From the NCBI RefSeq assembly GCF_024228675.1, contig NZ_CP100461.1, forward strand, positions 2,539,398-2,603,397: DNA of 64,000 nucleotides. The letters run 5' to 3'. Under the pieces are notes generated by a model. The model saw only the letters and a program-made list of their open reading frames with translations, was not told the DNA's origin and did no database searches. The DNA comes from Salinigranum marinum (GTDB lineage Archaea > Halobacteriota > Halobacteria > Halobacteriales > Haloferacaceae). Positions 1 through 64,000 of this stretch are shown one piece after another. The number at the start of each line of letters is the position of its first letter. Positions within the stretch are counted from its first letter, which is position 1. The translations under genes were made by a program, and so were the position numbers.

Positions 1-401
1 TTCTGGTTCATCCGGAACTGCAGTGTCGAGCCGGTGCTCTGTCCGGCCGTGTCGGCCTCGTAGCTGATCGACACGGTTCGAGTGACCGTGTCGTGGTTGT
101 GGATCTCGAAGGCCGGGTCCTGATGGGGCTGCCCCTCGCCCACCCGGTACACCGAGTCGACGTTGGTGCCGCCGGCGTTCCCGTCCGCGGTGAAGTCGAT
201 CAGGAGTTCACCGTTCTCCTCGCGGACGACGGCACCGTCGGTCGTATCGACCAGACCGAGCAGACCGTTCGCGTCGTTGACCACGTTGACGTTCGCGTCG
301 CGATCCATCGTCGAGCTGATCGAAGCGCCCGTGCCGAGCGCCGCGCCCGAGCCAGCCACCAGTGCACCGAGTCCGATTACGAATTTGCGTCGTTTGACCA
401 T
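1..401 (-). CDS. Secreted DUF1102-like protein, paralogue 1 (3' end outside window)
   Basis: The reading frame starts at the ATG at 401 and leaves the window without a stop (133 codons visible). The N-terminus MVKRRKFVIGLGALVAGSG is a signal-peptide-like leader: a basic start, then a small hydrophobic Gly/Ala-rich core. It is followed by the DRDANVNVVNDxNGLL segment that typifies haloarchaeal DUF1102-like secreted proteins. The leader and first mature residues are nearly identical, at the DNA level too, to the genes at 428-1096 and 1118-1789. Family membership is from memory of the motif. Function is unknown; an extracellular or cell-surface protein is likely. Confidence 0.7.
   Translation of the reverse strand, partial: MVKRRKFVIGLGALVAGSGAALGTGASISSTMDRDANVNVVNDANGLLGLVDTTDGAVVREENGELLIDFTADGNAGGTNVDSVYRVGEGQPHQDPAFEIHNHDTVTRTVSISYEADTAGQSTGSTLQFRMNQ
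273..401 (-). repeat. 129-bp 5' gene cassette, copy 1
   Basis: Same sequence as 968-1096 except for one visible mismatch, and close to 1661-1789. It covers the start codon, signal peptide and first mature residues of the paralogous genes. Similarity falls off sharply downstream of this stretch. Confidence 0.85.
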
Positions 402-427
402 CGTTGAAATTAACGTGGGTAATATCG

Positions 428-1096
428 TTATTCGCTGCTGACGGTCAGGGTACCCGAGAGGTCCTCGGACGTGGAGCCGTCGGTGACGGTACCGAAGCCG
501 GGGTTCCCGTCGCCGGTGTCGACCTGGAACGATACGCCGACCTTCTCGCCCGAGTCGAGCGTGACGGTCGCCGTGTTGTCCCGCCCGGCCACGTTCGGGA
601 TCAGAATCTCGTCCGTCACGTCGTTGCTGGCGTCGTCGTCCTCGTCCTGGAGCTGGAAGTAGATCTGTGAGCCGTTGAGGTTGCCGGTGACTGTGTACGT
701 GAGCGTCACGTCGCGCGACACCGTGTCGTTGTTGACGACGTAGAACGCCGCGTCGTCGTACGGGTCGTCCCAGCCACCGTACGTTTCGTCCTGCAGCGCA
801 TCGACTTCACCCGGCGGGAAATGGCTGAACTGCCCGACCTGATATCTGGAACCGACGTTGACACCGTCGGCGTTGCCGCCCGCGGTGAAGTCGATCAGCA
901 GTTCGCCGTTCTGTTCGCGGACGACATCGCTCTGTGTGTCGCTGACGATCGCGAGCAGCCCGTTGCTGTCGTTGACCACGTTGACGTTCGCGTCGCGATC
1001 CATCGTCGAGCTGATCGAAGCGCCCGTGCCGAGCGCCGCGCCTGAGCCAGCCACCAGTGCACCGAGTCCGATTACGAATTTGCGTCGTTTGACCAT
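428..1096 (-). CDS. Secreted DUF1102-like protein, paralogue 2
   Basis: 222 residues, starting with the same MVKRRKFVIGLGALVAGSG leader as its neighbours. After the leader comes DRDANVNVVNDSNGLLAIV, then an acidic domain rich in beta-branched residues, with DYNVNNDTVSRDVTLTYTV-like strands and a GExVGVSFQVDT stretch near the C-terminus, as expected of a secreted beta-sandwich. It lies 26 bp from paralogue 1 and 21 bp from paralogue 3 in the same direction, so the three are probably co-transcribed from about 1.8 kb. No enzyme motif is visible. A TasA/camelysin-like structural role is conceivable but is only inference. Confidence 0.75.
   Translation of the reverse strand: MVKRRKFVIGLGALVAGSGAALGTGASISSTMDRDANVNVVNDSNGLLAIVSDTQSDVVREQNGELLIDFTAGGNADGVNVGSRYQVGQFSHFPPGEVDALQDETYGGWDDPYDDAAFYVVNNDTVSRDVTLTYTVTGNLNGSQIYFQLQDEDDDASNDVTDEILIPNVAGRDNTATVTLDSGEKVGVSFQVDTGDGNPGFGTVTDGSTSEDLSGTLTVSSE
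968..1096 (-). repeat. 129-bp 5' gene cassette, copy 2
   Basis: Nearly identical to copy 1 (one visible base difference, in the Gly/Ala-rich leader). It encodes the start of the DUF1102-like paralogue 2. Confidence 0.85.
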
Positions 1097-1117
1097 TGGT
1101 AGAGAGAGTTGAATGGA

Positions 1118-1789
1118 TCAGTTGCTGCTGATCGTCAGCGTCCCGCCCAGATCCTCTTGCTTGGTCGCTCCGCTCCCGGTCGTGTCCACGAGGATGGAGA
1201 AGCCGATCGCGCCGGCGGATTGGAGCCGGTCGTCGCGGTTCCCCCCGGCAGCGCCGGTCGTGAACGTCGCAGACGGGTTCGTCGAGCCGCTCTCGACGAC
1301 GAGGTTCTTCGTCGGCTCGCCGTTCCCGACGAGGTTGTTCGGGGCCGGGCGTGCCTGAATGATCATCTTCGAGCCGTTCGAGTTCAGCGAACCCGTGTGC
1401 TGGTATTCGACTGTGACACTGCGCGGAACCGTGTCGTTGTTGACGACCTGGAACGCGGGGTTCACGGTCGGGCTGTTCCCGTCCGTGTTCATCGGAGCGC
1501 CCACGTCGAAGAGCGAGCCGATCTGGTACTGGGAGTTCACGTTGACACCGTCAGCGTTGCCGTTGGCGGTGAAATCGATCGTGAACTCACCGTCGCCCGT
1601 CTCTCGGAGGACGTCGCTCTCGACGTCCTCGGAGACGACGATCGCGAGCAGCCCGTTGCTGTCGTTGACCACGTTGACGTTCGCGTCACGATCCATCGTC
1701 GAGCTGACCGAAGCGCCCGTTCCGAGGGCAGCACCCGAGCCAGCCACCAGTGCACCGAGTCCGATTACGAATTTGCGTCGTTTGACCAT
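1118..1789 (-). CDS. Secreted DUF1102-like protein, paralogue 3
   Basis: 223 residues from the ATG at 1789. An in-frame upstream ATG at 1879 would add 30 residues before the conserved leader and is rejected because the two sister genes start exactly at MVKRRKFV. The leader and the DRDANVNVVNDSNGLLAIV segment match the sisters, while the body is divergent and contains FQVVNNDTVPRSVTVEYQHTG and ends in GGTLTISSN. It is the promoter-proximal gene of the visible minus-strand cluster. A secreted beta-rich protein of unknown function is the safest call. Confidence 0.75.
   Translation of the reverse strand: MVKRRKFVIGLGALVAGSGAALGTGASVSSTMDRDANVNVVNDSNGLLAIVVSEDVESDVLRETGDGEFTIDFTANGNADGVNVNSQYQIGSLFDVGAPMNTDGNSPTVNPAFQVVNNDTVPRSVTVEYQHTGSLNSNGSKMIIQARPAPNNLVGNGEPTKNLVVESGSTNPSATFTTGAAGGNRDDRLQSAGAIGFSILVDTTGSGATKQEDLGGTLTISSN
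1661..1789 (-). repeat. 129-bp 5' gene cassette, copy 3
   Basis: Encodes the start of paralogue 3. It differs from copies 1 and 2 at several scattered bases but aligns along its whole length without gaps. Confidence 0.8.
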
Positions 1790-2113
1790 GTTGGAGTTCA
1801 CCGTTGTTGTCCGCGCGCCCCGGACGCCCGCTCGGGCCGTCCCGAGCCGTCGTCCACCGGACGCGCTTACCCAACCCATGGACTGATACCCCCGTTTACA
1901 TGAGGAGACTGAGCGGAGCGCTGGAACCGCTTGTATCGCCGCTGACAGCGGTTGTGGAGCCGGCAGGCCGAGCGTACCACCGGCTTAATCGGTCGCTACA
2001 ACGCCACAAGCGGCACCTGGAAACCGGCTGATTCGATTCTCGCTCCGATTACTGAGATAAATCATGACAAGTCTTATTAAACTATGTATGTAAAGAATGT
2101 CTGGTAAAGACAA
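1790..2113. other. Divergent intergenic region
   Basis: About 320 bp between the minus-strand DUF1102-like cluster and the plus-strand gene at 2114. No gene is supported. An AT-rich TATA-like stretch (cttattaaac, 2072-2081) sits about 33-42 bp before the ATG at 2114 and is a plausible archaeal promoter for that gene. Confidence 0.5.
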
Positions 2114-2713
2114 ATGGGAGCCGCTTCACAACAGCTACCGAGGTCATCGGACCCGGAGCCCTCCGAGTGGGACAGGAGTGAGGGACCGACACGTGACCAG
2201 CTCTTCCACGTCCTGCGGAACCAGCGGCGGCGCTTCGCGATCCAGCACCTCAAGCGGGCATCCGAGCCGGTCGACGTCGGTGATCTCGCGACGCAGATCG
2301 CCGCGTGGGAGAACGAGGTAAGCGTCGAGGCAGTCACGTCGAAACAGCGCCGACGTGTCTACAACGCCCTCCAGCAGACGCACGTCCCGGAACTGGAGCA
2401 GACGGGGATCGTCGAGGTCGACCGCCGGGAGGTCGAACTGACCGAACGCGCCGCGGACCTCGACATCTACCTCGAGGTCGTTCCGGGCGAGGACATCCCG
2501 TGGAGCGAGTACTACCTCGCGCTCGCCGGGGTGGGGCTGTCGGTGGTCGCCGTGACGTGGCTGAACGTCGGCCCGTTCGGGACCCTCCCCGACATCGCGG
2601 CGGGGGCGTTCCTCGCGGTGGCGTTCGTCCTCTCCGCGGGCGCGAACTACTACTACCAGCACGAGAACCTCCTCGGCGGGACGGAGAAGCCGCCGGAACT
2701 GCGAGGTGAGTGA
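2114..2713 (+). CDS. Membrane-anchored winged-helix protein, DUF7344-like
   Basis: 199 residues. The N-terminal half (about residues 25-105) reads RDQLFHVLRNQRRRFAIQHL followed by a conserved helix-turn-helix region and ELTERAADLDIYLEV, matching the haloarchaeal DUF7344 winged-helix pattern. Two hydrophobic segments follow (about 130-150 and 157-178) and then a short cytoplasm-like tail, so it is probably a membrane-tethered regulator. It is divergent from the DUF1102-like cluster and overlaps or abuts the next gene. Such HTH genes often accompany DUF1102-type secreted proteins, so it may control them; that is inference. Confidence 0.7.
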   Translation: MGAASQQLPRSSDPEPSEWDRSEGPTRDQLFHVLRNQRRRFAIQHLKRASEPVDVGDLATQIAAWENEVSVEAVTSKQRRRVYNALQQTHVPELEQTGIVEVDRREVELTERAADLDIYLEVVPGEDIPWSEYYLALAGVGLSVVAVTWLNVGPFGTLPDIAAGAFLAVAFVLSAGANYYYQHENLLGGTEKPPELRGE

Positions 2714-2714
2714 G

Positions 2715-3278
2715 ATGCGAAGGCGACTCCTCTGGCTGACGCTCGGCGCGCTGTCGGTGTCGGCGCTGGTGGTGGGTACCGGTGGGTTCAGCGCCGCCGT
2801 GACCGACCGCGGCGTGTCAGTCGCGGTGGCTGACCACGACCGCGCGCTCGTGTCGATCTGGGACCCCGGCGGCCCCAGTCCGGAGCCGCCGATACACCCC
2901 GGGGAGGATCCCGTCACGCCGAACGACACGCGAGTGAAACTGCTCGTGGTGGAGAACCGGATCGACGGAGCGACGCTCGACCTGCAGGTCAGCGAGCGCG
3001 CCGACAGTCCGGTTTCGGTCGACGGACGCTACGACGGCCTCGGGAGCGGGGACGCCGCGGTCGTCGACGCCGACATCGACTGCAACGGCCACACCGGGCG
3101 GGTCGACGCGCCACTCACGGTCGAGGCGGCGGCGACGGACGGCGGGTTCCACAGCGTGATCCAGTTCGACGCGAGCGTCGTCTGCTCCCAGCCGTCCTCG
3201 GAAGGCGGGGCGACCCAGTCGACCGACTCGCCACCGTCGACCGACTCGCCACCATCGACCGACTCGACGCCGGCGTGA
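2715..3278 (+). CDS. Secreted protein with DUF1102-like start and Ser/Thr/Pro tail
   Basis: 187 residues from the ATG at 2715; a GTG at 2706 would overlap the upstream stop and adds only three residues. The start MRRRLLWLTLGALSVSALVVG is a signal peptide or membrane anchor. The following DRGVSVAVADHDRALVSI resembles the DRDANVNVVNDSNGLLAIV motif of the genes at 1-1789, which suggests a distant member of the same family. The C-terminus is a repeated TDSPPS linker (about residues 172-187), typical of glycosylated haloarchaeal surface proteins. Likely co-transcribed with the DUF7344-like gene. Confidence 0.65.
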   Translation: MRRRLLWLTLGALSVSALVVGTGGFSAAVTDRGVSVAVADHDRALVSIWDPGGPSPEPPIHPGEDPVTPNDTRVKLLVVENRIDGATLDLQVSERADSPVSVDGRYDGLGSGDAAVVDADIDCNGHTGRVDAPLTVEAAATDGGFHSVIQFDASVVCSQPSSEGGATQSTDSPPSTDSPPSTDSTPA

Positions 3279-3409
3279 CCGGGGGTCGCGACGCCGGTCA
3301 CCGGATCGACCCGGACGGGAGTTGTCCACTCGGAAGGCGCACGCGGCGACCCGACGACGCTCAGGACCAACCGCCCGGACTTTTGTAGCGGAGCGCCGAA
3401 GCCGGGGGT

Positions 3410-4369
3410 ATGACAGACCTCGTGACGTTCGGCGAGACGATGCTTCGGCTCTCGCCACCGCGCGGTGAGCGGCTCGAACGGGCCCGCGAGTTCGACGTGC
3501 AGGCGGGCGGTGCCGAGAGCAACGTCGCCGCCGCGGTCTCGTTACTCGGACTCGACTCGGTGTGGCTCTCGAAGCTGCCCGACTCGGCGCTCGGCCGGCG
3601 GATCGTCCGCGAACTCCGCGGCCACGGTGTCCGAACGGGGATCTCGTGGGACAACACGGAGCGAAAGCGCGTCGGCACCTACTACCTCGAACACGGCGGC
3701 ACCCCCCGCGGGACCGAGGTCGTCTACGACCGGACGGACTCGTCCGTGACGACCGCGACGCCCCAGGAACTCGCGACGGGCGTCGTCGCCAGCGCCGACA
3801 CGTTCTACACGAGCGGGATCACGCCCGCGCTGTCCGAGACGCTCCGAGAGACGACGGCCGCGCTGTTCGAGGTCGCCCACGGGGGCGGGACGACGGTCGC
3901 GTTCGACCTGAACTACCGGTCGAAGTTGTGGTCGTCCGCGGCGGCCCGGGAGACGTACGAGGCGCTGTTACCCGGTGTCGACGTGCTGTTCGCCGCCGAG
4001 CGCGACGCCCGCGAGGTGCTCGGCCGCGACGGCGACGCCGTCCAGCTCGCCCACGGACTCGCGACCGACTTCGACGCCGACACCGTCGTGGTCACCCGCG
4101 GCGACAAGGGCGCGCTCGGCATCCACGGGGGCGAGGTGTTCGAACAGCCCGTCTACGAGTCGGAGACGTTCGACGCGATCGGCACCGGCGACGCGTTCGT
4201 CGGCGGCTTCCTCACCGCCCGGATCGCCGGCGGCGACGTCGAACGGTGTCTCAGCTACGGCGCGGCGGCGGCGTCGCTGAAACGGACCATCGACGGCGAC
4301 ATCGCCGTGCTCACCCCCGCCGAGGTCGAGAGCGTCATCGCCGACGACACCGAGGGCATCTCTCGGTAG
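3410..4369 (+). CDS. kdgK: 2-keto-3-deoxygluconate kinase, PfkB family
   Basis: 319 residues, the normal length for PfkB/ribokinase-type sugar kinases. It begins [16 protein letters not shown], has the [16 protein letters not shown]-terminal signature and the C-terminal [14 protein letters not shown] motif (about residue 250) that carries the catalytic Asp of the family. It best resembles haloarchaeal KDG kinases, which phosphorylate 2-keto-3-deoxygluconate (and the galactonate epimer) in the semi-phosphorylative Entner-Doudoroff route. Another PfkB sugar specificity cannot be excluded from sequence. Codon use is typical of the neighbourhood. Confidence 0.8.
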
Positions 4370-4461
4370 GCGAGCACGAGGCTCCCAGGCGGTGTCGTGG
4401 ATGGGTACCGGGCGCGCACGCCCGCCCCAACGGCTTTCACGTCACCCGCTGGAACCCGGGT

Positions 4462-5874
4462 ATGCACGTCGCTATCGTCGGTGCGTACGGCAGCGCCGGA
4501 GTCGCCGTCGCGGAACGACTGAGCGAACACGTCGGCGAGACGGTGTCGAGGCTGTCGCTCGTCGACGACGGCGACCCCGGCGGTGGGCTCTGTATCCTCC
4601 GCGGCTGTATGCCGTCGAAGGAGGTCATCTCCGCCGCGGGGCACCGGTACGGCGTCCGCCACGACCACCGACTCGTCGGCTCTCCGCCGGCGATGGATCT
4701 CGACCGCGTCGTCGAGACGAAAGACGAGCACATCGACAACTTCGCGCGACACCGGCGCGCGGCGGTCCACGGGATGACCGAGCGCGAGGGGGTCGAGTTC
4801 TACCACGAGCGCGCGACGTTCGTCGACGACCACACGCTTCGGCTCGACCCCAGCGGCGACGAACTCGTTGCGGACTACGTCGTCGTCGCCACGGGCTCGG
4901 TCGTGAACGTCCCCGACCTCCCCGGCATCGACGACGTGGACGTGACGACGAGCGCCGACGTCCTCGACGCCACGTCCCTGCCCGACTCGGGGATCGTGAT
5001 GGGCTTCGGCTACATCGGCCTGGAGATGGTGCCGTACCTCGCGGAGGCCGGCGTCGACCTCACCGTGATCGAACACGACGCCCGCCCGCTGGACGAGGCC
5101 GACCCCGACTTCGGCGGCGAACTCCTCGACGTCTACCGCGAGGAGTTCGGCGTCGAGATCCTGACCCACGCGTACGAACAGCGGGTCGAACCGGTCGACG
5201 GGGGCGTGCGGATGCAGCTCGAACACGATGGCCGGGACGCGACACGGGAAGCCGACGAACTGTTCGTCTTCACGGGACGCCGGCCGAACCTCGACGGGCT
5301 CGGGCTGGAGAACACCGCGCTGACCCCCGACCCCGGCTGGGTCGACGACACGATGCAGGCCCGCGACGACCCGCGGACGTTCGTCGTCGGGGACGTGAAC
5401 AGAAAAGAGCCGATCCTCCACGTCGCCAAGGAGCAGGGACACGTCGCGGCCGAGAACCTCCTCGCGCACGCCGCCAACGAGGCGTTGGAGACGTACGAGA
5501 ACGTCCACCACCACGTCGTCTTCTCGGCGGCCGGCGTCTACCCCTACGCCCGCGTCGGTCACTCGGTCGCCTCCGCGCAGGAGGCAGAGGTCGAGCACGT
5601 CTCGGTCAGCAGACATGCCAGCGACGACGGCGTGTTCAAGACTAAAGCCACTCCCCGGGGACTGGCGACGCTCGTCGTCGGGACCGACGGCAGGGTGCTC
5701 GGCTACCAGGGGCTACACTACCACGCGGACGTGATGGCGAAGACGATGCAACTCGCCGTGGAGATGGGGCTCGACGTCAGGGAGATCCCGGACCGGGCGT
5801 ACCACCCCACGACGCCCGAGATACTCGACGGGCTGTTCCGTGAGGCGGCGAATGAACTGACCGACGCGACGTGA
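4462..5874 (+). CDS. Class I pyridine nucleotide-disulfide oxidoreductase (dihydrolipoyl dehydrogenase-like)
   Basis: 470 residues from the ATG at 4462; the open frame extends far upstream but only through the antisense-like shadow of kdgK. The redox pair is CILRGC (Cys44, Cys49), followed by MPSK. The NAD-binding fingerprint GFGYIG is near residue 180, and the C-terminal His448-x4-Glu453 pair of class I dimeric reductases is present. The first Rossmann loop is unusual (VGAYGSAG rather than GxGxxG). It is not next to any 2-oxoacid dehydrogenase genes, so the substrate (lipoyl, mercuric-type, low-molecular-weight thiol) is open. Confidence 0.75.
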   Translation: MHVAIVGAYGSAGVAVAERLSEHVGETVSRLSLVDDGDPGGGLCILRGCMPSKEVISAAGHRYGVRHDHRLVGSPPAMDLDRVVETKDEHIDNFARHRRAAVHGMTEREGVEFYHERATFVDDHTLRLDPSGDELVADYVVVATGSVVNVPDLPGIDDVDVTTSADVLDATSLPDSGIVMGFGYIGLEMVPYLAEAGVDLTVIEHDARPLDEADPDFGGELLDVYREEFGVEILTHAYEQRVEPVDGGVRMQLEHDGRDATREADELFVFTGRRPNLDGLGLENTALTPDPGWVDDTMQARDDPRTFVVGDVNRKEPILHVAKEQGHVAAENLLAHAANEALETYENVHHHVVFSAAGVYPYARVGHSVASAQEAEVEHVSVSRHASDDGVFKTKATPRGLATLVVGTDGRVLGYQGLHYHADVMAKTMQLAVEMGLDVREIPDRAYHPTTPEILDGLFREAANELTDAT

Positions 5875-5902
5875 CGAACGGACGGTAGCGCACCCGCCGC
5901 GG

Positions 5903-6355
5903 TCACTCGAACTCTAGGTCGACCGGTTCGATGTCGACCCGACGGATGACGAAGAACGCGAGGATGAGCACCGCCAGCAACAGGGCGAACGAGCCCGCGG
6001 CGACGAACGCCTCCTCGACCGAGGCGTACTCGCTGGGACGGTAGCTGATGACCTTCCGCGCGATGGCGATGAGCGCCGCGTTGATAACGATCCGGATGAC
6101 CGGCTCGTTCCGGCTGAACGCGACGACGGTCTGGAACACCTCGACGATGATCAACAAGAGCAAGACGGTGTCGATGAGATCGATGACGGCGTTCGGGTCG
6201 GTGAACCGACCCGAGGTCAGGAGTTGATACAGCGACAACCCCAGGTCGAAGACGCCGATGGCGAACAGCGCCACGAGAAAGTACGCGGCGCCCAGTTCGA
6301 GCCATCGCATGATCCGCTCGGAAGTCCCGGCGAAGTCTTCGAGTTCGAGAGCCAC
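5903..6355 (-). CDS. PsiE-family membrane protein
   Basis: 150 residues from a GTG at 6355. The upstream in-frame extension is arginine-rich and not protein-like, so this start (VALELEDFAGTSERIMRW) is preferred. Four hydrophobic segments are visible, with conserved text such as FTDPNAVIDLIDTVLLLLIIVEV, FSRNEPVIRIVINAALIAIARKVI and ALLLAVLILAFFVIRR, typical of the phosphate-starvation-inducible PsiE family. The biochemical role is unknown. It lies convergent to the oxidoreductase gene and downstream of the CNNM-like gene on the same strand. Confidence 0.75.
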   Translation of the reverse strand: MALELEDFAGTSERIMRWLELGAAYFLVALFAIGVFDLGLSLYQLLTSGRFTDPNAVIDLIDTVLLLLIIVEVFQTVVAFSRNEPVIRIVINAALIAIARKVISYRPSEYASVEEAFVAAGSFALLLAVLILAFFVIRRVDIEPVDLEFE

Positions 6356-6453
6356 ACCTGTCACAGGTCGTAGACGAACCAAAGCGTTGTGGCAGGCGTC
6401 GGTCCGACGGCGGGAGGCGACGCGAGGAGCCACCCGGTGTCGTCGACAGCGCC

Positions 6454-7809
6454 TCACTCGGAGACGGCGGGCGTGTCGCCGCCCTCGTCACCGTCGCCGT
6501 CGTCGACGACCGGCCGGACGCGAACGCGTCTGATGCGGTGACCGTCGACCCGCTCGACGTCGAGTTCGACCTCGTCGACGAGGACCGTGTCGCCGACGTC
6601 GCCGATGCGACCGAGTTCCGCGTTGATCAGGCCGGCGACGGTCTCGAACTCGCCCTCGGTGGGGAGATCGACGCCGAGGACGTCGTTCACCTCGCCGACA
6701 GTCACCTCGCCCTGGACGACGAGCCCGTCGGTCGTCGGGCGGATGAGCCGCTCCTCGCCGACCTCGAAGATCTCGCCGACGATCTCTTCGAGGATATCCT
6801 CGACGGTCAGGATCCCCTCGGTCTCGCCGAACTCGTCGCGGACGATGACCATCGTGACGCGCTCGGCCTGCATCTCCGCGAGGAGGTCGTCGATCTCTCT
6901 GCCCTCGGGCACCTGCAGCGTCGGGAGGAGCACGTCGTCGAGTTCCTGTCCCGCCCGGCGGGCGCGCTCGGCGTCGCGGATGTCCGCGATGCCGACGACG
7001 TGGTCGAGCGTCCCCTGGTAGACGGGGACGCGGGTGAGCCGGTTCGTGGCACACACCTCGATGACCTCGTCGAGCGGCGTCTCGACGTCGACGGCGACGA
7101 GGTTCACGCGCGGGACCATCACCTCCCGGGCCGTCGTCGACCCGAGTTCGAAGACGCCCTCGACCATCTCGTGTTCGGCCTCGTCGATCGCTCCGATCCG
7201 CTCGCCCGTCTTCAACAGCGCCTCGATCTCCTCGCGAGTGACGTACGGCCGCTCGATGTCGGAGCCGCCCCCGGTGATCCGGTTGAGGCCCCGGGAGACG
7301 AAGTCGAAGGTGACGACGAGCGGGAAGAGCAGTCGTTCGACGGTCGCGAGCGGCCCGGCGACCCGCAGGGCGAACCGCTCGGCGTTGGCGACGCCGTACG
7401 ACTTCGGCGTGATCTCGCCAAAGACGAGGACGAGCGCGCTCACGCCGAACGTCGTCACGAGGACGGCGACCTCCGGCGAGAGCGCCGCGGCGAGCAGGAC
7501 CGAGGCGATACTCGCCATCGCGATGTTGACGATGTTGTTCCCGACGAGGATGGTCACGAGGAGGCGGTGGGGATCCTCTCGGAGTCGGTGGAGCACCCGC
7601 GCACGCGGGTCGCCGCCGTCGGCCTCGAGGAGCGCCGAGAGCCGGTGGCGTTCGAGCGAGAAGACCGCGATCTCGCTCGACGAGAAGAACGCCGAGGCGA
7701 CGAGCAGAACGGCGATCGTCACCACCCCGACCAGGATCGTCGTCCCGGAGAGGACGTCGCCGGTCACGGCGAGGAGCCATCCGGCCACGGGCACACTGTC
7801 GAGTGTCAC
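6454..7809 (-). CDS. CNNM/CorC-type membrane protein (DUF21-CBS-CorC)
   Basis: 451 residues. An N-terminal DUF21 transmembrane domain (about residues 20-200, beginning VASAFFSSSEIAVFSLERHRL) is followed by a pair of CBS domains (about 215-335, with PRVNLVAVDVETPLDEVIEVC and VTMVIVRDEFGETEGILTVEDILEEIVGEI) and a C-terminal transporter-associated CorC/HlyC domain that includes VAGLINAELGRIGDVGD. Such proteins act in Mg2+ or Co2+ efflux or homeostasis, often under adenine-nucleotide sensing by the CBS pair. The old name 'hemolysin' is misleading. The ending is highly acidic, as expected of a halophile. Confidence 0.85.
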   Translation of the reverse strand: MTLDSVPVAGWLLAVTGDVLSGTTILVGVVTIAVLLVASAFFSSSEIAVFSLERHRLSALLEADGGDPRARVLHRLREDPHRLLVTILVGNNIVNIAMASIASVLLAAALSPEVAVLVTTFGVSALVLVFGEITPKSYGVANAERFALRVAGPLATVERLLFPLVVTFDFVSRGLNRITGGGSDIERPYVTREEIEALLKTGERIGAIDEAEHEMVEGVFELGSTTAREVMVPRVNLVAVDVETPLDEVIEVCATNRLTRVPVYQGTLDHVVGIADIRDAERARRAGQELDDVLLPTLQVPEGREIDDLLAEMQAERVTMVIVRDEFGETEGILTVEDILEEIVGEIFEVGEERLIRPTTDGLVVQGEVTVGEVNDVLGVDLPTEGEFETVAGLINAELGRIGDVGDTVLVDEVELDVERVDGHRIRRVRVRPVVDDGDGDEGGDTPAVSE

Positions 7810-8181
7810 GAAGACTCACCGTCGAGTGATCGAGGCTGTCGACACCGTGAGAGGGCGGGGGTCGCGGACGCACGAATCCGGGGCCGACGGTGTAGCATGA
7901 CCCGAAGATAGACCGACGGGACGTTAGTTCCTGTGGGTTGGGACCGTCCGGACAGCGAGGGTTGGTCCGCCTCGTCGCGCCGCGAACGAACCGCTCGGGC
8001 GGAGCGAACCTGTCCGCGGGGCGACCCGACGCCCGTTCGGGAGGTCCGAGGGGCGTCGAAACGCCGGAGACGCCTCTCGGCCACGAGGGCGAACGACACG
8101 CCGAGGGGCGGCGACGTCGCGGTGTCGGGCGCGGAGTCGTCCCGACGCGGATGGGTCGCCGGGGCGGAACGGCGACGAGGC
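7810..8181. other. Intergenic region without a supported gene
   Basis: About 370 bp between two minus-strand genes. The open frames on either strand are arginine-rich, lack halophilic acidity and look like chance GC-rich frames. No RNA or repeat was recognised. Confidence 0.4.
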
Positions 8182-8436
8182 TCAGCGGCTGTTTTCGAGC
8201 GAGCAGTACGACCCCTCTTCGGCGGTCAGCCAGGCCGTTGTCCGCGGGAGCTCCGCCGACGCCGTGTGCGGGAAGATCGTACACTCGTCCGGCGCGTCGT
8301 CGTACTGCTCGACGTGTCCGTGGAGGGCGAACCCGGCGTCGGACGCCGGCGGGGGGCCGAGGTCGAGGCCGAACGGCTCCGCGTTCCGACTCGGTCCCCC
8401 CGTGGAGTCGGCGTCGCGGTCGGTCGTGTCAGACAT
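8182..8436 (-). CDS. Small conserved haloarchaeal protein, DUF7511-like
   Basis: 84 residues from the ATG at 8436, very acidic. The C-terminal half (DECTIFPHTASAELPRTTAWLTAEEGSYCSLENSR, about residues 49-84) resembles the conserved core of the haloarchaeal DUF7511 family, where an ECTxFP strand is followed by TAWxTAxEGSYxxLE. The N-terminal half is a low-complexity linker. No function is known. The assignment is from remembered family text and should be treated as moderate. Confidence 0.6.
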   Translation of the reverse strand: MSDTTDRDADSTGGPSRNAEPFGLDLGPPPASDAGFALHGHVEQYDDAPDECTIFPHTASAELPRTTAWLTAEEGSYCSLENSR

Positions 8437-8613
8437 GAATAACATCCCCGTGAACAGGGGTTACTCACGGTCGTTAATGGGCTTTTCTATCCCCGACGCG
8501 CACGGGCCACGGCGCGGCACCATGCCACGCGACTGGGGACCGGAGTCGAGGGTCGCTCGGGCTGAGTCGACGCCGGGAGACGGGTTAAGTATCACACCGC
8601 CGAACGGACGACC

Positions 8614-9612
8614 ATGTCCTCCGACCCGAACGGTGGGAGACGGCCGACGAACGACCGACCGAACGTGTTCGACGTCACGGTCCGGGCGGTGATGCGCCGG
8701 CGCATCGAGACCGCCCCGCCGTCGGCGTCGGCGCGGACGGTGGTCCGCCAGCTGCACGAGGCCGACGCCGGTTCGATCGTCGTCGTCGACGAGGCGGGCG
8801 ATCCGGTCGGCATCGTCACCGACTCCGACGTCCTCGCGCTCGTCGTCGACGAGCGACCGCTCGATGGGACGACCGCCGCCGACTGCCTGTCGGCCCCGGT
8901 CGTGACGGTCGACGCCGACGACGGCATCGAGGCGGCCGCCGAGACGCTCCGCGAACACGACATCGACCAAGCACCCGTCCTCGACGACGGCGCGCTCGTC
9001 GGCGTCGTCTCCGTCCGCGAACTCTCGTACTACCTGCCCGGGCTGTCGCTGTCGGACGTGACGACGCAAAGCGCCGGCGAGTACGCGTACGAGGACCGCG
9101 CGGCCCCCGGCGTCGACGTCGGCGACGTGGTCCGCTTCTCGAAACGGCTCGACGACGGCGACCTCCGGGCGTTCGCGCGCGCCAGCGGCGACGAAAACCC
9201 CCTCCACCTCGACGACGCGTACGCCGCGACGACGCGGTTCGGCGGCCGAATCGCCCACGGCGTGCTCACCCTGGGCGTCGTGAGTGCGGCGCTCTCGCGG
9301 CTCCCCGGCCTCGTCGTCTACCTCTCACAGAGCGTCCGGTTCGTCGGGCCGGTCGCGGTCGGCGACCGCGTGACCGCGGTCTGTGAGATCGTCGAGGCGC
9401 TCGGCGGCGGGCGGTACCGACTGCGGACGACGGTCCGCGACGAGGACGGCGACTCCGTCATCGACGGCGAGGCGGTGGTCTGGATCGACACGCGATCGGG
9501 AGACGACGCGGAAGCGGACACAGAGACGAAACCGGACCCGAACTCGGAGGCGGAGACTGACGGGGACACAGACACGGACGCGGCCCTGAGCTCGGGGACT
9601 GACGCGGACTGA
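8614..9612 (+). CDS. CBS-pair / MaoC dehydratase fusion protein
   Basis: 332 residues. Two CBS motifs fill residues about 15-140 (VMRRRIETAPPSASARTVVRQL...GIVTDSDVLALVV and CLSAPVVTVDADDGIEAAAETL...GVVSVRELSYYL). A MaoC-like hot-dog domain follows (about 170-290), with the catalytic FARASGDENPLHLD segment and the FGGRIAHGVL turn typical of (R)-specific enoyl-CoA hydratases. The C-terminus is a polar acidic tail. CBS pairs usually bind adenosyl ligands, so the hydratase may be nucleotide-regulated. The combination in one chain is unusual. Confidence 0.8.
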   Translation: MSSDPNGGRRPTNDRPNVFDVTVRAVMRRRIETAPPSASARTVVRQLHEADAGSIVVVDEAGDPVGIVTDSDVLALVVDERPLDGTTAADCLSAPVVTVDADDGIEAAAETLREHDIDQAPVLDDGALVGVVSVRELSYYLPGLSLSDVTTQSAGEYAYEDRAAPGVDVGDVVRFSKRLDDGDLRAFARASGDENPLHLDDAYAATTRFGGRIAHGVLTLGVVSAALSRLPGLVVYLSQSVRFVGPVAVGDRVTAVCEIVEALGGGRYRLRTTVRDEDGDSVIDGEAVVWIDTRSGDDAEADTETKPDPNSEAETDGDTDTDAALSSGTDAD

Positions 9613-9673
9613 TCGGGCCCGACAGCCGCACGCTTGCACATCATTTATGCCCTCTGCGTCCCCCTCGTATCGT

Positions 9674-10384
9674 ATGTCAGTCGAGTACGATTTCGAGGGA
9701 AGCGTCGCACTGGTGACCGGCGCGGCGGGCGCGCTCGGCGGCGGCGTCGTCAAGGCGTTCGTCGACGCGGGGGCGACCGTCGCCGCCGCCGATCTGGTCG
9801 ATCCCGACGAGGTCGACCTCCCGGATGGGGCGACGTACTACCAGGGCGACTTCACCGACGAAGCGGCCGTCTCGTCGACCGTCGCGGAAGTCGTCGACGA
9901 CCACGGCGGCATCGACTCCCTCGTGAACGTCGCCGGCACCTGGCGGGGTGGCTCGCCGGTCGACGAGACCGACGTCGACACGTTCGACTTCCTCTTCGAC
10001 GTGAATCTCAAGACGATGTTCCTCGCGTCGAAACACGCCCTGCCCCACCTCCGGGAGTCCGACGCCGACGGCGGCGGGACTATCGTCTCGATCTCGGCGC
10101 GCTCGTCGCTCGAAGGCGGCGAGGGCGACAGCGTCTACCGCGCGACGAAGGCCGGCGTCCGACTCGTGACCGAGAGCATCGCCGAGGAGAACCGGGGGAC
10201 GGTCCGCGCGAACGCGATCATGCCGAGCGTCATCGACACCGAGATGAACCGCGAGATGATGCCCGACGCCGACCACGACTCGTGGCCCACGCCCGCGGAA
10301 CTCGCCGACGTGATCCTCTTTCTCTGCAGCGACGGCGCCGGCGTGACGAGCGGTGCAGCGGTTCCGGTGTACGGCGAGGCCTGA
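9674..10384 (+). CDS. Short-chain dehydrogenase/reductase
   Basis: 236 residues from the ATG at 9674 (nine codons inside the longest frame, which otherwise starts with a non-conserved stretch). It shows the classical SDR motifs: TGAAGALGGG for cofactor binding, NVAG near residue 85, a catalytic Ser in SISARSS and YRATKAG as the YxxxK active site (about residue 155). It probably acts as an NAD(P)H-dependent 3-oxoacyl or polyol reductase; the substrate is unknown. Its position after the CBS-MaoC hydratase hints at a role in acyl or hydroxyacyl metabolism, but the gap (61 bp) allows a separate promoter. Confidence 0.8.
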   Translation: MSVEYDFEGSVALVTGAAGALGGGVVKAFVDAGATVAAADLVDPDEVDLPDGATYYQGDFTDEAAVSSTVAEVVDDHGGIDSLVNVAGTWRGGSPVDETDVDTFDFLFDVNLKTMFLASKHALPHLRESDADGGGTIVSISARSSLEGGEGDSVYRATKAGVRLVTESIAEENRGTVRANAIMPSVIDTEMNREMMPDADHDSWPTPAELADVILFLCSDGAGVTSGAAVPVYGEA

Positions 10385-10441
10385 GCCGAGAGACGGTGTG
10401 AGGGATGGATCCCGTCTTACCCCTCCGTCGATCGGACTGCG

Positions 10442-12406
10442 TTACCGACCGTTCCTACGCCGCCGGCGGACGACGACCAGAACGATAGCGAGCGCGCCCG
10501 CGACGGCACCGACGCCGAAGCCGGGGAACGTCGTCGACGTGGTCGTTCCACTGGCGGGCGTGGTCGTCTGGGCCGCCGTGGCCGTGTCGGTCGCCGTGGC
10601 CGGTGCGGTCACGGTGGTCGTCTCGCTCTCGGTGGTCGCACCGCCCGCGTCACTACTTGCGGCGCCCGCCGGTGCCGTCGTGATGGCGAACGTCGTGTAG
10701 GCGGGGGTGCCGAAGTCGCCTGTCGGGAATCCGGGCGTCTCGAACCGGATCGTCACGGTCGAGTCGTCGCTGGAGACGAGTTCGTGCTCGAGCGTCTCCC
10801 ACGTTCCCACCGACTTGTTGTACCGTTCGACCTGCAGTCCGTCGGGATCGGCCCCGATCGCAGACAGGCGTGAACGGTCGAGCGCCACCGTGACAGTACC
10901 CGGGTCGTCCCGGACGGGTTCCGGGGGCGTGACCTCGAACAGCGAGACGACCGTGTCGTAGTTGCGCGGGTAGTCGGTGTCCGCCGGTGGGACGTTCAGT
11001 TCGGACACTCCGAACTGTCCAGCGGTCTCCTCGCCGAACTCGAAGCGGATCGACTCCAGACGGGGCGACGAGTCGCCGACCGACACGGTCGTCGAACTGC
11101 CCCCGCCCATAAAGCCGGTGATCGAGGCGATCGTCCTCGTGCCGAGGCTGCCACCGCCGCCACCGCCGCCCCCGCCACCGCCGCCCGAGGAGGCGCTCGA
11201 TCCACCGTCGTCGTCGTCCGGTTCGGCTGACGTCGGCGACGAAACCGTCACGGTGGTGTTTCGACGGTTGTTCGTCTCGTCGTGCTCGAGAACCGTGTCG
11301 CCGGCGTCGACGACGAGCGTGAGTTCACGCTCCCCGGTTGCCGACGGGGTCCAGTTGAACGACACGTTCACCGTTCCACCGACCGGAACGTCGGCCGTCG
11401 TCGTGCCGACGCTCGTCCCGTTGGCCAGCAAGTCGATCCCGACGTCTGCGGCACCGTCGGTGCCGGTGTTCGTGACTGTCCCCGTCACCGTCGTCGTCGA
11501 GCCGTTCGTCGCCTCGGACGGGGCAGTCAGGTTCGTCGGTTCGAGGTCCGGGCGCGGACCCGAGACCACGGTGACCGTTGTTGTCCGTCTGTTGTCCGTC
11601 TCGTCGAGTTCGAGCACCGTGTCGTCGTCGTCGACGGCGAGCGTGAGTTCGTGCGATCCGATGGTCGACGGGGTCCAGTTGAACGACACGTTTCGGGAGC
11701 TGCTGATCGGAACGTCGATCGTCGTCGTGTCGGTAGGTTGGCCATCGATCAGCAGGTCGACCGCGACGCTCGTCGCGTTGTACTCACCGGTGTTTTCCAC
11801 TGTTCCGGTCACTGTGACCTGCTCGCGGTTCGTCGGATCCGACGGGACGGTCAGGTTCGTGGGTTCGAGATCCGGCCCCGACGTCGAGACGTTCGTCTCC
11901 GTGAGTCCGAGCGTCGTTCCCGTCGGCCCGTGGACGCCGCCGGTGAACACGGTCTCGGTCGTCGCGTCCTCGGAGGCGTCGAACGTCGCCGCTAACCGGA
12001 GCGTCTCCGTGCCGGTGGTCGGTGGGCTCCGGTTGACGAACGTGAGTCGGGTGAGCGATCGCCCACCGACTGTGTCGGTCGACTCTCTCACGACCATGTC
12101 GAGCGACTGTCCGCCGAGTGACGCGGTGTAACTCGCGTACGAGAGGTCCGCCGCGGGATCGTGGTACAGCGTCACCATCACCGGGCCGTCCGAGGCGTTC
12201 GTGTCGACTGCCACGGTGTGGGTGTACGTCGACCCCATCCGGGCCCGGTCGTCGGCCGGCGGCTGTGACGTGTACTCGAAGACGACCGATGCGGCCGCGA
12301 CTGGCGCGGCGACCGTGAGGCCGACGACCGCGACGACGAGTAGGACCGACAGCGAACGACGGAGCCGACGAGAGGTCGGCGACGAGCGCGCCTCGGAACG
12401 GCTCAT
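10442..12406 (-). CDS. CARDB-repeat surface protein with PGF-pre-PGF domain and PGF-CTERM anchor
   Basis: 654 residues. A signal peptide (LSVLLVVAVVGLTVAAPVAA) is followed by an N-terminal beta domain, then two CARDB-type domains (about residues 180-280 and 290-385, each with DLEPTNLT...TVTGTVxNTG and a TLVVDxxDTVLExDETNNRR ending). A poly-glycine linker, a PGF-pre-PGF-like domain and the C-terminal signal PGFGVGAVAGALAIVLVVV-RRRRR complete it. PGF-CTERM proteins are processed by an archaeosortase (ArtA) and lipid-anchored at the surface. The gene overlaps the upstream protease gene by 4 bp, so the two are translationally coupled. Confidence 0.8.
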   Translation of the reverse strand: MSRSEARSSPTSRRLRRSLSVLLVVAVVGLTVAAPVAAASVVFEYTSQPPADDRARMGSTYTHTVAVDTNASDGPVMVTLYHDPAADLSYASYTASLGGQSLDMVVRESTDTVGGRSLTRLTFVNRSPPTTGTETLRLAATFDASEDATTETVFTGGVHGPTGTTLGLTETNVSTSGPDLEPTNLTVPSDPTNREQVTVTGTVENTGEYNATSVAVDLLIDGQPTDTTTIDVPISSSRNVSFNWTPSTIGSHELTLAVDDDDTVLELDETDNRRTTTVTVVSGPRPDLEPTNLTAPSEATNGSTTTVTGTVTNTGTDGAADVGIDLLANGTSVGTTTADVPVGGTVNVSFNWTPSATGERELTLVVDAGDTVLEHDETNNRRNTTVTVSSPTSAEPDDDDGGSSASSGGGGGGGGGGGGSLGTRTIASITGFMGGGSSTTVSVGDSSPRLESIRFEFGEETAGQFGVSELNVPPADTDYPRNYDTVVSLFEVTPPEPVRDDPGTVTVALDRSRLSAIGADPDGLQVERYNKSVGTWETLEHELVSSDDSTVTIRFETPGFPTGDFGTPAYTTFAITTAPAGAASSDAGGATTESETTTVTAPATATDTATAAQTTTPASGTTTSTTFPGFGVGAVAGALAIVLVVVRRRRRNGR

Positions 12407-15400
12407 CGCGCCACCTCCGCGCGGGCGAGCGTCGCAGCCGTGTGTGACGCACGCGGCGTGGCCGCGATCGTCTCGCGTGAGACCGGTCGGACCTCGGTTC
12501 GTGCGTCGCCCGTCGTCTGGTTGAAGTAGACGTTCGTCAGCTGGTCTGCCATGCGGTCCTCGTAGTAGGTTTTACCCTGCTGACTCGCCGTCTGCCACTG
12601 CCGAGCGCTCTCCTGAATGCGCTGTCGGTAGACCGTAATCGTCGCCTCGGTCACCTCGACCGTAATCTGCTCGTCGATGACCGTCCCCTGCACAGTGAAC
12701 GTCACCGTCCCGTTGTACGTCCCCTCCGGGAGTCCGTCGGGCGGTGCGACACGGAGCGTGATCCGTCTGGTCTCACCAGAGGAGAGTTGGACGACGCTGA
12801 GATCGGCCGTCACGCTCGACGCCGGAATCGTGTCACCGGCGGCCGAGGTCAGTTCTCGTGGCTGAACGTACACGGTCACGTCTCCACTGGTCGCGGTGGC
12901 CGTCGCAGTCGGACCGAGGGTTCCCGACGTCGAAGTCGTCGTCGTGGCCGTAGTACCCGACTCGTTCTTGATCGTGAGCGCAGCCTGCTTCAGCGCGTCG
13001 GAGACGTTCGCGGTGCGGATGTACTCGCGTGAGGCACTGGCGAGTTCCGCCGCGGCGGAGTCGAACTGTGGGTCGGGACCCGCGTTGGAGGATACGGAGT
13101 CGTCCGTCGACGAAGTCGCCGAGAGCGACGACGTCGTCGTGGACGTCGGGCGACTCAGCGAGACGTTCAACGTTCCAACGCCACCTTCGGTGACGCGCGG
13201 CTGGTCCTCCACACTGGCGTTGAGGAGCGACGACTGGTCGATGACAGTCCACGAGACGCGCTGTTGTCGCAAGATGTCGCCTGCCTCGGCCGTGACGGTC
13301 GCCGAGTACGTGCCGTCCTCGCCGAGCGGGACGCTCCCGCGGTACGTGCCCACCGTCCGCTCGGTGAGCGTGACGGTCTGTACGTCACCGTCAGGGTAGG
13401 TCACCACCGCTTCGATATCCGCACCGGAGATTCCACCGTTCGGTCCGACGAGCGTCGCGGTGAACGTCGCTGCCGACCCGTTGATGTAGGTCGACGCGCC
13501 GGCGGTGCTGTCGAACGTCGTCCGGCTACTCGCCGTCGCGGTGGTCGTGTAGGAGACCCGCTGGGAACCCTGGTTGACGACCTCGTACGACCACTCGCCG
13601 GGCGTGGGATCGGTGAGCCTGTACGTCGTGGTGCCGCCGGTCGTCGTCTTCTCGACGTCCGGGTTCGACGCGGGATCGATCGGCGACCCCGAGGGATCGT
13701 ACAACGTGACCGACGAACTCGACGAGATGGTGACGGTCACGGTGAGCGTCGCTCTACCGGTGGTGTCGTCGATGCTGAACCGTTCTCGCGTCCGGTTGTT
13801 GGCGTCCAGGATCCCTTTCGACGAGAACAGCGTGCTCTCGCCGGACGACACCTGACGGATGTCCTGGTAGATCGCCTGGAGTTCGTCACGGTCGCCCGCC
13901 TGGTTGAACGTCCCGCACGTCCGGTCGGCGATGTCCCGGAGGAGTTGTTCGTCCGCACCGGAACCGAACGCGATCGTGTAGACGCAGTAGTCCCGGGCGG
14001 CGAACGTGCTCGCGAGCTGTCTGACTCCGTCGTCGGAGTAACCCTGGTTGTTCTCCCCGTCGGTGAGGAGGACAGCGGCCTTGCGGCTCCCCTGTGAGGC
14101 CCGGTCGAGTTCGGCGCGCGCGTCTAGCATGCCGGCACCGATGTTGGTCGAGCCAGTGGCACGGAGGCTATCGATCTCGCCTCTGGCTCGCGACCGGTTA
14201 CCGCCCACTCGGGAGATCGGGAGGTCGGTCCGCGCGTTGTCGGAGTAACTGACGACCGCGACCTCGTCGGAGTTGCTCATCAGGTTGACGAAGATCGTCG
14301 CCGAGTCCTGTGCGGCCGCCAGTTTACCGCTGCCGAATCCCATACTGCCAGATCGATCGATGACGAGCGACGCGGCGGCGGTGCCGGTCGCCCCACCGGC
14401 GGAGTACGTGATCGCGTCGGACGCGTTGGCCCAGGCAGTGTGTGAGGCGTTGAACTTCTCGTCGGTGAACGAGACGTTGAGATCGTAGTCCCCCGTCGCC
14501 GGCTGCGTCGGCGGCGTCACGACGAGTCGGTACTTGTCCTGTCGGTTGTTGACTGGTGACACTGCCATCCTGTTCGACGGGACGGGTTTGCCACCGACGC
14601 GGACCTCGAAGTGTGAAGCGTCGGGTTCGCCGAAGCCCGCGTAGGTGTACGGCTGGTTCGCCGTCTCGGCGGTGACGTTGAAGCTGATCGTCCCTGGCTC
14701 CGAGGCGTTACCTGCCGTTCCGTCTTCAACGCTCACGTCGGCCTCGGACGGGAGCGGCTCGGCTGGGTAGTTGACCGCTGCTGAGAACGACGCTCCGCCG
14801 GACGAATTCTCTTCGTAGACGACCTTCCAACCCTTGTTGTCCTGAGGGATACCCAAGACCCGGTTGGTCGGAGTCGAAACGGAGGAGTACGCCTGCTCGA
14901 TCGGAACGTTTGTTAACCGAGAACGGTCGTTCAAGAACCCAGAGGGAGTGTACAGCGAGATATCCACGTCGTCTCCGTCGGTGTACGCGAGCGTTCGCAC
15001 AGCACCATTCGCGTTGACAAACTCTCCGGAGCGGATCTCCTGATCAACTGCGAGAGCGTACACTGCTGACTCGCCGTCATCTAATGACGTCGGATCGAGA
15101 TACTCGAATTCGGAGACGCGGTTCGACGACGAAGGGCTCGGGGGGTACGAGGTCGCCAGCGCCCACGTTGCGTTCGGGCCTTCGATCGTACTCCCAACGA
15201 TCCGGTTCGGATAGTCGCTCGAACCGGATGCGGGCTCCACCGAAACAGCCGTCGCATCGTACTGTCGACCAGCACGACTGCCGAGGGTGTAGCGTAAGCT
15301 GTCGCTTCCGTTCTCCCAGTAGAGTGTCCCCTTAATGTCCTGTTTGAACTGCGGAACAACAGTCGGCGTCCGGCTGTCGACGGTTTGTTCACCTCCCCTG

Positions 15401-17493
15401 TTCACCCCGGTGACGACGAAACTCGTCGAGACACGGAAGGCGTCGACGATTCCCGATCCGACGTTCGACTGCTTTCCAAGCGTCGGACGCTGAGTTACGC
15501 CGTCGGCACCGTTCTGGACGACTGCTTTCACCATTCGAGGGTTCGGACGCAGTCCATGGGTCTCAGCGTACAACTGAACGTACTGTGCTGCGACACCGGC
15601 AGCCAGTGGTTGAGCGTATGATGTCCCGTCACCTGTATCGTAGCACGGAGAACTATTGCACTCGTCAGGCGGGACCGTGGAGCGAATGTTTTCCCCTGGA
15701 GCGACGATATCGGGCTTCACTGCCCCATCCCAGAGTGGCCCCTGGCTCGAGAAATCCGTCACCTGTCGAGTATCGTCGACAGCACCGACGGTGATCGCCT
15801 TTTTTGCGGTCGCAGGCGGCGTGATCGTGTAACTGGGATCGGGATTCAAGAAGTAGCCTCGTCCGTTTGGACGCCGGGTGGTCACTTCGACGTGGTACTG
15901 ACCACTCGGCCCGTCATCGACGGTCGCTTCCCAGGTCCCTGATCCATACTGACTCGGATCGTCTATCTCGACGATCTGTCCGTCCTTGTTCGACGGGAAG
16001 GTCACCGGGCTGTTCGTGGGACGAAGCGTACTGCCGTTTGGAGCTGTGACCTCAACGTTCGCCCCACTGACGCTGCTGTCCCAGGATAAAATTATGTAGG
16101 CGGTGTCCGGATCATCAAAGAACCTGAACTCATGCTGATTCGACCCCGATGAGTCGGTAAGCGAGCCGATGGCGTGTTGGTCCCCTTCGTTACCGGCGGA
16201 GATGAACACCGATGGCCGAGCACTCGTCCGTGTCGAACCGTACCGTCCCTCCACCGCGTCGTTCGTGACACGAGCGAGACGGCTCTCCCCGTTCTGTGGA
16301 GAGAGTGAATGGGTCACAGTTCCAAAACTCAGGGAGATTATGTCGACGTGATTCCGCAGGAACCACTCCAGCGCGAGAACGTAATCGCTCGTACGGTATG
16401 TCTCGGTCGATGCCACATATAGATTCGCGTCCGGTGCCACACGCTCGATTGCTCCGGCGACGAAAGTCCCGTGTTCCCCTTCGTCGTGAATCGTGTCGGT
16501 ATCCTCGATGTCGCCGTCGGCGACGTCTTGGAACGCCACCACGTCGCCGTTGAGATCGCTGTGATTCACCCCGGTGTCGAAAATCCCGACATCGGCGGAT
16601 CGACCCGTGAGCCTACCGGAATCAGTTAGGGCACGAGAATTAACACCGTCCGGACTAATCGCATATCCGCTCGGACCGTCGTAGTCGTTCGGAGATGCGT
16701 CTATCGACTGGCTCGTGTTTGACTCGTTCACTGCGGGAGGGGAGTCGTCGCTGGCAGACAACGGCATCATCATGCCGTGAACCATCGTTACCGACTCCTG
16801 TTCAGCCAGCGTACCGAGCTCGCTCGCTTTCGCATTTCGCACCAAGACAGCATTGGTGAACAGGAGGTACTGTACGTCCGATATCGGGACGTCGGCTGCA
16901 CTGGCGATCTGCCGTTTGGTTGCCTGTACTTGTGGATCAGCCGACGCTCGCCGCGCTGCCTCCGCGTACGAGCTGTTCTGACTGCTCTCAACCAATCGAC
17001 CGCGGTCGAGGTTCACGTCGACAAGGACGTCCACTCTATCTATCCGTTCCACCGAATAAAACTCGCGGAGATCCTCTCGGAGTGTATTTGCGGCGCTCGT
17101 GGTGCTCGTAGCACCCACAGTGGCACCGTCACGAGAGGTACTGGCCCGGACGAAAGGAACGAGTTCTGGGTCGAGATTCTCCGCATCAGACCCGGGGAGT
17201 GCTGCGGTTTCACGCGGCAGGGATGGACTCGTTGGCGTCTCCGTCGCTGTACTCGTTGGCGTCTCCGTCGCTGTACTCGTTGGCGTCTCCGTCGCTGTAC
17301 TCGTTGGCGTCTCCGTCGCTGTACTCGTTGGCGTCTCCGTCGCTGTACTCGTTGGCGTCTCCGTCGCTGTACTCGTTGGCGTCTCTGTCGGCGTGTTCGT
17401 CGGGTCGGACTGCGCCAGCGCAGGCGCAATTGGTACGAGCACCGACACAATCATGATGAACGATAGTAAAATTGCGATGTTTTTTTCTTTCAT
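12403..17493 (-). CDS. Giant secreted subtilase (S8) fused to a von Willebrand factor A domain
   Basis: 1696 residues from the ATG at 17493 (MKEKNIAILLSFIMIVSVLVP, a signal peptide). The open frame extends to 17601 but would then overlap the upstream lipoprotein gene. A Thr/Pro/Ser repeat (about residues 30-90) and a propeptide-like region precede the S8 domain, whose triad is Asp306 (IFDTGV), His341 (EHGTFVAG) and Ser625 (GTSYAQPLAAG), with oxyanion Asn435 (SAGNEG). A VWA domain carries an intact MIDAS DRSGS at Asp1046. Beta-sandwich regions follow. No transmembrane or PGF anchor is visible at the C-terminus. Inferred role: a processed cell-surface or exported protease/adhesion protein. Confidence 0.8.
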   Translation of the reverse strand: MKEKNIAILLSFIMIVSVLVPIAPALAQSDPTNTPTETPTSTATETPTSTATETPTSTATETPTSTATETPTSTATETPTSTATETPTSPSLPRETAALPGSDAENLDPELVPFVRASTSRDGATVGATSTTSAANTLREDLREFYSVERIDRVDVLVDVNLDRGRLVESSQNSSYAEAARRASADPQVQATKRQIASAADVPISDVQYLLFTNAVLVRNAKASELGTLAEQESVTMVHGMMMPLSASDDSPPAVNESNTSQSIDASPNDYDGPSGYAISPDGVNSRALTDSGRLTGRSADVGIFDTGVNHSDLNGDVVAFQDVADGDIEDTDTIHDEGEHGTFVAGAIERVAPDANLYVASTETYRTSDYVLALEWFLRNHVDIISLSFGTVTHSLSPQNGESRLARVTNDAVEGRYGSTRTSARPSVFISAGNEGDQHAIGSLTDSSGSNQHEFRFFDDPDTAYIILSWDSSVSGANVEVTAPNGSTLRPTNSPVTFPSNKDGQIVEIDDPSQYGSGTWEATVDDGPSGQYHVEVTTRRPNGRGYFLNPDPSYTITPPATAKKAITVGAVDDTRQVTDFSSQGPLWDGAVKPDIVAPGENIRSTVPPDECNSSPCYDTGDGTSYAQPLAAGVAAQYVQLYAETHGLRPNPRMVKAVVQNGADGVTQRPTLGKQSNVGSGIVDAFRVSTSFVVTGVNRGGEQTVDSRTPTVVPQFKQDIKGTLYWENGSDSLRYTLGSRAGRQYDATAVSVEPASGSSDYPNRIVGSTIEGPNATWALATSYPPSPSSSNRVSEFEYLDPTSLDDGESAVYALAVDQEIRSGEFVNANGAVRTLAYTDGDDVDISLYTPSGFLNDRSRLTNVPIEQAYSSVSTPTNRVLGIPQDNKGWKVVYEENSSGGASFSAAVNYPAEPLPSEADVSVEDGTAGNASEPGTISFNVTAETANQPYTYAGFGEPDASHFEVRVGGKPVPSNRMAVSPVNNRQDKYRLVVTPPTQPATGDYDLNVSFTDEKFNASHTAWANASDAITYSAGGATGTAAASLVIDRSGSMGFGSGKLAAAQDSATIFVNLMSNSDEVAVVSYSDNARTDLPISRVGGNRSRARGEIDSLRATGSTNIGAGMLDARAELDRASQGSRKAAVLLTDGENNQGYSDDGVRQLASTFAARDYCVYTIAFGSGADEQLLRDIADRTCGTFNQAGDRDELQAIYQDIRQVSSGESTLFSSKGILDANNRTRERFSIDDTTGRATLTVTVTISSSSSVTLYDPSGSPIDPASNPDVEKTTTGGTTTYRLTDPTPGEWSYEVVNQGSQRVSYTTTATASSRTTFDSTAGASTYINGSAATFTATLVGPNGGISGADIEAVVTYPDGDVQTVTLTERTVGTYRGSVPLGEDGTYSATVTAEAGDILRQQRVSWTVIDQSSLLNASVEDQPRVTEGGVGTLNVSLSRPTSTTTSSLSATSSTDDSVSSNAGPDPQFDSAAAELASASREYIRTANVSDALKQAALTIKNESGTTATTTTSTSGTLGPTATATATSGDVTVYVQPRELTSAAGDTIPASSVTADLSVVQLSSGETRRITLRVAPPDGLPEGTYNGTVTFTVQGTVIDEQITVEVTEATITVYRQRIQESARQWQTASQQGKTYYEDRMADQLTNVYFNQTTGDARTEVRPVSRETIAATPRASHTAATLARAEVAR
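17231..17398 (-). repeat. 24-bp tandem repeat coding for a TATETPTS tract
   Basis: Six perfect 24-bp units from 17231 to 17374 and a seventh degenerate unit to 17398. On the minus strand they encode the Thr/Glu/Pro/Ser linker after the signal peptide of the giant protease. Perfect unit identity implies recent slippage or unequal exchange, so copy number may vary between strains. Confidence 0.9.
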
Positions 17494-17497
17494 TTTA

Positions 17498-18220
17498 TTA
17501 TGTTTTTGATTGATTTGAACTGTCCGGTCCGATAACTTCGATGATAAGTCCGTTGAAATCAGCGTAGAACGTCTCGCCGAGTTCAACACGTCCCTCCTCA
17601 ACTACCGCAGTGCTGTTGTCTACGATTCTGATCGTCGTTCCATCGTGTGCGACCCGCTGGACATCAGAGGCGGAGTCAGAGAAGACGTATTGCCTGATAC
17701 GAACACGATCGCCTTCTTCGCCGACCACCGGTGGCTCCGGTGCCGATGCGTTCCGTCTGACGACGGATAGACCACGCTCCGTTGCACCCCCATCGCTTGA
17801 GATCACGAGGACGTTGAATCCGGGGCGGTAGGTTCCGTTCGCCTCGAGAACAGTTCCTGGGCTAGGGAAGTCCTCAGCGCGGTGTTCGGGGGTATGCTCA
17901 AAATGAATAAGAATGCTGGCGTTTGCGAGCGCCGCAGGCCCGGTTTGAACCTCGGTTACGTACAGCACGGAACCGTAGTTGAACGTCCCGAACTGCCCCT
18001 GTTCGGGATTTCTTGGAGTCGGGTTTTCCAACTCTGTGGGTTCGGTAGTGAGCACCCCAGTGACGGCCACGTCTGTCGGGCTCTGGATGGAACTGAGTGC
18101 CGTCGGGCTTTGTGTCGTAGTCCCACCCGAAGAGGCTCCGCTGCAGCCGCACAACACGATCAATAGGGAAAGAGTCACCGAGAGTTTCGAGCTGGACAGA
18201 AGATGCCTACTGTTTGTCAT
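17498..18220 (-). CDS. Secreted lipoprotein of unknown function
   Basis: 240 residues. The start MTNSRHLLSSSKLSVTLSLLIVLCGCSG contains a lipobox-like LCGC for lipid attachment of the cysteine, followed by a Ser/Thr-rich tether. The rest is a beta-rich acidic domain with GxVLYVTEVQTGPAALANASI and DRVRIRQYVFSDSASDVQRV but no enzyme motif I recognise. It ends 4 bp before the ATG of the giant protease, so it is the first gene of the operon 18220-17498, 17493-12403, 12406-10442. It could be an accessory or substrate-presenting subunit; this is inference. Confidence 0.7.
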   Translation of the reverse strand: MTNSRHLLSSSKLSVTLSLLIVLCGCSGASSGGTTTQSPTALSSIQSPTDVAVTGVLTTEPTELENPTPRNPEQGQFGTFNYGSVLYVTEVQTGPAALANASILIHFEHTPEHRAEDFPSPGTVLEANGTYRPGFNVLVISSDGGATERGLSVVRRNASAPEPPVVGEEGDRVRIRQYVFSDSASDVQRVAHDGTTIRIVDNSTAVVEEGRVELGETFYADFNGLIIEVIGPDSSNQSKT

Positions 18221-18693
18221 CGAGGGGATGCGATAGTCGGCGGTTAGTTAGATCTCTGTTCATCCGGATTAGCCTAAGCTGTTGGATCAACGTCTCTGAT
18301 ACTGAGAGACACGTCGTGGATCTGCGTCATGTGATAGCACGGTTCGAAAAGTGTATATCAATATAATATATCTTTCGATCTTAATTACCGTATGCTCAAC
18401 TAATGCGTCGCTGTCTCGATCGAGTACGCACGAAACAAGAGCAGACGGTGGCTTCCGCGAGAGGTTCGAAATGAACCAGTCCGTCTGTAAGAACACTCAC
18501 GGCAATAGACCGCTCATGCACCGGCTCCGATCGAGCCCAGTGTGTTACGGCAACGATTGGGAGCGAGTGCCGGTCGACGAACGAGCTGACTGCGAGTGCG
18601 AGATGCCGGAACGAGACGCCAGTGAATGGAAGATTGAGACCATCTGAAAGCGAGATTCACAACCGTTTTGTCACGTCTTGGCAACAGTCGACT
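18221..18693. other. AT-rich intergenic region
   Basis: About 470 bp upstream of the surface operon (minus strand) and of the regulator at 18694 (plus strand). It includes a marked AT-rich stretch at 18350-18390 and probably holds divergent promoters. The open frames have no halophilic composition or recognisable domain. Base composition is lower in GC than the flanks. Confidence 0.45.
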
Positions 18694-19065
18694 ATGACCG
18701 AACTGTCCGACATCGACGCGACGACACTCACCCACCGAGTGGTCCTGCTCGGCGTCGCCGAGTTAGGCGGCCGGGACGACACGCCCGCCCACGCGGGCGA
18801 CGTCGTGAGCACCTGCGTCGACCGCGTCGACGAGGTCGGCGGGGACGTCCTCGGGCGGCTCTCGGAGGCCGAAGTCGCGCGGGCGCTCAACGAACTCGAA
18901 GAGGCGGGTCTCGTCGAGCGGGCCGACGTCGGCGACACGTCCGCCGTCGGCAAGGGTCGACCCGCGTACGTCCTGCCGATGGACGTGCGGGCGCTGTGTG
19001 AGACGCTGGGTGACGACGACAGGCTTGACGCGCTCGTCGATCACGTCCGGACGGTCTGTGAGTAG
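18694..19065 (+). CDS. Winged-helix transcriptional regulator
   Basis: 123 residues from the ATG at 18694 (24 residues inside the longest frame). The text THRVVLLGVAELG, EVARALNELEEAGLVERADVG and GKGRPAYVLPMD follows the order helix, recognition helix and beta-wing of haloarchaeal winged-helix repressors related to the PadR/MarR fold. Its C-terminal helix (DDRLDALVDHVRTVCE) could mediate dimerisation. The target is unknown. It is convergent with the MOT1-type transporter, so no regulatory link is implied by orientation. Confidence 0.7.
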   Translation: MTELSDIDATTLTHRVVLLGVAELGGRDDTPAHAGDVVSTCVDRVDEVGGDVLGRLSEAEVARALNELEEAGLVERADVGDTSAVGKGRPAYVLPMDVRALCETLGDDDRLDALVDHVRTVCE

Positions 19066-19190
19066 GCCTGCCGGACCGCAGCTGCCGATCCGGAGCAAGT
19101 GAACGGGGTTCCGAGAACCGGACCACGGAGTAGAACGCGGCGCGAGTCGCCGGGTGCGGCGAGACGCCGCTCCCGCCAACCGCCGTGTTA

Positions 19191-20312
19191 TCAGGACTCG
19201 ACCGGTTCGTGTCCGAGTCCGGGACGAACCCGGTCGACGAGCAGCGAGGCCGCGACGCCGACGACGAACGCGACGCCGACGTTCGTGAGCAGGCCACAGA
19301 GCCCGACGCCGGCCGTGAGCCACAGGCGGTCGGTCGCGAGCGCCCCTCGGCCGAGTTCGACGGCGACGAGCGCGAGGAGGACGCCGAGCATCGCCATCGG
19401 GAACGCGGCGAACACGCCGACGGCGAACACGGCAGCGAGCGCGTAGCCGCCGGCGAGGATGAGATTGGCCCCGGCCGTCCGGGCACCGAAGGCGTACTTG
19501 CCGGCGAGGCCGCCGCTGCCGTGACACATCGGGAGCGCGCCGAGCGGGACGGCCGCGAGGTTCATCACGCCCATGCTCGTCGCGAGGTCGTCCGGGCTCA
19601 CGTCGGCGTCGAAGTACTCCGAGAGCAACAGCGAGGTCGCGACGGCCGCGTTCCCGACCGTCATGGCGAGTTGGCCGACGACGCCCTCGGCGGTCGCCGT
19701 CGTGAGCGTCGAAGCGGCCGGAAGCGTCGGCGCGAGCGACGGGACGGTGACGGCGAGCGCGGCCGGGTCGGCGCGGCCGAGCGCGAGGGCGAAGCCGAGC
19801 GCGAGGACGGCGAGCGTGCTCGCGTTTCCGGAGAGCAACAGGGTCGCCCCGAGCGCGACACCGAGCCCGAGAACGGCGAGCGCGGGCGCGCTGAGCGACA
19901 GGTCGACCGCGGTCTCCAAGAGGACGAGCGCCACGGCGAGTTGGACGCCTCGAACGACGGGGCGGGAGACGACCCGCTGGACGTGTGCGAGACCGCCCGC
20001 GCGGCCGACGGCGAGGAGCACCACGCCGGCGAGCAGCCCCGCCGCGGCGAGTTCGCCGACGGTGAGTGCCCCGGCGATAACGAGCGCGGCGAGCGCCTTC
20101 ATCGGCTCGACCGACAGCGGCACGCGGTAGTACAGCCCCCAGACGACCTGGAAGACGGCGAAGCCGAGGAGGACCCGCGGGAGCGACAGCGTCGTCAGCG
20201 CCGTGACGGCGACGACGATTGGGAGTACGGTAACCGAATCACCCAACGCGCCGGTGAGTTCGTCGACGGAGAATCGAACGGGACGGACGTGGCCGTCTTC
20301 CGTCGAAACCAT
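19191..20312 (-). CDS. MOT1-family putative molybdate/sulfate transporter
   Basis: 373 residues from the ATG at 20312 (the preceding frame adds nine residues before it). It consists of about ten hydrophobic segments and contains the signature PMCHGSGGLAGKYAFGARTAG (about residues 285-305), which is characteristic of the MOT1 / sulfate-transporter-like family, plus VPLSVEPMKALAALVIAGA near residue 80. These proteins import molybdate or sulfate with no ATP-binding partner. No molybdenum cofactor genes are adjacent. Substrate preference cannot be read from the sequence. Confidence 0.8.
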   Translation of the reverse strand: MVSTEDGHVRPVRFSVDELTGALGDSVTVLPIVVAVTALTTLSLPRVLLGFAVFQVVWGLYYRVPLSVEPMKALAALVIAGALTVGELAAAGLLAGVVLLAVGRAGGLAHVQRVVSRPVVRGVQLAVALVLLETAVDLSLSAPALAVLGLGVALGATLLLSGNASTLAVLALGFALALGRADPAALAVTVPSLAPTLPAASTLTTATAEGVVGQLAMTVGNAAVATSLLLSEYFDADVSPDDLATSMGVMNLAAVPLGALPMCHGSGGLAGKYAFGARTAGANLILAGGYALAAVFAVGVFAAFPMAMLGVLLALVAVELGRGALATDRLWLTAGVGLCGLLTNVGVAFVVGVAASLLVDRVRPGLGHEPVES

Positions 20313-20562
20313 TGGACAGGACACAGTTCGTTCCTGCACTAATCAAGCTTCGCAGTAATCTCGGACGGCTACTGCGCGCCGGACGATTAACGAACAGTGG
20401 TTACGTATGGGCGTCCGTCGACGAGGACAGACACGGGCACGGAGTGGTGGTGCACCGCTCCCGGCGGACCGTTCGCTGGGGCGGACCGCGGTCGAGACGG
20501 TAACTCAAACGCCGGTTGGAGTCTGGCGGAGTCCTTTTGCGTCGCGGTTCGAGGCGCCACCC

Positions 20563-21009
20563 ATGCGCTCTGAGGCCTTCTTGCTCCTCGGTCTCCTCGT
20601 GCTCGCAGGGTGTACGGGATCCGTAACCGACGGGTCGACGGCGTCGTCGCCGGGAGTCGAGCGGACGCCGACCGTGGAGACGACCACGGCCACGGCCACC
20701 CCGTTCCCGAACACGACCGTCGCCTTCCCCGCGGGACCGAAATCGCGGCAGGCGCTCCTGGAGACGATCACCGCCGAGACGGCACGGGAGTACGTGGTCC
20801 GCCACGAGTACCGGTACAGCTACAACGAGCTGTGGTCCGGGCCGGAGACGGAGGTCGGGATGTCCGATGCCTCCTGTGGGGTGCGGTCGACCGAACCGGA
20901 GGCGAGCGGCTACGTCGTCACCGTCCGGTGTACGGCCTACGTGAACGAGCCGTCGAGCGGCGACACGACGCGGACCCGACACGCCGACCTGCCACCCTGG
21001 AACGTTTGA
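20563..21009 (+). CDS. Small secreted lipoprotein
   Basis: 148 residues from the ATG at 20563; the upstream in-frame region is basic and unlikely to be translated. The leader MRSEAFLLLGLLVLAGC is a lipoprotein signal with an LAGC lipobox, followed by a Thr-rich tether and a short domain containing two cysteines (DASCGVRS and VTVRCTAY) that could form a disulfide. The function is unknown. The stop codon lies about 10 bp before the start of recognisable TnpB sequence, so the original downstream neighbour has been lost here. Confidence 0.65.
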   Translation: MRSEAFLLLGLLVLAGCTGSVTDGSTASSPGVERTPTVETTTATATPFPNTTVAFPAGPKSRQALLETITAETAREYVVRHEYRYSYNELWSGPETEVGMSDASCGVRSTEPEASGYVVTVRCTAYVNEPSSGDTTRTRHADLPPWNV

Positions 21010-21918
21010 CGACGATACCGTGTCGCTCTCGACAACAGAGAGCAGAGTCCGATGTCAGCTTGCTCTCCCTGATGCCGACGATGGCTACCAACGGCAGTAC
21101 ATCGATTCAGACACATGGAGCGTCACAGAAAGCACGCTCACCGCTCGTGAAGGCGACTACTTTTTGCATATCGGCTTACGCCGACCCAAGAACGATACTG
21201 AGAGCAATACCGCCGAGGACGGAACGGTCCTTGGGGTTGATCTCGGTATCGAAAATCTCGCCGTCACCAGCACCGCCCACTTCGTTAGCGGGCGGGAGCT
21301 AGCCCACAACCTCCGTGAGTTTGAGAGGTACGCGCCGGACTCCACCAGACCGGAACGCGAAGCGCCCACCGAACGCTCGAACAGTCGAGTGGCCGGGAAC
21401 TCCGATACGTCCGCGACGTGCTACACCGGGCGTCAAATGCAATTGTGAACGAAGCATTTCGGTATGAGTGCGACGTAATTGCGTTCGAGGACCTGACGGA
21501 GATCCGCGATCGCACAGGCGCATCGTGGGGACACAAATGGGCGTTCAGAACACTGTACGAACAGGAGGAGTACAAAGCCGAATTGGTGGGCGTTTCAGTG
21601 ACGCAAGTTGGGTCGGCGTACACGTCGAAACAGTGCGCCGAATGTGGGTTCACGGCAGACGAGAATCGTCCGACACGCAACAATTTCCGGTGTGTGAAGT
21701 GCGAATCGGAGGCGAACGCAGATTACAACGCAGCGAAGAATATCGGAATGCAGTATGTCCGTCGAGGCGAACAGTCGTCTCGGCGGACGGGCAACAGTCA
21801 GCTTGCCCTGAAGTCTGGAACGGTGACGCCAAGTGGTGGATTTACCGCCCACCCGGAAGGGTTCGAGGCCGAGTTCATGGACAAGCCCCTGCCTCACCGA
21901 GCGAACCCGTCAGGGTGA
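21010..21918 (+). pseudogene. tnpB: Broken TnpB (IS200/IS605 OrfB) gene
   Basis: The N-terminal part of TnpB is missing and the remainder is split by a one-base frameshift near 21328. The first piece (frame of 21020-21448) includes the RuvC-I motif VLGVDLGIENLAV. The second (frame of 21418-21918) includes RuvC-II IAFEDLTEI, the zinc finger CAECG...CVKCE and RuvC-III ANADYNAAKNI, and ends at the normal C-terminus. All three catalytic acidic residues therefore survive on paper, but no intact protein can be made. No TnpA gene is present. The 3' end runs into the hairpin at 21886-21934. Confidence 0.85.
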
Positions 21919-21934
21919 GCGAAGTAGGGTGGGG
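21886..21934 (+). ncRNA. TnpB-associated 3' hairpin (possible omega-RNA scaffold / right end)
   Basis: An inverted structure starting CCCCTGCCTCACC and closing with GGTGAG...GTAGGGTGGGG overlaps the last codons and stop of the TnpB remnant. IS605-type TnpB uses a guide RNA transcribed from exactly this 3' region and right end. Related hairpins occur at 41027-41068 and 41322-41373. Expression is not known. Confidence 0.5.
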
Positions 21935-22819
21935 TCGTTGACCGTCTGTGCCCACCGCGGGTCGAAGATGGTCGAAGACACCCCCATGTCGGATCCCGGA
22001 GACGCGTCGCGGATCCAGTGTCCGTACCACCTCTGGACGTACGACCTCGACGGGGACCTCCGGAGCACGCCGAAGAGCTTCGAGGAAGCCAGCCTGAACC
22101 CGGATCTCGACGACGCGGACGTTCCGGGCGTCGACGCCGAGGCGAACGCGCTCCGGGAGGTCGCTCTCGACAGCATCGGACCGCTCCTGTTCGTCAACTT
22201 CGCGGACGACCCGATGCCGCTGGCAGAACAGGCCGGAGAGATGAAAGAGCGGCTCGACCGCCTGCCGCTCGGCGAGTACGAACACGCCCGCCGCATCGTC
22301 TCGGAGGTGGAGTGTAACTGGAAGGTGTTCGCCAGCAACTACTCCGAGTGCGATCACTGCCAGGCCAACCACCAAGACTGGATCGAGGGCATCTCGCTCG
22401 ACGAGTCGGCGCTCGAAGTCAACGACTACCACTGGGTGCTGCACTACACCCACGAGGCGGACGTCGACTCCGACATGTCGCTGCACGACGAGCACGAAGC
22501 GCAGTTCCACTACCTGTGGCCGAACTTCACGCTCAACATGTACGGGACGGCCGACGGTTACGGCACGTACATCATCGAGCCAATCGACGAGAGCCGGTTC
22601 GCCCTCGTCGCCGACTACTTCTTCCCCGACTCGGAGTTGAGCGCCGAAGAAGCCGCGTTCATCCGGACGAGTCGACAACTACAAGAAGAGGACTTCGAGC
22701 TCGTCGAACGGCAGTTCGCGGGGCTCGAGATGGGCGCGCTCTCGCAGGCGCAACTCGGTCCAAACGAACACACCGTCCATCGGCTCCACCTGCTGGCGCA
22801 GGAGGCGTACGACGCCTGA
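21935..22819 (+). pseudogene. 5'-truncated Rieske-type ring-hydroxylating oxygenase subunit
   Basis: The open frame picks up the first Rieske motif CAHRG at 21947 and the second CPYHLWTYDLDG near 22019, then a SRPBCC-like catalytic domain with NWKVFASNYSECDHCQANH (the usual iron-binding region) and continues to a normal-looking C-terminus. Everything before CAHRG, normally some 50 residues, is missing: the homologous frame begins only about 10 bp after the TnpB terminal hairpin. The only ATG (21968) lies after the CxH motif, so a product from it could not assemble the [2Fe-2S] cluster. Interpretation: truncated by the mobile element or a linked deletion. Confidence 0.75.
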
Positions 22820-22821
22820 CG

Positions 22822-23214
22822 ATGTGTCCGAAACGCCGCCCGAGCCGCTCGAACCGAGCGCGCGCTCCCTTCGTCGTCTCCTGTCCCGACTGCGAGCGCT
22901 CCCACGCGGTCGACCGACCGAACGAGGCGGTCGCGTTCTTCCGCCGCCACGAGCGCCTCACGGGCCACGCAGTCGAGTGGGAACGCCCTGCTCTCGACGT
23001 CGAAGGCCTCCGTGCCGCCCCGACCGACCGGAGCCTCGACGCCGTCATCTCGTGGTTGGACGAACAGTACGACGACGGCGTGCCGCTCGGGGTCGTCACC
23101 GCAGTGCGGAGCGACCAGGGCGTCTCGATGCACGAGACGTTCGAGGCGATCGAAGCCCGGCGGCTGTCCGGGGCGCTGTACGAACCCCGCGACGACCACC
23201 TCCAGCCCGTTTGA
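22822..23214 (+). CDS. Small conserved hypothetical with CxxC motif
   Basis: 130 residues starting 2 bp after the stop of the truncated Rieske gene, so it was probably its operon partner. After a basic start it contains VSCPDCERSHAVDRPNEAVAFFRRHERLTGH, where a CPDC pair and later histidines could bind zinc, then an acidic alpha-helical region DAVISWLDEQYDDGVPLGVV and a C-terminal stretch MHETFEAIEARRLSGALYEP. I do not recognise the family. The start at 22822 is the first Met; translation from the Val before SCPDC is also possible. Confidence 0.6.
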   Translation: MCPKRRPSRSNRARAPFVVSCPDCERSHAVDRPNEAVAFFRRHERLTGHAVEWERPALDVEGLRAAPTDRSLDAVISWLDEQYDDGVPLGVVTAVRSDQGVSMHETFEAIEARRLSGALYEPRDDHLQPV

Positions 23215-23280
23215 CCCCTCACTCGTCGAGTTAACAGGGGTCACGGCTAGTTTATGTCGGCGTTCGTCCTCTTGATTGCG

Positions 23281-23772
23281 ATGCGTTCACAAAGCACACC
23301 TACGGCGAAGTACGACCTCGAACTCGGCCGCCTCGGTGCGAAACTCGCGGTCTCGGCGGACGAAACCGAGGCCGCCGTCGCGGTCGTCGAGCACACGCTC
23401 GCCCCGCGTTCGCTCGCCGCGCCGTTGCACCGCCACAGCCGCGAGGACGAGATCTCCTACGTGCTGGCCGGTGAGATGACCGTCCTGGCCGGTGACGAAC
23501 GCTCGACCGTCTCGGCGGGGGAGTTCGCAGTGAAAGGGCGGGACACCTGGCACACCTTCTGGAACGCCGGTGACGACCCGCTTCGGTTCCTCGAGATCAT
23601 CGCGCCGGGCGAGTTCGCCGGCCTCTTTGCGGAGGTCGCCGAACTCTTTCCGCTGGACCCGACGGACGAAGAGAAGATGGCCGGCTATCAGGCGATCAAC
23701 GAGCGCTACGGGTTCGAGGTCGACTTCGAGAGCGTCCCGCGACTGTGTGAGGAGTACGGACTCCGGATGTAG
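23281..23772 (+). CDS. Cupin-domain protein
   Basis: 163 residues from the ATG at 23281. A single cupin_2 barrel lies at about residues 25-105: motif 1 is LHRHSREDEISYVLAGEMTVLAG (two His and one Glu as potential metal ligands) and motif 2 is WHTFWNAGDDPLRFLEII. The C-terminal helical region ends GLRM. Such stand-alone cupins serve as isomerases, dioxygenases or storage-like sensors; the substrate is unknown. It is preceded by an AT-poor gap and probably has its own promoter. Length is normal for the family. Confidence 0.75.
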   Translation: MRSQSTPTAKYDLELGRLGAKLAVSADETEAAVAVVEHTLAPRSLAAPLHRHSREDEISYVLAGEMTVLAGDERSTVSAGEFAVKGRDTWHTFWNAGDDPLRFLEIIAPGEFAGLFAEVAELFPLDPTDEEKMAGYQAINERYGFEVDFESVPRLCEEYGLRM

Positions 23773-23931
23773 TGCACATCGTCCGGACGCCGGTGTCGGC
23801 GATTCCGGCGCTCCCGGCGATCCGACTCGAACGGAGCCCGAAAGTACGGCTCTGTCGTCGTTTTCCCATTCGTGATAATTTTTATTCGTTCTGTAGTAAA
23901 TCTTTTTGCCTCGGGGCGCGTCCGGGAGAAC

Positions 23932-24111
23932 ATGGGACCGAGAATCACCCTCAGCAAGCCCTACCGCGGCTTCGACGCGGAGACCGAGTTCGAACGGATC
24001 GCGACGTACGGCGGCTGGCACCTCGCGGCGGCCAAACTGGAGGCCGCTGACGGCTCCGACCGACGCATCGAAGTGACCGCCGGCGAACTCAAGCAGCACT
24101 TCGCCGCGTAG
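23932..24111 (+). CDS. 59-residue conserved haloarchaeal protein
   Basis: Starts at the ATG at 23932 (MGPRITLSKPYRGFDAETE), behind an AT-rich TATA-like stretch at 23875-23905 that suits a leaderless transcript. The sequence FERIATYGGWHLAAAKLEAADGSDRRIEVTAGELKQHFAA reads like a compact acidic globular domain. No motif reveals a function. The extension upstream to 23872 is AT-rich promoter sequence and is excluded. Confidence 0.55.
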   Translation: MGPRITLSKPYRGFDAETEFERIATYGGWHLAAAKLEAADGSDRRIEVTAGELKQHFAA

Positions 24112-24258
24112 CGACACCGTCCGGGATCGCCCCACGGATCGATTTTTGAGTGAGAACGGAGCACGGCGGGAGTGGCTGCCGCAGACCCTCGTCAGGGACG
24201 GCCGCGTGGGATATCGAGGGGCGGACCCGGGACGTCGACGGGCGGGGCCGAACTCCGT

Positions 24259-25338
24259 CTATCCAGTGTCGGACCCGTCGTACAGCGTTATCGACACCGC
24301 CCCGTACCCTTCGTAGAACGGCTGGAGGCCCCCGTCAGTTCCGCCGGTCGCGATGCGTCCGTCCGGCGTGTCGAACACGAAGCTGTTCTCGATGGGGAAC
24401 TCGTTCGTGGGTTCGCCGACGAGGTTCTGACGGACCTCGGCGACGGGGACGCGCTCGTACGTCGTGGTCTCGTCGGATCCGACCGCCCGGACCGTGACGT
24501 CCGCGAGGAGAGTACGGCCGGCAGCCCGGTGGAGGGACGCGTGTGTGACGGCCGTGCGGACGTGGTCGTACGTCGCCGGCAGCGGGTCGGGGTCGGTCTG
24601 ATAGCGAACCTCGCCCATCGGCCAGAAGTTGCTGATGGCGTTGCCGAAGAAGCCCCCGGCGATGTCCTGCTGTGCGAACACCAGTGCGTACGCCGAGCCG
24701 TGCCGCCCCGAGAGGAGGCTGTGTGCGCCCATCACACCCCGGTGCTCGTCGGCGACGACGGTGACGGGTGGCGTCGCGTCCCACGTCTTCACCAGGGTTC
24801 CGAACCGCTCCCAGTCGACGGACGGCGACGACTGGTCGAGCGGTGCGACGAGTTGGAGGTAGATCGTCACACCCCGATCGATGGCCGCCGAGAGCGGCTC
24901 TCGGAGGTGTGTGAACTCGGTCGACGGGACCGTCAGCACCACCTCGTGGCGCGCCCGTTCGACGGTCCGGGCGATGCGCTTGCGGACCGTCGCCCGGGAG
25001 CGGACGATCTCGACGGAGGGTTCGCTCACGTCCGACCGTCGGAACAGCGTCTCGATCGCGTCGCTCAGCCGGTCAAGTCGCTCGCTGAACGTTCCGAGCG
25101 CTTCGTCGGGTGGGCGAGCGCGGAGGAGCGTCGGACTGGCCGCCTCGTCGACGGTGATCAACCCCCGATCGGCGAGTTCGGCCGCGAGTTCGTAGACGTA
25201 CCCCTGTGAGACACCGGCCGCGGCCGACACCTCGTTCGTCGTCGCCTCGCCCGACCGGAGGATCGCGAGGTACGCCTCGGCCTCCTTCTCCGAGAGGCCG
25301 AAGCTCACGAGATGAGTGCGGAGCGCGTCTTCAGACAT
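24259..25338 (-). CDS. TrmB-family transcriptional regulator
   Basis: 359 residues. The N-terminal TrmB winged helix (about residues 8-75) reads FGLSEKEAEAYLAILRSGEATTNEVSAAAGVSQGYVYELAAELADRGLI. A dimerisation helix and a C-terminal TrmB-type sugar-binding domain follow, with VVLTVPSTEFTHLREPLSAAIDRGVTIYLQL. TrmB regulators respond to sugars and control transport or central carbon genes. The gene is divergent from the MFS transporter at 25399, the classical arrangement for a regulator and its target; that link is inference. Confidence 0.85.
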   Translation of the reverse strand: MSEDALRTHLVSFGLSEKEAEAYLAILRSGEATTNEVSAAAGVSQGYVYELAAELADRGLITVDEAASPTLLRARPPDEALGTFSERLDRLSDAIETLFRRSDVSEPSVEIVRSRATVRKRIARTVERARHEVVLTVPSTEFTHLREPLSAAIDRGVTIYLQLVAPLDQSSPSVDWERFGTLVKTWDATPPVTVVADEHRGVMGAHSLLSGRHGSAYALVFAQQDIAGGFFGNAISNFWPMGEVRYQTDPDPLPATYDHVRTAVTHASLHRAAGRTLLADVTVRAVGSDETTTYERVPVAEVRQNLVGEPTNEFPIENSFVFDTPDGRIATGGTDGGLQPFYEGYGAVSITLYDGSDTG

Positions 25339-25398
25339 GGAAGAGGATTGTATGACTACCTACAAAATACTTTTCCGGAGCTGTGTCGTGGTCGGGGC

Positions 25399-26586
25399 AT
25401 GGAGACGGCCACCCAGGGCGAACCGGCACGTGCAGCCGACAGCCGTCGACGGTGGACGCTGGCGGTGTTCGCGTTCATCGCACTCGAGGGGGCGACTCGG
25501 CAGGTAGTCGGGGCATTGATCCCCACGTTGCGGACGAGTTTCGGAACGCCGGAGTGGCAGTTGGGGCTCGTCGCGCCGGCGGGAACGATCGGTTTCTTGC
25601 TGCTCGTCGCCGCCTCCGGCGCGGTCGCCGGGCGGGTCGACACCCGCCGACTGTTGTTTTTCGGGATCGTCGGGAGCGGCGTCGGTGCCTTTGCGATGGG
25701 ACTCGTCCCGTCGTTCGGGGTCTTCCTGGCCGCACTGACCCTCCGTGGAGCGCTCTCCGGCGTCGGCCGTGGCGGTGATCGACCGCTGTTGAGTCACCTC
25801 TACCCCCACCATCGCGGCCGCCTGTTCGGCTTCTACGACATGATGTGGGCCGTCGGGGCCACGCTCGGACCGCTCGTCGTCACGGCGGCGCTGTGGGCCG
25901 AGAACTGGCGACTGGCGTACTACGCGCTCGGCGTGTCTTACCTGCCCGTGGCCGCGCTCGTCTGGTCGCTCCCGAGTCCGTCCGTCGACGGCGGCGACGA
26001 TCCCCTGACCCGTGCCGGGGTGTACCGGATCGCTCGAAAGCCGGCGGTGCTCGTGATGGCGGCAGGCATCCTGTTTTCGGCCGGAGTCGAGGGGGGACTG
26101 TTCACGTGGCTGACGACGTACGCACAGGGACGGCTCTCCGGATCGCTGGTGACGGTGTCGTTGAGCGTCCTGTTGGTCGCTTACGTTCCGGGGCGGTTCG
26201 CCGCGGGGTCGCTCTCCGACCGGTTCGGCTACCTCCCGTTGGCGTTCGGGTTAGGGGTGCTCTGTGTGCTCTCCACCGCGTACACGTTCGTCCTGGCGTC
26301 CGGGCCGTTCCTGCTGGTCGGGGTGTTCTGTGTCGGACTCTCGCTGTCCGGGCTGTATCCGACGCTGCTGGCGTACGCGACGGAGAGCACACCCGAACAC
26401 AGTGCGCCGGTCAACGCGATCGGGTTGGTCGTCGCGTCGGTCGGTATCGCCGGCGTGCCCGCCGTGATGGGGTTCGTCATCGAGGGATCGGGCGTCGCCG
26501 CGGCGATGCGACTCCTGATCGTCCCCCTCGTCGGACTGATCGTCGTCACCGCTGTCGCGTGGAGACGCCTCGGAACGGCCGCGTAG
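25399..26586 (+). CDS. Major facilitator superfamily transporter
   Basis: 395 residues from the ATG at 25399, the start nearest to the TrmB divergent promoter and just before RRRWTLAVFAFIALEGATRQVVGALIPTLR. About twelve transmembrane segments are visible. MFS-type loop signatures include GAVAGRVDTRRLLFFG (loop 2-3) and SDRFGYLPLAFG (loop 8-9). The substrate is unknown; divergence from a TrmB regulator suggests a sugar or sugar-acid. GC content and codon use are typical of the chromosome. Confidence 0.8.
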   Translation: METATQGEPARAADSRRRWTLAVFAFIALEGATRQVVGALIPTLRTSFGTPEWQLGLVAPAGTIGFLLLVAASGAVAGRVDTRRLLFFGIVGSGVGAFAMGLVPSFGVFLAALTLRGALSGVGRGGDRPLLSHLYPHHRGRLFGFYDMMWAVGATLGPLVVTAALWAENWRLAYYALGVSYLPVAALVWSLPSPSVDGGDDPLTRAGVYRIARKPAVLVMAAGILFSAGVEGGLFTWLTTYAQGRLSGSLVTVSLSVLLVAYVPGRFAAGSLSDRFGYLPLAFGLGVLCVLSTAYTFVLASGPFLLVGVFCVGLSLSGLYPTLLAYATESTPEHSAPVNAIGLVVASVGIAGVPAVMGFVIEGSGVAAAMRLLIVPLVGLIVVTAVAWRRLGTAA

Positions 26587-26695
26587 ACGGGGGGCGGCGA
26601 GGCGGTCGGGAGAACGCAAAGAGAGAGCGACGGGGCAACGAGGTGTCGTCGTGTCTGGCGGAAAGTATATTTATTTGTCTGCTGAAGTGGAATGT

Positions 26696-27910
26696 GTGAG
26701 AAGACGGAACGTTCTCGGGCTGATCGGTACGGGGGTCGCTGGGACCAGTGGCTGCCTCCGGTTGCAGGGCGGGGAGAATTCGACGCCGGACGGGTCGTCG
26801 ACGCCGGCGGGGTCACCGACGCCAGATGAGACTCCGTCGGATGGAACTCAACCAGACGACGGATCCGCGGAGGTAACGCTGACCGAAAGTTGGACCGGCG
26901 AGAGGGGTATCGACTTTATCTGGACAGTCGAAGGGGTTTTTTATTACAACGGTTACAACTACGCCGCCGAGGCGTCACACGGTGACGGCGTCAGGTGGTC
27001 GGCCGACACGACGCACGACGGGGTAGATGAGAACCTGGGTGCCGATGCGTTTGCAACCGATGGTCGGCACATGGTTTTCGGGTACGTTCCGGACCCCGAA
27101 GGGAACGAAGAGCAAGGTGGTCACTTCCACGCATACGACAGAGGAACCGGTGAAGAAGTGTGGGCCGCGAGTGCGCGGTCGGATGGAAAGCACAACTACA
27201 CGATCGGTGCTACAGTGATCGACGACATCGCCGTTCTCGCCGTCACGGACTACGGGTCGATGAGTCAGCAAGAACCGCTCGTATGGGGCGTCGATATCGA
27301 AACAGGCGAAGAGAGATGGCGGACCGACCAGTCGGCACTTCCGAGGTCGTTCATCAGCTATCTCGGCAGTTACGACGGTGAGGTTTACGTTGGGATGATG
27401 CCAGGCGGTGTGCAGGTGCTCGCAGGCGACACGGGCAGGGTGACTGACACACACGAATCGTGGTATATAGACAAATCCTGGGGCGAATCGTTCGGGGAGA
27501 TACACGGAGAGACACTGTTTGCGGCCTCCGAAGAAACGCTCGCCGCGCATCCACTCGGAGGGAACGGTCTCTCGTGGTCGACATCCGGGCTCGGTAGCGT
27601 GCACACGCCCCCCGCAGTCGACAATTCGCTGGTCGTCGTTGGCACCGAGGAGGGCGATGTGTACGCGTTCGAGCGTGGCTCCGGTGAGACGCGGTGGGAA
27701 GCCAGCATCACCAACCCCGTGGGGGCGATCGAAACGACGGGATCACACGTCTGGGTCGGGGATACGGATATCGGGCTGACGGCCTACGACCGAGAGACCG
27801 GTTCGCTGGTACACCGGTCGACGAAATCCGTCAACGGCGACGACATCGCCGTCGCGGACGACGTCCTGCTGCTCGGTGGGGACACCGCGACGGCGTACAC
27901 GATCGACTGA
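26696..27910 (+). CDS. PQQ-like beta-propeller lipoprotein
   Basis: 404 residues from a GTG at 26696; the twin-Arg-like start VRRRNVLGLIGTGVAGTSGC, with its lipobox cysteine, decides the start. A TATA-like aagtatatttatt lies about 30 bp upstream. After a Ser/Thr/Pro tether come repeated beta-propeller blades such as WGVDIETGEERWRT, VYAFERGSGETRWEASI and LTAYDRETGSLVHRST, which follow the PQQ-binding/WD-like repeat pattern. It is probably a Tat-exported, lipid-anchored surface protein. Enzymatic activity is not evident. Its DNA is visibly less GC-rich than the MFS gene. Confidence 0.75.
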   Translation: MRRRNVLGLIGTGVAGTSGCLRLQGGENSTPDGSSTPAGSPTPDETPSDGTQPDDGSAEVTLTESWTGERGIDFIWTVEGVFYYNGYNYAAEASHGDGVRWSADTTHDGVDENLGADAFATDGRHMVFGYVPDPEGNEEQGGHFHAYDRGTGEEVWAASARSDGKHNYTIGATVIDDIAVLAVTDYGSMSQQEPLVWGVDIETGEERWRTDQSALPRSFISYLGSYDGEVYVGMMPGGVQVLAGDTGRVTDTHESWYIDKSWGESFGEIHGETLFAASEETLAAHPLGGNGLSWSTSGLGSVHTPPAVDNSLVVVGTEEGDVYAFERGSGETRWEASITNPVGAIETTGSHVWVGDTDIGLTAYDRETGSLVHRSTKSVNGDDIAVADDVLLLGGDTATAYTID

Positions 27911-28093
27911 GGACGCCGGGAGAGTTCGACCCCGGCAGGGTTGACTCGGCCGAGAGGTGCGAGTTCGAGCCGGACGGCAGCCGGAGACGGGTTCGTGCGG
28001 CTCTGTGCGTCCGGTCGGGGGCGACAGGGAGACGGACGCGTTCACCTAGTGAAACATTTCATCGATTATCATCAAGTAGACATGAGTCGTAGA

Positions 28094-28103
28094 GGAGGTG
28101 ATC
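28094..28103 (+). promoter_or_regulatory. Strong Shine-Dalgarno sequence
   Basis: ggaggtgatc is fully complementary to the 3' end of archaeal 16S rRNA and sits 5 bp before the ATG at 28109. It fixes that ATG over the one at 28082. Most nearby genes lack such a site. Confidence 0.8.
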
Positions 28104-28108
28104 ACAAC

Positions 28109-29506
28109 ATGGCAGTTGGCTTCGAAATCGACGACGCGGTGGCACAGGAGCTCCGAGACGGGTTCATCGGAGACGTACTACTCTCGGAGGACGAGGAGGC
28201 CTACGACGAGGCACGGTCGGTCTGGAACGGGATGATCGACCGACGACCGGCGATCATCGCCCGGGTTGCGGGGACGGCAGACGTAGTTAAAGCGGTGAAC
28301 GTCGCCCGCGAGCACGACCTGCTCGTCTCGGTGAAAGGTGCCGGCCACAACATCGCGGGGAACGCCGTCTGCGACGACGGACTAATGATCGACCTCTCGC
28401 GCATGAAATCGGTCCAAGTCGACCCCGGGGAGAAAATCGCGCGCGTTGAGCCGGGTGTCGTTCTCTCCGAGTTCGACCACGAGGCGCAGGCGTTCGGCCT
28501 CGCGACGCCCGTCGGCTACAACTCCACGACGGGTATCGCCGGGCTCACGCTCGGCGGGGGGTTCGGCTGGCTCAGCCGGAAGCACGGCCTCACCGCGGAC
28601 AACCTGCTCTCGGCCGACGTCGTCACTGCTGCGGGCGAGTTCGTCCACGCGAGCGAGGAGGAGAACGCGGAACTCTTCTGGGGGCTCAGAGGCGGGAGCG
28701 GCAACTTCGGTATCGTCACCTCGTTCACCTTCCGGCTTCACGAGGTCGGTCCCGACGTGCTGTCCGGACTGCTCGTCTACCCGATCGAAGACGCCACCGA
28801 GGCGCTCCGCGGGTATCGTGACTTCACCGCTGGCGCGCCGGACGAGGTAACCGCCTGGTTCGTCCTTCGTCACGCCCCACCGCTTCCCTTCCTCGCCGAG
28901 GAGTGGCACGGCGCGCAGATACTCGCCATCGCCGTCTTCTACGCCGGCGACATGGACGAGGGTGAGGCGGCGTTCCAGCCCCTCCGTGCGGTGGGCGACC
29001 CCATCGCGGACGTCGTCTCGCCGCACGTCTACGCGGAGTGGCAGCAGGCGTTCGACGGCCTGCACGAACCGGGAGCGCGCAACTACTGGAAGTCACACAA
29101 CTTCGTCGAGATCACCGACGAGATGATCGACACGTTCGTCGACTCCATGGCGACGATGCCGTCGCCGATTTCGGAGATCGCCGTCGCCCAACTCGGCGGC
29201 GCGATCAACGACGTGCCGGTCGAGGCGACCGCCTACCCGCACCGCAACGCCGAGTTCCTGATGAACCTGCACACCCGCTGGGAGAACCCGGGCCAGGACG
29301 ACGAGTGCATCGCGTGGGCGCGCGAACTGTACGACGCGATGACGCCCCACGCGACCGGTGGCGTCTACGTCAACTTCGTCCCCGAGGACGTCGGGCAGGA
29401 GCAGGCCGCCTACCGCGAGAACTACGAACGGCTGGTGGCGCTCAAGAGCGAGTACGACCCCGAGAACCTCTTCCGGATGAACCAGAACGTAAAGCCGGTG
29501 GCCTGA
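28109..29506 (+). CDS. FAD-linked oxidase, berberine-bridge-enzyme type
   Basis: 465 residues from the ATG after the strong ribosome-binding site. The FAD_binding_4 domain has SVKGAGHNIAGNAVCDDGLMIDLS, whose His is the usual 8-alpha-histidyl FAD attachment site, and TGIAGLTLGGGFGWLSRKHGL. The second covalent cysteine seen in bicovalent enzymes is replaced (VGYNS), so only a mono-covalent flavin is expected. The C-terminal BBE motif YRENYERLVALKSEYDPENLFRMNQN is intact. It probably oxidises a sugar or secondary alcohol with O2 as acceptor; the substrate is unknown. Confidence 0.85.
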   Translation: MAVGFEIDDAVAQELRDGFIGDVLLSEDEEAYDEARSVWNGMIDRRPAIIARVAGTADVVKAVNVAREHDLLVSVKGAGHNIAGNAVCDDGLMIDLSRMKSVQVDPGEKIARVEPGVVLSEFDHEAQAFGLATPVGYNSTTGIAGLTLGGGFGWLSRKHGLTADNLLSADVVTAAGEFVHASEEENAELFWGLRGGSGNFGIVTSFTFRLHEVGPDVLSGLLVYPIEDATEALRGYRDFTAGAPDEVTAWFVLRHAPPLPFLAEEWHGAQILAIAVFYAGDMDEGEAAFQPLRAVGDPIADVVSPHVYAEWQQAFDGLHEPGARNYWKSHNFVEITDEMIDTFVDSMATMPSPISEIAVAQLGGAINDVPVEATAYPHRNAEFLMNLHTRWENPGQDDECIAWARELYDAMTPHATGGVYVNFVPEDVGQEQAAYRENYERLVALKSEYDPENLFRMNQNVKPVA

Positions 29507-29636
29507 GTTCCCGGGCACTCTCTTCTCCGTCGACCCCGAACGCCCGAGAAGGGAAGCATCCACGGATCGTTTGGGAGGTCGGATCGACTGTTAATTGTTA
29601 ACAAACGTTTATCCTTGACTGAGGAGTGAGATGTGC

Positions 29637-30461
29637 ATGGAGTCACCGCTCGAAGACATCGAATTCCTCGCCCGCTCGGAACACCGGACGGCGGTGCTCG
29701 ATGCGCTGGAGCAGTCCGTGCGTGACCGCGCCGACCTTCGCATGATGACGGGTGCCTCCGCGCCGACCATCAGCCGAATCCTCTCGGATTTCGAGGAACG
29801 ACGGTGGGTTCTCCGGAACGGCCCCGTGTACGAGGCGACGCAGCTCGGCGAGTACGTGGCCGAAGAGTTCGGCGAACTTCGCGACGCGATGGCGACGGAG
29901 CGGAAGTTACGCGACGTCTGGCGATGGCTCCCGCGCGAGATGGAGGGGTTCACCGTCGACCTGTTCGCCGATGCGGTGGTCTCGTACCCCGGTCCTGGCT
30001 ACCCCTACGAACCCGTCGAACGCGTCACGTGGCTCATCGAGGAGACGACAGCCATGCGCGGCTTCGGAACGACCGTCTTCAAGTCGATAAACAACGAGAC
30101 GGTCTGCCTCTGCGTCGACGAGGGCATGACGTACGAGTACGTCTACTCGCCCGAGGTGCTCCGGGCGACCGTCTCGTGGAACCCCAAGCGGGTGTTCGAG
30201 GCGGCCGCGCACGACAACTGCACCATCCTCGTCAACGACGCCCTCCCCGACGAACAGCGGTGTGGGCTGGGCATCTTCGACGACCGGATCGGGATCTGCT
30301 GTCACGACGGCCGGACGGGCGCGCTCGAAGCGATCATCGACACCGACGCACCGGAGGCGCGCGAGTGGGCCGTCTCGGTCTTCGACCGGCACCGTGCCGC
30401 CGCACGACCGCTCACCGAGAGCGAAGAGGCCGAACTGTTCCCGCAGGAACTGGTCGCCTGA
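29637..30461 (+). CDS. Winged-helix regulator with FilR1-like middle domain
   Basis: 274 residues from the ATG at 29637 (an ATG at 29631 would add two). An N-terminal winged helix (about residues 5-75) contains EFLARSEHRTAVLDALEQS, MTGASAPTISRILSDFEERRWV and YEATQLGEYVAEEF, the common layout of haloarchaeal HTH proteins with the FilR1 (methanogenesis-regulator-like) middle domain at about 110-245. It is on the same strand as the FAD oxidase with its own AT-rich upstream (gttaacaaacgtttatcc). The effector is unknown. Confidence 0.65.
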   Translation: MESPLEDIEFLARSEHRTAVLDALEQSVRDRADLRMMTGASAPTISRILSDFEERRWVLRNGPVYEATQLGEYVAEEFGELRDAMATERKLRDVWRWLPREMEGFTVDLFADAVVSYPGPGYPYEPVERVTWLIEETTAMRGFGTTVFKSINNETVCLCVDEGMTYEYVYSPEVLRATVSWNPKRVFEAAAHDNCTILVNDALPDEQRCGLGIFDDRIGICCHDGRTGALEAIIDTDAPEAREWAVSVFDRHRAAARPLTESEEAELFPQELVA

Positions 30462-30535
30462 CCGCTCGTCGTCGGGTCGGCGACCGCCGTGTTCGGCCAG
30501 CTGAACATCACGCGCAGCGCGGATTCCACAGCCGA

Positions 30536-30574
30536 GTAATAACTCTTAATATTTCGTGACGGCTGAGTTATTAC
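30536..30574 (+). promoter_or_regulatory. Perfect 10-bp inverted repeat around the nikR1 TATA box
   Basis: gtaataactc (30536-30545) and gagttattac (30565-30574) are exact reverse complements separated by 19 bp, and the second arm touches the ATG of nikR1. The TATA-like cttaatattt lies just inside. A regulator bound here would block TBP, which fits autoregulation. The spacing differs from the 6-16-6 Escherichia coli NikR operator. Confidence 0.6.
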
Positions 30575-31003
30575 ATGACCGTCGTCAGTGTCTCGATGCC
30601 GGAAGAATTGCTCAACCGGATCGACCAGTTCGCGGACGACCACGGCTACACCGGCCGGAGTGAGGTACTCCGTGAGGCGAGCCGCAACCTCCTCGGCGAG
30701 TTCCAAGACAAGAAGCTCGAAGACCGCGAGCTGATGGGCATCGTCACCGTCGTCTTCGACTACGAGACGACCAGCGTGGAGGAGAAGATGATGCGCCTCC
30801 GCCACGAGTACGAAGACGTCGTCGCCTCGAACTTCCACAGCCACGTCGGCGGCCATCACTGCATGGAACTGTTCGTCCTCGAGGGATCGCTCGAGGAGAT
30901 CTCCACGTTCGTCGGGAAGATCCGGGCAACCAAAGACACGCTCACCGTCGACTACTCGGTCCTGCCGGTCGACGACTTCGGCCCGCTGGCGGATATTAGC
31001 TAA
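30575..31003 (+). CDS. nikR: NikR nickel-responsive regulator, canonical ligand set
   Basis: 142 residues. A ribbon-helix-helix domain ([37 protein letters not shown]) is joined to an ACT-like metal-binding domain. The metal ligands of E. coli NikR (His76, His87, His89, Cys95) are all present at His77, His88, His90 and Cys96, within [21 protein letters not shown]. It should therefore bind Ni2+ as a square-planar site and repress uptake genes. It heads the metal-transport island and is probably leaderless, with the inverted repeat at 30536-30574 over its promoter. Confidence 0.9.
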
Positions 31004-31138
31004 ACCGTTTTAACACACTGTTCGTTCCCGAGTTCACCGACACGGCGGCAACTGCCGGGTCCAGCGACCGCCGAATATTAACTCCTCGAGGTAAAATCGC
31101 AGTTTTTATTAATTTAAGTGCTATATTTAACAATCACG

Positions 31139-32170
31139 ATGACGCCCCTCACTCGACGGAACGTGCTCCGCGGAGCCGGTGCGAGCGTGGTCGCGGCCTC
31201 GACCGTCGCTGGCTGTCTCGGACGGAGAGGAAGCGGAGCCCTCGACGCCCTCACCCTCGCGTACGTGCCGATCTACCCGAACATGCAACACTACGTGATG
31301 TCCGAGGAGGGCTACTACGACGACGTTCCGGCCGACGTCACTGTCGAGCGCTTCAGCACCGGCCCGAGTGTCGTGAAGGCCTTCGCCAGCGGGAGCGTCG
31401 ACGTCGCCCTGTTCGGCATCACTCCGGCGATGGTGCTCGTCGACAAAGGCACCGAAGCCGGCGTGCTCGCGGCGAGTTCCAGGAACGGCTTCAAGCTCAT
31501 GGCGACGACCGAGGTCGTCGACCTGTACGAGCGGGAGGGCCCGACCACCTTCGAGCGCTTCGAGCGGGAGCACGGGCGCAGGATACGGTTCGGGGCCCCG
31601 CCGGACGGGAGCGTCCCCGACATCGTCCTGCGGTACTGGATCGAAGAGGAGTTCGGCGTCGGCGAGATGGAGTCGGTCGTCGACAAGTCGAACGTCCCGC
31701 CGGCGAAGGCCGTCCAGACGATCCAGTCGGGCGACATCGACGCGACGATCGTCCAGGAACCGTTCGCGACCATCGTCGGTCAGGACGACGCCTTCGATGG
31801 GCTCGCGTGGTCCGGTGCCGTTCTCGAAGACCATCCCGTCACGGTGCTGTTCGCGAACCAGCGGGTGATCGACGCCAGGGAAGTCGCGCAGTCACTGGTC
31901 GAACAGCACGTCGCGGCGACCGAGTTCACGACTGAATCGCCCGACACGGCCGCAGCTCACGCCGCGTCCGTGATCGGCTCTGGCGTGAGCGAGGACCTCG
32001 CCGCGGCGGCTATGCAGTCCCGTGCCGCCGACTTCCTCTCGAACCCGCACACCGTCACCGACCAGGCGGCGACGATGGGCGACTTCGTTGCGAGTGTCGG
32101 CAACATCGACGAACCGGTCGCGACGGCGGACCTGTTCGCCGTCGAGGCCTACGACGCCCTCCAGTCATGA
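31139..32170 (+). CDS. ABC transporter substrate-binding lipoprotein, NitT/TauT type
   Basis: 343 residues from the ATG at 31139; a TATA-like tttttattaattt lies about 27 bp upstream. The start MTPLTRRNVLRGAGASVVAASTVAGC has a twin-arginine-like motif and a lipobox. The mature part follows the NMT1/SsuA-like fold (LTLAYVPIYPNMQHYVMSEEGYY, VKAFASGSVDVALFGITPAM). Family members bind nitrate, taurine, sulfonates, thiamine precursors and similar small molecules. Located between two nikR genes and an ECF nickel importer, this one may bind nickel or a nickel chelate; that is inference from context only. Confidence 0.75.
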   Translation: MTPLTRRNVLRGAGASVVAASTVAGCLGRRGSGALDALTLAYVPIYPNMQHYVMSEEGYYDDVPADVTVERFSTGPSVVKAFASGSVDVALFGITPAMVLVDKGTEAGVLAASSRNGFKLMATTEVVDLYEREGPTTFERFEREHGRRIRFGAPPDGSVPDIVLRYWIEEEFGVGEMESVVDKSNVPPAKAVQTIQSGDIDATIVQEPFATIVGQDDAFDGLAWSGAVLEDHPVTVLFANQRVIDAREVAQSLVEQHVAATEFTTESPDTAAAHAASVIGSGVSEDLAAAAMQSRAADFLSNPHTVTDQAATMGDFVASVGNIDEPVATADLFAVEAYDALQS

Positions 32171-33009
32171 GTTTCCGGACTGGTGTCAGCACCGAGGCGT
32201 CCGAGCCCACCCGGATCAGGGGCGACCTCCGTCGATATCTCCGTGGTCTCGGGGGGCTTGGTGTCTTTCTCGTCGTCTGGTGGGTCGGCGCGGCGACGAC
32301 CCAGCCGTCGTATCTCGTACCGGGACCCGTCGACTCGGCCCGGGCGTTCCTCGAACTGTTCGCGACCTCGACCACCGTCGCCGTCCCCCTCGTGCGTGCC
32401 GAGGTGGTCCTGCCGACGGGGTTCGCACACCTCGCACAGACGCTGTTCCACTACGTTCCCGGGTTGCTCGTCGGCGCAGCCAGCGGGATCGGTCTCGGGT
32501 TGACGATGGGGTGGAGCGGGAGACTCGACGATTGGTTACAGCCACTCGTCCGGGTCCTCCGCCCGATTCCGCCGCTCGCGTGGATCGTCTTCGCGATCGT
32601 CTGGTTCGGTATCCACCACACCGGCGCGGCGTTCATCGTCTTCGTCGGGGCGTTTTGGATCAACTTCTACGGTGCCTACGGGGGGGTCGAAGGCGTCTCG
32701 GGCGAGTTGACCGACGCCGCCTCGACGCTCGGCGTCGAACGTGACTGCTCGATGCTGCGGCTCGTCGTGCTGCCGAGTGCGACGGCGCAGGTGTTGACCG
32801 GGTTCCGGACGAGCATCGGTCGGTGCTGGATGATCGTGGTCGGCGCCGAACTGTTCGGCGCACCCGGCGTCGGCTACGAGATCATCAACGCCTCGAACAA
32901 CCTCGCGATGGCGACCAGCGTCGCCTACATGTTCCTCATCAGCCTCGCCTTCCTGTGTACGGACGTCGGGTTTCGACTCGTCGAACGGAGGGTCCTCGCG
33001 TGGCGCTGA
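32167..33009 (+). CDS. ABC transporter permease, NitT/TauT type
   Basis: 280 residues, overlapping the binding-protein gene by 4 bp (ATGA). It has about six transmembrane segments and the conserved loop of this class, PLVRVLRPIPPLAWIVFAIVWFGIHHTGAAFIVFVGAFWINFYGAYGGV (about residues 118-165), followed by the EAA-like ASTLGVERDCSMLRLVVLPSATAQVLTG cytoplasmic loop that docks the ATPase. It forms the membrane channel of the importer encoded here. The substrate is not deducible from the permease. Confidence 0.85.
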   Translation: MSFRTGVSTEASEPTRIRGDLRRYLRGLGGLGVFLVVWWVGAATTQPSYLVPGPVDSARAFLELFATSTTVAVPLVRAEVVLPTGFAHLAQTLFHYVPGLLVGAASGIGLGLTMGWSGRLDDWLQPLVRVLRPIPPLAWIVFAIVWFGIHHTGAAFIVFVGAFWINFYGAYGGVEGVSGELTDAASTLGVERDCSMLRLVVLPSATAQVLTGFRTSIGRCWMIVVGAELFGAPGVGYEIINASNNLAMATSVAYMFLISLAFLCTDVGFRLVERRVLAWR

Positions 33010-33788
33010 GTGATACGTCACCACCGGAGAGAACGGCCGGCGGGGAGATCGAGATCAGGAACGTCAGCAAGGCGTACGAGTCGACGCAGGCGCTCGCAGG
33101 CGTCTCCGTTTCGGTCGCGGAAGGGGAGTTCTGCTGTGTCGTCGGGCCATCAGGCTGTGGCAAGACCACGCTACTGCGGACGATTGCCGGGCTCGAAACC
33201 CCCGACAGCGGTTCGGTGGTAATCAATGAAGAGCCGGTCACCGATCCGGGTCTCGATCGAGGGATGGTCTTTCAGGAGTACGCGCTGTTCCCGTGGCGGA
33301 CCGTCCGCGGGAACGTCCGGTTCGGTCTCGACCGGCCCGCGTGTGACTGCCCGGACTGCGAGGCACGAGTCCGGGACCTGATCGACCTCGTCGGACTCGA
33401 CGGGTTCGAGGGCGCGTACCCGAAGGAACTGTCCGGTGGGATGAAACAGCGCGTCGGGATCGCCCGCGCGCTCGCCGTCGACCCGGCAATCTTGTTGATG
33501 GACGAGCCGTTCGCGAGCGTCGACGCACGGACACGCGACCGTCTGCACGGTGAACTACTCGACATCTGGGCACGGACAGCCCAGACCGTCGTGTTCGTCA
33601 CTCACGACATCGACGAGGCGGTGACACTAGCCGACCGAGTCGTCGTCATGGACGCCGACCCCGGCACCGTCCAGTCGACCGTCTCGATCGACCTAGAGCG
33701 CCCGCGCGAGCGGACGGCTCACGGCTTCGTCGACCACGTCGCACGGATCAGGGACGAGCTCGGCAGCCCGAACGGTACTAACTACTAG
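33000..33788 (+). CDS. ABC transporter ATP-binding protein, NitT/TauT type
   Basis: 262 residues from a GTG at 33000, which overlaps the permease gene by 10 bp and is the start that gives a normal length. Walker A GPSGCGKTT, signature LSGGMKQRVGIARAL, Walker B ILLMDEPF and the H-loop VTHDIDEA are all present, with a Q-loop in VFQEYALFPW. An unusual CDCPDC pair sits after the Q-loop (about residue 116) and could bind a metal. It completes a self-contained three-gene importer. Confidence 0.85.
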   Translation: MALSDTSPPERTAGGEIEIRNVSKAYESTQALAGVSVSVAEGEFCCVVGPSGCGKTTLLRTIAGLETPDSGSVVINEEPVTDPGLDRGMVFQEYALFPWRTVRGNVRFGLDRPACDCPDCEARVRDLIDLVGLDGFEGAYPKELSGGMKQRVGIARALAVDPAILLMDEPFASVDARTRDRLHGELLDIWARTAQTVVFVTHDIDEAVTLADRVVVMDADPGTVQSTVSIDLERPRERTAHGFVDHVARIRDELGSPNGTNY

Positions 33789-33865
33789 CAGCTACTTCCC
33801 GCAAAGTTAGCAAAATTATAGAATAACACCGCTATATCTATTATCTCTGAGCCAAGTTTTATTAT

Positions 33866-34315
33866 ATGCCCATCGTGAGCTCCTCGATGACTGAGCGCCT
33901 TCGGGACGACCTCGATCGGTTCGTCGAGGACCACGGCTACAGCGGCCGAAGCGAGGTGATTCGTGAAGCGTGCCGATCACTACTCGACGAGTATCAGCAG
34001 ACCGAATACGAGGGCCGACGGGTGCTGGGAACCATCACTGCCGTCTTCGGATACGATGCGCCGGAGATCGAACGCCGCATGATGGACGTTCGCCACGAGT
34101 TCGAGGCGTCGATCATATCGAATTCGCACGACTGCCTCACCGACAACGGGGGCTGTGTGGAGACGTTCGTCGTCGAGGGCGAGTACGACGTCGTCCTGAA
34201 TTTCATCGCGACCGTGCGCGGCGTGGACGAGTCCGTCTCCGTCGAATACACGACCGCCCCGATCGATGTGATGACCATCGAGGCGGGGGAGCCGCTCGGC
34301 GAGAACTCGGGATAG
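33866..34315 (+). CDS. nikR: NikR paralogue with altered metal ligands
   Basis: 149 residues, aligning along its whole length with the first NikR (VSSSMTERLRDDLDRFVEDHGYSGRSEVIREACRSLL, then RHEFEASIISNSHDCLTDNGGCVETFVVEG). The ligand positions read His77, His88, Cys90 and Cys97, so one histidine is replaced by cysteine and the loop is one residue longer. It may sense a different metal or the same metal with different affinity. A TATA-like element about 28 bp upstream of the ATG suggests a leaderless transcript. The gene symbol reflects the family, not proven nickel specificity. Confidence 0.8.
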   Translation: MPIVSSSMTERLRDDLDRFVEDHGYSGRSEVIREACRSLLDEYQQTEYEGRRVLGTITAVFGYDAPEIERRMMDVRHEFEASIISNSHDCLTDNGGCVETFVVEGEYDVVLNFIATVRGVDESVSVEYTTAPIDVMTIEAGEPLGENSG

Positions 34316-34443
34316 CTGCCGGAGTGTGGGTCGAGGAACCAGCTCGGTATCAATAACAGCGTCTCGTTCCCGAAGAGTTATTATCTGCTTCTCTTTCAAA
34401 AGGTAACTTTATTATGTTTAGTGTTGAAATTGCTAACATAGCT

Positions 34444-35124
34444 ATGGCACACATTCACCTCGGTGAGGGGTCGTTTCCGCTGTGGGCACTGGTGCTGTGG
34501 ACTGCCCTCGGCGCCGCCCTGGTCGGCGCAGTCGTCTATCGGGTCCGGAAAGGTGGTATCAAAACACACCAGATCGCGCTTGCCGGCATCGGCGCGGCCG
34601 CGAGCTTCGCGATCTTCCAGTTGAACATCCCGGTCTGGGGTGGCATCCACATGAACCTCACCGGGCTCGTCGGGATCCTCGCCGGACCGCTCCTCGGTGT
34701 GCTCATCGCGCTCGTGGTCAACATCTTCTCGGCTGCGCTCGGTCACGGTGCCGTCGGCCTCCTCGGCGCGAACACGCTTGTCAACGCCTCCGAAGCGATC
34801 GTCGCCTACTACGCGTTCAGGACGCTGCTCCGGATGGACTGGGACGTCTTCCCCGCCAGCGCGAGCGCGGCGACGCTCGGCCTGTCGGCGGGGGCCGTCC
34901 TGATGGGTGCGATCATCGTCATCAGCGGGGTGAACGGGAGCGCGCTGCCCCGCGGAGATCTGACGATCGCCGTCGCCGGTCTGGTCGGCCTCAACCTCGG
35001 CGTCGCGGTGATCGAGGGCCTCCTGACCGGCTTCGTCGTCCAGTTCCTCGCCTCGGTCCGGCCCGACCTCGTCGGGCTCGCCGACCGCACCGCCAGTGAG
35101 GAGTCCGCCGGGGTGACCGCCTGA
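34444..35124 (+). CDS. cbiM: ECF-type nickel/cobalt importer, substrate-specific membrane protein (CbiM/NikM)
   Basis: 226 residues from the ATG at 34444. Several hydrophobic segments are present, with the conserved LNIPVWGGIHMNLTGLVGILAGPLLG and GHGAVGLLGANTLVNASEAIVAYYAF stretches. An in-frame ATG at 34414 would add MFSVEIANIA, but the later start is preferred because CbiM/NikM need a histidine at the mature N-terminus. Here MAHIHLGEG becomes AHIH after removal of Met. A TATA-like tttatta lies about 30 bp before 34444. In this context the metal is more likely nickel. Confidence 0.85.
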   Translation: MAHIHLGEGSFPLWALVLWTALGAALVGAVVYRVRKGGIKTHQIALAGIGAAASFAIFQLNIPVWGGIHMNLTGLVGILAGPLLGVLIALVVNIFSAALGHGAVGLLGANTLVNASEAIVAYYAFRTLLRMDWDVFPASASAATLGLSAGAVLMGAIIVISGVNGSALPRGDLTIAVAGLVGLNLGVAVIEGLLTGFVVQFLASVRPDLVGLADRTASEESAGVTA

Positions 35125-35453
35125 TGCAGCGCTGGAAGCAGTATGGCGGACTCGCCGGTCTGTTCGCGGTCTGTCTCGCTGCCGGGCTCTGGGGCTTCAC
35201 CTCGACGGGCGGGGCACTCCCCTGGGCCAAGCGCTCGGCACAGGCGCTACAGCGTGGCGTCCAGCAAAGCGGTGGCGCACTCGTCGACCTCGGGCGAGGG
35301 ATCGTCGTCGCCGGTCCGATCCGCAAGGGCGGGCTGATGCTCGAGTTCGTCGGCGTGGTCGTCCTGCTCACCGTCATCGGAGTCGGCCTGTACGTGTACG
35401 CTAACCGCTACCACGGGGTCGACGAGCCGGAACGCACGGCCCGGTCACCGTGA
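35124..35453 (+). CDS. Small membrane component of the ECF metal importer (NikN/CbiN-like)
   Basis: 109 residues, starting in a TGATG overlap with cbiM. Two hydrophobic segments (about residues 10-28 and 72-92: LMLEFVGVVVLLTVIGVGLYVYA) flank an extracytoplasmic loop, the topology of NikN/CbiN accessory subunits that couple substrate capture to CbiM/NikM. Sequence similarity within this class is low, so the call rests on size, topology and position between cbiM and cbiQ. The loop contains no cysteine or histidine cluster. Confidence 0.7.
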   Translation: MQRWKQYGGLAGLFAVCLAAGLWGFTSTGGALPWAKRSAQALQRGVQQSGGALVDLGRGIVVAGPIRKGGLMLEFVGVVVLLTVIGVGLYVYANRYHGVDEPERTARSP

Positions 35454-36265
35454 CGACGCTCTCGAACCACGTCCCGGACCCGCGGTTGATCACGGCCTAC
35501 GCCGAGCATCGTCGGGGCCCGCTTCACCGCGTCAACCCGTGGACGAAAGTCGGTGTCGTCGGCGCACTCGTCCTCGCGGTGACGGTCGTCGATAGCCTCG
35601 CCGTCCTCGCGGGGGTGTACGCCGCGACGCTCGTGGTCTACGGGATCGCCGGACTTCCGTACGGGCGGCTCGTCTACTGGTACACGCTGCCGTTGCTGTT
35701 CATCGCCTCCGTGGCGGGGCCGCTCGCCTTCCTCGAACCGGGAGTACCCATCGGCGGGTCCCTCACCACCCCGATCGGCGAACTCTCGGTCACGTGGGCG
35801 GGTGCGACGCTGTTCGGCGAGCTGACCTGCCGGTCGCTGACCGTCGTCACGTTCACGCTGGCCGCGACGATGACCACGCGGTACGCCGACATCGCGTACC
35901 TGCTTGGCAGACTTCTCCCTCGACCGATCGACCAGGTTGCCCTCCTCACGTACCGATTCACGTTCGTCATGATCGAAACGCTCGAAGACCTCGTCAAGGG
36001 CGTGCTCGCGCGCGGGGCGAGCCTCTCGGAGTTCTGGGCGAACCGGCGGACGTACGCCCGTATCCTCGGGATGACGCTGCTGACGGCGATCGAACGCTCC
36101 GAACGGCTGGTCAAGTCGATGGAGGCCCGCGGCTACGAGGGCGACATCACGCTGTACGGCGACGTCTCGCGCCCGCCCGCTCGCGAACTCCTCGCTGTCG
36201 TCGCCTGCTACGCGGGCGTCGTCGCCTACGCGCTCGTCGTGGTCTACGAGGTGATCCCGAGATGA
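35450..36265 (+). CDS. cbiQ: ECF transporter transmembrane subunit (CbiQ/NikQ, EcfT)
   Basis: 271 residues from a GTG at 35450, overlapping the preceding gene by 4 bp. The EcfT signature is clear: NPWTKVGVVGALVLAVTV near the N-terminus, multiple membrane helices, and a cytoplasmic coupling region with ARGASLSEF and SMEARGYEG (about residue 225), which corresponds to the Ala-Arg-Gly coupling motif that contacts the ATPase. It links CbiM to CbiO in the metal importer. Confidence 0.85.
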   Translation: MTTLSNHVPDPRLITAYAEHRRGPLHRVNPWTKVGVVGALVLAVTVVDSLAVLAGVYAATLVVYGIAGLPYGRLVYWYTLPLLFIASVAGPLAFLEPGVPIGGSLTTPIGELSVTWAGATLFGELTCRSLTVVTFTLAATMTTRYADIAYLLGRLLPRPIDQVALLTYRFTFVMIETLEDLVKGVLARGASLSEFWANRRTYARILGMTLLTAIERSERLVKSMEARGYEGDITLYGDVSRPPARELLAVVACYAGVVAYALVVVYEVIPR

Positions 36266-37152
36266 GCACCGACCACTCCCGGGAACGAACGCCGCTGATC
36301 GACCTCCGATGTGAGGCTCACACCTACCCCGACGGCACCGTCGGGATGCACGACGTCGACTTTTCAGTACACGCCGACGAGGTCCTCGCTCTCGTCGGTG
36401 GCAACGGCGCCGGGAAGTCGACGCTCTTGGAGCACCTGAACGCGACGCTGGTACCCGACGAGGGCGAACTCGTCGTCGACGGGACGCCCATCACCGAAGA
36501 CAACAAGGCTCACGCTCGCCGGGAGGTCGGCTTCGTCTTCCAGGACGCCGACACTCAGCTGGTCGCCCCCACGGTGCTGGACGACGTGCTGTTCGGCCTC
36601 CAGAACTACGGCGTATCTGGGGAGGAAGCCGAACGGCGGGCACGGGAGGCACTGGCGACTGTCGACGCCGCGCACCTCGAAGACCGGATCCCACACTACC
36701 TCAGCGGCGGCGAAAAACGCCTCGTCGGGCTCGCCGGCGTGCTCGTTTTAGAGCCGAGTGTGATCGTCCTCGACGAACCGCTAGCGGGGCTCGACCCCGA
36801 GCGCTCGCGGCTGGTCGCCGACCGGATCCGGGGGATCCACGAAGCGGGAATCAGCGTGGTGCTGTCGACGCACGACCTCGAGTTCGCCGCCAAGATCGCC
36901 GACCGAGTCTGCGTGATGGCCGACGGCAACGTCGTCGGGAGCGGGACGCCTCGGGAGGTGTTCTACGACGACGCTCTGCTGGAGCGGGCGAACCTCCACC
37001 CGCCAGCTGCAGTCCGCGTGGTCCGGGACGCGGGACTCGATGCGAGTACACGGCCGGTCACGGAAGCCGACCTCGTCTCGCTCCTCTCGGAGGGGGCCGT
37101 CGACCCGGGGACGATTCAGGCCGGTTCCCTCGATAACAGCGGACGGAACTGA
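36262..37152 (+). CDS. cbiO: ECF transporter ATP-binding subunit (CbiO/NikO)
   Basis: 296 residues from the ATG at 36262, overlapping cbiQ by 4 bp. Walker A GGNGAGKSTLLEHLN, Q-loop FQDADTQLVAPTVLDDV (the ECF-specific FQ[DN]xDxQ pattern), signature LSGGEKRLVGLAGVL, Walker B VIVLDEPLAGLDP and the H-loop STHD are all intact. A C-terminal extension of about 50 residues after the core follows NLHPPAAVRVVRDAG. With the three preceding genes it forms a complete nickel/cobalt ECF importer operon. Confidence 0.9.
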   Translation: MSTDHSRERTPLIDLRCEAHTYPDGTVGMHDVDFSVHADEVLALVGGNGAGKSTLLEHLNATLVPDEGELVVDGTPITEDNKAHARREVGFVFQDADTQLVAPTVLDDVLFGLQNYGVSGEEAERRAREALATVDAAHLEDRIPHYLSGGEKRLVGLAGVLVLEPSVIVLDEPLAGLDPERSRLVADRIRGIHEAGISVVLSTHDLEFAAKIADRVCVMADGNVVGSGTPREVFYDDALLERANLHPPAAVRVVRDAGLDASTRPVTEADLVSLLSEGAVDPGTIQAGSLDNSGRN

Positions 37153-37393
37153 GAACCGTCCGTACCTCGCGCCGCTCTCTCGGTCCCCGAGACGGTCACC
37201 CTGCGATACGCGTGGGTGATCGTCGTGGTCGACCCCGCCCACAGGCCTTCGGATTCTGTACGACGTGCCGCGGTTCCGACTCGGAGCCGTCCTCGCGTGG
37301 CCGGTCGTCCCGGACAGCCGGACAGTCCGACGGCCACGCCGTTCGTCGCCTGCCCGCTGGCGCGGTACGAAGTTCACGTGTTGAGTGGTCCGC

Positions 37394-37546
37394 TCAGTGG
37401 TGCTCGTGGATGTGGTCGCGCAGCGAGTCGGTGTCGTCGAACTGTTCGTCGCACTCCGCACACGTGTCGTGGTGGAGCGCGACGTGCTGGGTCACGCCGG
37501 CAGCACTCTGGAACTGTGCATCGCAACTGGAGCAGGTGTACGCCAT
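37394..37546 (-). CDS. 50-residue double C2H2 zinc-finger protein
   Basis: A short gene from the ATG at 37546 to a TGA at 37394. The product begins MAYTCSSCDAQF and has two fingers: Cys5/Cys8 with His21 and His25/26, and Cys29/Cys32 with His45 and His47/49. A TATA-like stretch (rc of gtattaaaa, 37571-37579) lies about 25 bp upstream, fitting a leaderless mRNA. It is convergent with cbiO. Such haloarchaeal microproteins act as small regulators or interaction modules; a role in the metal island is possible but unproven. Confidence 0.75.
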   Translation of the reverse strand: MAYTCSSCDAQFQSAAGVTQHVALHHDTCAECDEQFDDTDSLRDHIHEHH

Positions 37547-37636
37547 TGCAGTATTAACTCAGGAGTGGTAGTATTAAAATCGTTATTAAAAATGAGCATG
37601 TCCGAGTTGCTTCGGAGTATTAATTCGATCGGCCGG

Positions 37637-38019
37637 CTAACTAACGCGAGTCACGCAGGGGGACGAAACGCCAGGTCCCCGTGAAACGGTCGCCCCTTGT
37701 GATTGGAGGGGACGAGCATCTTCGTCGCCTTCGAACGGGTCGTCACCGTAGACCACGTCGCCCGGCACGGCCCAGTACGTCGCCCTGTGTTCGACGAGGT
37801 CGCGTGGCGTGCGTCGGATGACCGCGGTGCTCACGGCACCTTCGTGGAGGTCGGTCTGCTTTGCGATCTCACGGGCTTCGAAGGCGCGTCGTGGTCGGCC
37901 GCGAGGCAGTCGAGTACCACCTCCTGAACCGACAACTCGGAGAATTCCTCGTCTGTCGCGCTCTCGATGGTTTCGCGGTCGATCGACATCGTGACACGGT
38001 CTGTGCCCTCCAGCGGCAT
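37637..38019 (-). pseudogene. Frameshifted winged-helix (MarR-like) gene
   Basis: The first part, from the ATG at 38019, reads MPLEGTDRVTMSIDRETIESATDEEFSELSVQEVVLDCLAAD. The continuation RAFEAREIAKQTDLHEGAVSTA...RDLVEHRATYWAVPGD lies in another frame, joined near 37890-37905. Together they match a common haloarchaeal helix-turn-helix family with a conserved SVDRETIExAxDEEFxELSVQEVVL start. The frameshift and the lack of a conserved C-terminus mark it as decayed. It marks the start of a gene-poor, IS-rich stretch. Confidence 0.65.
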
Positions 38020-38661
38020 CAGTGTAAAATGTGAGTAACGTGACCACTGTACTGCTTCGACGACGAAGGTATTTCGATAGCGATCACCGGTGGGAGCCAG
38101 TCCACACCGTCGTGTTTGATGCAGCGTGGGCTTGAGGCCAAGAGACGACGGTAGGCTGGGATGGACGTTCGCTCGGTACAGGCGAGTTACTACCCGTTGT
38201 TGACCTTCTATCAAAATTTTATACTTGTTTGCTCGTTGCAACGGCTACGATAGTGGGACACTGATCGGAACGAGGATCGACGCGCATCAAAATCTCTCGG
38301 GTCGTTCTCTGTGACGAGAGCCGTCTTTGGTATTCGCCCTCCGTCGGTCTCATCGCGTCCACCAAGCGGCGTGCCGAAGAGGTCAGAAATGCATGAAATA
38401 TTCTGGGTACGGTATAAATGCGTTATACCGTTAAGCTAGAAACCAATGCTGTCACGGATGTTCTATTCGTCTGTATGCCTCAGAGAAACCATGCCGATGA
38501 TCAAGCCAGAGCTACTGAATCGAAATTTTACCCCCCCGCCGGGTCCGACCCGTCGTTCGTAGCCAGTCGGTTGGAGTGGCTCTGGGCGACGCTGTTCAAC
38601 CACGGCATCGAGACAGCGACGTAACTGCGAACGACTGCATTAAAACGGTCGGCTCAGGGGT
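38020..38661. other. Gene-poor region upstream of the ISH3 element
   Basis: About 640 bp with no supported gene. Short frames (for example 38418-38624) lack halophilic composition and conserved motifs. Base composition is lower in GC than the flanks. It is probably remnant DNA of a decayed element. Confidence 0.4.
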
Positions 38662-38666
38662 AGATT

Positions 38667-40065
38667 CAGTACTTCACGAAGCCGGTTAGTTGAGACGTCT
38701 GCTTGCGGAAGGTGTGCTTAGAACCCAGCAAGCAGACAGTAGACTCCATGAGGACCAGATTCTTAACTTCCTCGTCAACACCCTTGACGAGGAAGTTTCG
38801 ATCACTCTCGGTGAGAACGCTCAGATAACGTCGGAAGAGATCTGTGAGGTCCTCGTCGGCGCGTGCGCCGACGGGACCTCAATCTCGACACTTTGTGAGA
38901 ATAGTGCTAACTCCCCTCGTGCCAACGCCGTCCTCTATCATCTTCGGACGAAGTTCGAGCTGGAACAGCTCGAACGAGTCGGAAACACACTCCTCCAGCG
39001 AGATATTCTCGATGCCCTTCCCAAGCAGGTGGAGGTCGTCGCTGACCTCCACCTGCGTCCCTACTACGGTGACGAAGACGGCACAGAGGGCCTCTACCAC
39101 TCGGAAGCCAAGCGTGGAACAACCGCATTCCACGCGTACGCGACGCTGTACGCACGCGTGAAGAACAAACGCTACACGCTGGCGGTGCGCCGTCTTGTCG
39201 ACGGCGACACCGCCAGCAGCGTCCTCGCCGAGTTTCTCGGTATCCTTGACGGCCTTGACCTCGGCGTCAAGGCCGTCTACCTCGATCGAGAATTCTACGA
39301 CAGCAAGTGTCTCACGCTGCTGCAGGCGCACAACCACGCGTACGTCATCCCGATTATCCGGTGGGGTCAGTCGATCAAGCAAGAACTCTCCGAGGGCTGG
39401 AGTCGCGTGATTCACCACGACATGACGGCGAAACTCGACGGTCACAGCTGGACCGTCGAGTTTCCCGTCTACATCGACTGTACCTACCAGAACGGACGAT
39501 ACGACGAACATGGCGTGGCGCGTCACGGCTACGCCGCTGACGCGCCGTTCATCAATTCTCCTCGCGACGCTCGATACCACTACGCGAAACGCTTCGGTAT
39601 CGAGGCCAGCTACCGACTCTCCGAGCAAACGATTGCGACGACTACGACACAGGATCCGGCGGTACGGCTGCTGTACGTCGTAGTGAGTTTGCTGTTACAG
39701 AACGTGTGGCGGTATCTGCACTGGGAGTATGTGGCGACGCCCCGCCGAGGCGGGCGTCGCCTCTGGGAGTGGTCGTATAAGGAGTTCACCAACATGATCC
39801 GACGGGCAGCGTGGACGGCCCTCGCGACGCGTCGGGCCGTCCCCGCAAACCGACCGCCGGACGACCGGTTCGTCCGGTAACGACCGATCGAGTACGCCCC
39901 TGCGGTGAGTGGCAAGGCTGTCGCGTCGGCGGCGGATCGCCGCCGACAGCGACGATCTTCTCTTGATCTTCCGGTGACCCCCTCGTCAAGATCGATAGTG
40001 GAGTCGATTCGACACGGAACTTAAGCTTCAGAGGTGGTTAGCCGAGGAAGTTTCGTGAAGTACTG
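38667..40065 (+). mobile_element. Intact ISH3-family insertion sequence
   Basis: 1399 bp bounded by perfect 14-bp terminal inverted repeats: cagtacttcacgaa at 38667-38680 and its reverse complement at 40052-40065. The flanking 5 bp are identical, agatt at 38662-38666 and at 40066-40070, a target-site duplication. Length, ends and transposase are those of the haloarchaeal ISH3 family. The unmutated duplication and open transposase frame indicate a recent insertion. Confidence 0.95.
38714..39880 (+). CDS. ISH3-family transposase
   Basis: 388 residues from a GTG at 38714 (a TTG at 38690 gives 396). It contains IHEDQ-like LHEDQILNFLVNTLDEEV, LVGACADGTSISTLC, VEVVADLHLRPYYGDEDGTEGLYHSEAKRGTTAFHAYATLY, KAVYLDREFYDSKCL and RFGIEASYRLSEQTIATTTTQDPAVRLLYV. 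These are the DDE-type catalytic blocks of ISH3 (Asp in ADLHLRPYYGDED, Asp in YLDREF, Glu in FGIEASYR). The frame is undisrupted, so the element may be active. Confidence 0.9.
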   Translation: MLRTQQADSRLHEDQILNFLVNTLDEEVSITLGENAQITSEEICEVLVGACADGTSISTLCENSANSPRANAVLYHLRTKFELEQLERVGNTLLQRDILDALPKQVEVVADLHLRPYYGDEDGTEGLYHSEAKRGTTAFHAYATLYARVKNKRYTLAVRRLVDGDTASSVLAEFLGILDGLDLGVKAVYLDREFYDSKCLTLLQAHNHAYVIPIIRWGQSIKQELSEGWSRVIHHDMTAKLDGHSWTVEFPVYIDCTYQNGRYDEHGVARHGYAADAPFINSPRDARYHYAKRFGIEASYRLSEQTIATTTTQDPAVRLLYVVVSLLLQNVWRYLHWEYVATPRRGGRRLWEWSYKEFTNMIRRAAWTALATRRAVPANRPPDDRFVR

Positions 40066-40295
40066 AGATTGTGCTCAGTTCTGATCGGTCTCCGGTCTGA
40101 CCGACACACACGAGAAGCAAGTATTTGAACAGCGTCCCCGTATTCAGAAACCGTGACCAATCGACTCGATTAAGTCACCACACAGCCATCAGTACGACCC
40201 CAGTGGCGAGCACGGCAGTGTAGATTTTCGCCAAGCATCTCAAGAAAAATCAATTGTAAAATTTTGCATGCTGAAAACTATCATACAACAAAATA

Positions 40296-40964
40296 ATGAC
40301 CGATATTAGAGCGGTCGTCAGAGTCGAACATCCCGATATCGTCCTCACGAAGACCGTCCGTCACGACCGAAGTTCGAGAGTCAAGTCGGTGTCAGAGGCA
40401 GGAACTGACCCAACATCGGGAAAGTTTTTCTATCACATAGAGTCGTCTGATTTCTTCCAGTTCGAAGAAGGATTACGGAAAGATAACACCATTAGCGAAT
40501 TCGAACGAGTTATCGAAGCGAGAGACGAGGAGGCGATCTATAGCTTCGAGTACACGGACGAAGCGAAGATCCTCTCACCAGTCATCTCGGCCGCGAACGG
40601 TGTCATACTCAACATGGAGAACGAAGGAAACGCTTGGGTCATAACAGTGTGGATGCCCGAGCGAACGGATCTGGCCCATCTCTGGGACTATGCACAACAG
40701 AATCACATTGATATCGATCTACTGCGCGTGAACGAATACGCTAGTTTAGGCAATACGGACGCCGGGTTAACCGATAGCCAACGAGAAGCGCTCCTCCTCG
40801 CAGTCGAATCAGGGTATTTCGAAGAACCACGGGACGCGACACTCAGCGAGGTCGCCGCTGAGCTGGATATCTCTCAGCCTGCAGCCAGTGGTCTCCTTCG
40901 GCGTGGAATCAAGCGGCTCATCGTATCATCCCTGATGGATGACCGTGAAAAGGCAAACGAATGA
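40296..40964 (+). CDS. HTH-10 (bacterio-opsin activator-like) regulator
   Basis: 222 residues. The N-terminal 150 residues form a divergent sensing domain. The C-terminal HTH-10 domain (about residues 155-215) reads LTDSQREALLLAVESGYFEEPRDATLSEVAAELDISQPAASGLLRRGIKRLIVSSL, the hallmark of Bat-type haloarchaeal regulators. Upstream is an AT-rich promoter region (about 40240-40290). DNA of this gene is AT-richer than the chromosome average, in keeping with the accessory nature of the region. Its target is unknown. Confidence 0.85.
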   Translation: MTDIRAVVRVEHPDIVLTKTVRHDRSSRVKSVSEAGTDPTSGKFFYHIESSDFFQFEEGLRKDNTISEFERVIEARDEEAIYSFEYTDEAKILSPVISAANGVILNMENEGNAWVITVWMPERTDLAHLWDYAQQNHIDIDLLRVNEYASLGNTDAGLTDSQREALLLAVESGYFEEPRDATLSEVAAELDISQPAASGLLRRGIKRLIVSSLMDDREKANE

Positions 40965-41026
40965 GTTCTCACTGTAGGTTCCGGGATACTGTGAGATCGT
41001 ATTTAGCTGTAATTGAGGGCGCTAAG

Positions 41027-41068
41027 CCCCCTTCCTCAGCGAGCGTCGAAGACGCGAGCAGGGAGGGG
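41027..41068 (+). ncRNA. TnpB-type hairpin, copy 2 (possible omega-RNA scaffold)
   Basis: Begins CCCCCCTTCCTCAGCGAGCG and closes GCGAGCAGGGAGGGG, the same layout (C-run, CCTCA, GAGCG, loop, GAGC, AGGGNGGGG) as the hairpin that ends the TnpB remnant at 21886-21934. It lies upstream of a TnpB C-terminal fragment. A left end or the scar of another copy are both possible. Confidence 0.4.
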
Positions 41069-41142
41069 ATACAGCACCCGCACGAGTTGTTTGCACGTTC
41101 TCCGCCACATTTACTACCCACGCGGTCAAGCCGGGTCGTGCG

Positions 41143-41376
41143 ATGCTCACCACGTCTCCGGCGGTGTTCAAGCGCGACAAGAAGCGCGCACCATCGGTTG
41201 TGGCCGAGTATCCATCCGGTAGGAGTGGGACACTCCGAACCACCCGTGAAGGGAAGTCGCCTGCGGAGTCTGGAGCCGCTGTGTCCACGTCGGATGCAAG
41301 CTCTGACACAGACACAGGAAGCCCCACCCTCAACAAGCGAGGGGCGAGTAGCCCCGAGCGCGGTAGGGTGGGGTAG
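41143..41376 (+). pseudogene. C-terminal remnant of an IS1341/IS605-type TnpB
   Basis: Only the last part of the gene is recognisable: SGAAVSTSDASSDTDTGSPTLNKRGASSPERGRVG (end at 41376) resembles the variable C-terminal tail of haloarchaeal OrfB proteins, which end with a DASSVxDAGSPTLKER-like segment. No RuvC motif or zinc finger remains. The stop codon is immediately at the foot of the hairpin 41322-41373, as in intact elements. The assignment uses remembered family tails and is therefore moderate. Confidence 0.5.
41322..41373 (+). ncRNA. TnpB-type 3' hairpin, copy 3 (possible omega-RNA scaffold / right end)
   Basis: CCCCACCCTCAACAAGCG opens and CGGTAGGGTGGGG closes the structure, overlapping the stop codon of the TnpB remnant. 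The closing GTAGGGTGGGG is identical to that of the 21886-21934 hairpin. Confidence 0.5.
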
Positions 41377-41377
41377 T

Positions 41378-41593
41378 TCACTTGCTTTCGTCGGGGTTCC
41401 ACGTACACGCGTTCCCCGTCGTCAGGCTGTTTTCCTCGATGTATGCGGAGAGACACGCATAGTTACAGAAGTACTCGGGTGAGCCGCAGTCGTTGTCACA
41501 GTCACGGACACAGATCGGGTCGTGATCGAAAATATGCGACTTACAGTACGCACACAGTTCGTCTGCGTCGGGGGTTGCGACAGCTGTAGACAT
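41378..41593 (-). CDS. 71-residue cysteine-rich zinc-binding protein
   Basis: From the ATG at 41593: MSTAVATPDADELCAYCKS, then CVRDCDNDCGSPEYFCNYACLSAYIEENSL and a C-terminal TGNACTWNPDE. Nine cysteines, mostly in CxxC/CxxxC pairs, and one His suggest a double zinc site resembling MYM/HIT-type treble-clef fingers. I recall similar small proteins in other haloarchaea, often near mobile elements. It ends 5 bp from the TnpB hairpin on the opposite strand. Function unknown. Confidence 0.65.
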   Translation of the reverse strand: MSTAVATPDADELCAYCKSHIFDHDPICVRDCDNDCGSPEYFCNYACLSAYIEENSLTTGNACTWNPDESK

Positions 41594-41854
41594 ATTTGTA
41601 GTAGAGAGAGTGCCACTGAAAGCGTTTCGTGAGATATGGATTATCTCGCGACCGACTCGCGCCCTGTACTCACCTATGGAAATTCTGCTGGCCGAACAAA
41701 CCACGGCTGGCGTAATAACGATTCGGACCACCTCGACGATTCCGGCGCCGAGTTCGTAAAACTGGCAGACGGTGAGACGATGGCTCGCTGTCCAACGGGC
41801 AGGCGGGGAACGTGAATAGAGAGAGCTGTCGCTCCCGCTGGCTCCGACCGGCCA

Positions 41855-41879
41855 CTGAGGGCCGCCCGGCGGCCCTCAG
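41855..41879. repeat. Perfect 11-bp stem hairpin downstream of the IS110 transposase
   Basis: ctgagggccgc (41855-41865) and its exact complement (41869-41879) with a 3-base loop, just after the transposase stop at 41884 on the minus strand. It may be a transcription-ending or terminal structure of the element. Confidence 0.6.
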
Positions 41880-41883
41880 GTCC

Positions 41884-42882
41884 TCAGCTACTCACGCCGG
41901 GTGGATCGTACGCCTCCTCTCGGTCGAGCATGTAGTACATCGACACGAGTAGTTTCCGTGCCGTTGCGACGATCGCCTTCTTCGAATTCATCCGACTGTT
42001 CAGCCGGTGGAAGAACCGGCTCAGATACTCATCTTTACTGGTGTACACCGCTGTGTACGCACTCTGAACCAGGATCCACCGAACCCGTCCAGAGCCGCGT
42101 TTCGAGATACCTCCCTCGATCCGCGAGTCGCCCGACTCGCGGATCGTCGGGTTCAGTCCCATGTAACTCACGACCTCCTTGTGACTGTCGAACCGATCGA
42201 CTTCTCCAAGCTCCGCGTAAATCAGCAACGCGGAGTAGTAGCTGACACCGGGGATGGTCATCAGCAGCTGGGTCTCGGTCAGAGACCCAGCGCGCTCCTC
42301 AATCGCCGCTTCGAGCTGTGATATTTTCTCGCTCAGCGTCTTGATCACGTCGAGGTACGACTCCAACAACGCGTCCCACGGTGACGGGAGCGAGAGTTCC
42401 CGGAGGAACTCTCGTCCCTTCACGCTCAGTGGCTTCACCTCCCGGGTGATGCCATTGTCGGCGAGCAAGCCGTGGATCTTGTTGGCGAACTTGGTCCGGT
42501 CTTCGATTAGGGTCTGTCGCCCGCGCACGAGTGCGCGGGCTTCCCTGATCTCGTCGGTGGGAACGTAACTCTCCGGAACGGAGTTGAGCCGAAGCAGTCG
42601 CGCGAGTTCTTTGGCATCGACGCGATCAGTCTTCTTGTCCGACTGAGCGATGAGCGTCAGTTTGCCCGGATGAGCGACGGTCACGTCCAAGTACTCCGCG
42701 AGAGTATCGTAGACGTGGTAGTAATTGCTGGTCGCCTCGATCACCGCACGGGAACCAGCGTAGCGTCGAGCGAGGTCGTCGAGGTTCGCGTTCTCGACGC
42801 GAACCTCTTCGACGGGTTCGCCTTCGCTGTCGATTACTGCCACCTGTGCGTACCGCTTGTGTAAGTCGATTCCGAGGTACAT
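41884..42882 (-). CDS. IS110-family transposase
   Basis: 332 residues. The N-terminal DEDD (RuvC-like) domain has MYLGIDLHKRYAQVAVID (Asp6), AVIEATSNYYHVYDTL (Glu) and SDKKTDRVDAKELARLL (two Asp). The C-terminal Transposase_20 domain has LMTIPGVSYYSALLIYAELGEVDRF and VSYMGLNPTIRESGDSRIEGGISKRGSGRVRW, where the conserved Ser required for strand exchange lies. The frame is intact. Recent work showed that IS110 recombinases use a bridge RNA from the element's non-coding ends, so the flanking sequence deserves attention. Confidence 0.9.
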   Translation of the reverse strand: MYLGIDLHKRYAQVAVIDSEGEPVEEVRVENANLDDLARRYAGSRAVIEATSNYYHVYDTLAEYLDVTVAHPGKLTLIAQSDKKTDRVDAKELARLLRLNSVPESYVPTDEIREARALVRGRQTLIEDRTKFANKIHGLLADNGITREVKPLSVKGREFLRELSLPSPWDALLESYLDVIKTLSEKISQLEAAIEERAGSLTETQLLMTIPGVSYYSALLIYAELGEVDRFDSHKEVVSYMGLNPTIRESGDSRIEGGISKRGSGRVRWILVQSAYTAVYTSKDEYLSRFFHRLNSRMNSKKAIVATARKLLVSMYYMLDREEAYDPPGVSS

Positions 42883-43485
42883 GATCTGTTCCTCCGGGAC
42901 ACCGGTGCGTGAATCAGAAACTCACCTATGCGGGCTTTCCCGGATGCCGCGGGGCGCGGCATCCGGGCTGGTGCGCCCATAACTCGGCTTCTTTCGCACT
43001 CGGACCAGTCAGCACCACGTGCTCTGCTGCACGGAATACAGCTCGGTCTCTTGCGTCCCATAGTTGATTCACGCTCCGCTGGGATAGCAGAATTTCCATC
43101 GAGTCAGCACTGTTCGCTCTACTCACCTAACGACGGACAGCAGTGACGACTGTACGTCCGCACATCCTACTCAGCGGTTGATTCAGCGAACACCGTCTAA
43201 TACGAAAGACGAGGGGTGCCAGGTCGATTCTCTCAGGCATCCCCGTGTTGTTTGGACGCGCGAGATAGCCGGAGTTGTTCAGCTCGATACCCTGTTGTCC
43301 CGTGGACGGTTCGGCGAACAGCACACGATAGCCGAACCCACTGATTTCAGTCCAAGTAGCGCCTCACTCGGTTTCAGCCCAGACTCGAACGTTCTCACGG
43401 GCGATCTCTTCGAGACGAGCGACGCGGTGTCTACGTCCAGCCATCCAGAGGAAGCTCTCACAATAACCCTCGTCACGCGATTCGA
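42883..43485. other. Non-coding flank of the IS110 gene
   Basis: About 600 bp without a convincing gene. It contains the 12-bp hairpin, the motif actcaccta at 42921 and 43121 (also at 41669), and one arm of a 14-bp inverted match (43086-43099 against 41676-41689). Some of it is probably part of the element; the true boundaries are not resolved. Confidence 0.4.
42939..42967. repeat. Perfect 12-bp stem hairpin upstream of the IS110 transposase
   Basis: cccggatgccgc (42939-42950), five-base loop, exact complement at 42956-42967. It lies 56 bp before the transposase start, in the non-coding end where IS110 elements encode their bridge RNA. Confidence 0.6.
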
Positions 43486-43507
43486 TGGGCCCTCTGGGGT
43501 TCGAACC
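43486..43507 (-). repeat. Duplicated 3' end of tRNA-Met (att-like)
   Basis: Matches 43612-43633, the 3' end and T-arm of tRNA-Met, at 21 of 22 bases. Such copies arise when an element integrates at a tRNA 3' end. Confidence 0.65.
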
Positions 43508-43611
43508 GATACCAGACGTGCTCACTCACTGCGTTCGCTGCGCGCGACTGGCAGGGTTCGAACTCCAGCGGTGCGGGGTTCGCTTCTCGCGTCCGCTCGC
43601 AGCAGAATTCA

Positions 43612-43684
43612 TGGGCCCTATGGGGTTCGAACCCATGACCACCCGGTTATGAGCCGAGCGCTCTAACCACTGAGCTAAGGGCCC
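43612..43684 (-). tRNA. tRNA-Met (CAT)
   Basis: 73 nt on the minus strand: acceptor GGGCCCT pairs with AGGGCCC, D-arm AGCTCAGTGGTTAGAGC, anticodon loop CTCATAA (anticodon CAT) and T-arm GTTCGAACC. Elongator methionine is likely; tRNA-Ile2 with a modified C34 cannot be excluded. The CCA end is not encoded, in line with the CCA-adding enzyme gene nearby. Confidence 0.9.
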
Positions 43685-43814
43685 GTACCACGGGGAAGCA
43701 GGCCGCTCGTCTTAGAACTAGCGACTCGTCGGTCGACGGCCGTGGACGGCGACCGTGTGATCGCCACACGGACGAACGAGAGTCGTCGCGACTCGGCGGC
43801 GGGAAAGAGAACAG

Positions 43815-43887
43815 CGCCATCGCCAGGACTCGAACCTGGGACCACCTCGTTAACAGCGAGGCGCTCTACCAGCTGAGCTACGATGGC
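43815..43887 (-). tRNA. tRNA-Asn (GTT)
   Basis: 73 nt on the minus strand: acceptor GCCATCG/CGATGGC, D-arm TAGCTCAGCTGGTAGAGC, anticodon loop CTGTTAA (anticodon GTT) and T-arm GGTTCGAGTCC. CCA is not encoded. Confidence 0.93.
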
Positions 43888-44020
43888 CTGCGTGGGTGAA
43901 ACGCACTCTCACGTACCCGAGGTGATTTGATAGGGCTTTCGTTTTCGCCCGCCTGCGGCACGACGGCACACACTCGTGTGGATCGACACGCTTTCGCGCT
44001 CCGGTGGACAAACGACGACG

Positions 44021-45394
44021 ATGAGCGAACTCGAGGCCGTCGTCGCCGCCGTGGACGAGGAGGTCAGGCCCGACGCGGCCGAGCGGGCGCGCCTGGAGCG
44101 GGCGGTCGAAGCGCTGCGCGAGCGTGTCGAACGCGCCCTCGCGGCGGGTGACGTCCCCGGCGAGATCGCGGAACAGGTCGACACCATCCAAGTCGGTTCG
44201 ACTGCCCGGGGAACGTGGCTCTCGGGCGACCGCGACATCGACCTGTTCGTCCGGTTCCCGGCCGACCTCGACCGCGCGGAACTCGAACGGTACGGGCTCG
44301 CGATCGGGCGAGCGGTGCTCCCGGACGGTCACGAGGAGTACGCCGAACACCCGTACGTCACCGGCGCGTTCGACGGCTTCGACGTCGACCTCGTCCCGTG
44401 TTACGACGTCGACAGCGCCGCCGAGACGCGGTCGGCCGTCGACCGCACCCCGTTTCACAACGCCTACCTGACCGAGCGGATCGGCGACCGACTGGCCCGC
44501 GACGTGCGGGTGTTCAAGCGCTTTCTCAAAGGGATCGGCGCGTACGGCTCGGACCTGCGAACGAGAGGGTTCTCGGGCTACCTCTCCGAACTGCTCGTTC
44601 TCGTGTACGACGGCGTCGTTCCCCTCCTGCGAGCGGCCGGTGGCTGGCACCCGCCGGTCGCCTTCGACCCCGAAGAACACGGCACTCGCGAGCACGACGA
44701 TCCGCTCGTCGTCGTCGACCCGACCGACCCCGCGCGGAACGTCGCCGCCGTCTGCTCGGCCGCGAACGTCGCCCGGCTGCAACACTACGCCCGGGAACTC
44801 GTCGACGACCCACGGACGGACCTCTTCGTTCCGTCGGACCCGGAGCCGCTCACCGAACGCGCGGTCCGTGACCACCTCGACCGCCGGGGGACGGCCGCCG
44901 TCGCGATCCGGTTCGACGCGCCCGGGATCGTCGACGACCAGCTCTATCCCCAGTTGGAGAAGTCCCGCACGGGGATCGCGGGCGATCTCGACCGCCGCGG
45001 CTTCGGCGTCCTCCGGAGCACGGTGTTCGCCGCCGACCACGCCGTCCTCCTCTTCGAGCTCGTGACGGGAGCGCTACCGGCGGTGGAGCGTCACGAGGGG
45101 CCGCCGGTCCACGTCCGCGCCCACGCCGAAGGCTTCTTGGACGCCTACGTCGACGACGGGGAGGCGTACGGTCCGTTCATCGCCGAGGATCGGTACGTGG
45201 TCGAGCGACCGCGGGAGTGGACCGACGCGCGCGCCCTGCTGGAGAGCGACGCGCTGTTCGACGTCGCGCTCGGCACGCGCGTGGAGTCGACGCTCCGCGA
45301 GGAGGGGTACGAGGTGCTCGTCGGTGACGAGATCGAGCGCCTGACCGGGGAGTTCGGCGCGGAGCTGGCCCGGTACTTTTCGCCGCGCCCCTAA
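44021..45394 (+). CDS. cca: Archaeal CCA-adding tRNA nucleotidyltransferase
   Basis: 457 residues from the ATG at 44021; an upstream in-frame ATG at 43976 adds a non-conserved stretch. The class I nucleotidyltransferase core has VDTIQVGSTARGTWLSGDRDIDLFVRF, where GS and DxD (Asp in DRDIDLF) bind NTP and metal, and FDVDLVPCYDV supplies the third carboxylate. The tail domain RTRGFSGYLSELLVLVYDG and later beta regions match the archaeal enzyme. It adds and repairs the CCA ends that the tRNA genes here lack. It overlaps the convergent deacetylase gene by 4 bp. Confidence 0.92.
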   Translation: MSELEAVVAAVDEEVRPDAAERARLERAVEALRERVERALAAGDVPGEIAEQVDTIQVGSTARGTWLSGDRDIDLFVRFPADLDRAELERYGLAIGRAVLPDGHEEYAEHPYVTGAFDGFDVDLVPCYDVDSAAETRSAVDRTPFHNAYLTERIGDRLARDVRVFKRFLKGIGAYGSDLRTRGFSGYLSELLVLVYDGVVPLLRAAGGWHPPVAFDPEEHGTREHDDPLVVVDPTDPARNVAAVCSAANVARLQHYARELVDDPRTDLFVPSDPEPLTERAVRDHLDRRGTAAVAIRFDAPGIVDDQLYPQLEKSRTGIAGDLDRRGFGVLRSTVFAADHAVLLFELVTGALPAVERHEGPPVHVRAHAEGFLDAYVDDGEAYGPFIAEDRYVVERPREWTDARALLESDALFDVALGTRVESTLREEGYEVLVGDEIERLTGEFGAELARYFSPRP

Positions 45395-46398
45395 TCCAGG
45401 TCGAGCGCGTCGCGGACGTCGTCGACGAGGAGCTGCGTCTTCTCGTTCGGCCCCTCGTCGGGCTCGATCGGCTTGCGGCCGTCGAAGGTCTCGTGGACGG
45501 TGGCCACGCCGTCGGAGAGCGTGTCGAGGCCGTAGCCGCCTTCGAGGACGAACGCGAGGCCCGCGTCGGTCGCGTCGGCGATGTCGCGGACCCGGTCGGA
45601 GAGGACCGCGTACCCCTCGGTCGAGACGCGCATCCGCGAGATGGGGTCGTGGCGGTGGGCGTCGAAGCCGGCGCTGACGATGAGCACGTCGGGGTCGAAC
45701 CGTTCGAGGGCGGGCGCGAGCGTCTCGTCGACCGCGTAACAGTAGTCGCCGTCGCCCGCGCCGGCGGCGAGCGGGACGTTGAGGTTCGTTCCCTCCGCGT
45801 CGCCCGCGCCCGTCTCGGCGACCTGCCCGGAGCCCGGGTAGAGGCCGTCCTCGTGGAAGGAGGCGTAGAAGACGTCCGCGCGGTGGTAGAAGATGTCCTG
45901 GGTCCCGTTGCCGTGGTGGACGTCCCAGTCGAAGATCGCGACGCGGTCGGCCTCCTCGGCGTCGATGAGCGTCTGGGCGGCGACCGCGGCGTTGTTGACG
46001 AAACAAAAGCCCATCGCGTCGTCCGCCACGGCGTGGTGTCCCGGCGGACGACCGAGCGCGAACGGCGTCTCGCGGCCGTCGGCACCCGCGACCGCCTCAC
46101 GCGCGGCCCACTCGGCGAGGCCGGCGCTCGCGAGCGTCGCGTCCCACGTCGCCCCGCTGGCGACCGTGTCGGGATCCCAGTTGCCGCCGCCGGTCTCACA
46201 GAACTGCTTGATCTCGGTGACGTAAGTGGAGTCGTGGACCGCCTCGACGCGTTCCTGTGCGACCGGCTCGGCCTCGACGTACTCCACGCCGTGCCGTTTG
46301 GCGAGGGCGCGGCGGATCGCCCGCAGGCGGTCGGGCGTCTCGGGGTGGCGCGGACCCGTGTCGTGTTCGAGACAGGTCTCGCTGTAGCCGAACTGCAT
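45391..46398 (-). CDS. Histone deacetylase-family protein
   Basis: 335 residues. The zinc-dependent HDAC fold is complete: RPPGHHAVADDAMGFCFVNNAA (His121, His122), FDWDVHHGNGTQDIFY (Asp157, Asp159, His161), VSAGFDAHRHDP and the C-terminal EGGYGLDTL. These supply the zinc ligands and catalytic dyad, so an active lysine or acetyl-polyamine deacetylase is expected. The gene starts 2 bp after the histone gene stop, so the two form an operon, and it overlaps cca by 4 bp at its 3' end. Confidence 0.88.
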   Translation of the reverse strand: MQFGYSETCLEHDTGPRHPETPDRLRAIRRALAKRHGVEYVEAEPVAQERVEAVHDSTYVTEIKQFCETGGGNWDPDTVASGATWDATLASAGLAEWAAREAVAGADGRETPFALGRPPGHHAVADDAMGFCFVNNAAVAAQTLIDAEEADRVAIFDWDVHHGNGTQDIFYHRADVFYASFHEDGLYPGSGQVAETGAGDAEGTNLNVPLAAGAGDGDYCYAVDETLAPALERFDPDVLIVSAGFDAHRHDPISRMRVSTEGYAVLSDRVRDIADATDAGLAFVLEGGYGLDTLSDGVATVHETFDGRKPIEPDEGPNEKTQLLVDDVRDALDLD

Positions 46399-46400
46399 GG

Positions 46401-46832
46401 CTACGCGAAGAGGGCGAAGTAGGTCTCGATGTCCTCCGCCTGGATGGTCCGCCGGTCGGCGTGGCGCGCGAGGGTCGCCGCCGCGCTCGCGACGTTGTCG
46501 GCGTAGTCCTCCAGCACGTCGGCGAGAGCGATGCGCGCTTCCATCGATACCCGGTAGCGGTCGTCGATGCGGAGCCGGGCGATGCGGTCGACGGGCGCGA
46601 CGGGGAGTTCGAGCGCTCCCCGATTGACGACCTGCTCGACGTCGAAGTCGGCGGCCATCAACGTCTTCCGCCCGTCGGCGGTCGCACGGTTGGCCGCATC
46701 GACGGCCAGCGCCGACCCGTGGGCCTGGATGCGCCGAGCGAGTTCTTCGGCGGCGTCGGCGCTCACCCGGAGCTCATCCGCGTTGCGTCGGATGATGGAG
46801 TCGACTGGGGCGAACGGGAGCTCGACACTCAT
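46401..46832 (-). CDS. Doublet archaeal histone (two fused histone folds)
   Basis: 143 residues from the ATG at 46832. It contains two consecutive histone folds: MSVELPFAPVDSIIRRNADELRVSADAAEELARRIQ (about 1-68) and LELPVAPVDRIARLRIDDRYRVSMEARIALADVLEDYADNVA (about 73-143). Both carry the LP-APVDxIxR helix-1 start of archaeal histones. Haloarchaeal histones are known fused dimers that are acidic overall. No long lysine tail is present. It is followed immediately by a deacetylase gene. Confidence 0.92.
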   Translation of the reverse strand: MSVELPFAPVDSIIRRNADELRVSADAAEELARRIQAHGSALAVDAANRATADGRKTLMAADFDVEQVVNRGALELPVAPVDRIARLRIDDRYRVSMEARIALADVLEDYADNVASAAATLARHADRRTIQAEDIETYFALFA

Positions 46833-46900
46833 ACACAATTATCCGGTTTAGCCGCCGTATAATCCTTTCCGTCGGGAACCGAACGACGAGTCGACGCGCT

Positions 46901-48370
46901 TCAGAGGACCTCCTCGGCGTCGATGCGCCCGTCACGGACCCGGCCGCGGACGGTCACCTCCTCGCCGAGGCGGAGGCTGGCGTCGGTTTCGACGCTGTAC
47001 GTCTCCGTGCCGTTGTCGAGAACCACCGGGCTTCCGGCCTGGACGACCGTGCCGGTGAACTCGACTTCGTCCGCGTCCTCGCCGCCGGTGCCGTCGCTCG
47101 TTTCGCTCCCGGAAGTCGTCGACGAGGCGTCGGACGAGGACGAGGGAGACCCAGCAGACGACGAGTCGAACGAGGAGAGACTGCCCTGCCCGTCGGCGTC
47201 ACCCCGCGACGCCGACGCGGGTGCGGCCGTCGCGTCGGCCTCGTGTGTCGGTGCGTTCTCGGGGCGCTCGTCGAGGACGGAGACGGTCGAGCGCCAGTTG
47301 ACCGAACACTCGAGCGCGTCCTGCCACCCGTCTTTTACCTGCACGTCGGTGAATACGGCGTACTGGCCGAGGTCGATCTCCGTGTCGGCTTTGTCACCCC
47401 AGAGCGCGACGCGGATGTCGCCGGTGTCGTCTTTCACTCTCACGTTTCGGACCTGCCCCTGGGAGCCGTCGTCGCGGTCGAACGTCCGTTTCTCGTCGAG
47501 TTCGATGACGCCGCCGGCGACGTCGGCCGTCTGGCCGATCTCCAGCGCGGCGATGGCGTCCGTCTCGGGGACGTACTCGATCGATTCGTCGATTGGCTCG
47601 ACCGATCCGCGGTCACCGACGTGGAGTTCGAGGTCGCCGTCGCGCTCGCGGACGTAGCCGTCGACGATCTCGACCGATTCCCCCTCGGAGAACTCGTCGG
47701 CGAGGTCGGCTCGGTCGTCCCAGAGCGTGATCCGTACTCGCCCCGTCGGGTCGCCGAGGACGAGGTTCGCGACCCTGCCTTCGGAGCCGTCGTCGCGGTC
47801 GAACGTCCGGACCGAGTCGGTTGCGAGCACTCTGCCCCGGAGGTTCACGTCCGAGAGGCCGAGCGAGAGGTCCTCGACGCGGTAGGTGTCGAGCACCTGG
47901 ACGTCGACTTCGGCGTCGTCGGGCTCGACGCGGTCGACGTTGACTTCGACGCCGTTGTACCCCTCCTTGGGTCGACCGGCGATCCGGAGTACCTGGCCGA
48001 CTTCCAGCTCCTCGACCGCGGCTTCGGCCGCCTCGTCCCACAACGCGGCCCTGATCCGCCCCGTCTCGTCGGCGACTTCGACGTTGATCACCTTGCCGTC
48101 CTCGTCCTCGCCGTCTCGCTCGAACGTCCGTACCTCGCCGATGCTGACGACCTTGGCGACGAACTTCACCTCGTCCATTCCGGGTTCGATGTCCGCGATC
48201 CCCGACACCTCTCCGCCGGCGTCAGCCAGTTCGTGGGCGACGAGCATCGCCGCGGTCTCCTCGTCCGCGAGGCCGCCCATCTGTTCGACTTTCTCGTGGA
48301 CGGCGGCCTCGAACGCCTCGAAGTCGACGTCGGGCGCGACGTCTTCGTAGACATCCTCGATGACACCCAT
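46901..48370 (-). CDS. Single-stranded DNA-binding protein, RPA family (multiple OB folds)
   Basis: 489 residues. Three similar OB folds are visible (about 70-170, 170-270 and 280-370), each with the pattern RTFxRDDGSEGRVxNxxxxDxTGxIRxALWDDxA. A Ser/Thr/Asp-rich linker (about 385-440) leads to a short C-terminal OB-like region DEVEFTGTVVQAGSPVVLDNGTETYSV. The N-terminal helical region GVIEDVYEDVAPDVDFEAFEAAVHEKVEQMGG is typical of the haloarchaeal RpaC/Rpa2-like group. It should bind ssDNA in replication and repair. Its start lies well away from any partner gene. Confidence 0.85.
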   Translation of the reverse strand: MGVIEDVYEDVAPDVDFEAFEAAVHEKVEQMGGLADEETAAMLVAHELADAGGEVSGIADIEPGMDEVKFVAKVVSIGEVRTFERDGEDEDGKVINVEVADETGRIRAALWDEAAEAAVEELEVGQVLRIAGRPKEGYNGVEVNVDRVEPDDAEVDVQVLDTYRVEDLSLGLSDVNLRGRVLATDSVRTFDRDDGSEGRVANLVLGDPTGRVRITLWDDRADLADEFSEGESVEIVDGYVRERDGDLELHVGDRGSVEPIDESIEYVPETDAIAALEIGQTADVAGGVIELDEKRTFDRDDGSQGQVRNVRVKDDTGDIRVALWGDKADTEIDLGQYAVFTDVQVKDGWQDALECSVNWRSTVSVLDERPENAPTHEADATAAPASASRGDADGQGSLSSFDSSSAGSPSSSSDASSTTSGSETSDGTGGEDADEVEFTGTVVQAGSPVVLDNGTETYSVETDASLRLGEEVTVRGRVRDGRIDAEEVL

Positions 48371-48604
48371 AATCTGTTCACGACCAGGGTAGAGCCGCGC
48401 TTAAGGCTTGTCTTTGGCTCCGTAGAACGGCAACGATAGCCCTCACGCCTCTCGATTTCGACTGTTTCGGTCGTATCGACATCGCACGGAGTGGGGAGCG
48501 GCTTCGTACAAGAACGTACGCACGTCCGAGCGGCGACGGGCGGGCGGCGAGCCGTCCCGTCGTCCGCGGCGGACACGGTCGATGGCCGGCGGCCCCGCCA
48601 CGCA

Positions 48605-49174
48605 CTAGTCGTGCCGCCGGCGGGCCACCTCGCGCCGACCGTCGACGTCGTCGTGGACGACGCGCACGACGCCCGGGACCATCCCGTCCATCGCGACCCG
48701 GACCTCGTAGCCGAGGGGTAACAGTGCCTCGGTACACGCCTGGTCCGGGTCGCGCTCGACCACGCTGGCGACGACGACGGTGAGGAGGTCCCCCTCAGGT
48801 GTGTACGAGACGTCGTCGAGGACGGCGACGGCACAGCCGTTGCGGCCGTGGGCACACCCGGTGACGGTCACACCCGCGTCGTCGAACCGGACGGTGGCCG
48901 TCCCGGGGCTGTCGCACCGACCCGTGCTGACGAGCGAGGTTTCGGTGAACCGTGGGTGTGTCCCGCCGCCGCTCGGGCCCCCATCGCCATCGCCCGGCCC
49001 GTCTGGTTGGCTGTCTGTGCCACCACCGCTACCGTCGGTGTCGCTCCCGCCTCCGTCGCTTCCACCGGATCCACCGGTTCCGTCACCGGCGGTGGGCGGC
49101 CCGCCACCGAGACAGCCGGCGATCGCCGCCACGAAGGCGACTCCGAGGCCGGAGAGGAGCGTCCGTCTGTGCAT
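48605..49174 (-). CDS. Lipoprotein with Gly/Ser/Asp tether
   Basis: 189 residues from the ATG at 49174 (a GTG at 49180 would add two residues). Leader MHRRTLLSGLGVAFVAAIAGC has a twin-Arg-like start and an IAGC lipobox, followed by a long Gly/Ser/Asp spacer (about residues 25-75). The C-terminal domain carries three cysteines (TGRCDSPG, VTGCAHGRNGC) that may form disulfides or bind metal. Function unknown; likely attached to the outer face of the membrane. Confidence 0.65.
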   Translation of the reverse strand: MHRRTLLSGLGVAFVAAIAGCLGGGPPTAGDGTGGSGGSDGGGSDTDGSGGGTDSQPDGPGDGDGGPSGGGTHPRFTETSLVSTGRCDSPGTATVRFDDAGVTVTGCAHGRNGCAVAVLDDVSYTPEGDLLTVVVASVVERDPDQACTEALLPLGYEVRVAMDGMVPGVVRVVHDDVDGRREVARRRHD

Positions 49175-49311
49175 GTGCACTGAATAGCGACGGGATCACG
49201 TAGACGTTGGCTATGAACAAGTGGTCGTTTGTCTCACGCCGCATGGGACGCAGTGCCGTCGGCCGGGGGAACCGTAACCGTCTTAAGTCGGACGGGGCTG
49301 TCTATAGATGA

Positions 49312-49384
49312 GTCCTGGTAGGGTAGTGGACTATCCTCTTGGCTTGCGGAGCCAGGGACCGGAGTTCAAATCTCCGTCAGGACG
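49312..49384 (+). tRNA. tRNA-Arg (GCG)
   Basis: 73 nt on the plus strand: acceptor GTCCTGG/TCAGGAC (last pair G-U), anticodon loop TTGCGGA (anticodon GCG) and T-arm GGAGTTCAAATCTCC. CCA is not encoded. The 3' part of the gene recurs three times downstream. Confidence 0.9.
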
Positions 49385-49760
49385 CTCACATTTGTTCGCG
49401 ACCTGACGTGCTTCACGCTCGCGATACTCGCGTGAGACTCCGTCAGGACGTTTCTGCGAGGCACTACACGACGAGCGGAGGCGAGGAGTCTCTGCCTCGC
49501 GAAACTCTTACCACGGAGACGTGAGCAGGCGAGACGTACGAAGTGAGTCTCGGCGGGTTCAAATCTCCGTCAGGACGCTCACATTTGTCACCGGAAGCGG
49601 AGCTTCCAGTTTCCAGCGGGACCTTCGGTCCCGCGCTGTTCGCGACCTGACGTGCCTCACGCTCGCTTCGTCACCGGCGGCGTCGCCGCCGGGTGCAAGC
49701 GGAACCATCGGTTCCGCCCTGCTCGCGTGAGACTCCGTCAGGACGCTACGTTTTGCAGTC
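49385..49760 (+). repeat. Array of tRNA-Arg 3'-end copies
   Basis: The 32-bp stretch 49364-49395 (tRNA 3' end plus flank) recurs perfectly at 49557-49588. The shorter core gactccgtcaggacg recurs at 49436-49450 and 49732-49746. Between the copies, 49395-49422 is repeated at 49639-49666 with one mismatch. The whole looks like a tandem duplication of the integration-target end of the tRNA gene. No integrase or protein gene lies within it. Confidence 0.75.
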
Positions 49761-49872
49761 GCTACGTGAGGAACGATCGCTGTCGTCCGCACCGACCGTG
49801 TCGACTCTAGCGAGGAGACACGTCCGCGAACGGCGACTGTGCAGACGACTGCGGGAGGCGGGGACCGCCCAA

Positions 49873-50121
49873 TCACTCCTCGTCGTACGGGTCGTCGGGC
49901 GCGTCGGGGTCGTCCGGGACCCGGTGGCGAGACGGGCGCAGTCGAGCGGGGTTCCGCGCCGGCGACGGCTCACCCCGTTGTCGGGCGATCCACGTCTCGT
50001 GACAGTCCGGACAGTAGTTGCCTTTGTACGTGCTCGTGAAGAGGTAGCGGGTCCCGCAGTCGATACAGACGCAGTCGCCGACCGTCTGTCGGCGGCCGCG
50101 TCGGTTGTTGTGTGCTACCAC
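49873..50121 (-). CDS. Zinc-ribbon microprotein
   Basis: 82 residues from a GTG at 50121; a longer GTG start at 50145 is also possible. It contains CVCIDCGTRYLFTSTYKGNYCPDCHETWIARQ, a clean zinc ribbon (Cys-x2-Cys and Cys-x2-Cys about 16 residues apart), followed by a basic and then acidic Pro/Asp tail (PDDPDAPDDPYDEE). It is divergent from the DUF309 gene. Such small ribbon proteins in haloarchaea have mostly unknown roles. Confidence 0.6.
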   Translation of the reverse strand: MVAHNNRRGRRQTVGDCVCIDCGTRYLFTSTYKGNYCPDCHETWIARQRGEPSPARNPARLRPSRHRVPDDPDAPDDPYDEE

Positions 50122-50190
50122 AACACGAGGAAGCGACGCACACACATAAGTATATCCGCCGCAGGAACTCAGGAGATACTAGGTACCACG

Positions 50191-50811
50191 ATGTCGGATC
50201 TGCAGGCCGCGGTCGCCGCCGGCGTCGCCGTCTACAACGCGGGCGAACACCACGCGGCACACGACGCATGGGAGGACGAGTGGCTCGCGCTCGAGTCCGA
50301 CACTGACGACGAGCGCTTGCTGCACGGACTGATCCAGTTCACCGCCGCGGTGTACCACAGCCGGCGGCGGAACTGGAGCGGCGCGCGGAAGCTGTCGCGC
50401 TCGGCGACGGGATATCTCGACGGACTCGGGCCGGAACACCGCGGCGTCGGCCTCACGACCGTCCGCGAGTATCTCCGCCGCCTCGGCGCGGACCCCGAGC
50501 ACGCCGAGCGAGCGCGACCGCCGGCGCTCCGCTACCGCGGCCGCGACCTGGCTCCCTCCGCGCTCGATCTCGACGCCCTGGCCGTCGCCGCCGGGGTGAT
50601 CACCGAGGAGTACGGCTACGACGAGGCAGTCGTCGACCGCGCGGTCGGCTACGCCCGCGAGGAAGCGGGAACCGCCCGGTCGCGGTTCAGGGCGCTCGTG
50701 GTCGACTTCGTGGGCGAGACCGAACGGCGAGGACTGGTATACGACCGTCTCCGGGACCACGTGCGGCGGCGGCGGCGCGAGGAGACGGACGTCGACGGCC
50801 TGTTCGAGTGA
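50191..50811 (+). CDS. DUF309-family protein
   Basis: 206 residues from the ATG at 50191; upstream extension to 49693 runs through the tRNA repeat array and is rejected. The DUF309 core YNAGEHHAAHDAWEDEWLALESDTDDERLLHGLIQFTAAVYHSRRRNWSGARKLSRSATGYLDGL (about residues 12-75) is the EHHxAHExWE...LIQxAxAxxH pattern of the family, with conserved histidines and glutamates that could bind metal. Function unknown. The C-terminal half is specific to this protein group. Confidence 0.75.
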   Translation: MSDLQAAVAAGVAVYNAGEHHAAHDAWEDEWLALESDTDDERLLHGLIQFTAAVYHSRRRNWSGARKLSRSATGYLDGLGPEHRGVGLTTVREYLRRLGADPEHAERARPPALRYRGRDLAPSALDLDALAVAAGVITEEYGYDEAVVDRAVGYAREEAGTARSRFRALVVDFVGETERRGLVYDRLRDHVRRRRREETDVDGLFE

Positions 50812-50832
50812 TCCCGGCTTCGACCGCGACGG

Positions 50833-51627
50833 TCACTCGGGCGTCGGGTTCTTCGGCGTGCCGTCCTCGTGGTACTCCGCGGAGTTGTCCTGCGGATCGT
50901 ACCCCAGCACGTCCTTCGCGCGCCGGATCGAGTAGTACTTCCGGTCGTTGTCGGAGATGCCGTAGACGATCTCGAACGCGTAGTCGGCCTGGAGACAGCG
51001 GTCGAACAGGTGCGCGCAGTCGCGGTACGAGAGCCACATCGCCTGCCCGCGTTCGTAGTTGCGCGGCGGATGCCCCCGGGTGAGGTTGCCGATGCGGACG
51101 CAGACGACGCTCATCCCGGACTCGTCGTGGTAGTACCGACCCAGGGTCTCACCGGCGGCTTTCGAGACGCCGTAGAGGTTGCCCGGCCGGGGGAGTTCGC
51201 TCCCGTCGAGACGGAACTCGTCTTCGACCCGGTACATGTTGGGCGTCCGCTCTTCGGTCTCGTACGCGCCGACCGCGTGGTTCGAGGAGGCGAACGCGAA
51301 CCTCTCGACGCCGGCCCCGGCCGCCGCCTCCAGCATTGTCTGGGTGCCGTCGATGTTGTTCCGGAGGACGGAGTCCCAGGGCGCTTCCGGGCGGGGATCA
51401 CCGGCGAGGTGGACGACCGCGCCGACGCCGTCGACGGCGTTTCTGACGGCGTAGTCGTCGGTGACGTCGGCGATGTAGACGGCGGATTCCGGCACGTTTT
51501 CGGGGATCTTGTCGCTCGACAGGGGTTCGCGATCGAGGAGTCGCCAGTCGTAGCGGTCGCCGAGGTGGCCTAGGATGGCCTGCCCGACGCGGCCGCCCGC
51601 CCCCGTCAAGAGAACCGGCTTGTCCAT
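50833..51627 (-). CDS. azf: NAD+-dependent glucose-6-phosphate dehydrogenase (archaeal zwischenferment), extended SDR
   Basis: 264 residues from the ATG at 51627. It shows the extended SDR fold: cofactor motif LTGAGGRVGQAI, VVHLAGDPRPEAPWDSVLRNNIDGTQ, FASSNHAVGAYET and the active site YGVSKAAGE (YxxxK). The sequence is close, as I recall it, to Azf of Haloferax volcanii, which oxidises glucose-6-phosphate to phosphogluconolactone in the oxidative pentose phosphate pathway. A uronate dehydrogenase-like substrate is the main alternative. Its neighbour on the other strand is the pterin enzyme MptD. Confidence 0.85.
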   Translation of the reverse strand: MDKPVLLTGAGGRVGQAILGHLGDRYDWRLLDREPLSSDKIPENVPESAVYIADVTDDYAVRNAVDGVGAVVHLAGDPRPEAPWDSVLRNNIDGTQTMLEAAAGAGVERFAFASSNHAVGAYETEERTPNMYRVEDEFRLDGSELPRPGNLYGVSKAAGETLGRYYHDESGMSVVCVRIGNLTRGHPPRNYERGQAMWLSYRDCAHLFDRCLQADYAFEIVYGISDNDRKYYSIRRAKDVLGYDPQDNSAEYHEDGTPKNPTPE

Positions 51628-51808
51628 TCGAGTTGTGCTTGCGCGTGGGGGGTGTAAGTAAGATACGGTTCGAACGGGGTCTGGACCGCTGTCACGTCTC
51701 GCTCGCAGACGTGCGCGACCGGTCGGGCCCCGACGCGGCCGGCCGGCGGACCGTGGATCGCGACCGCGGACCTGTGGACTCTTGTACGACGGTCCCCTCC
51801 CCGTGTGC

Positions 51809-52147
51809 ATGCCCACCGACGCCGAGCAGGCCTGCTTCGAGGCCGGCATCAAGTTCGGATCGCTCTATCACCAGTTCGCCGGCACGCCGGTGTCGACCGC
51901 GAGCGCTCGGAGCCTCGAACGCGCGATGGAGGAGGCGATCGAGAACCAGCCGCACTGTGCGTCGGTCTCGGTCGACATCCTCGACGATCGCGTCGACGCC
52001 GCCATCGACCACGAGAACGGCTACACGGAGCTTACGGGGAGCCTGATGGAGGTGGAGATGCGGATCGAGTACCGGGAGCGAGTCGTCCGAACCCGGATGG
52101 AGATGGACGAGGGCTACCCGCTGATGAAGCTCGTCGCCGTCGAGTGA
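51809..52147 (+). CDS. mptD: Archaeal dihydroneopterin aldolase (MptD type)
   Basis: 112 residues from the ATG at 51809. The text ACFEAGIKFGSLYHQFAGTPVS matches the EAGIKxGxLYHQFxGTP signature of the archaeal MptD family, followed by the SLERAMEEAIENQPHCASVSVDIL and ELTGSLMEVEMRIEYRERVVRTRMEMDEGYPLMKL blocks. The enzyme cleaves 7,8-dihydroneopterin to 6-hydroxymethyl-dihydropterin and glycolaldehyde in (methano)pterin or folate synthesis. Length is normal. Confidence 0.85.
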   Translation: MPTDAEQACFEAGIKFGSLYHQFAGTPVSTASARSLERAMEEAIENQPHCASVSVDILDDRVDAAIDHENGYTELTGSLMEVEMRIEYRERVVRTRMEMDEGYPLMKLVAVE

Positions 52148-52247
52148 GCGGACCGACGCCGGAGACGGTCGAGCCAGGCGTCGACGGGTCGATCTTCACT
52201 TTCACTTCGCGGCAGGTGTTTAACTCGAACGGGGGCGAAAACGGGGT

Positions 52248-52679
52248 ATGAGTAGTCAGGCCACACTCGGTGACGACGAGCTGTTCGGCGAGGCAGCGGC
52301 AGAGATGCGCACTGACGTCGAGGACCACCTTGAGGCGGCCCGAGCGGAGCTCCCCGAGCCCGACGAGGTGTGGGAGACCGACGCCGACAACGTCCTCGGC
52401 GTGCTCAACGGGCTGAAGTCGTCGCTCGACGTCGGCGACGCCGCCGATGAACTCCGGCAGGCGAAGAAGTGGTACGTCATCGGCTCCCGCGCCGAGGCGT
52501 TCGAGGACGCCGAGGACCTGGAAGCCGAGATCACGGAACTCCAGGAACTCGTCGAGACGATCACCGAGGCGCGCGAGCAGGTGGGGGAGCTGACCGGGAC
52601 GATGCCCCAGCTGCGGGGGGCGCTCCAGGACGCGGCCGACGACGAAGAGGAAAAAAAAGAAGAAGAGGAAGAAGAGTAA
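52248..52679 (+). CDS. Acidic coiled-coil protein, DUF5790-like
   Basis: 143 residues, strongly acidic. MSSQATLGDDELFGEAAAEMRTDVEDHLEAARAELPEPDEVWETDADNVLGVLNGLKSSLDVGDAADELRQAKKWYVIGSRAEAFEDAEDLEAEI reads as helical coiled coil, matching my memory of the haloarchaeal DUF5790 family. It ends in a Glu/Lys run encoded by an eight-A tract, which is prone to slippage. Function unknown. A TATA-like motif precedes the ATG by about 30 bp. Confidence 0.65.
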   Translation: MSSQATLGDDELFGEAAAEMRTDVEDHLEAARAELPEPDEVWETDADNVLGVLNGLKSSLDVGDAADELRQAKKWYVIGSRAEAFEDAEDLEAEITELQELVETITEAREQVGELTGTMPQLRGALQDAADDEEEKKEEEEEE

Positions 52680-52730
52680 GACGACGGTTCGGCACGCGAA
52701 CGGATCGCCGACCGCGAACCGCCGTGCTGC

Positions 52731-54659
52731 TCAGTCGTCGCCGTCGACCTCGACACGAGCCCCCCGGCCGCGTGCCCGCTCGACGAATTCCTCCGGGAGG
52801 TCGTCGATCTCCCCCGCCTGAACCCCCCAGAGGTGTGCGTAGAGACCCGCTTCTGCGATGAGTTCCTCGTGCGTGCCGCGTTCGACGATCCGGCCGTCCT
52901 CGACGACGACGATCTGGTCGGCGTCCTTGATCGTCGAGAGCCGGTGGGCGATGGCGAACGTCGTCCGCTCTTCGGTCAGGGAGTCGAGCGAGCGCTGGAT
53001 GAGCATCTCGGTCTCGGTGTCCACGTCCGAGGTCGCCTCGTCGAGCACGAGGATCTCGGGGTCGCGGAGGACGGCCCGGGCGATGGCGACCCGCTGGCGC
53101 TGGCCCCCGGAGAGTTTGACGCCGCGCTCGCCCACCATCGTGTCGTAGCCGTCCGGGAGGTTCCGGACGAACTCGTGTGCCTCCGCCGCTTTGGCCGCTT
53201 CGACGATCTCGTCGTCCGAGGCGTCGAACGTCCCGTAGGCGATGTTCTCTTTGACTGTTCCATGAAAGAGGAACGTGTCCTGGCTGACGTAGCCCATCGC
53301 CCGTCTGAGGCTCGACACGGAGACGTCGCGGAGGTCCTGCCCGTCGATCTCGATCGAGCCGTCGTCGACATCGTACAGTCGGAGCAGGAGACGGAGGAGC
53401 GTCGACTTGCCCGCCCCCGTGGGGCCGACGAGCGCGACCGTGTCGCCGCCGTCGACGGTGAAGGAGACGTCTTCGACCACGGGCGTCTCCTCGCTGTCGT
53501 AGCCGAACGTGACGCTGTCGTACGCGACCCTCCCATCGGAGACCGCGAGGTCGGGGGCCTCGTCGACCTCGGGGATGCGTGCGGGTTCGTCCATGAGGCC
53601 GAAAACGCGCTCGGCACTGGCGTACGCGCGCTGATACATGTTGATGATCTGTCCGAACTGCGCGAGCGGCCAGACGAACCGCTGGGTGAAGAGGACGAAG
53701 ATGACGAAGTCGCCCGGCGAGAGCGTGCCGGTGAAGAGCCACGGACCCGTCCCCCGGAAGACCCAGAGGCCGCCGACGGTGAAGGTGAGGAGGAACCCGA
53801 TCCCGGCGAGGACGCGCAGGGCGGGGAAGAAGACGATCCGCGTCTCGATGGCGTCCCAGTTGGCGTCGTAGTAGTCGAGCGAGACGTCCTCGACCCGGTC
53901 GGCCTCGTACGACTCGGTGTTGGCGGCCTTGATCACCGAGATCCCCCCGAGGTTGTTCTCCAGCCGGGAGTTCACGGTCCCCACGGCCGAGCGGACGGCG
54001 GCGTACTTCGGCTGGATCGTCTTGATGAAGTAGTACGTGAAGACGGCGATGAGCGGGACGGGGACGAGCGCGACGACCGCGAGTTGGGGGTTGAGCCAGA
54101 AGAGGACGCCCGCGATCCCGAGCACCATGATCCCCAGCCGGAACGCCGAGTTCATCCCGTCGTTGAGGAAGCTCTCCAGCCTGTTGACGTCGTTCGAGAG
54201 GATCGACATCATCTCGCCGGTCTGCTTGTCGGCGAAGAACGTCATGTTCAGGCGCTGCATCGACTCGTAGGTGTCGACTCGAACGGCGTGTTGGACGTGC
54301 TGGGCGAAGCGGTTCCACCCCCAGTTGCGGACGTAGTGCAACACGGCACCGCCGAAGAAGCCCACTGCCACGAGGCCGATCGTGAACCAGAACTGCGCCT
54401 CGTCGCCCCCCGGGATCCACGCGTCGGGGACGAGCGGTAGGGTGTACGCCTTGTTGTCGAAGAAGATGGCGTCGATGGCGACGCCCAGCAGAATAGGCGG
54501 GAGGAGGTCGAGCAGCCGAGCGCAGACGCTCGCGGAGAGCCCGAGCGTGAACGACCCCGCCCGCTCGCGGCCGTAGTCGAAGAACAGGCGGCGCATCGGG
54601 TTCTGCACGTTGCCGCGCTGCTCTTCGAACGGGTCGTCGTCGTCGAGACCGACGTCCAT
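52731..54659 (-). CDS. ABC exporter with fused permease and ATPase domains
   Basis: 642 residues. An ABC_membrane domain (about residues 35-340, six segments) is followed by a nucleotide-binding domain with Walker A GPTGAGKSTLLRLLL (about 410), Q-loop SQDTFLF, signature KLSGGQRQRVAIARAV, Walker B ILVLDEATSDVDT and the H-loop AIAHRLSTI. It is a half-transporter of the multidrug/lipid export type and probably works as a homodimer. No partner subunit is adjacent. Substrate unknown. Confidence 0.9.
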   Translation of the reverse strand: MDVGLDDDDPFEEQRGNVQNPMRRLFFDYGRERAGSFTLGLSASVCARLLDLLPPILLGVAIDAIFFDNKAYTLPLVPDAWIPGGDEAQFWFTIGLVAVGFFGGAVLHYVRNWGWNRFAQHVQHAVRVDTYESMQRLNMTFFADKQTGEMMSILSNDVNRLESFLNDGMNSAFRLGIMVLGIAGVLFWLNPQLAVVALVPVPLIAVFTYYFIKTIQPKYAAVRSAVGTVNSRLENNLGGISVIKAANTESYEADRVEDVSLDYYDANWDAIETRIVFFPALRVLAGIGFLLTFTVGGLWVFRGTGPWLFTGTLSPGDFVIFVLFTQRFVWPLAQFGQIINMYQRAYASAERVFGLMDEPARIPEVDEAPDLAVSDGRVAYDSVTFGYDSEETPVVEDVSFTVDGGDTVALVGPTGAGKSTLLRLLLRLYDVDDGSIEIDGQDLRDVSVSSLRRAMGYVSQDTFLFHGTVKENIAYGTFDASDDEIVEAAKAAEAHEFVRNLPDGYDTMVGERGVKLSGGQRQRVAIARAVLRDPEILVLDEATSDVDTETEMLIQRSLDSLTEERTTFAIAHRLSTIKDADQIVVVEDGRIVERGTHEELIAEAGLYAHLWGVQAGEIDDLPEEFVERARGRGARVEVDGDD

Positions 54660-54717
54660 TACCGCTCGTCAGGGGCCCGCGGCTAAAAGGGTTTCAGCGC
54701 CCGCAGGCGCTCGGAGA

Positions 54718-54999
54718 TCAGACGACGCGCGCTTCCACGTCGGGGTCGATACCCGCCTCGCGGAGGTCGAGGCGGACCCGCTCGCGCAACGGGTCGGGGA
54801 CGGTCTCGCGGCCGACGGGGACCGCGACCTCGCCGTCGCCTTTCACCTTCCAGTAGATAACGCACTCGGAGGGGTCGTAGTACTCGACGCTGTAGTGGTC
54901 GCCCGCGCCGCGGTAGTGGACGCGGGCGGCGTACCCCTCGCTCTGCCACCCGTCTTGGGACGCGAGCGCGGCGACGACGTTCGGATCAGCGTCGGCCAT
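54718..54999 (-). CDS. Small conserved haloarchaeal protein
   Basis: 93 residues, starting with MADADPNVVAALASQDGWQSEGYAARVHYRGAGDHYSVEYYDPSECVIYWKVKGDGEVAVPVGRETVPDPLRERVRLDL. It looks like a compact alpha/beta domain with a rich aromatic core and acidic surface. No known domain was recognised. It lies upstream of the ABC exporter on the same strand with a 59-bp gap. Confidence 0.6.
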   Translation of the reverse strand: MADADPNVVAALASQDGWQSEGYAARVHYRGAGDHYSVEYYDPSECVIYWKVKGDGEVAVPVGRETVPDPLRERVRLDLREAGIDPDVEARVV

Positions 55000-55293
55000 T
55001 GGCCCGGGCTACGCCCGCCAGCACCAGAGGGTTTTGGTTCGGGTGACGGACGGGGCGTGCGCACTCCCGACGGATCACGTCGCGTGGTCCCTGCACGGTC
55101 CCGTTCTCGTCGAGGTCGCGTGCGGCGTTAAGAGGGTGTTAACAGTCGGGGACGGATCCAAACGTGTCACACTGTGGGTGCCGGCCGCGGGGGTAGAAGA
55201 CAGCTAACTAATCCACCCCGGACCGATTGACCTGCTGACAGCCGGGCCGGCGCCGTGGTCGAACGGGTCACGCCGCCGGCTCACGAGGTACAC

Positions 55294-56058
55294 ATGCACT
55301 ACTCACCATCCCAGTCAGTCCTGTTGCTCTCGCCGTTCGGACCGTTCGTCTCCGGCGTGCGCGAGCAACTGCCGTTCGTCCCCGCGCTCATCGTCGTGGG
55401 CGTCGGGGTCGCCGCCGTCCTCGCCGTGGCGTTCAGCGACCGTCCGAAGGTTCGACCCGCGTTCCTCGCCGGCTTCTTCTCGCTACTGATCGTCGTGAAC
55501 CTCGTCGGCGTGCCGGCCCTCCCGTTCATGCACTGGCACAAGTTCTCGCCCGTCCAGCCGACCGAGACGACGACGTACGACTACCGCGTCGTGACCGCCG
55601 ACGGCGCGGAGATCCGCTTCGAGGAGCGGGCGCTGACGAACGTCGACGGCGCGTACATGCCGCTCGTCACCGGCGAGATGCGGACGGCCGACGACGACCG
55701 GCGGGCCGAACTGAGCGCGTACATGCTCGACCGGGCGCGGATCCACCGCGAGCGGGTCGAGTCGCGGTCGGCCCTCCACTCCCTCCGGTTCCCGCCGCAC
55801 AGCGTCGGCGAGTGGACCGCGACCGAACTCGACGGCCACGGCGAGTTCGTCGGCCTGCGCACGTACGAACGCACGGTCGTCGTCAGCGACGACGGCCGGT
55901 CGCTCGTCTCCGACACCCGGACGCTCGTCTTCGACTACGTGGACGTGGAGTCCGACGGCTCCGTGACGGAGTCGGGGTCGACGGTGTCCGAGTCGGGATC
56001 GGAGCCGCCGGTCTCGGCCGCGGCGGTCGGCACGAGTCACACGCAGTGGGTGGTCTGA
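55294..56058 (+). CDS. Membrane protein encoded with the HTTM-DCC fusion
   Basis: 254 residues from the ATG at 55294. Two or three N-terminal hydrophobic segments (FVPALIVVGVGVAAVLAVAF and PAFLAGFFSLLIVVNLVGVPAL) precede a soluble domain with DYRVVTADGAEIRFEERALTNVDGAYMPLV and a C-terminal Ser/Glu-rich tail. It shares a TGATG overlap with the next gene, so the two are translationally coupled. I do not recognise the soluble domain; it may be a partner of the HTTM protein. Confidence 0.65.
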   Translation: MHYSPSQSVLLLSPFGPFVSGVREQLPFVPALIVVGVGVAAVLAVAFSDRPKVRPAFLAGFFSLLIVVNLVGVPALPFMHWHKFSPVQPTETTTYDYRVVTADGAEIRFEERALTNVDGAYMPLVTGEMRTADDDRRAELSAYMLDRARIHRERVESRSALHSLRFPPHSVGEWTATELDGHGEFVGLRTYERTVVVSDDGRSLVSDTRTLVFDYVDVESDGSVTESGSTVSESGSEPPVSAAAVGTSHTQWVV

Positions 56059-57347
56059 TGATCGTCAACTACGTCCGGAACCCCACCCGCCAGTCGCCGG
56101 TCAACCTCGCCGTCGCCCGGGTCGTCCTCGCGGGCTACCTGGTCTGGAAGACGCTCCCGTACGACTGGCTCCTGTTCGTCGCCGCGCCCTTCGCCGGCTT
56201 CGAGACGTACCGGTTCGCGATCCCCTCGACCGTCCCCGAGCTCCTCGTCGTCGAGAAGTGGCTTCTCGTCGGCCTACTGTGCCTCTTCGCGGTCGGCTAC
56301 CGCGTCCGCGTGACGGCGCTCGCCGCCGCGCTCATCGTCGGCCACTTCGCGATCGTCCGCTTTACGCTCAACACCTCCGGCGGGGCGACGGCACTGTTTT
56401 TCAGTTCGTGGTACCTGCTGTTCTTCGCACTGTACGCCGGCGACGAGACGGACGGCCTCTCGCTCGATGCGGTGCGCCGGACCGGCGAGCGCTCCATCGA
56501 CGAACTTCGCGGGGTCCTGAAGACCGACGCGCCGCGGTCGTACGCGATGGCACCGCTTCGATGGTCGCTCCTCGCGTTCGCTATCGTCTACTTCGGGGCC
56601 GGCGTCGCGAAGCTGTACATCGGCGGCCCCGCGTGGATGAGACCCGAGAACCTCTCGCGGACGCTCGTCCTCTTCAACGAGGCGTACGGCCACCCGCTCG
56701 GCGTCGGGGCGGCGCTCGTCGACTACCCGCTCGTCGTGAGCGCGCTCGCCGTCGGCACGGTCGTCCTCGAAGTGGGACTGCTCGTCGCCGTCGTCGTCGG
56801 CCTCCCGCTCTGGCCCGTCGTCGTCGGCCTCCTGGGCATGCACACGGGCGTCGTCGTCCTCATGGGCATGCTCTTCTTCGACGTCGTGCCCATGTTCGCC
56901 ATGTTCGTCGCGTGGGACCGACTCTACGCCCGCGTGGTGAGCGACGACCAACTCGACCTCGTCTACGACGAGTTCTGTCACTTCTGCTCGCGGAGCCTCT
57001 ACCCGTTCAAACTGCTCGACGTGAACGGGACCGTTCGCTTTTATTCGCAGTCGGATCTCCCCGCGGTATATCGGGACCGCGACGGCCGCGACGGCGTCGA
57101 CTTCGACCGCGCGATGTACGCCTTCCGCGACGGCGTCGCTTACGAGGGGTACGATGCCTTCCGACAGCTCCTCCGGCAGTTCACCGTCTTCGCCCCCCTC
57201 GTGTGGGCGATGGGTCTCGCGCCCGTGCGAGCCGTCGGTGAGCCGATCTACCGCCGCGTCGCCGACAACCGCGGCCGGTACTTCACCTGCCGGTTCGACT
57301 TCGACGAGCCCGTGCCCGAACCGACGCCCGCGGGAGAACAGGACTGA
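56058..57347 (+). CDS. HTTM-domain protein fused to a DCC/thioredoxin-like domain
   Basis: 429 residues. The N-terminal part (about 1-285) has eight or so membrane segments and resembles HTTM (gamma-carboxylase-like) proteins, with GVAKLYIGGPAWMRPENLSRTL and the later loop GMHTGVVVLMGMLFFDVVPMFA. The C-terminal DUF393/DCC-like domain begins LVYDEFCHFCSRSLYPFKLLD, with the redox pair CHFC. The fusion suggests thiol-disulfide exchange linked to a membrane reaction. The reaction is unknown. Confidence 0.8.
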   Translation: MIVNYVRNPTRQSPVNLAVARVVLAGYLVWKTLPYDWLLFVAAPFAGFETYRFAIPSTVPELLVVEKWLLVGLLCLFAVGYRVRVTALAAALIVGHFAIVRFTLNTSGGATALFFSSWYLLFFALYAGDETDGLSLDAVRRTGERSIDELRGVLKTDAPRSYAMAPLRWSLLAFAIVYFGAGVAKLYIGGPAWMRPENLSRTLVLFNEAYGHPLGVGAALVDYPLVVSALAVGTVVLEVGLLVAVVVGLPLWPVVVGLLGMHTGVVVLMGMLFFDVVPMFAMFVAWDRLYARVVSDDQLDLVYDEFCHFCSRSLYPFKLLDVNGTVRFYSQSDLPAVYRDRDGRDGVDFDRAMYAFRDGVAYEGYDAFRQLLRQFTVFAPLVWAMGLAPVRAVGEPIYRRVADNRGRYFTCRFDFDEPVPEPTPAGEQD

Positions 57348-57353
57348 GCCGCG

Positions 57354-57872
57354 TCAGCCAACCGTGTCGGGGACGACCACGCGGTCACCCGCGTTGAGGC
57401 CGGTCTCGTTGGCGGTCCCCAGCGGGAGTTCGAGAACGTACCGCCCGCGCCCCCGGTAGCGCGTGAGATTAGACTCGCTCGTCCCCTCCGGCGGGAGCGT
57501 CGCGTGGTGGATCGTCGTGACGGTCCCGTTGGGGGCGACGAAGACGATGTCGAGCGGGAACGCCATGTCGCGCATGACGTAGGCGTACTCCCCCTCGCTG
57601 TCGTGGACGAACAGCATCCCCTCGCGCGGGCCGAGCGACTCGGTGGCGGAGAGGCCGAGATACCGCTTTTCGGGCGTGTCGGCGACGCGAACCCTGATCT
57701 CGGCGAGTCGCTCCCCGGAGGCGTCGGCGAGTTCGACCGTCGTCCGCTGGTAGTCGTCCCCCTCGGGCGGGTCGACGGTCGCGAGGAGTCCCGACTGGAC
57801 CACGACGACACCGGCCGTCAGCAGGACGAACAGGGCGGCGACGGCGAGGAGCTGTCGGGTGTCGACGGCCAT
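57354..57872 (-). CDS. DUF192-family secreted or membrane-anchored protein
   Basis: 172 residues. An N-terminal hydrophobic anchor (LLAVAALFVLLTAGVVVV) precedes a DUF192 domain: TVELADASGERLAEIRVRVADTPEKRYLGLSATESLGPREGMLFVHDSEGEYAYVMRDMAFPLDIVFVAPNGTVTTIHHATLPPEGTSESN. The RYLGLS, GMLFVHD, MRDMxFPLDIVFV and YVLELPLG blocks are diagnostic. Its function is unknown across the family. It is convergent with the HTTM gene (7 bp between stops). Confidence 0.85.
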   Translation of the reverse strand: MAVDTRQLLAVAALFVLLTAGVVVVQSGLLATVDPPEGDDYQRTTVELADASGERLAEIRVRVADTPEKRYLGLSATESLGPREGMLFVHDSEGEYAYVMRDMAFPLDIVFVAPNGTVTTIHHATLPPEGTSESNLTRYRGRGRYVLELPLGTANETGLNAGDRVVVPDTVG

Positions 57873-57963
57873 GTCCGAGGCCAGGAGAGGGAGGTGCGTA
57901 AGCGTTCCGTCGGTCGGGGAAATCAGAAACCGTTATTCGGTCGGGTCGTGTTCGTCGGGGTAC

Positions 57964-58037
57964 GGGCTCGTGGTCTAGTTGGTTATGACGCGGCCTTTAC
58001 AAGGCCGAAATCGGTGGTTCGAATCCGCCCGAGCCCA
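57964..58037 (+). tRNA. tRNA-Val (TAC)
   Basis: 74 nt on the plus strand: acceptor GGGCTCG/CGAGCCC, D-arm GGTCTAGTTGGTTATGAC, anticodon loop TTTACAA (anticodon TAC) and T-arm GGTTCGAATCC. CCA is not encoded. A copy of its 3' end lies at 58148-58162. Confidence 0.93.
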
Positions 58038-58147
58038 CTTCTCCGCGACCGACCGGCGAGCGGAGCGGGTCGTCCGTGGCGTCTGAGTGGGCGACAAGGA
58101 TTCGAGTCAGAGAGTGGAGCGAACGGGGTAAGCGGAACGACCGCGGG

Positions 58148-58167
58148 TCGAATCCGCCCGAGTCCCA
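58148..58167 (+). repeat. Duplicated 3' end of tRNA-Val (att-like)
   Basis: tcgaatccgcccgag (58148-58162) is identical to 58019-58033 in tRNA-Val and is followed by a near match of the acceptor end. It sits 125 bp downstream of the gene. Confidence 0.6.
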
Positions 58168-58174
58168 ACGGCAC

Positions 58175-58592
58175 TCACGCCTCGGCGAGCGTCCCCTCCG
58201 CGGGCGCGAAGAAGACCAGCACCACGGGGACCTTCTCGATGTCGACGAGCCGGTGGTCGACCCCGGGTTCGACGACGACGTCACCGGCCGCGACGGGCGA
58301 TCGCTCCCCGTCGGCCGCGATGGCCGCACGACCGTCGATCACGAGTGCACCTCGTCCTCGCGGTGGGGCTCTGCGGGTCGACGCCGCCCGCGGGGAGGCG
58401 GTAGAGGCCGACGCTCAGCGACTCGCGGCGGAGGAGTTCGAGGAGATCCGGGACAGCGGTCAGGTCCGCGGAGGTGAATCGAAGGTGTGGAACTTCGTGG
58501 TCCGAGCCGATTGCGGCCGCGCTCGCCGGGAGTGCGACGGCGAGAACCCGGCGAAAACCCCCGACACAATCCGAAATCCTTTTTTCTTCCAT
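58175..58592 (-). pseudogene. Cupin-domain gene with two frameshifts
   Basis: Three reading-frame pieces join into one cupin: HEVPHLRFTSADLTAVPDLLELLRRESLSVGLYRLPAGGVDPQSP, then HREDEVHS, then VIDGRAAIAADGERSPVAAGDVVVEPGVDHRLVDIEKVPVVLVFFAPAEGT ending at 58175. Two one-base deletions about 30 bp apart (near 58343 and 58368) break the frame without restoring it. HREDEV and the later GVDHRL carry the cupin metal ligands. It is either a real recent pseudogene or a sequencing error in a GC-rich stretch. Confidence 0.7.
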
Positions 58593-58610
58593 CGGCCTCG
58601 TTCGATATGC

Positions 58611-58684
58611 GCCGCCTTAGCTCAGACTGGGAGAGCACTCGACTGAAGATCGAGCTGTCCCCGGTTCAAATCCGGGAGGCGGCA
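58611..58684 (+). tRNA. tRNA-Phe (GAA)
   Basis: 74 nt on the plus strand: acceptor GCCGCCT/AGGCGGC, D-arm TAGCTCAGACTGGGAGAGC, anticodon loop CTGAAGA (anticodon GAA) and T-arm GGTTCAAATCC. CCA is not encoded. It immediately precedes the primase-helicase gene, so it may be the attachment site of the following element. Confidence 0.95.
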
Positions 58685-58738
58685 TACCCTTCTCGGTTCA
58701 AACTCTCGTACGACCTTTAGATATAGCCCTGTCTGCGC

Positions 58739-61700
58739 GTGGGGGTGGTCGCATTGAGCCGAAAGGCTCACCGAATCGACTGGGAGGGGTTACTCTGGGA
58801 AACCCGAGGATACCTCGGTCTGGACGACGACGCACCCGTCCCACTCGATGAACTTCGCGAGACAGCCGAAGCCAACGGTTGGTCCGAGCGGGAGTTTCGC
58901 GAAGGTCACAGGAGTACCGACCGGCTGGTGAATATCGGGACGCTCGACGCTCCGCGAGTCGTCCTCGACGACACGACCGCCGATACTGGTGACGAGAAAT
59001 GCGACACCGAAGCTGATACACCGGGGGTCGACAGTGGGAAACCGGCCACGCGCACGGCCAGTGATGGCGAACTCCCCGAAGACGTCGAACTCGACACGCC
59101 GCCCGAAATCGAACCGGGCGTATTCCCCGACGACATGATGGGTGTCGGGCAGTGGCTGACGTGGAAGGCGACCGACGATGGTCGGAAGGTGCCCCGCGCA
59201 CCATACGAACACCCGGACTGGCCGGACAAGTTCGTCTCGGCCCAAGACTCCGACGTGTGGCGCGATTTCGAGACCGCCGCCGATTGGTGCGACAAGCTCG
59301 GCGGCTACGACCTCGCGTTTACCATTCGCAACCGGGGCAAGTATCCCGACGAGCGGTTCGTTCTCGTCGACTACGACGACGCCCGAGACCCCGATACTGG
59401 CGAAATACACCCGGTTGTTCGGGAACACATCGAACGGGCGGGCTCCTACTCCGACGTATCGACGTCGGGCACAGGTATTCACATCTTCTGCCAGGGAGAG
59501 CTTCCCGAGGGCGTGAAGGCTATTGGGGCGGAACTCCCCGAACACGAACGGTTCCCCGGCGCGGAGATCGAGGTGTACGACTCCGGGCGCTACTCGGCGA
59601 TGACCGGTGACCACATCGTCGGCACCCCGCGAACCACGCGGGAGTGCCAATCGTTCATCGACGACCTCGCCGACGAGTTCGCGACCGTCGCCGAGGGCAC
59701 ACCCGACCAACTGCTACGTGAACCCGAGCGGTCGAAGGACGACCTCGCCGACGTCGAGACAACCAGCGACATTCAGGACGTGTTCGACGCGATACAGCAC
59801 ACTGGACCGCGAGATATCCGGCTTCACTCGACCGTCACCCACGAACGCGGTGATGGGACCGCATCACTCGATCCCTCGTGGGCACAGTCGAAGTCGGGAA
59901 CCCGACTCGCGCAAGTCGGTGACGGCTGGGTATACCGGAAGGGCATGTGCGGTCTCGACGCGCTGCAGGTTGTCGCGCTCGAAGAGCGTATCATCACTCG
60001 TGTCGACGAGTATCCCACCGGAGAGGACTTCTGGGCGGCCGTCGACGCTCTCCGTCAGCGAGGCGCACACGTTCCCGAGTATGAACCCGAGGAAGGCGAA
60101 CCAGTATCGGCGCTCCCTCTCGCCCGACTCCTGGCGCTCGATCCGTCCGAGCGCAAGCGGGCTGCGCGAAAGCGTGGTGTCGACTGGCCGACCACCGCCG
60201 ACGCTCGCGACCGCCTCCGAAACCGTATCTTCCAAGCGATGCGTCATGGTGAGGACGTCGTCATCGACGCGCCGACCGCCCTCGGGAAAACCTACACGGT
60301 CGCCACTGAACCGTGGTTGAATCACAGCGACGTCACCGACGATTCCCCAGTCGTGCATTTCTCTGAAACGAGAGAGGCGCGAGATGGCGCGGCTGCGAGT
60401 AGTCGGAACACGACCGGCGTCACTGCAGCGACGCTGAAGGGGCGCAAAGAACGGTGTCCTGTCGCCCGTGGCGACCACGACCCAGCCGACGACGAAGACG
60501 AGGAAAACCCGGACGTCGTCATCACGATGGATGGGACGCCCGCCTCGGTGTGGTTCGATGCGGTGTGTGACGGTCGAGGCGTTCCGTTCTCGACTGCGCA
60601 CGCCTACCTTGCCGAGCGGAACGACCAGGGAACCGAGCCACCGTGCTGTGAGGGTGACGCTGAATGTCCGGCCAAGAGCCAGTGGGATGGTGTCCCTCGC
60701 GAGGACGAGACCGGTGAGACGACAGTCGACGTGGTCCACGCGACGCACCAGTTCGCGAACGTCCCGAGCCTCGTGCGAAACTGCAACGTGGTCTTCGACG
60801 AGCGACCCGACTTCACGCTCGACATCTCGAACGACCGGATTCAGCGCGGCGTGACGGCGTTTCTGAAGGCCGCAGGGACGCCAGCCCGAACGTGGGAGTC
60901 GTTCGTCCAGCTCGCCCAGCACTCCGGAAAGGAGACCGACGCGGCGAACGAACGCGACGCGACACAGAGAAAGCTCGACTACCAGCCGAACCGGGAGTGG
61001 TATCTTGAGCAGTCGGACGCTCACACCGTCGCGCCGTCTCTCGCTCGTGCCATCTGGTACGCGCTTCGTAACGACCCAGATGCGAACGGTCGACGGTCGG
61101 CCACGGTCCCCCACAACCCCCCGCGTCTCGACGGGAGCGTTCACGAGAACGACGGCTGGAATCGCGTGTGGGTGACCGTCATCCTCGACGAGGACAACCG
61201 TGTGCGTACTATCCGTGCCGCGCCGGATCTCTCGCTCGCCCGGTGCGTGATCGGCCTTGACGCACACCCCAGTGCCCCGCTGTGGCAGCGGAACACGAGA
61301 CCCGACATCACCACGGAGCCACTACTCGACGCCAACGAGCGGCGGCTGTGGCGGCGATTCGAGCGCGGGCTGACGGTCGTCCAGGTCGGTGAGGCGACGC
61401 GCCCACTCGCGTCGGGCGAGTACTTCGACGAGGGCGGGACTCGTGCTGTACTCGAACACCTGCACGAGACGTACGCCGACGCGTTCCGAACGGTCATCAC
61501 GGCATCGAGTGTTGAGAGCCGCACCAAACAGTTGCTACGGGAGGTCGGTATCGAGGACGGCGAGACGATGCACTACGGCGAGGAGAAGAGCCGCAACGAC
61601 TTCGGTGACGAGACGGTCGGTCTCGTGAACGGGAGCATCGATCCCGGCGACGACTACGTGCTCGACTTGCTGGCCGAGTGTGGACTCGACGCTCGGCCCG

Positions 61701-62314
61701 AGACTGTCGAGACCGACGCAGGCGAAGTGCGACGTGCCCACGGTCGGGAGTTCGTCGGGAGTGATGCCGATGCCGCGCGTGAGATACTCGCGAGCGTTCG
61801 CGAGAACCACGTGGCGCAGGCAGCCGGACGCTACGCTCGGAACGCGGACGACCCGACGAACACAGCGACCGTGTTTGTCCGAACCGATGCTATCCCCGAC
61901 GGTTTCGCCGACCTCCAGGTTCCGGGCGTCGAGTGGGTCGCGACGGACACCCAGCGCCGCGTCATCGAGGAGCTACGGGAGCGCACGGAAGCGACGGCAC
62001 GAGAGCTTGCCGAGGCGACAGGCGTCAGTAAGCGACACGTCGCGAAAACGCTGGCACGGCTTCTCGGTGGGGGGAGCGTTGAGTGTTGCGACGGTGTCGG
62101 GGCGTACGGCGCTGACGTCTACAGCACCGGGAATTCGCCGACGAGCGTGGTCGATCTCGGGAGCGACGAGATCGCGAACGATGCCGTATGGGGTACCTAT
62201 ACGTGGTCGTTCGCGATCCATCCCGCAGCGGGGGACGCGTCCGAAGCCTCGGCCAGCTCTGTGGCCACGACCTCGACAGCGGACCACATCGAACGACAGG
62301 AGAGGCCGGGATGA
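58739..62314 (+). CDS. Element-type primase-polymerase/helicase fusion
   Basis: 1191 residues from a GTG at 58739. A PrimPol-like domain (about residues 125-330) has FVLVDYDDARD (acidic pair around Asp211) and DVSTSGTGIHIF with His248, the pattern of plasmid and viral primase-polymerases. A helicase-like P-loop DAPTALGKTYT (Lys517) and VVFDERPDF (Asp687-Glu688) follow, then an RNaseH-poor linker and a C-terminal winged helix (RELAEATGVSKRHVAKTLARLL, about 1090-1115). It probably initiates replication of an integrated plasmid or virus. It lies 54 bp after tRNA-Phe. Confidence 0.75.
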   Translation: MGVVALSRKAHRIDWEGLLWETRGYLGLDDDAPVPLDELRETAEANGWSEREFREGHRSTDRLVNIGTLDAPRVVLDDTTADTGDEKCDTEADTPGVDSGKPATRTASDGELPEDVELDTPPEIEPGVFPDDMMGVGQWLTWKATDDGRKVPRAPYEHPDWPDKFVSAQDSDVWRDFETAADWCDKLGGYDLAFTIRNRGKYPDERFVLVDYDDARDPDTGEIHPVVREHIERAGSYSDVSTSGTGIHIFCQGELPEGVKAIGAELPEHERFPGAEIEVYDSGRYSAMTGDHIVGTPRTTRECQSFIDDLADEFATVAEGTPDQLLREPERSKDDLADVETTSDIQDVFDAIQHTGPRDIRLHSTVTHERGDGTASLDPSWAQSKSGTRLAQVGDGWVYRKGMCGLDALQVVALEERIITRVDEYPTGEDFWAAVDALRQRGAHVPEYEPEEGEPVSALPLARLLALDPSERKRAARKRGVDWPTTADARDRLRNRIFQAMRHGEDVVIDAPTALGKTYTVATEPWLNHSDVTDDSPVVHFSETREARDGAAASSRNTTGVTAATLKGRKERCPVARGDHDPADDEDEENPDVVITMDGTPASVWFDAVCDGRGVPFSTAHAYLAERNDQGTEPPCCEGDAECPAKSQWDGVPREDETGETTVDVVHATHQFANVPSLVRNCNVVFDERPDFTLDISNDRIQRGVTAFLKAAGTPARTWESFVQLAQHSGKETDAANERDATQRKLDYQPNREWYLEQSDAHTVAPSLARAIWYALRNDPDANGRRSATVPHNPPRLDGSVHENDGWNRVWVTVILDEDNRVRTIRAAPDLSLARCVIGLDAHPSAPLWQRNTRPDITTEPLLDANERRLWRRFERGLTVVQVGEATRPLASGEYFDEGGTRAVLEHLHETYADAFRTVITASSVESRTKQLLREVGIEDGETMHYGEEKSRNDFGDETVGLVNGSIDPGDDYVLDLLAECGLDARPETVETDAGEVRRAHGREFVGSDADAAREILASVRENHVAQAAGRYARNADDPTNTATVFVRTDAIPDGFADLQVPGVEWVATDTQRRVIEELRERTEATARELAEATGVSKRHVAKTLARLLGGGSVECCDGVGAYGADVYSTGNSPTSVVDLGSDEIANDAVWGTYTWSFAIHPAAGDASEASASSVATTSTADHIERQERPG

Positions 62315-62461
62315 ACGCCGACTGACGGGGACTTCACAGGTCGAGACGGTGTTCTGGCCTCGCTGGGACAGACACATCTACCGCAGTCGATTTCCGGCTC
62401 TACGGGTCGCTCGCCGTATGTGGGAAAGACAATTAACGGCATCAGAGAATAGTACCGTAGC

Positions 62462-64000
62462 ATGACCAACGGAAACCAGCAGACGCTACCCGGGGTCGAC
62501 GGGCAGGGCACGCTCGACCTCGACACGCTGGAAAGCCATCTCTGGGAGGCTGCCGATATTCTCCGTGGGAGCATCGACGCGGCGGACTACAAGAACTACA
62601 TCTTCGGACTGCTCTTTCTCAAGCGCATCAACGACCGGTTCGACGAGGAGACCGAGGAGATCGCCGAGGAGTACGACATCGACGAGGAAGAGGTCAGGGG
62701 CGAACGCGACCTCCACGAGGAGTTCTGGGTGCCCGAACGCGCTCGCTGGAGTCACATCACGTCGCAGACGGACAACATCGGTGAGGCACTGGACAAGGCC
62801 CTCATCGCTGTCGAGGACGAGAACGACGCCATCGCCGACCGGGTGCTGTCGACCGTTGACTACAACGACAAGGACCGGCTGAGCGACGCGACGCTCGACG
62901 AACTCGTCACGCACTTCGACAAACAGCGCTATCAGAACGTCGACCTCGAAGACCCCGACATCTTCGGCCGGGCCTACGAGTACCTCATCCGGCAGTTCGC
63001 CGACGACGCCGGGAAGAAGGGCGGCGAGTTCTACACGCCCCGCGAGGTCGTCCAACTCCTTGTCGAGTGCGTCGACCCCGAACCCGGACACCGCGTCTAC
63101 GACCCCTGTTGTGGCTCCGGTGGGATGCTCATCTACTCGGCCCAGCACATCCGCGACGAGGGCGGCGACACGGACGACGTCTCGCTCTACGGACAGGAGA
63201 AGAACCTGAATACGTGGGCCATCGGTCAGATGAACGTCCTCCTGCACGAGATGCAGGACGCCAAGATCGAGAAGGGCGACACGATCACCGAACCGAAGTT
63301 CGTCACCGAACACGGCGAACTCGAAGTGTTCGACCGCGTCGTCGCCAACCCGCCGTGGAACCAGAAGAAGTGGAGCAAGGAGTGGGTGCAGGAGAACGAG
63401 CCATACAACCGCTTCCCGTATGGGCTGCCGCCGTCGAACCGTGGTGACTGGACGTGGATTCAGCTCATGCTCGCGTCACTGTCGGAGAAGGGCAAGGCGG
63501 GCATCGTCATGGACAACGGTTTGCTGTTCCGCTCGCGGTCGGAGAAGAAGATCCGCAAGCCGATTCTTGAGGCCGACCTCATCGAGGCCGTCATCGCCCT
63601 ACCCGAGAACCTCTTTTACAACACGTCGTCCCCGGGCTGTATCCTGCTCATGAACAAAGACAAGCCCGAGGAACGCGAAAAGAAGGTCCAGTTCATCTAC
63701 GCCGAAGAGCAGACGCTCCGAGAGTCCGGCGTGCAAATCTACGAGGAACTCTCGAATCAGAACCAACTAACAGAGGAGGGTGTCGATTATCTCGCCGAGA
63801 CACACCTCACTGGACGCGAAGAGGACCACCACAGTCGGCTGGTCGACATGGAGGAGATCAAGGAGAACGACTGGAATCTGAACGTGCCCCGGTATGTCGA
63901 TACAACAGAGCCCGAGGAACCCATCGACGTAAGTGAGAAGCTGCGTGAGTTGGATCGACTAGCCGAAGAGCGCCAGAAGACCGACGAGGAACTTCAGCAG
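62462..64000 (+). CDS. hsdM: Type I restriction-modification methyltransferase HsdM (3' end outside window)
   Basis: 513 codons are visible from the ATG at 62462 and the frame is still open at the window edge. The HsdM N-terminal helical domain LESHLWEAADILRGSIDAADYKNYIFGLLFLKRINDRFDEE is followed by the N6-adenine methyltransferase core: motif I VYDPCCGSGGMLIYSAQH (about residue 225) and motif IV VVANPPWNQKKWS (about residue 300). It methylates adenine within the type I recognition site, with HsdS and HsdR presumably further right. It appears to be cargo of the element next to tRNA-Phe. Confidence 0.9.
   Translation, partial: MTNGNQQTLPGVDGQGTLDLDTLESHLWEAADILRGSIDAADYKNYIFGLLFLKRINDRFDEETEEIAEEYDIDEEEVRGERDLHEEFWVPERARWSHITSQTDNIGEALDKALIAVEDENDAIADRVLSTVDYNDKDRLSDATLDELVTHFDKQRYQNVDLEDPDIFGRAYEYLIRQFADDAGKKGGEFYTPREVVQLLVECVDPEPGHRVYDPCCGSGGMLIYSAQHIRDEGGDTDDVSLYGQEKNLNTWAIGQMNVLLHEMQDAKIEKGDTITEPKFVTEHGELEVFDRVVANPPWNQKKWSKEWVQENEPYNRFPYGLPPSNRGDWTWIQLMLASLSEKGKAGIVMDNGLLFRSRSEKKIRKPILEADLIEAVIALPENLFYNTSSPGCILLMNKDKPEEREKKVQFIYAEEQTLRESGVQIYEELSNQNQLTEEGVDYLAETHLTGREEDHHSRLVDMEEIKENDWNLNVPRYVDTTEPEEPIDVSEKLRELDRLAEERQKTDEELQQ

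Follow-up and report, generated by a model that had tools for sequence, protein, structure and literature searches.

A predicted secreted subtilase-VWA giant protein and a candidate CARDB anchor partner encoded by overlapping genes in the haloarchaeon Salinigranum marinum

The window analysed here, a stretch of 64,000 nucleotides from Salinigranum marinum, carries three co-directional genes on the minus strand. They encode a lipoprotein of 240 aa (17498..18220), a giant S8-VWA protein predicted to be secreted (12403..17493) and its candidate anchor partner, a CARDB protein of 654 aa (10442..12406). The open reading frame of the giant (12403-17601, minus strand) opens at TTG 17601 and comprises 1732 aa counted from that codon; its likely start is the ATG at 17493-17491, which opens the signal peptide MKEKNIAILLSFIMIVSVLVPIAPALAQ. 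Residues of the giant are numbered from TTG 17601 throughout, the likely true Met being residue 37. This ATG sits 4 bp past the stop codon of the lipoprotein gene, and the giant and CARDB genes share 4 nt (12403-12406). The ORF coordinates thus bore out the initial annotation, which had described a three-gene cluster with gaps or overlaps of 4 bp. GC content drops to 0.62 and 0.58 across the lipoprotein gene and the front of the giant (window 14001-18000), which is consistent with recent acquisition. Another low-GC stretch (0.55-0.60) was observed at window positions 38000-44000 and contains an ORF (41884-42882) starting MYLGIDLHKRYAQVAV, which we take to resemble an IS110-type transposase. 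A scan of the window for sigma-70-type promoters and terminators is of no use for an archaeon.

The giant consists, in order, of a signal peptide, a Thr/Pro stalk, a propeptide-like region, an S8 domain with an inserted domain, beta-sandwich linkers, a VWA domain, a GBD domain, E-set domains and a conserved tail, all encoded on the minus strand. The TATETPTS stalk follows the signal peptide and is encoded by a 24-bp tandem repeat (17227..17390; 6.8 copies, 99% matches). The S8 catalytic domain (15487..16614, ORF residues about 330-705, with the insert at about 480-590) could be assigned to Peptidase S8 by its Pfam score of 1.2e-33, above the cut-off, together with its Asp-His-Ser triad. The triad residues D342, H377 and S661 align with those of solved subtilisins, and the oxyanion residue is N471. 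A linker beta-domain (14722..15090, residues about 838-960) precedes the VWA domain (13852..14376, residues 1076-1250), which scored 1e-19 with Pfam, above the cut-off, and showed a complete MIDAS site (D1082-x-S-x-S, T1152, D1181). The fold of the VWA domain matched that of 4fx5 with Z 25 and rmsd 1.9 over 179 aligned residues. It is followed by a GBD_Hemicentin-like and then a Filamin-like E-set domain (13252..13851, residues 1251-1450), where Pfam returned GBD_Hemicentin at 3.1e-8 and a weak Filamin match; a NEW3-like domain was also detected behind the GBD. A helical insert (12877..13101, about residues 1501-1575) and the conserved C-terminal tail (12406..12636, residues 1656-1732) complete the protein. 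Inspection by eye found no C-terminal membrane segment, and the earlier reading of the middle protein as one chain with an intact S8 triad and an intact MIDAS site, lacking its own anchor, is therefore upheld.

The partner begins with an N-terminal beta-domain (11864..12301, minus strand, residues 36-181), followed by two CARDB repeats (11237..11875, minus strand, about residues 178-390) that were matched by the Pfam CARDB profile in two stretches (2.5e-38). An AlphaFold model of the partner, built from 2 sequences, had a mean pLDDT of 54.5, and its N-terminal domain was all-beta with pLDDT mostly 50-60. The CARDB part of the model resembled the CARDB domain of PF1109 (Z 13.0, rmsd 3.0, 106 aligned). 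At the C-terminus, a PGF-type anchor signal (10445..10525, minus strand) was read by eye as PGFGVG, a hydrophobic stretch and RRRRR. On the lipoprotein a lipobox cysteine, Cys26 in LCGC, was likewise seen by eye behind a hydrophobic signal, and lipidation is predicted. These motifs agree with the initial annotation, according to which both flanking proteins are predicted to be membrane-attached; at E <= 1, however, none of the PGF-CTERM models scored on the partner encoded in the window, and PGF_pre_PGF scored 0.012. The partner homologue of genome G056 has the motif GGF, not PGF, and both this and the missing PGF-CTERM score weigh against the two-protein reading proposed below. A second giant S8 protein was observed in the window's genome, near 2046000-2051000 of G000:C1 (locus L049, minus strand, 5072-10741 as counted along the reverse complement). 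Like the window giant, this 1889-aa open frame has a Thr/Pro stalk; by eye it also shows Ig/PKD-looking domains in several copies and a PGF-type tail of its own, and it therefore needs no partner.

To find relatives of the giant, we ran a 631-aa query (middle part, VWA and GBD) against 391 genomes of the class. Because three candidates were scored per genome, relatives may have been missed. A match at 1e-3 was obtained in 153 of the 391 genomes, and most of the matches listed cover the VWA alone. Matches well beyond the VWA were found in G056 (1480-aa open frame, 40%), G125 and G209, and twice in G295; weaker ones came from G277, G377 and G384. G310 matched at 30% along a long stretch, yet without a VWA. 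A module profile of six rows (the window, G056, G125, G209 and both G295 copies) was then compared with 170 genomes of the family, and full-length matches were restricted to the window's genome, G056, G125 and G209; the values for G125 and G209 (1.5e-295 and 1.3e-283) come from sequences that are themselves profile rows. Three other genomes of the window's genus yielded VWA-type matches only. A profile of the post-VWA region gave only partial matches in two other families, in 5 of 125 genomes (f4) and 11 of 146 (f3). With so few full-length matches, and only partial ones in other families, the system is rare and patchy. A search of wider genome contigs with the whole giant recovered, in bacteria, relatives of the VWA region alone (5 loci). 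A viral or plasmid system was considered and rejected: two viral-contig scans contained no relative, and plasmid matches were partial. In tblastn searches of plasmids with the giant, none of 106 records covered 80% of the query, and among the 30 of these listed the matches were partial S8 or VWA only; none was found with the CARDB partner. Nor did we find a description of this gene pair in the open-licence literature, where absence is weak evidence.

One genome of another genus carries the same pair. At locus L053 of G056 a homologue of the giant (7737-12149) overlaps by 1 nt (TAATG) with the gene that follows, which begins at 12149 and encodes a CARDB protein of 542 aa. Identity between the two giants is 39% over 950-1718; the two CARDB partners are 46% identical over 35-280, their N-terminal domains reaching 54%. 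Strong matches to a profile of the partner N-terminal domain were confined to 2 of the 391 genomes of the class, the window's own genome and G056, both of which carry a split giant, that is, a giant and its CARDB protein in separate genes. Two further matches to this profile (1.4e-4 and 1e-3), both in short frames, extended over just 41 and 65 positions and probably arose by chance. This recurrence in a second genus, where both proteins are conserved, makes the arrangement more than chance, and the comparison supports the view that the giant and the CARDB/PGF protein form a conserved pair and belong together. Their co-occurrence could also arise by joint transfer without contact.

The lipoprotein behaved differently from this pair. 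Among the other 390 genomes of the class no clear relative of its body was found: eight weak matches were obtained, at E 1e-5 or worse, seven of them limited to the first 89 residues and the eighth (G347) spanning 9-197 at E 4.4e-4. Nor did it turn up when the genus's three other genomes were searched. We rejected a conserved three-gene unit, as the lipoprotein matches are short and weak and the gene is absent from those three genomes. An arrangement in which all three genes still act as one unit, with the lipoprotein as a protease inhibitor, a self-immunity protein or a second anchor, appears unlikely to us. It would account for the co-directional position of the lipoprotein gene 4 bp upstream of the giant, and the giant of G056 and the two of G295 also have lipoprotein-like genes directly upstream, in divergent orientation and, in G295, as tandem paralogues. 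However, the lipoprotein kinds of the window, G056 and G295 share no sequence similarity with one another, and genes of this sort are frequent: three others turned up in a crude scan of the 56 ORFs called in the window. The window lipoprotein gene escaped that scan, having been dropped by the crude gene caller. Because lipoprotein-like genes are so common, their presence beside giants in several genomes is a weak lead. At each G295 giant four related lipoprotein-like genes were observed in a divergent tandem array (L056 6370-8889 and L057 8438-10861); the three genes compared were 61-73% identical, and giants and arrays look duplicated together. The comparisons indicate that the upstream lipoprotein is a genome-restricted local addition and no conserved partner of the giant. 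A search for the three-gene order in other haloarchaea, as proposed initially, thus recovered the giant and the CARDB gene in G056 and left the lipoprotein without a clear relative. The surface complex suggested at that stage is retained here for the giant and CARDB protein, on the comparative evidence of the G056 pair, the N-terminal domain in 2 of 391 genomes and the one-chain forms described below; a constant third place for the lipoprotein is not supported.

Two relatives of the giant were found to carry parts of both window proteins in one chain. In L054 (G125, 2150 aa) and L055 (G209, 1800 aa) the VWA module is followed by CARDB-like repeats. A profile built from the CARDB domains of the two partners scored 5e-14 on the C-terminal part of L054 and 0.0087, a weak value, on that of L055, where Pfam CARDB gave 1.8e-6; no other part of the giants tested scored below E 0.1 with the CARDB-domain profile. 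PGF-pre-PGF-like regions were detected in both proteins (0.0015 and 0.0054, under the curated cut-off) next to PGFG tails, and the PGF-CTERM model reached 1.9e-4 on L055, just under its cut-off. These fused giants have the VWA-GBD-E-set module in common with the window giant and continue behind it into CARDB-like repeats and then a PGF-CTERM tail, but differ in having a Vps62-like head in place of S8, an anchor within the chain, and neither the helical insert nor the candidate docking tail. The second and third window genes thus correspond to the two halves, module and anchor, of such a one-chain protein, and the fusions provide the best evidence that the CARDB gene may encode the anchor of the giant. 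In G277 (L059) we observed a Vps62-like gene (9771-13724) adjoining a VWA-GBD gene (7420-9765) with a gap of about 5 bp; the split point differs from that in the window, and each gene apparently has its own membrane segment (by eye).

The anchor is not universal, because the two G295 giants (L056 and L057) have neither an anchor nor a nearby CARDB partner. Homologues of the giant without partners, which the initial annotation had counted as evidence against a complex, therefore do exist; those of G125 and G209 have the partner's part in-chain, while the G295 copies have no anchor, so that this objection applies only in part. The G295 copies, together with the signal peptide and missing anchor of the window giant, would fit a giant that is a freely secreted exoprotease, with the CARDB protein an independent adhesin merely co-transcribed with it. 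We regard this as a less probable though serious alternative, since the start/stop-overlapping adjacency is kept in two genera, the partner domain is limited to the same 2 of 391 genomes, and one-chain forms exist in G125 and G209. On balance we lean towards a two-protein surface protease in which the giant would be held by docking to its CARDB partner. Free secretion is the habit of halolysins, which are small enzymes. Unlike them, the window S8 domain is built into a VWA protein of 1.7 kilo-residues that has a candidate anchor partner; an excerpt of PMC6085418 describes halolysins as likewise secreted haloarchaeal S8 proteases.

We then compared the split, fused and G295 giants to locate segments through which the giant and its partner might dock. 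In a segment-wise alignment the two split giants share the helical insert (about 1501-1575) and the last 77 residues, and the fused and G295 giants lack both. The 1501-1600 segment is about 30% identical between the window and G056 giants and the tail 47% identical; in place of the tail L054 and L055 have CARDB-like sequence, and nothing aligns in L056 and L057. An AlphaFold model of the module (6 sequences, pLDDT 57.7) left the tail unstructured. We infer that the split-form-specific tail, the helical insert and the partner N-terminal domain are docking segments, and with two split examples at hand the assignment of these parts rests on a single comparison. Docking by the VWA or CARDB modules, as first proposed, is less likely because both are present in one-chain relatives that need no docking, and the tail, insert and partner N-terminal domain, seen in the split form only, appear to be better candidates. 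The proposed arrangement resembles cohesin-dockerin docking, in which a beta-sandwich domain on an anchored protein takes up the C-terminal segment of an enzyme; here the beta-sandwich domain of the anchored partner would capture the C-terminal segment of the secreted giant. Unlike a dockerin, the window tail shows no obvious calcium-loop repeats (by eye). The low confidence of both models counts against the docking assignment. In the partner model, the structure closest in fold to the N-terminal domain on its own was a DUF4466 protein (Z 11.2, rmsd 2.7 over 124 residues, 6% identity); together with the CARDB domain it matched the cohesin-FN3 pair of 2w1n (Z 10.3, rmsd 10.7 across two domains, 209 residues). 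Pfam cohesin and dockerin profiles did not match the isolated N-terminal domain or the giant tail at E <= 10, and a sequence search of solved structures with the N-terminal domain found no match. The cohesin lead for this domain is suggestive but unproven.

The part of the giant that precedes the VWA module varied between genomes. The G056 giant (L053, 7737-12149) has no S8 domain; its N-terminal part matched the NCBIfam MXAN_6640 metalloprotease (1e-12, under the curated cut-off) and lugdulysin (8.7e-5), and at residue 249 it reads QEFAH for HExxH, so that the first zinc ligand is lost. This zincin-like head is probably a degenerate, non-catalytic protease domain kept before the module. G125, G209 and both G295 copies carry a Vps62-like head; the four are alike by BLAST, and in a scan that left out L056, Pfam Vps62 scored 4.6e-5 on L057 and more weakly on L054 and L055. 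A literature search on Vps62 yielded no relevant paper. The linker beta-domain of the window giant is common to the G056 zincin-type giant and to an M6 peptidase of G310 (L058). The latter shares this domain alone (34% over 839-1049) and has a PGFG tail, but differs in its M6 metallopeptidase head (TIGR03296, 3.5e-45), in PKD repeats in place of the VWA and in its in-chain anchor. From these comparisons the enzyme before the VWA module is interchangeable between S8, zincin-like and Vps62-like types. The variable heads, the very patchy distribution and the lipoprotein arrays adjoining the duplicated G295 giants are also what one might expect of a conflict or toxin-like system, in which a variable enzymatic head on a VWA stalk is aimed at other cells. 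This seems to us quite improbable, as no known toxin domain, variable C-terminal tip or recognised immunity gene was found and a protease that serves nutrition or processing at the cell surface is a simpler interpretation.

The initial annotation had likened the protease-VWA-beta-sandwich layout to animal CLCA proteins by analogy only. In an excerpt of Lenart et al. (2013, PMC3650047), CLCA architecture is given as a CLCA_N zincin, VWA, DUF1973 and FN3; versions with M10 (Teredinibacter) or CHAP (Methanosarcina) instead of CLCA_N, and CLCA zincins with substituted sites, are already reported. Measured against that excerpt (PMC3650047), the window giant and its relatives share a secreted front peptidase, a VWA, a GBD_Hemicentin-like beta-sandwich, Ig-like domains, a patchy prokaryotic distribution and substituted zincin sites, and the window VWA fold matched that of CLCA1 with Z 22.0 and rmsd 1.7 over 152 aligned residues. 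The window differs in its S8 head, in the Filamin-like and NEW3-like domains and docking-type tail behind the GBD, and in an anchor supplied by a second gene. CLCA_N gave no match on the giant up to E 1, the HExxH zincin that marks the CLCA protease is not present, and DUF1973 itself was silent in Pfam where GBD_Hemicentin and Filamin trail the VWA. True CLCA membership was rejected, because CLCA_N is absent and the head is S8. The resemblance is nevertheless somewhat stronger than first stated, given the order of VWA, GBD_Hemicentin and Filamin-like domains and the swapped peptidases in the published excerpt (PMC3650047), although the CLCA protease domain is lacking. The head-swap principle is thus already known from that source (PMC3650047), and the versions found in the present analysis are those with an S8 head, a Vps62-like head or a split anchor.

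The gene order, domains, catalytic and MIDAS residues, conserved pair and fused counterparts were read directly from the sequence; how the two proteins are exported, anchored and docked, and that the giant binds a ligand and cleaves proteins, is predicted. The giant would be exported via Sec by its signal peptide, with S8 in front and the VWA-GBD-E-set module behind, and would itself lack a membrane anchor. The CARDB protein, translated together with it, would also be exported and held in the membrane by its PGF-type C-terminal tail, probably through an archaeosortase. Its N-terminal beta-domain may then bind the conserved C-terminal tail of the giant, and perhaps the helical insert too, and this capture would display the protease on a CARDB stalk, where the MIDAS site of the VWA may bind a surface or extracellular ligand. 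More tentatively, and in our view doubtfully, haloarchaea may possess a modular system for surface display. In it, the short conserved tail of VWA giants, which is not a dockerin, would be captured by a cohesin-like receptor domain carried on a CARDB stalk with a PGF anchor, the same VWA module presenting varied heads and the anchor being either docked or fused. If the proposed two-protein surface protease is real, it would constitute a testable two-subunit archaeal surface protease with natural one-chain counterparts as controls, and a docking pair would be proposed for the display of enzymes on archaeal cells. The head swapping before a CLCA-like VWA-beta-sandwich module described in the published excerpt (PMC3650047) would then extend to S8, degenerate zincin and Vps62-like heads.

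Follow-up and report, generated by a model that had tools for sequence, protein, structure and literature searches.

A haloarchaeal NitT/TauT-type ABC importer that probably takes up a transition metal within a metal-starvation regulon

Introduction

ABC importers of the NitT/TauT type form a large family, known for the uptake of nitrate, sulfonates, and vitamin precursors, whose usual default annotation is nitrate, sulfonate, or taurine uptake. The described systems (NrtABCD, CmpABCD, SsuABC, TauABC, and ThiXYZ) resemble the importer reported here in their NMT1_2 binding protein, permease, and ATPase, and the predicted fold of its binding protein is that of CmpA and NrtA (Z about 22). The importer differs from them in its metal-gene context, its metal-regulon promoter, two histidines of the binding protein (His58 and His239), and a CxCxDC motif in the ATPase. 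Searches of open-licence papers returned nothing relevant on NitT/TauT importers and nickel.

Among metal importers, NikABCDE (Opp/Nik) is comparable in its putative NikR-linked metal uptake, and NikA-like relatives share the promoter module described below in other haloarchaea; however, the binding protein studied here comes from an unrelated family, and a single permease gene and a single ATPase gene accompany it, whereas NikABCDE has two of each. An ECF importer of the Cbi/NikMNQO nickel-cobalt type lies directly downstream under the same module. Zinc-starvation regulons with COG0523 GTPases are known under Zur or ZntR (PMC2770081); the haloarchaeal islands likewise pair ZnuABC/Azt-like importers with ZigA-like GTPases, but have NikR-family genes in place of Zur and carry CbiMNQO and NitT/TauT importers in addition. 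Links between COG0523 and zinc have been reported for archaea as well, and recognizable Zur or Fur has been reported absent from Archaea (PMC2770081). In Halobacterium, SirR is the predicted regulator of cbiN, cbiM, and cbiQ together with zurM, zurA, and ycdH (PMC3600143).

Results

The window, a stretch of 64,000 nucleotides of the Salinigranum marinum chromosome, contains a metal-gene array on the plus strand in the order nikR1, binding protein, permease, ATPase, nikR2, and cbiM-N-Q-O. Gene set, order, and single strand are as given in a preliminary description, with overlaps within each transporter set and Pfam support. The importer comprises a substrate-binding lipoprotein with a Tat/lipobox signal (positions 31139 to 32170; NMT1_2, 141 bits, 6.7e-41; most likely start ATG 31139), a permease (32167 to 33009; BPD_transp_1, 73 bits, 2.4e-20), and an ATPase (33000 to 33788; ABC_tran, 113 bits), the last most likely starting at GTG 33000 with a 10-nucleotide overlap with the permease gene. 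A single operon here encodes a binding protein of the NMT1 type along with the permease and ATPase that belong to it, the combination that defines the NitT/TauT family. No NCBIfam equivalog cut-off was reached by the importer; the permease matches (SaoP/TauC/NtrB-like) were all below cut-off.

The downstream ECF importer has the CbiM domain, CbiQ, and CbiO that define the CbiM/NikM type. CbiM (34444 to 35124; 122 bits, 3.6e-35) starts at ATG 34444 (MAHIH...), as in its relatives, and belongs to a divergent subfamily: all island copies carry MAHIHLGEG..GGIHMNLTG, whereas the canonical MHxPDGF and GGTSAH motifs are missing from the island CbiM and present in the other CbiM of S. marinum, which lies beside another nikR. 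At the CbiN position is a small membrane protein of 109 amino acids (35124 to 35453) that matched no Pfam or NCBIfam family and has orthologues at the equivalent place in relatives. CbiQ (35450 to 36265; 101 bits, 1.3e-28) and CbiO (36262 to 37152; CbiO/ABC_tran, 112 bits; NCBIfam ECF ATPase, 3.9e-68, and CbiO, 2.5e-58) complete the set. A transposase lies immediately downstream of the island.

The proteins of the importer were compared with orthologues and with the nearest paralogue clade (about 30 to 43% identity, 38 loci). The predicted fold of the binding protein matches CmpA, NrtA, 3un6, SsuA, and TauA (Z about 20 to 22; mean pLDDT 70, poor at residues 182 to 209, which include His239 as model residue 209). 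The ligands identified for the solved relatives examined are nitrate, bicarbonate, sulfonates, pyrimidines, and thiamin or PQQ; 3un6 is zinc bound, possibly incidentally. Two histidines are specific to the clade, His58 (42/43) and His239 (42/42), and these are candidate metal contacts of the lipoprotein. The CDCPDC of the ATPase, which the preliminary description had singled out as unusual, is a real and clade-specific feature (residues 112 to 117 of P0001; 114 to 119 counted from GTG 33000). Because CxCxDC is conserved in 38 of 41 orthologues and in none of the 37 nearest paralogues, it is not a chance feature.

The binding-protein clade (46 to 75% identity) was present in 42 of 292 haloarchaeal genomes. 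A nikR-family neighbor, the association for which a database search had been proposed, was found at 19/42 clade loci versus 0/38 paralogue-clade loci (Fisher P = 4e-7). The full island runs nikR1-SBP-PERM-ATP-nikR2-cbiMNQO-nikR3-nikR4 followed by two COG0523 genes; its carriers include Halonotius pteroides, Haloglomus irregulare, Halorubrum kocurii, and Haloferax marisrubri, and Haloferax elongans also has the island. Roughly half of the clade loci lack metal genes in their vicinity. The preliminary description had counted homologues lying mainly away from metal genes and beside nitrate, sulfonate, or thiamine genes against its reading, but this criterion is only half informative because these copies retain the metal-regulon promoter. 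Many clade copies sit on plasmids or small contigs. Metal context was absent from the loci read in the wider family. A function shared with the paralogue clade was ruled out, since nikR and cbi neighbors and the promoter module are all missing there.

Two NikR-family genes flank the importer. nikR1 (30575 to 31003; ribbon-helix-helix and NikR_C, 80 bits, 1.1e-22) keeps the canonical nickel ligands (H, HxH, and C) when aligned to the solved NikR structures 2bj1 and 1q5v, and thus has both the domain organization and the ligands that define NikR. Upstream lies a perfect 10-bp inverted repeat, GTAATAACTC-N19-GAGTTATTAC, flanking a TATA-like TTAATATTT (30536 to 30574), which from its sequence is a candidate autoregulatory operator; an AT-rich pattern, ATAAYAA..TTTAATA..TTGTTAT, is kept upstream of 48 nonredundant nikR1 genes. 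Close nikR1 homologues occur in 291 of 292 haloarchaeal genomes, so that cooccurrence of nikR1 with the importer is uninformative; nikR1 is the only near-universal NikR of the island. The paralogue nikR2 (33866 to 34315; NikR_C, 42 bits, 9.4e-11) lacks the canonical His-x-His and its spacing to the Cys: all aligned NikR2 orthologues have an altered set, H..HxC..C, with a one-residue insertion. Two His and two Cys form a set that fits tetrahedral Zn(II) or Co(II). An NikR2 orthologue was missing from 21 of the 22 genomes with stand-alone importer copies, which rules out NikR2 as sole regulator of the module at those copies and leaves NikR1 as the best NikR candidate there.

The module itself, TATTAA..ACAG..TATTATTA..GTTAnnAAC, precedes the binding-protein gene (31074 to 31141; profile R1, E = 5.3e-9) and recurs upstream of cbiM (34377 to 34446; E = 2.0e-6). 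It is conserved at island and stand-alone clade copies, common to cbiM, and absent upstream of paralogues. Matrices built from the two promoter sets recognized each other in a fixed register, recognition by the cbiM matrix being absent with a small allowed shift and present with a wider one; paralogue and nikR1 promoters showed no such cross-recognition, and nikR2 promoters matched in part. The promoters tested come from related species, and their counts are not independent. Across the 4.9-Mb S. marinum genome, profile R1 matched only this importer and cbiM, both training sites, and it found zero sites in three other genomes. Elsewhere it found 15 nontraining sites at E < 0.005: nine upstream of ZnuA-like operons (one truncated), two at cbiM, and one each at a NikA-like operon, nikR2, an oxidoreductase gene that follows ZnuABC in other islands, and a position just after a nikR1 gene. 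Because the module is also found at cbiM and, in other genomes, at ZnuABC/Azt-like and NikA-like importers and nikR2, we conclude that the importer is a member of a transition-metal acquisition regulon. Module and neighborhood indicate coregulation, not substrate.

Discussion

The operon, its conserved company, the promoter module that it shares, and the presence of this module at other metal importers are best explained by a haloarchaeal NitT/TauT importer that probably carries a transition metal, with a chelate as the likeliest form, and is coexpressed with a CbiMNQO-type ECF importer in a metal-starvation regulon. The preliminary reading is supported in its link to metal genes, by neighborhood, promoter module, and regulon scan, but these do not single out nickel. 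Zinc or cobalt is equally possible because the regulon covers ZnuA/Azt-like as well as NikA-like importers and the islands hold ZigA-like COG0523 GTPases. The altered ligands of NikR2 and the missing canonical motifs of the island CbiM also leave nickel uncertain. We give nickel or cobalt about an even chance of being the transported metal and zinc, possibly with cobalt, a somewhat smaller one; any other metal is improbable.

A specific nickel importer, controlled by NikR1 and supplying urease and other nickel enzymes, is a tentative version of this idea. NikR1 is near-universal with all four canonical ligands, it is the best NikR candidate in the stand-alone genomes, and a NikA-like importer falls within the regulon; yet the nikR1 promoter motif differs from the module, and ZnuA-like operons and ZigA-like GTPases belong to the same regulon or islands. 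Urease is commoner in clade genomes (19/42 versus 59/250; P = 0.007), including 16/22 of those with stand-alone copies, but it occurs in only 3 of 20 island-bearing genomes, the S. marinum urease lies elsewhere without the module, and the counts are dominated by whole genera and are not independent; this cooccurrence is weak evidence. It is possible, though we would not favor it, that the regulon instead answers zinc (or zinc and cobalt) starvation, that altered-site NikR paralogues sense these metals, and that the importer brings in a zinc chelate. The commonest other regulon members, ZnuA/AztC-like and AztA-like operons, fit this, as do the two His and two Cys of NikR2, the archaeal COG0523-zinc links (PMC2770081), and the island COG0523 GTPases, whose top match by a wide margin is the zinc chaperone ZigA (430 and 348 bits, short of the cut-off of 600). 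Against zinc, the CbiM and NikA families import nickel or cobalt and cbiM is regulated together with ZnuA, two ZnuA islands hold a cobalt-factor II methyltransferase of B12 synthesis, ZnuA-type transporters also carry manganese and iron, and the S. marinum island lacks a COG0523 gene.

As the repressor, the universal NikR1 has roughly one chance in two, a DtxR-type (SirR-like) regulator is a less probable candidate, and some other protein is less probable still. Were the module the site of a SirR-like regulator, the nikR genes would be neighbors with separate targets; this doubtful reading draws on the predicted SirR targets in Halobacterium, which are the same pair of importer types (PMC3600143), and on nikR1 promoters that do not match the module, but the partial match of nikR2 promoters speaks against it, as does the recurrent association with NikR-family genes of four different kinds. 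Family, fold, and closest solved relatives would all suit an ordinary substrate (sulfonate, nitrate, or pyrimidine), with the metal genes brought alongside by plasmid or island shuffling, as copies on plasmids and small contigs and the downstream transposase might imply. We consider this improbable: the module, otherwise found at metal importers, accompanies the gene to loci without metal neighbors, and the clade has its own His and Cys residues.

Under the preferred reading of a metal importer, scarcity would cause a metal-loaded repressor to come off the promoters, after which the importer would be produced along with the ECF system. The lipoprotein would bind the metal species, perhaps through His58 and His239, permease and ATPase would pump it inward, and the Cys cluster of the ATPase may act as a cytosolic metal sensor that slows transport. 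A bolder proposal, which we advance with reserve, would make this a metal importer of a new class: a NitT/TauT system dedicated to a nickel, cobalt, or zinc chelate, with cytosolic feedback through its own Cys cluster, in a haloarchaeal metal-starvation regulon under NikR paralogues that have diverged in the metals they sense, zinc or cobalt in the case of NikR2 with its paired His and paired Cys ligands.

Together, these results suggest a type of metal importer not described in the papers searched. If so, one branch of the NitT/TauT family would serve metal acquisition, and many annotations in haloarchaea would be wrong. Haloarchaea would gain a defined metal-starvation regulon that is open to direct test and has a promoter signature at hand, together with a natural series of NikR paralogues that differ in their metal ligands.

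Results

The island lies in the 4.9-Mb haloarchaeal genome of Salinigranum marinum (window at contig C1, 2539398-2603397) and comprises the genes listed in the preliminary description, all on the plus strand: nikR1 (30575-31003); a NitT/TauT-type importer consisting of a binding protein (31139-32170; NMT1_2, with a Tat/lipobox start), a permease (32167-33009), and an ATPase (33000-33788); nikR2 (33866-34315); cbiM (34444-35124); and, extending to 37152, a 109-amino-acid membrane protein, cbiQ, and cbiO. Pfam supported every island gene except the 109-amino-acid membrane protein, and NCBIfam equivalog cutoffs were not reached by the binding protein, permease, or ATPase. The predicted structure of the binding protein (mean pLDDT 70) matched CmpA, NrtA, 3un6, SsuA, TauA, and Thi5 (Z ~20 to 22). 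Directly downstream of the island, a low-GC stretch (38714-42882) carries a transposase-like open reading frame lacking a Pfam match (38714-39880) and an IS110-type transposase (41884-42882). At 1-1789 (minus strand), three tandem genes encode near-identical secreted proteins of ~222 amino acids, the first truncated where the window ends.

A binding-protein search of 292 Halobacteria genomes recovered two groups of matches: a clade of close relatives (~46 to 75% identity) in 42 genomes and a paralogue group (~30 to 43% identity) that comprised most remaining matches and is also represented in S. marinum. We examined 15-kb regions around 42 members of the clade and 38 of the paralogue group; nikR-family genes lay near the importer at 19/42 clade loci versus 0/38 paralogue loci (Fisher p = 4e-7). 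A second, species-named collection yielded 39 loci, with the full island (nikR1, importer, nikR2, and cbiMNQO, together with short nikR3 and divergent nikR4 genes and a pair encoding COG0523 GTPases) spread across many genera, for example, Halonotius, Haloglomus, Halostagnicola, Halosegnis, Halorubrum, and Haloferax. The window island lacks nikR3, nikR4, and both COG0523 genes, and in some genomes a ZnuABC-like importer takes the cbiMNQO slot.

The ATPase cysteine motif, initially described as unusual for the family, indeed sets the clade apart: CxCxDC directly follows the Q-loop in 38/41 clade ATPases versus 0/37 paralogues. In the binding protein, His58 (42/43 clade members) and His239 (42/42) are replaced in paralogues by Tyr and Gln. 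Such cysteines and histidines would be expected as gains of a metal importer, and His58 and His239 are candidate metal contacts.

Upstream of clade binding-protein genes we detected a module of ~65 bp, consisting of TATTAA at about -63, ACAG-n2-TATTATTA around -40 to -28, and GTTAnnAAC directly ahead of the start codon. It was conserved at 25 non-redundant island loci and recognizable at 25 clade loci that have neither nikR nor cbiM close by; upstream of 36 paralogues it was not conserved. Matrices for the cbiM and binding-protein promoters showed mutual recognition at a constant register, with 76% and 74% above z = 2. Stand-alone copies, the clade loci without nearby nikR or cbiM, were matched by the binding-protein matrix in 88% of cases and by the cbiM matrix in 48%. 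Matches were low in paralogue (5%) and nikR1 (8 to 10%) promoters and partial in nikR2 promoters. The nikR1 promoter differs from the module, carrying an inverted repeat, GTAATAACTC-N19-GAGTTATTAC (30536-30574).

We scanned 25 whole genomes with R1, a profile built from the sequence of the module alone. In S. marinum it identified exactly two sites, at the window importer and cbiM; because both belonged to the training set, the independent result there is the lack of further sites. Other genomes contained 15 non-training sites (E below 0.005): nine upstream of ZnuA-like binding-protein operons (one truncated), two ahead of cbiM, one ahead of a NikA-like operon, one ahead of nikR2, one directly downstream of a nikR1 gene, and one ~560 nucleotides upstream of an NAD_binding_9 oxidoreductase gene, which comes after ZnuABC in other islands. 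Three scanned genomes had no R1 site at E<=1. Given these gene neighbors, the module is therefore a marker of metal-import genes. At loci L214, L215, L219, L221, and L223, ZnuABC-like operons are followed by the NAD_binding_9 oxidoreductase, with a DUF7124 protein in some; they often adjoin MoaB, IscU-like, and cobalt-factor methyltransferase genes.

Discussion

NikR1 is present in 291/292 genomes. NikR2 is ruled out as the general regulator of the module because its orthologue is missing from 21/22 genomes with a stand-alone importer. The DtxR-type regulator SirR is a serious alternative, since in Halobacterium it is predicted to control cbiN, cbiM, and cbiQ along with zurM, zurA, and ycdH (PMC3600143), a target set that closely parallels that of the module.

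Nickel, the metal proposed in the preliminary description, is unproven. Pointing to it are the four nickel ligands of NikR1, all present in alignment to solved NikR proteins, the sharing of the module with NikA-like importers, and a somewhat higher frequency of urease in clade genomes (19/42 versus 59/250), counts that follow whole genera. The S. marinum urease cluster (L236, C1:3022000-3034000) has neither an adjoining metal importer nor the module. Zinc is suggested by the ZnuA/AztC-like operons, the most frequent other carriers of the module, and by the COG0523 proteins, whose best match by far is the zinc chaperone ZigA. In NikR2 orthologues, the second His of His-x-His is changed to Cys and one residue is inserted, giving two His and two Cys as ligands. 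From general coordination chemistry, such a set would suit Zn(II) or Co(II). Cobalt is indicated by CbiM family membership and by a cobalt-factor II methyltransferase in two ZnuA islands. The island CbiM is non-canonical (MAHIHLGEG and GGIHMNLTG); a canonical CbiM (MHIPDGFL, GGTSAHFVGG) is also encoded in S. marinum, at C1:1851 kb, adjoining another nikR. At that locus (L233, C1:1846000-1857000), a second, canonical nikR is divergent from canonical cbiMNQO (5108-8402), and on contig C3 (L232, 185000-197000) a short NikR3-type regulator is divergent from a NicO-like membrane protein with a weak Pfam NicO match (4542-5877). With nickel, zinc, and cobalt pointers side by side, we therefore leave the metal unnamed.

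The gene arrangement noted in the preliminary description holds, and its metal link is well supported by the nikR neighborhood, the module, and the R1 scan, whereas nickel specifically is not established. Island relatives such as L133-L136, L143, L148, and L155 carry up to four NikR-family paralogues per island, with differing ligand spacing, and the paralogues within one island resemble a naturally occurring set of sensors for metals. The importer is a new variant within a known importer family, in a metal regulon so far only partly described.
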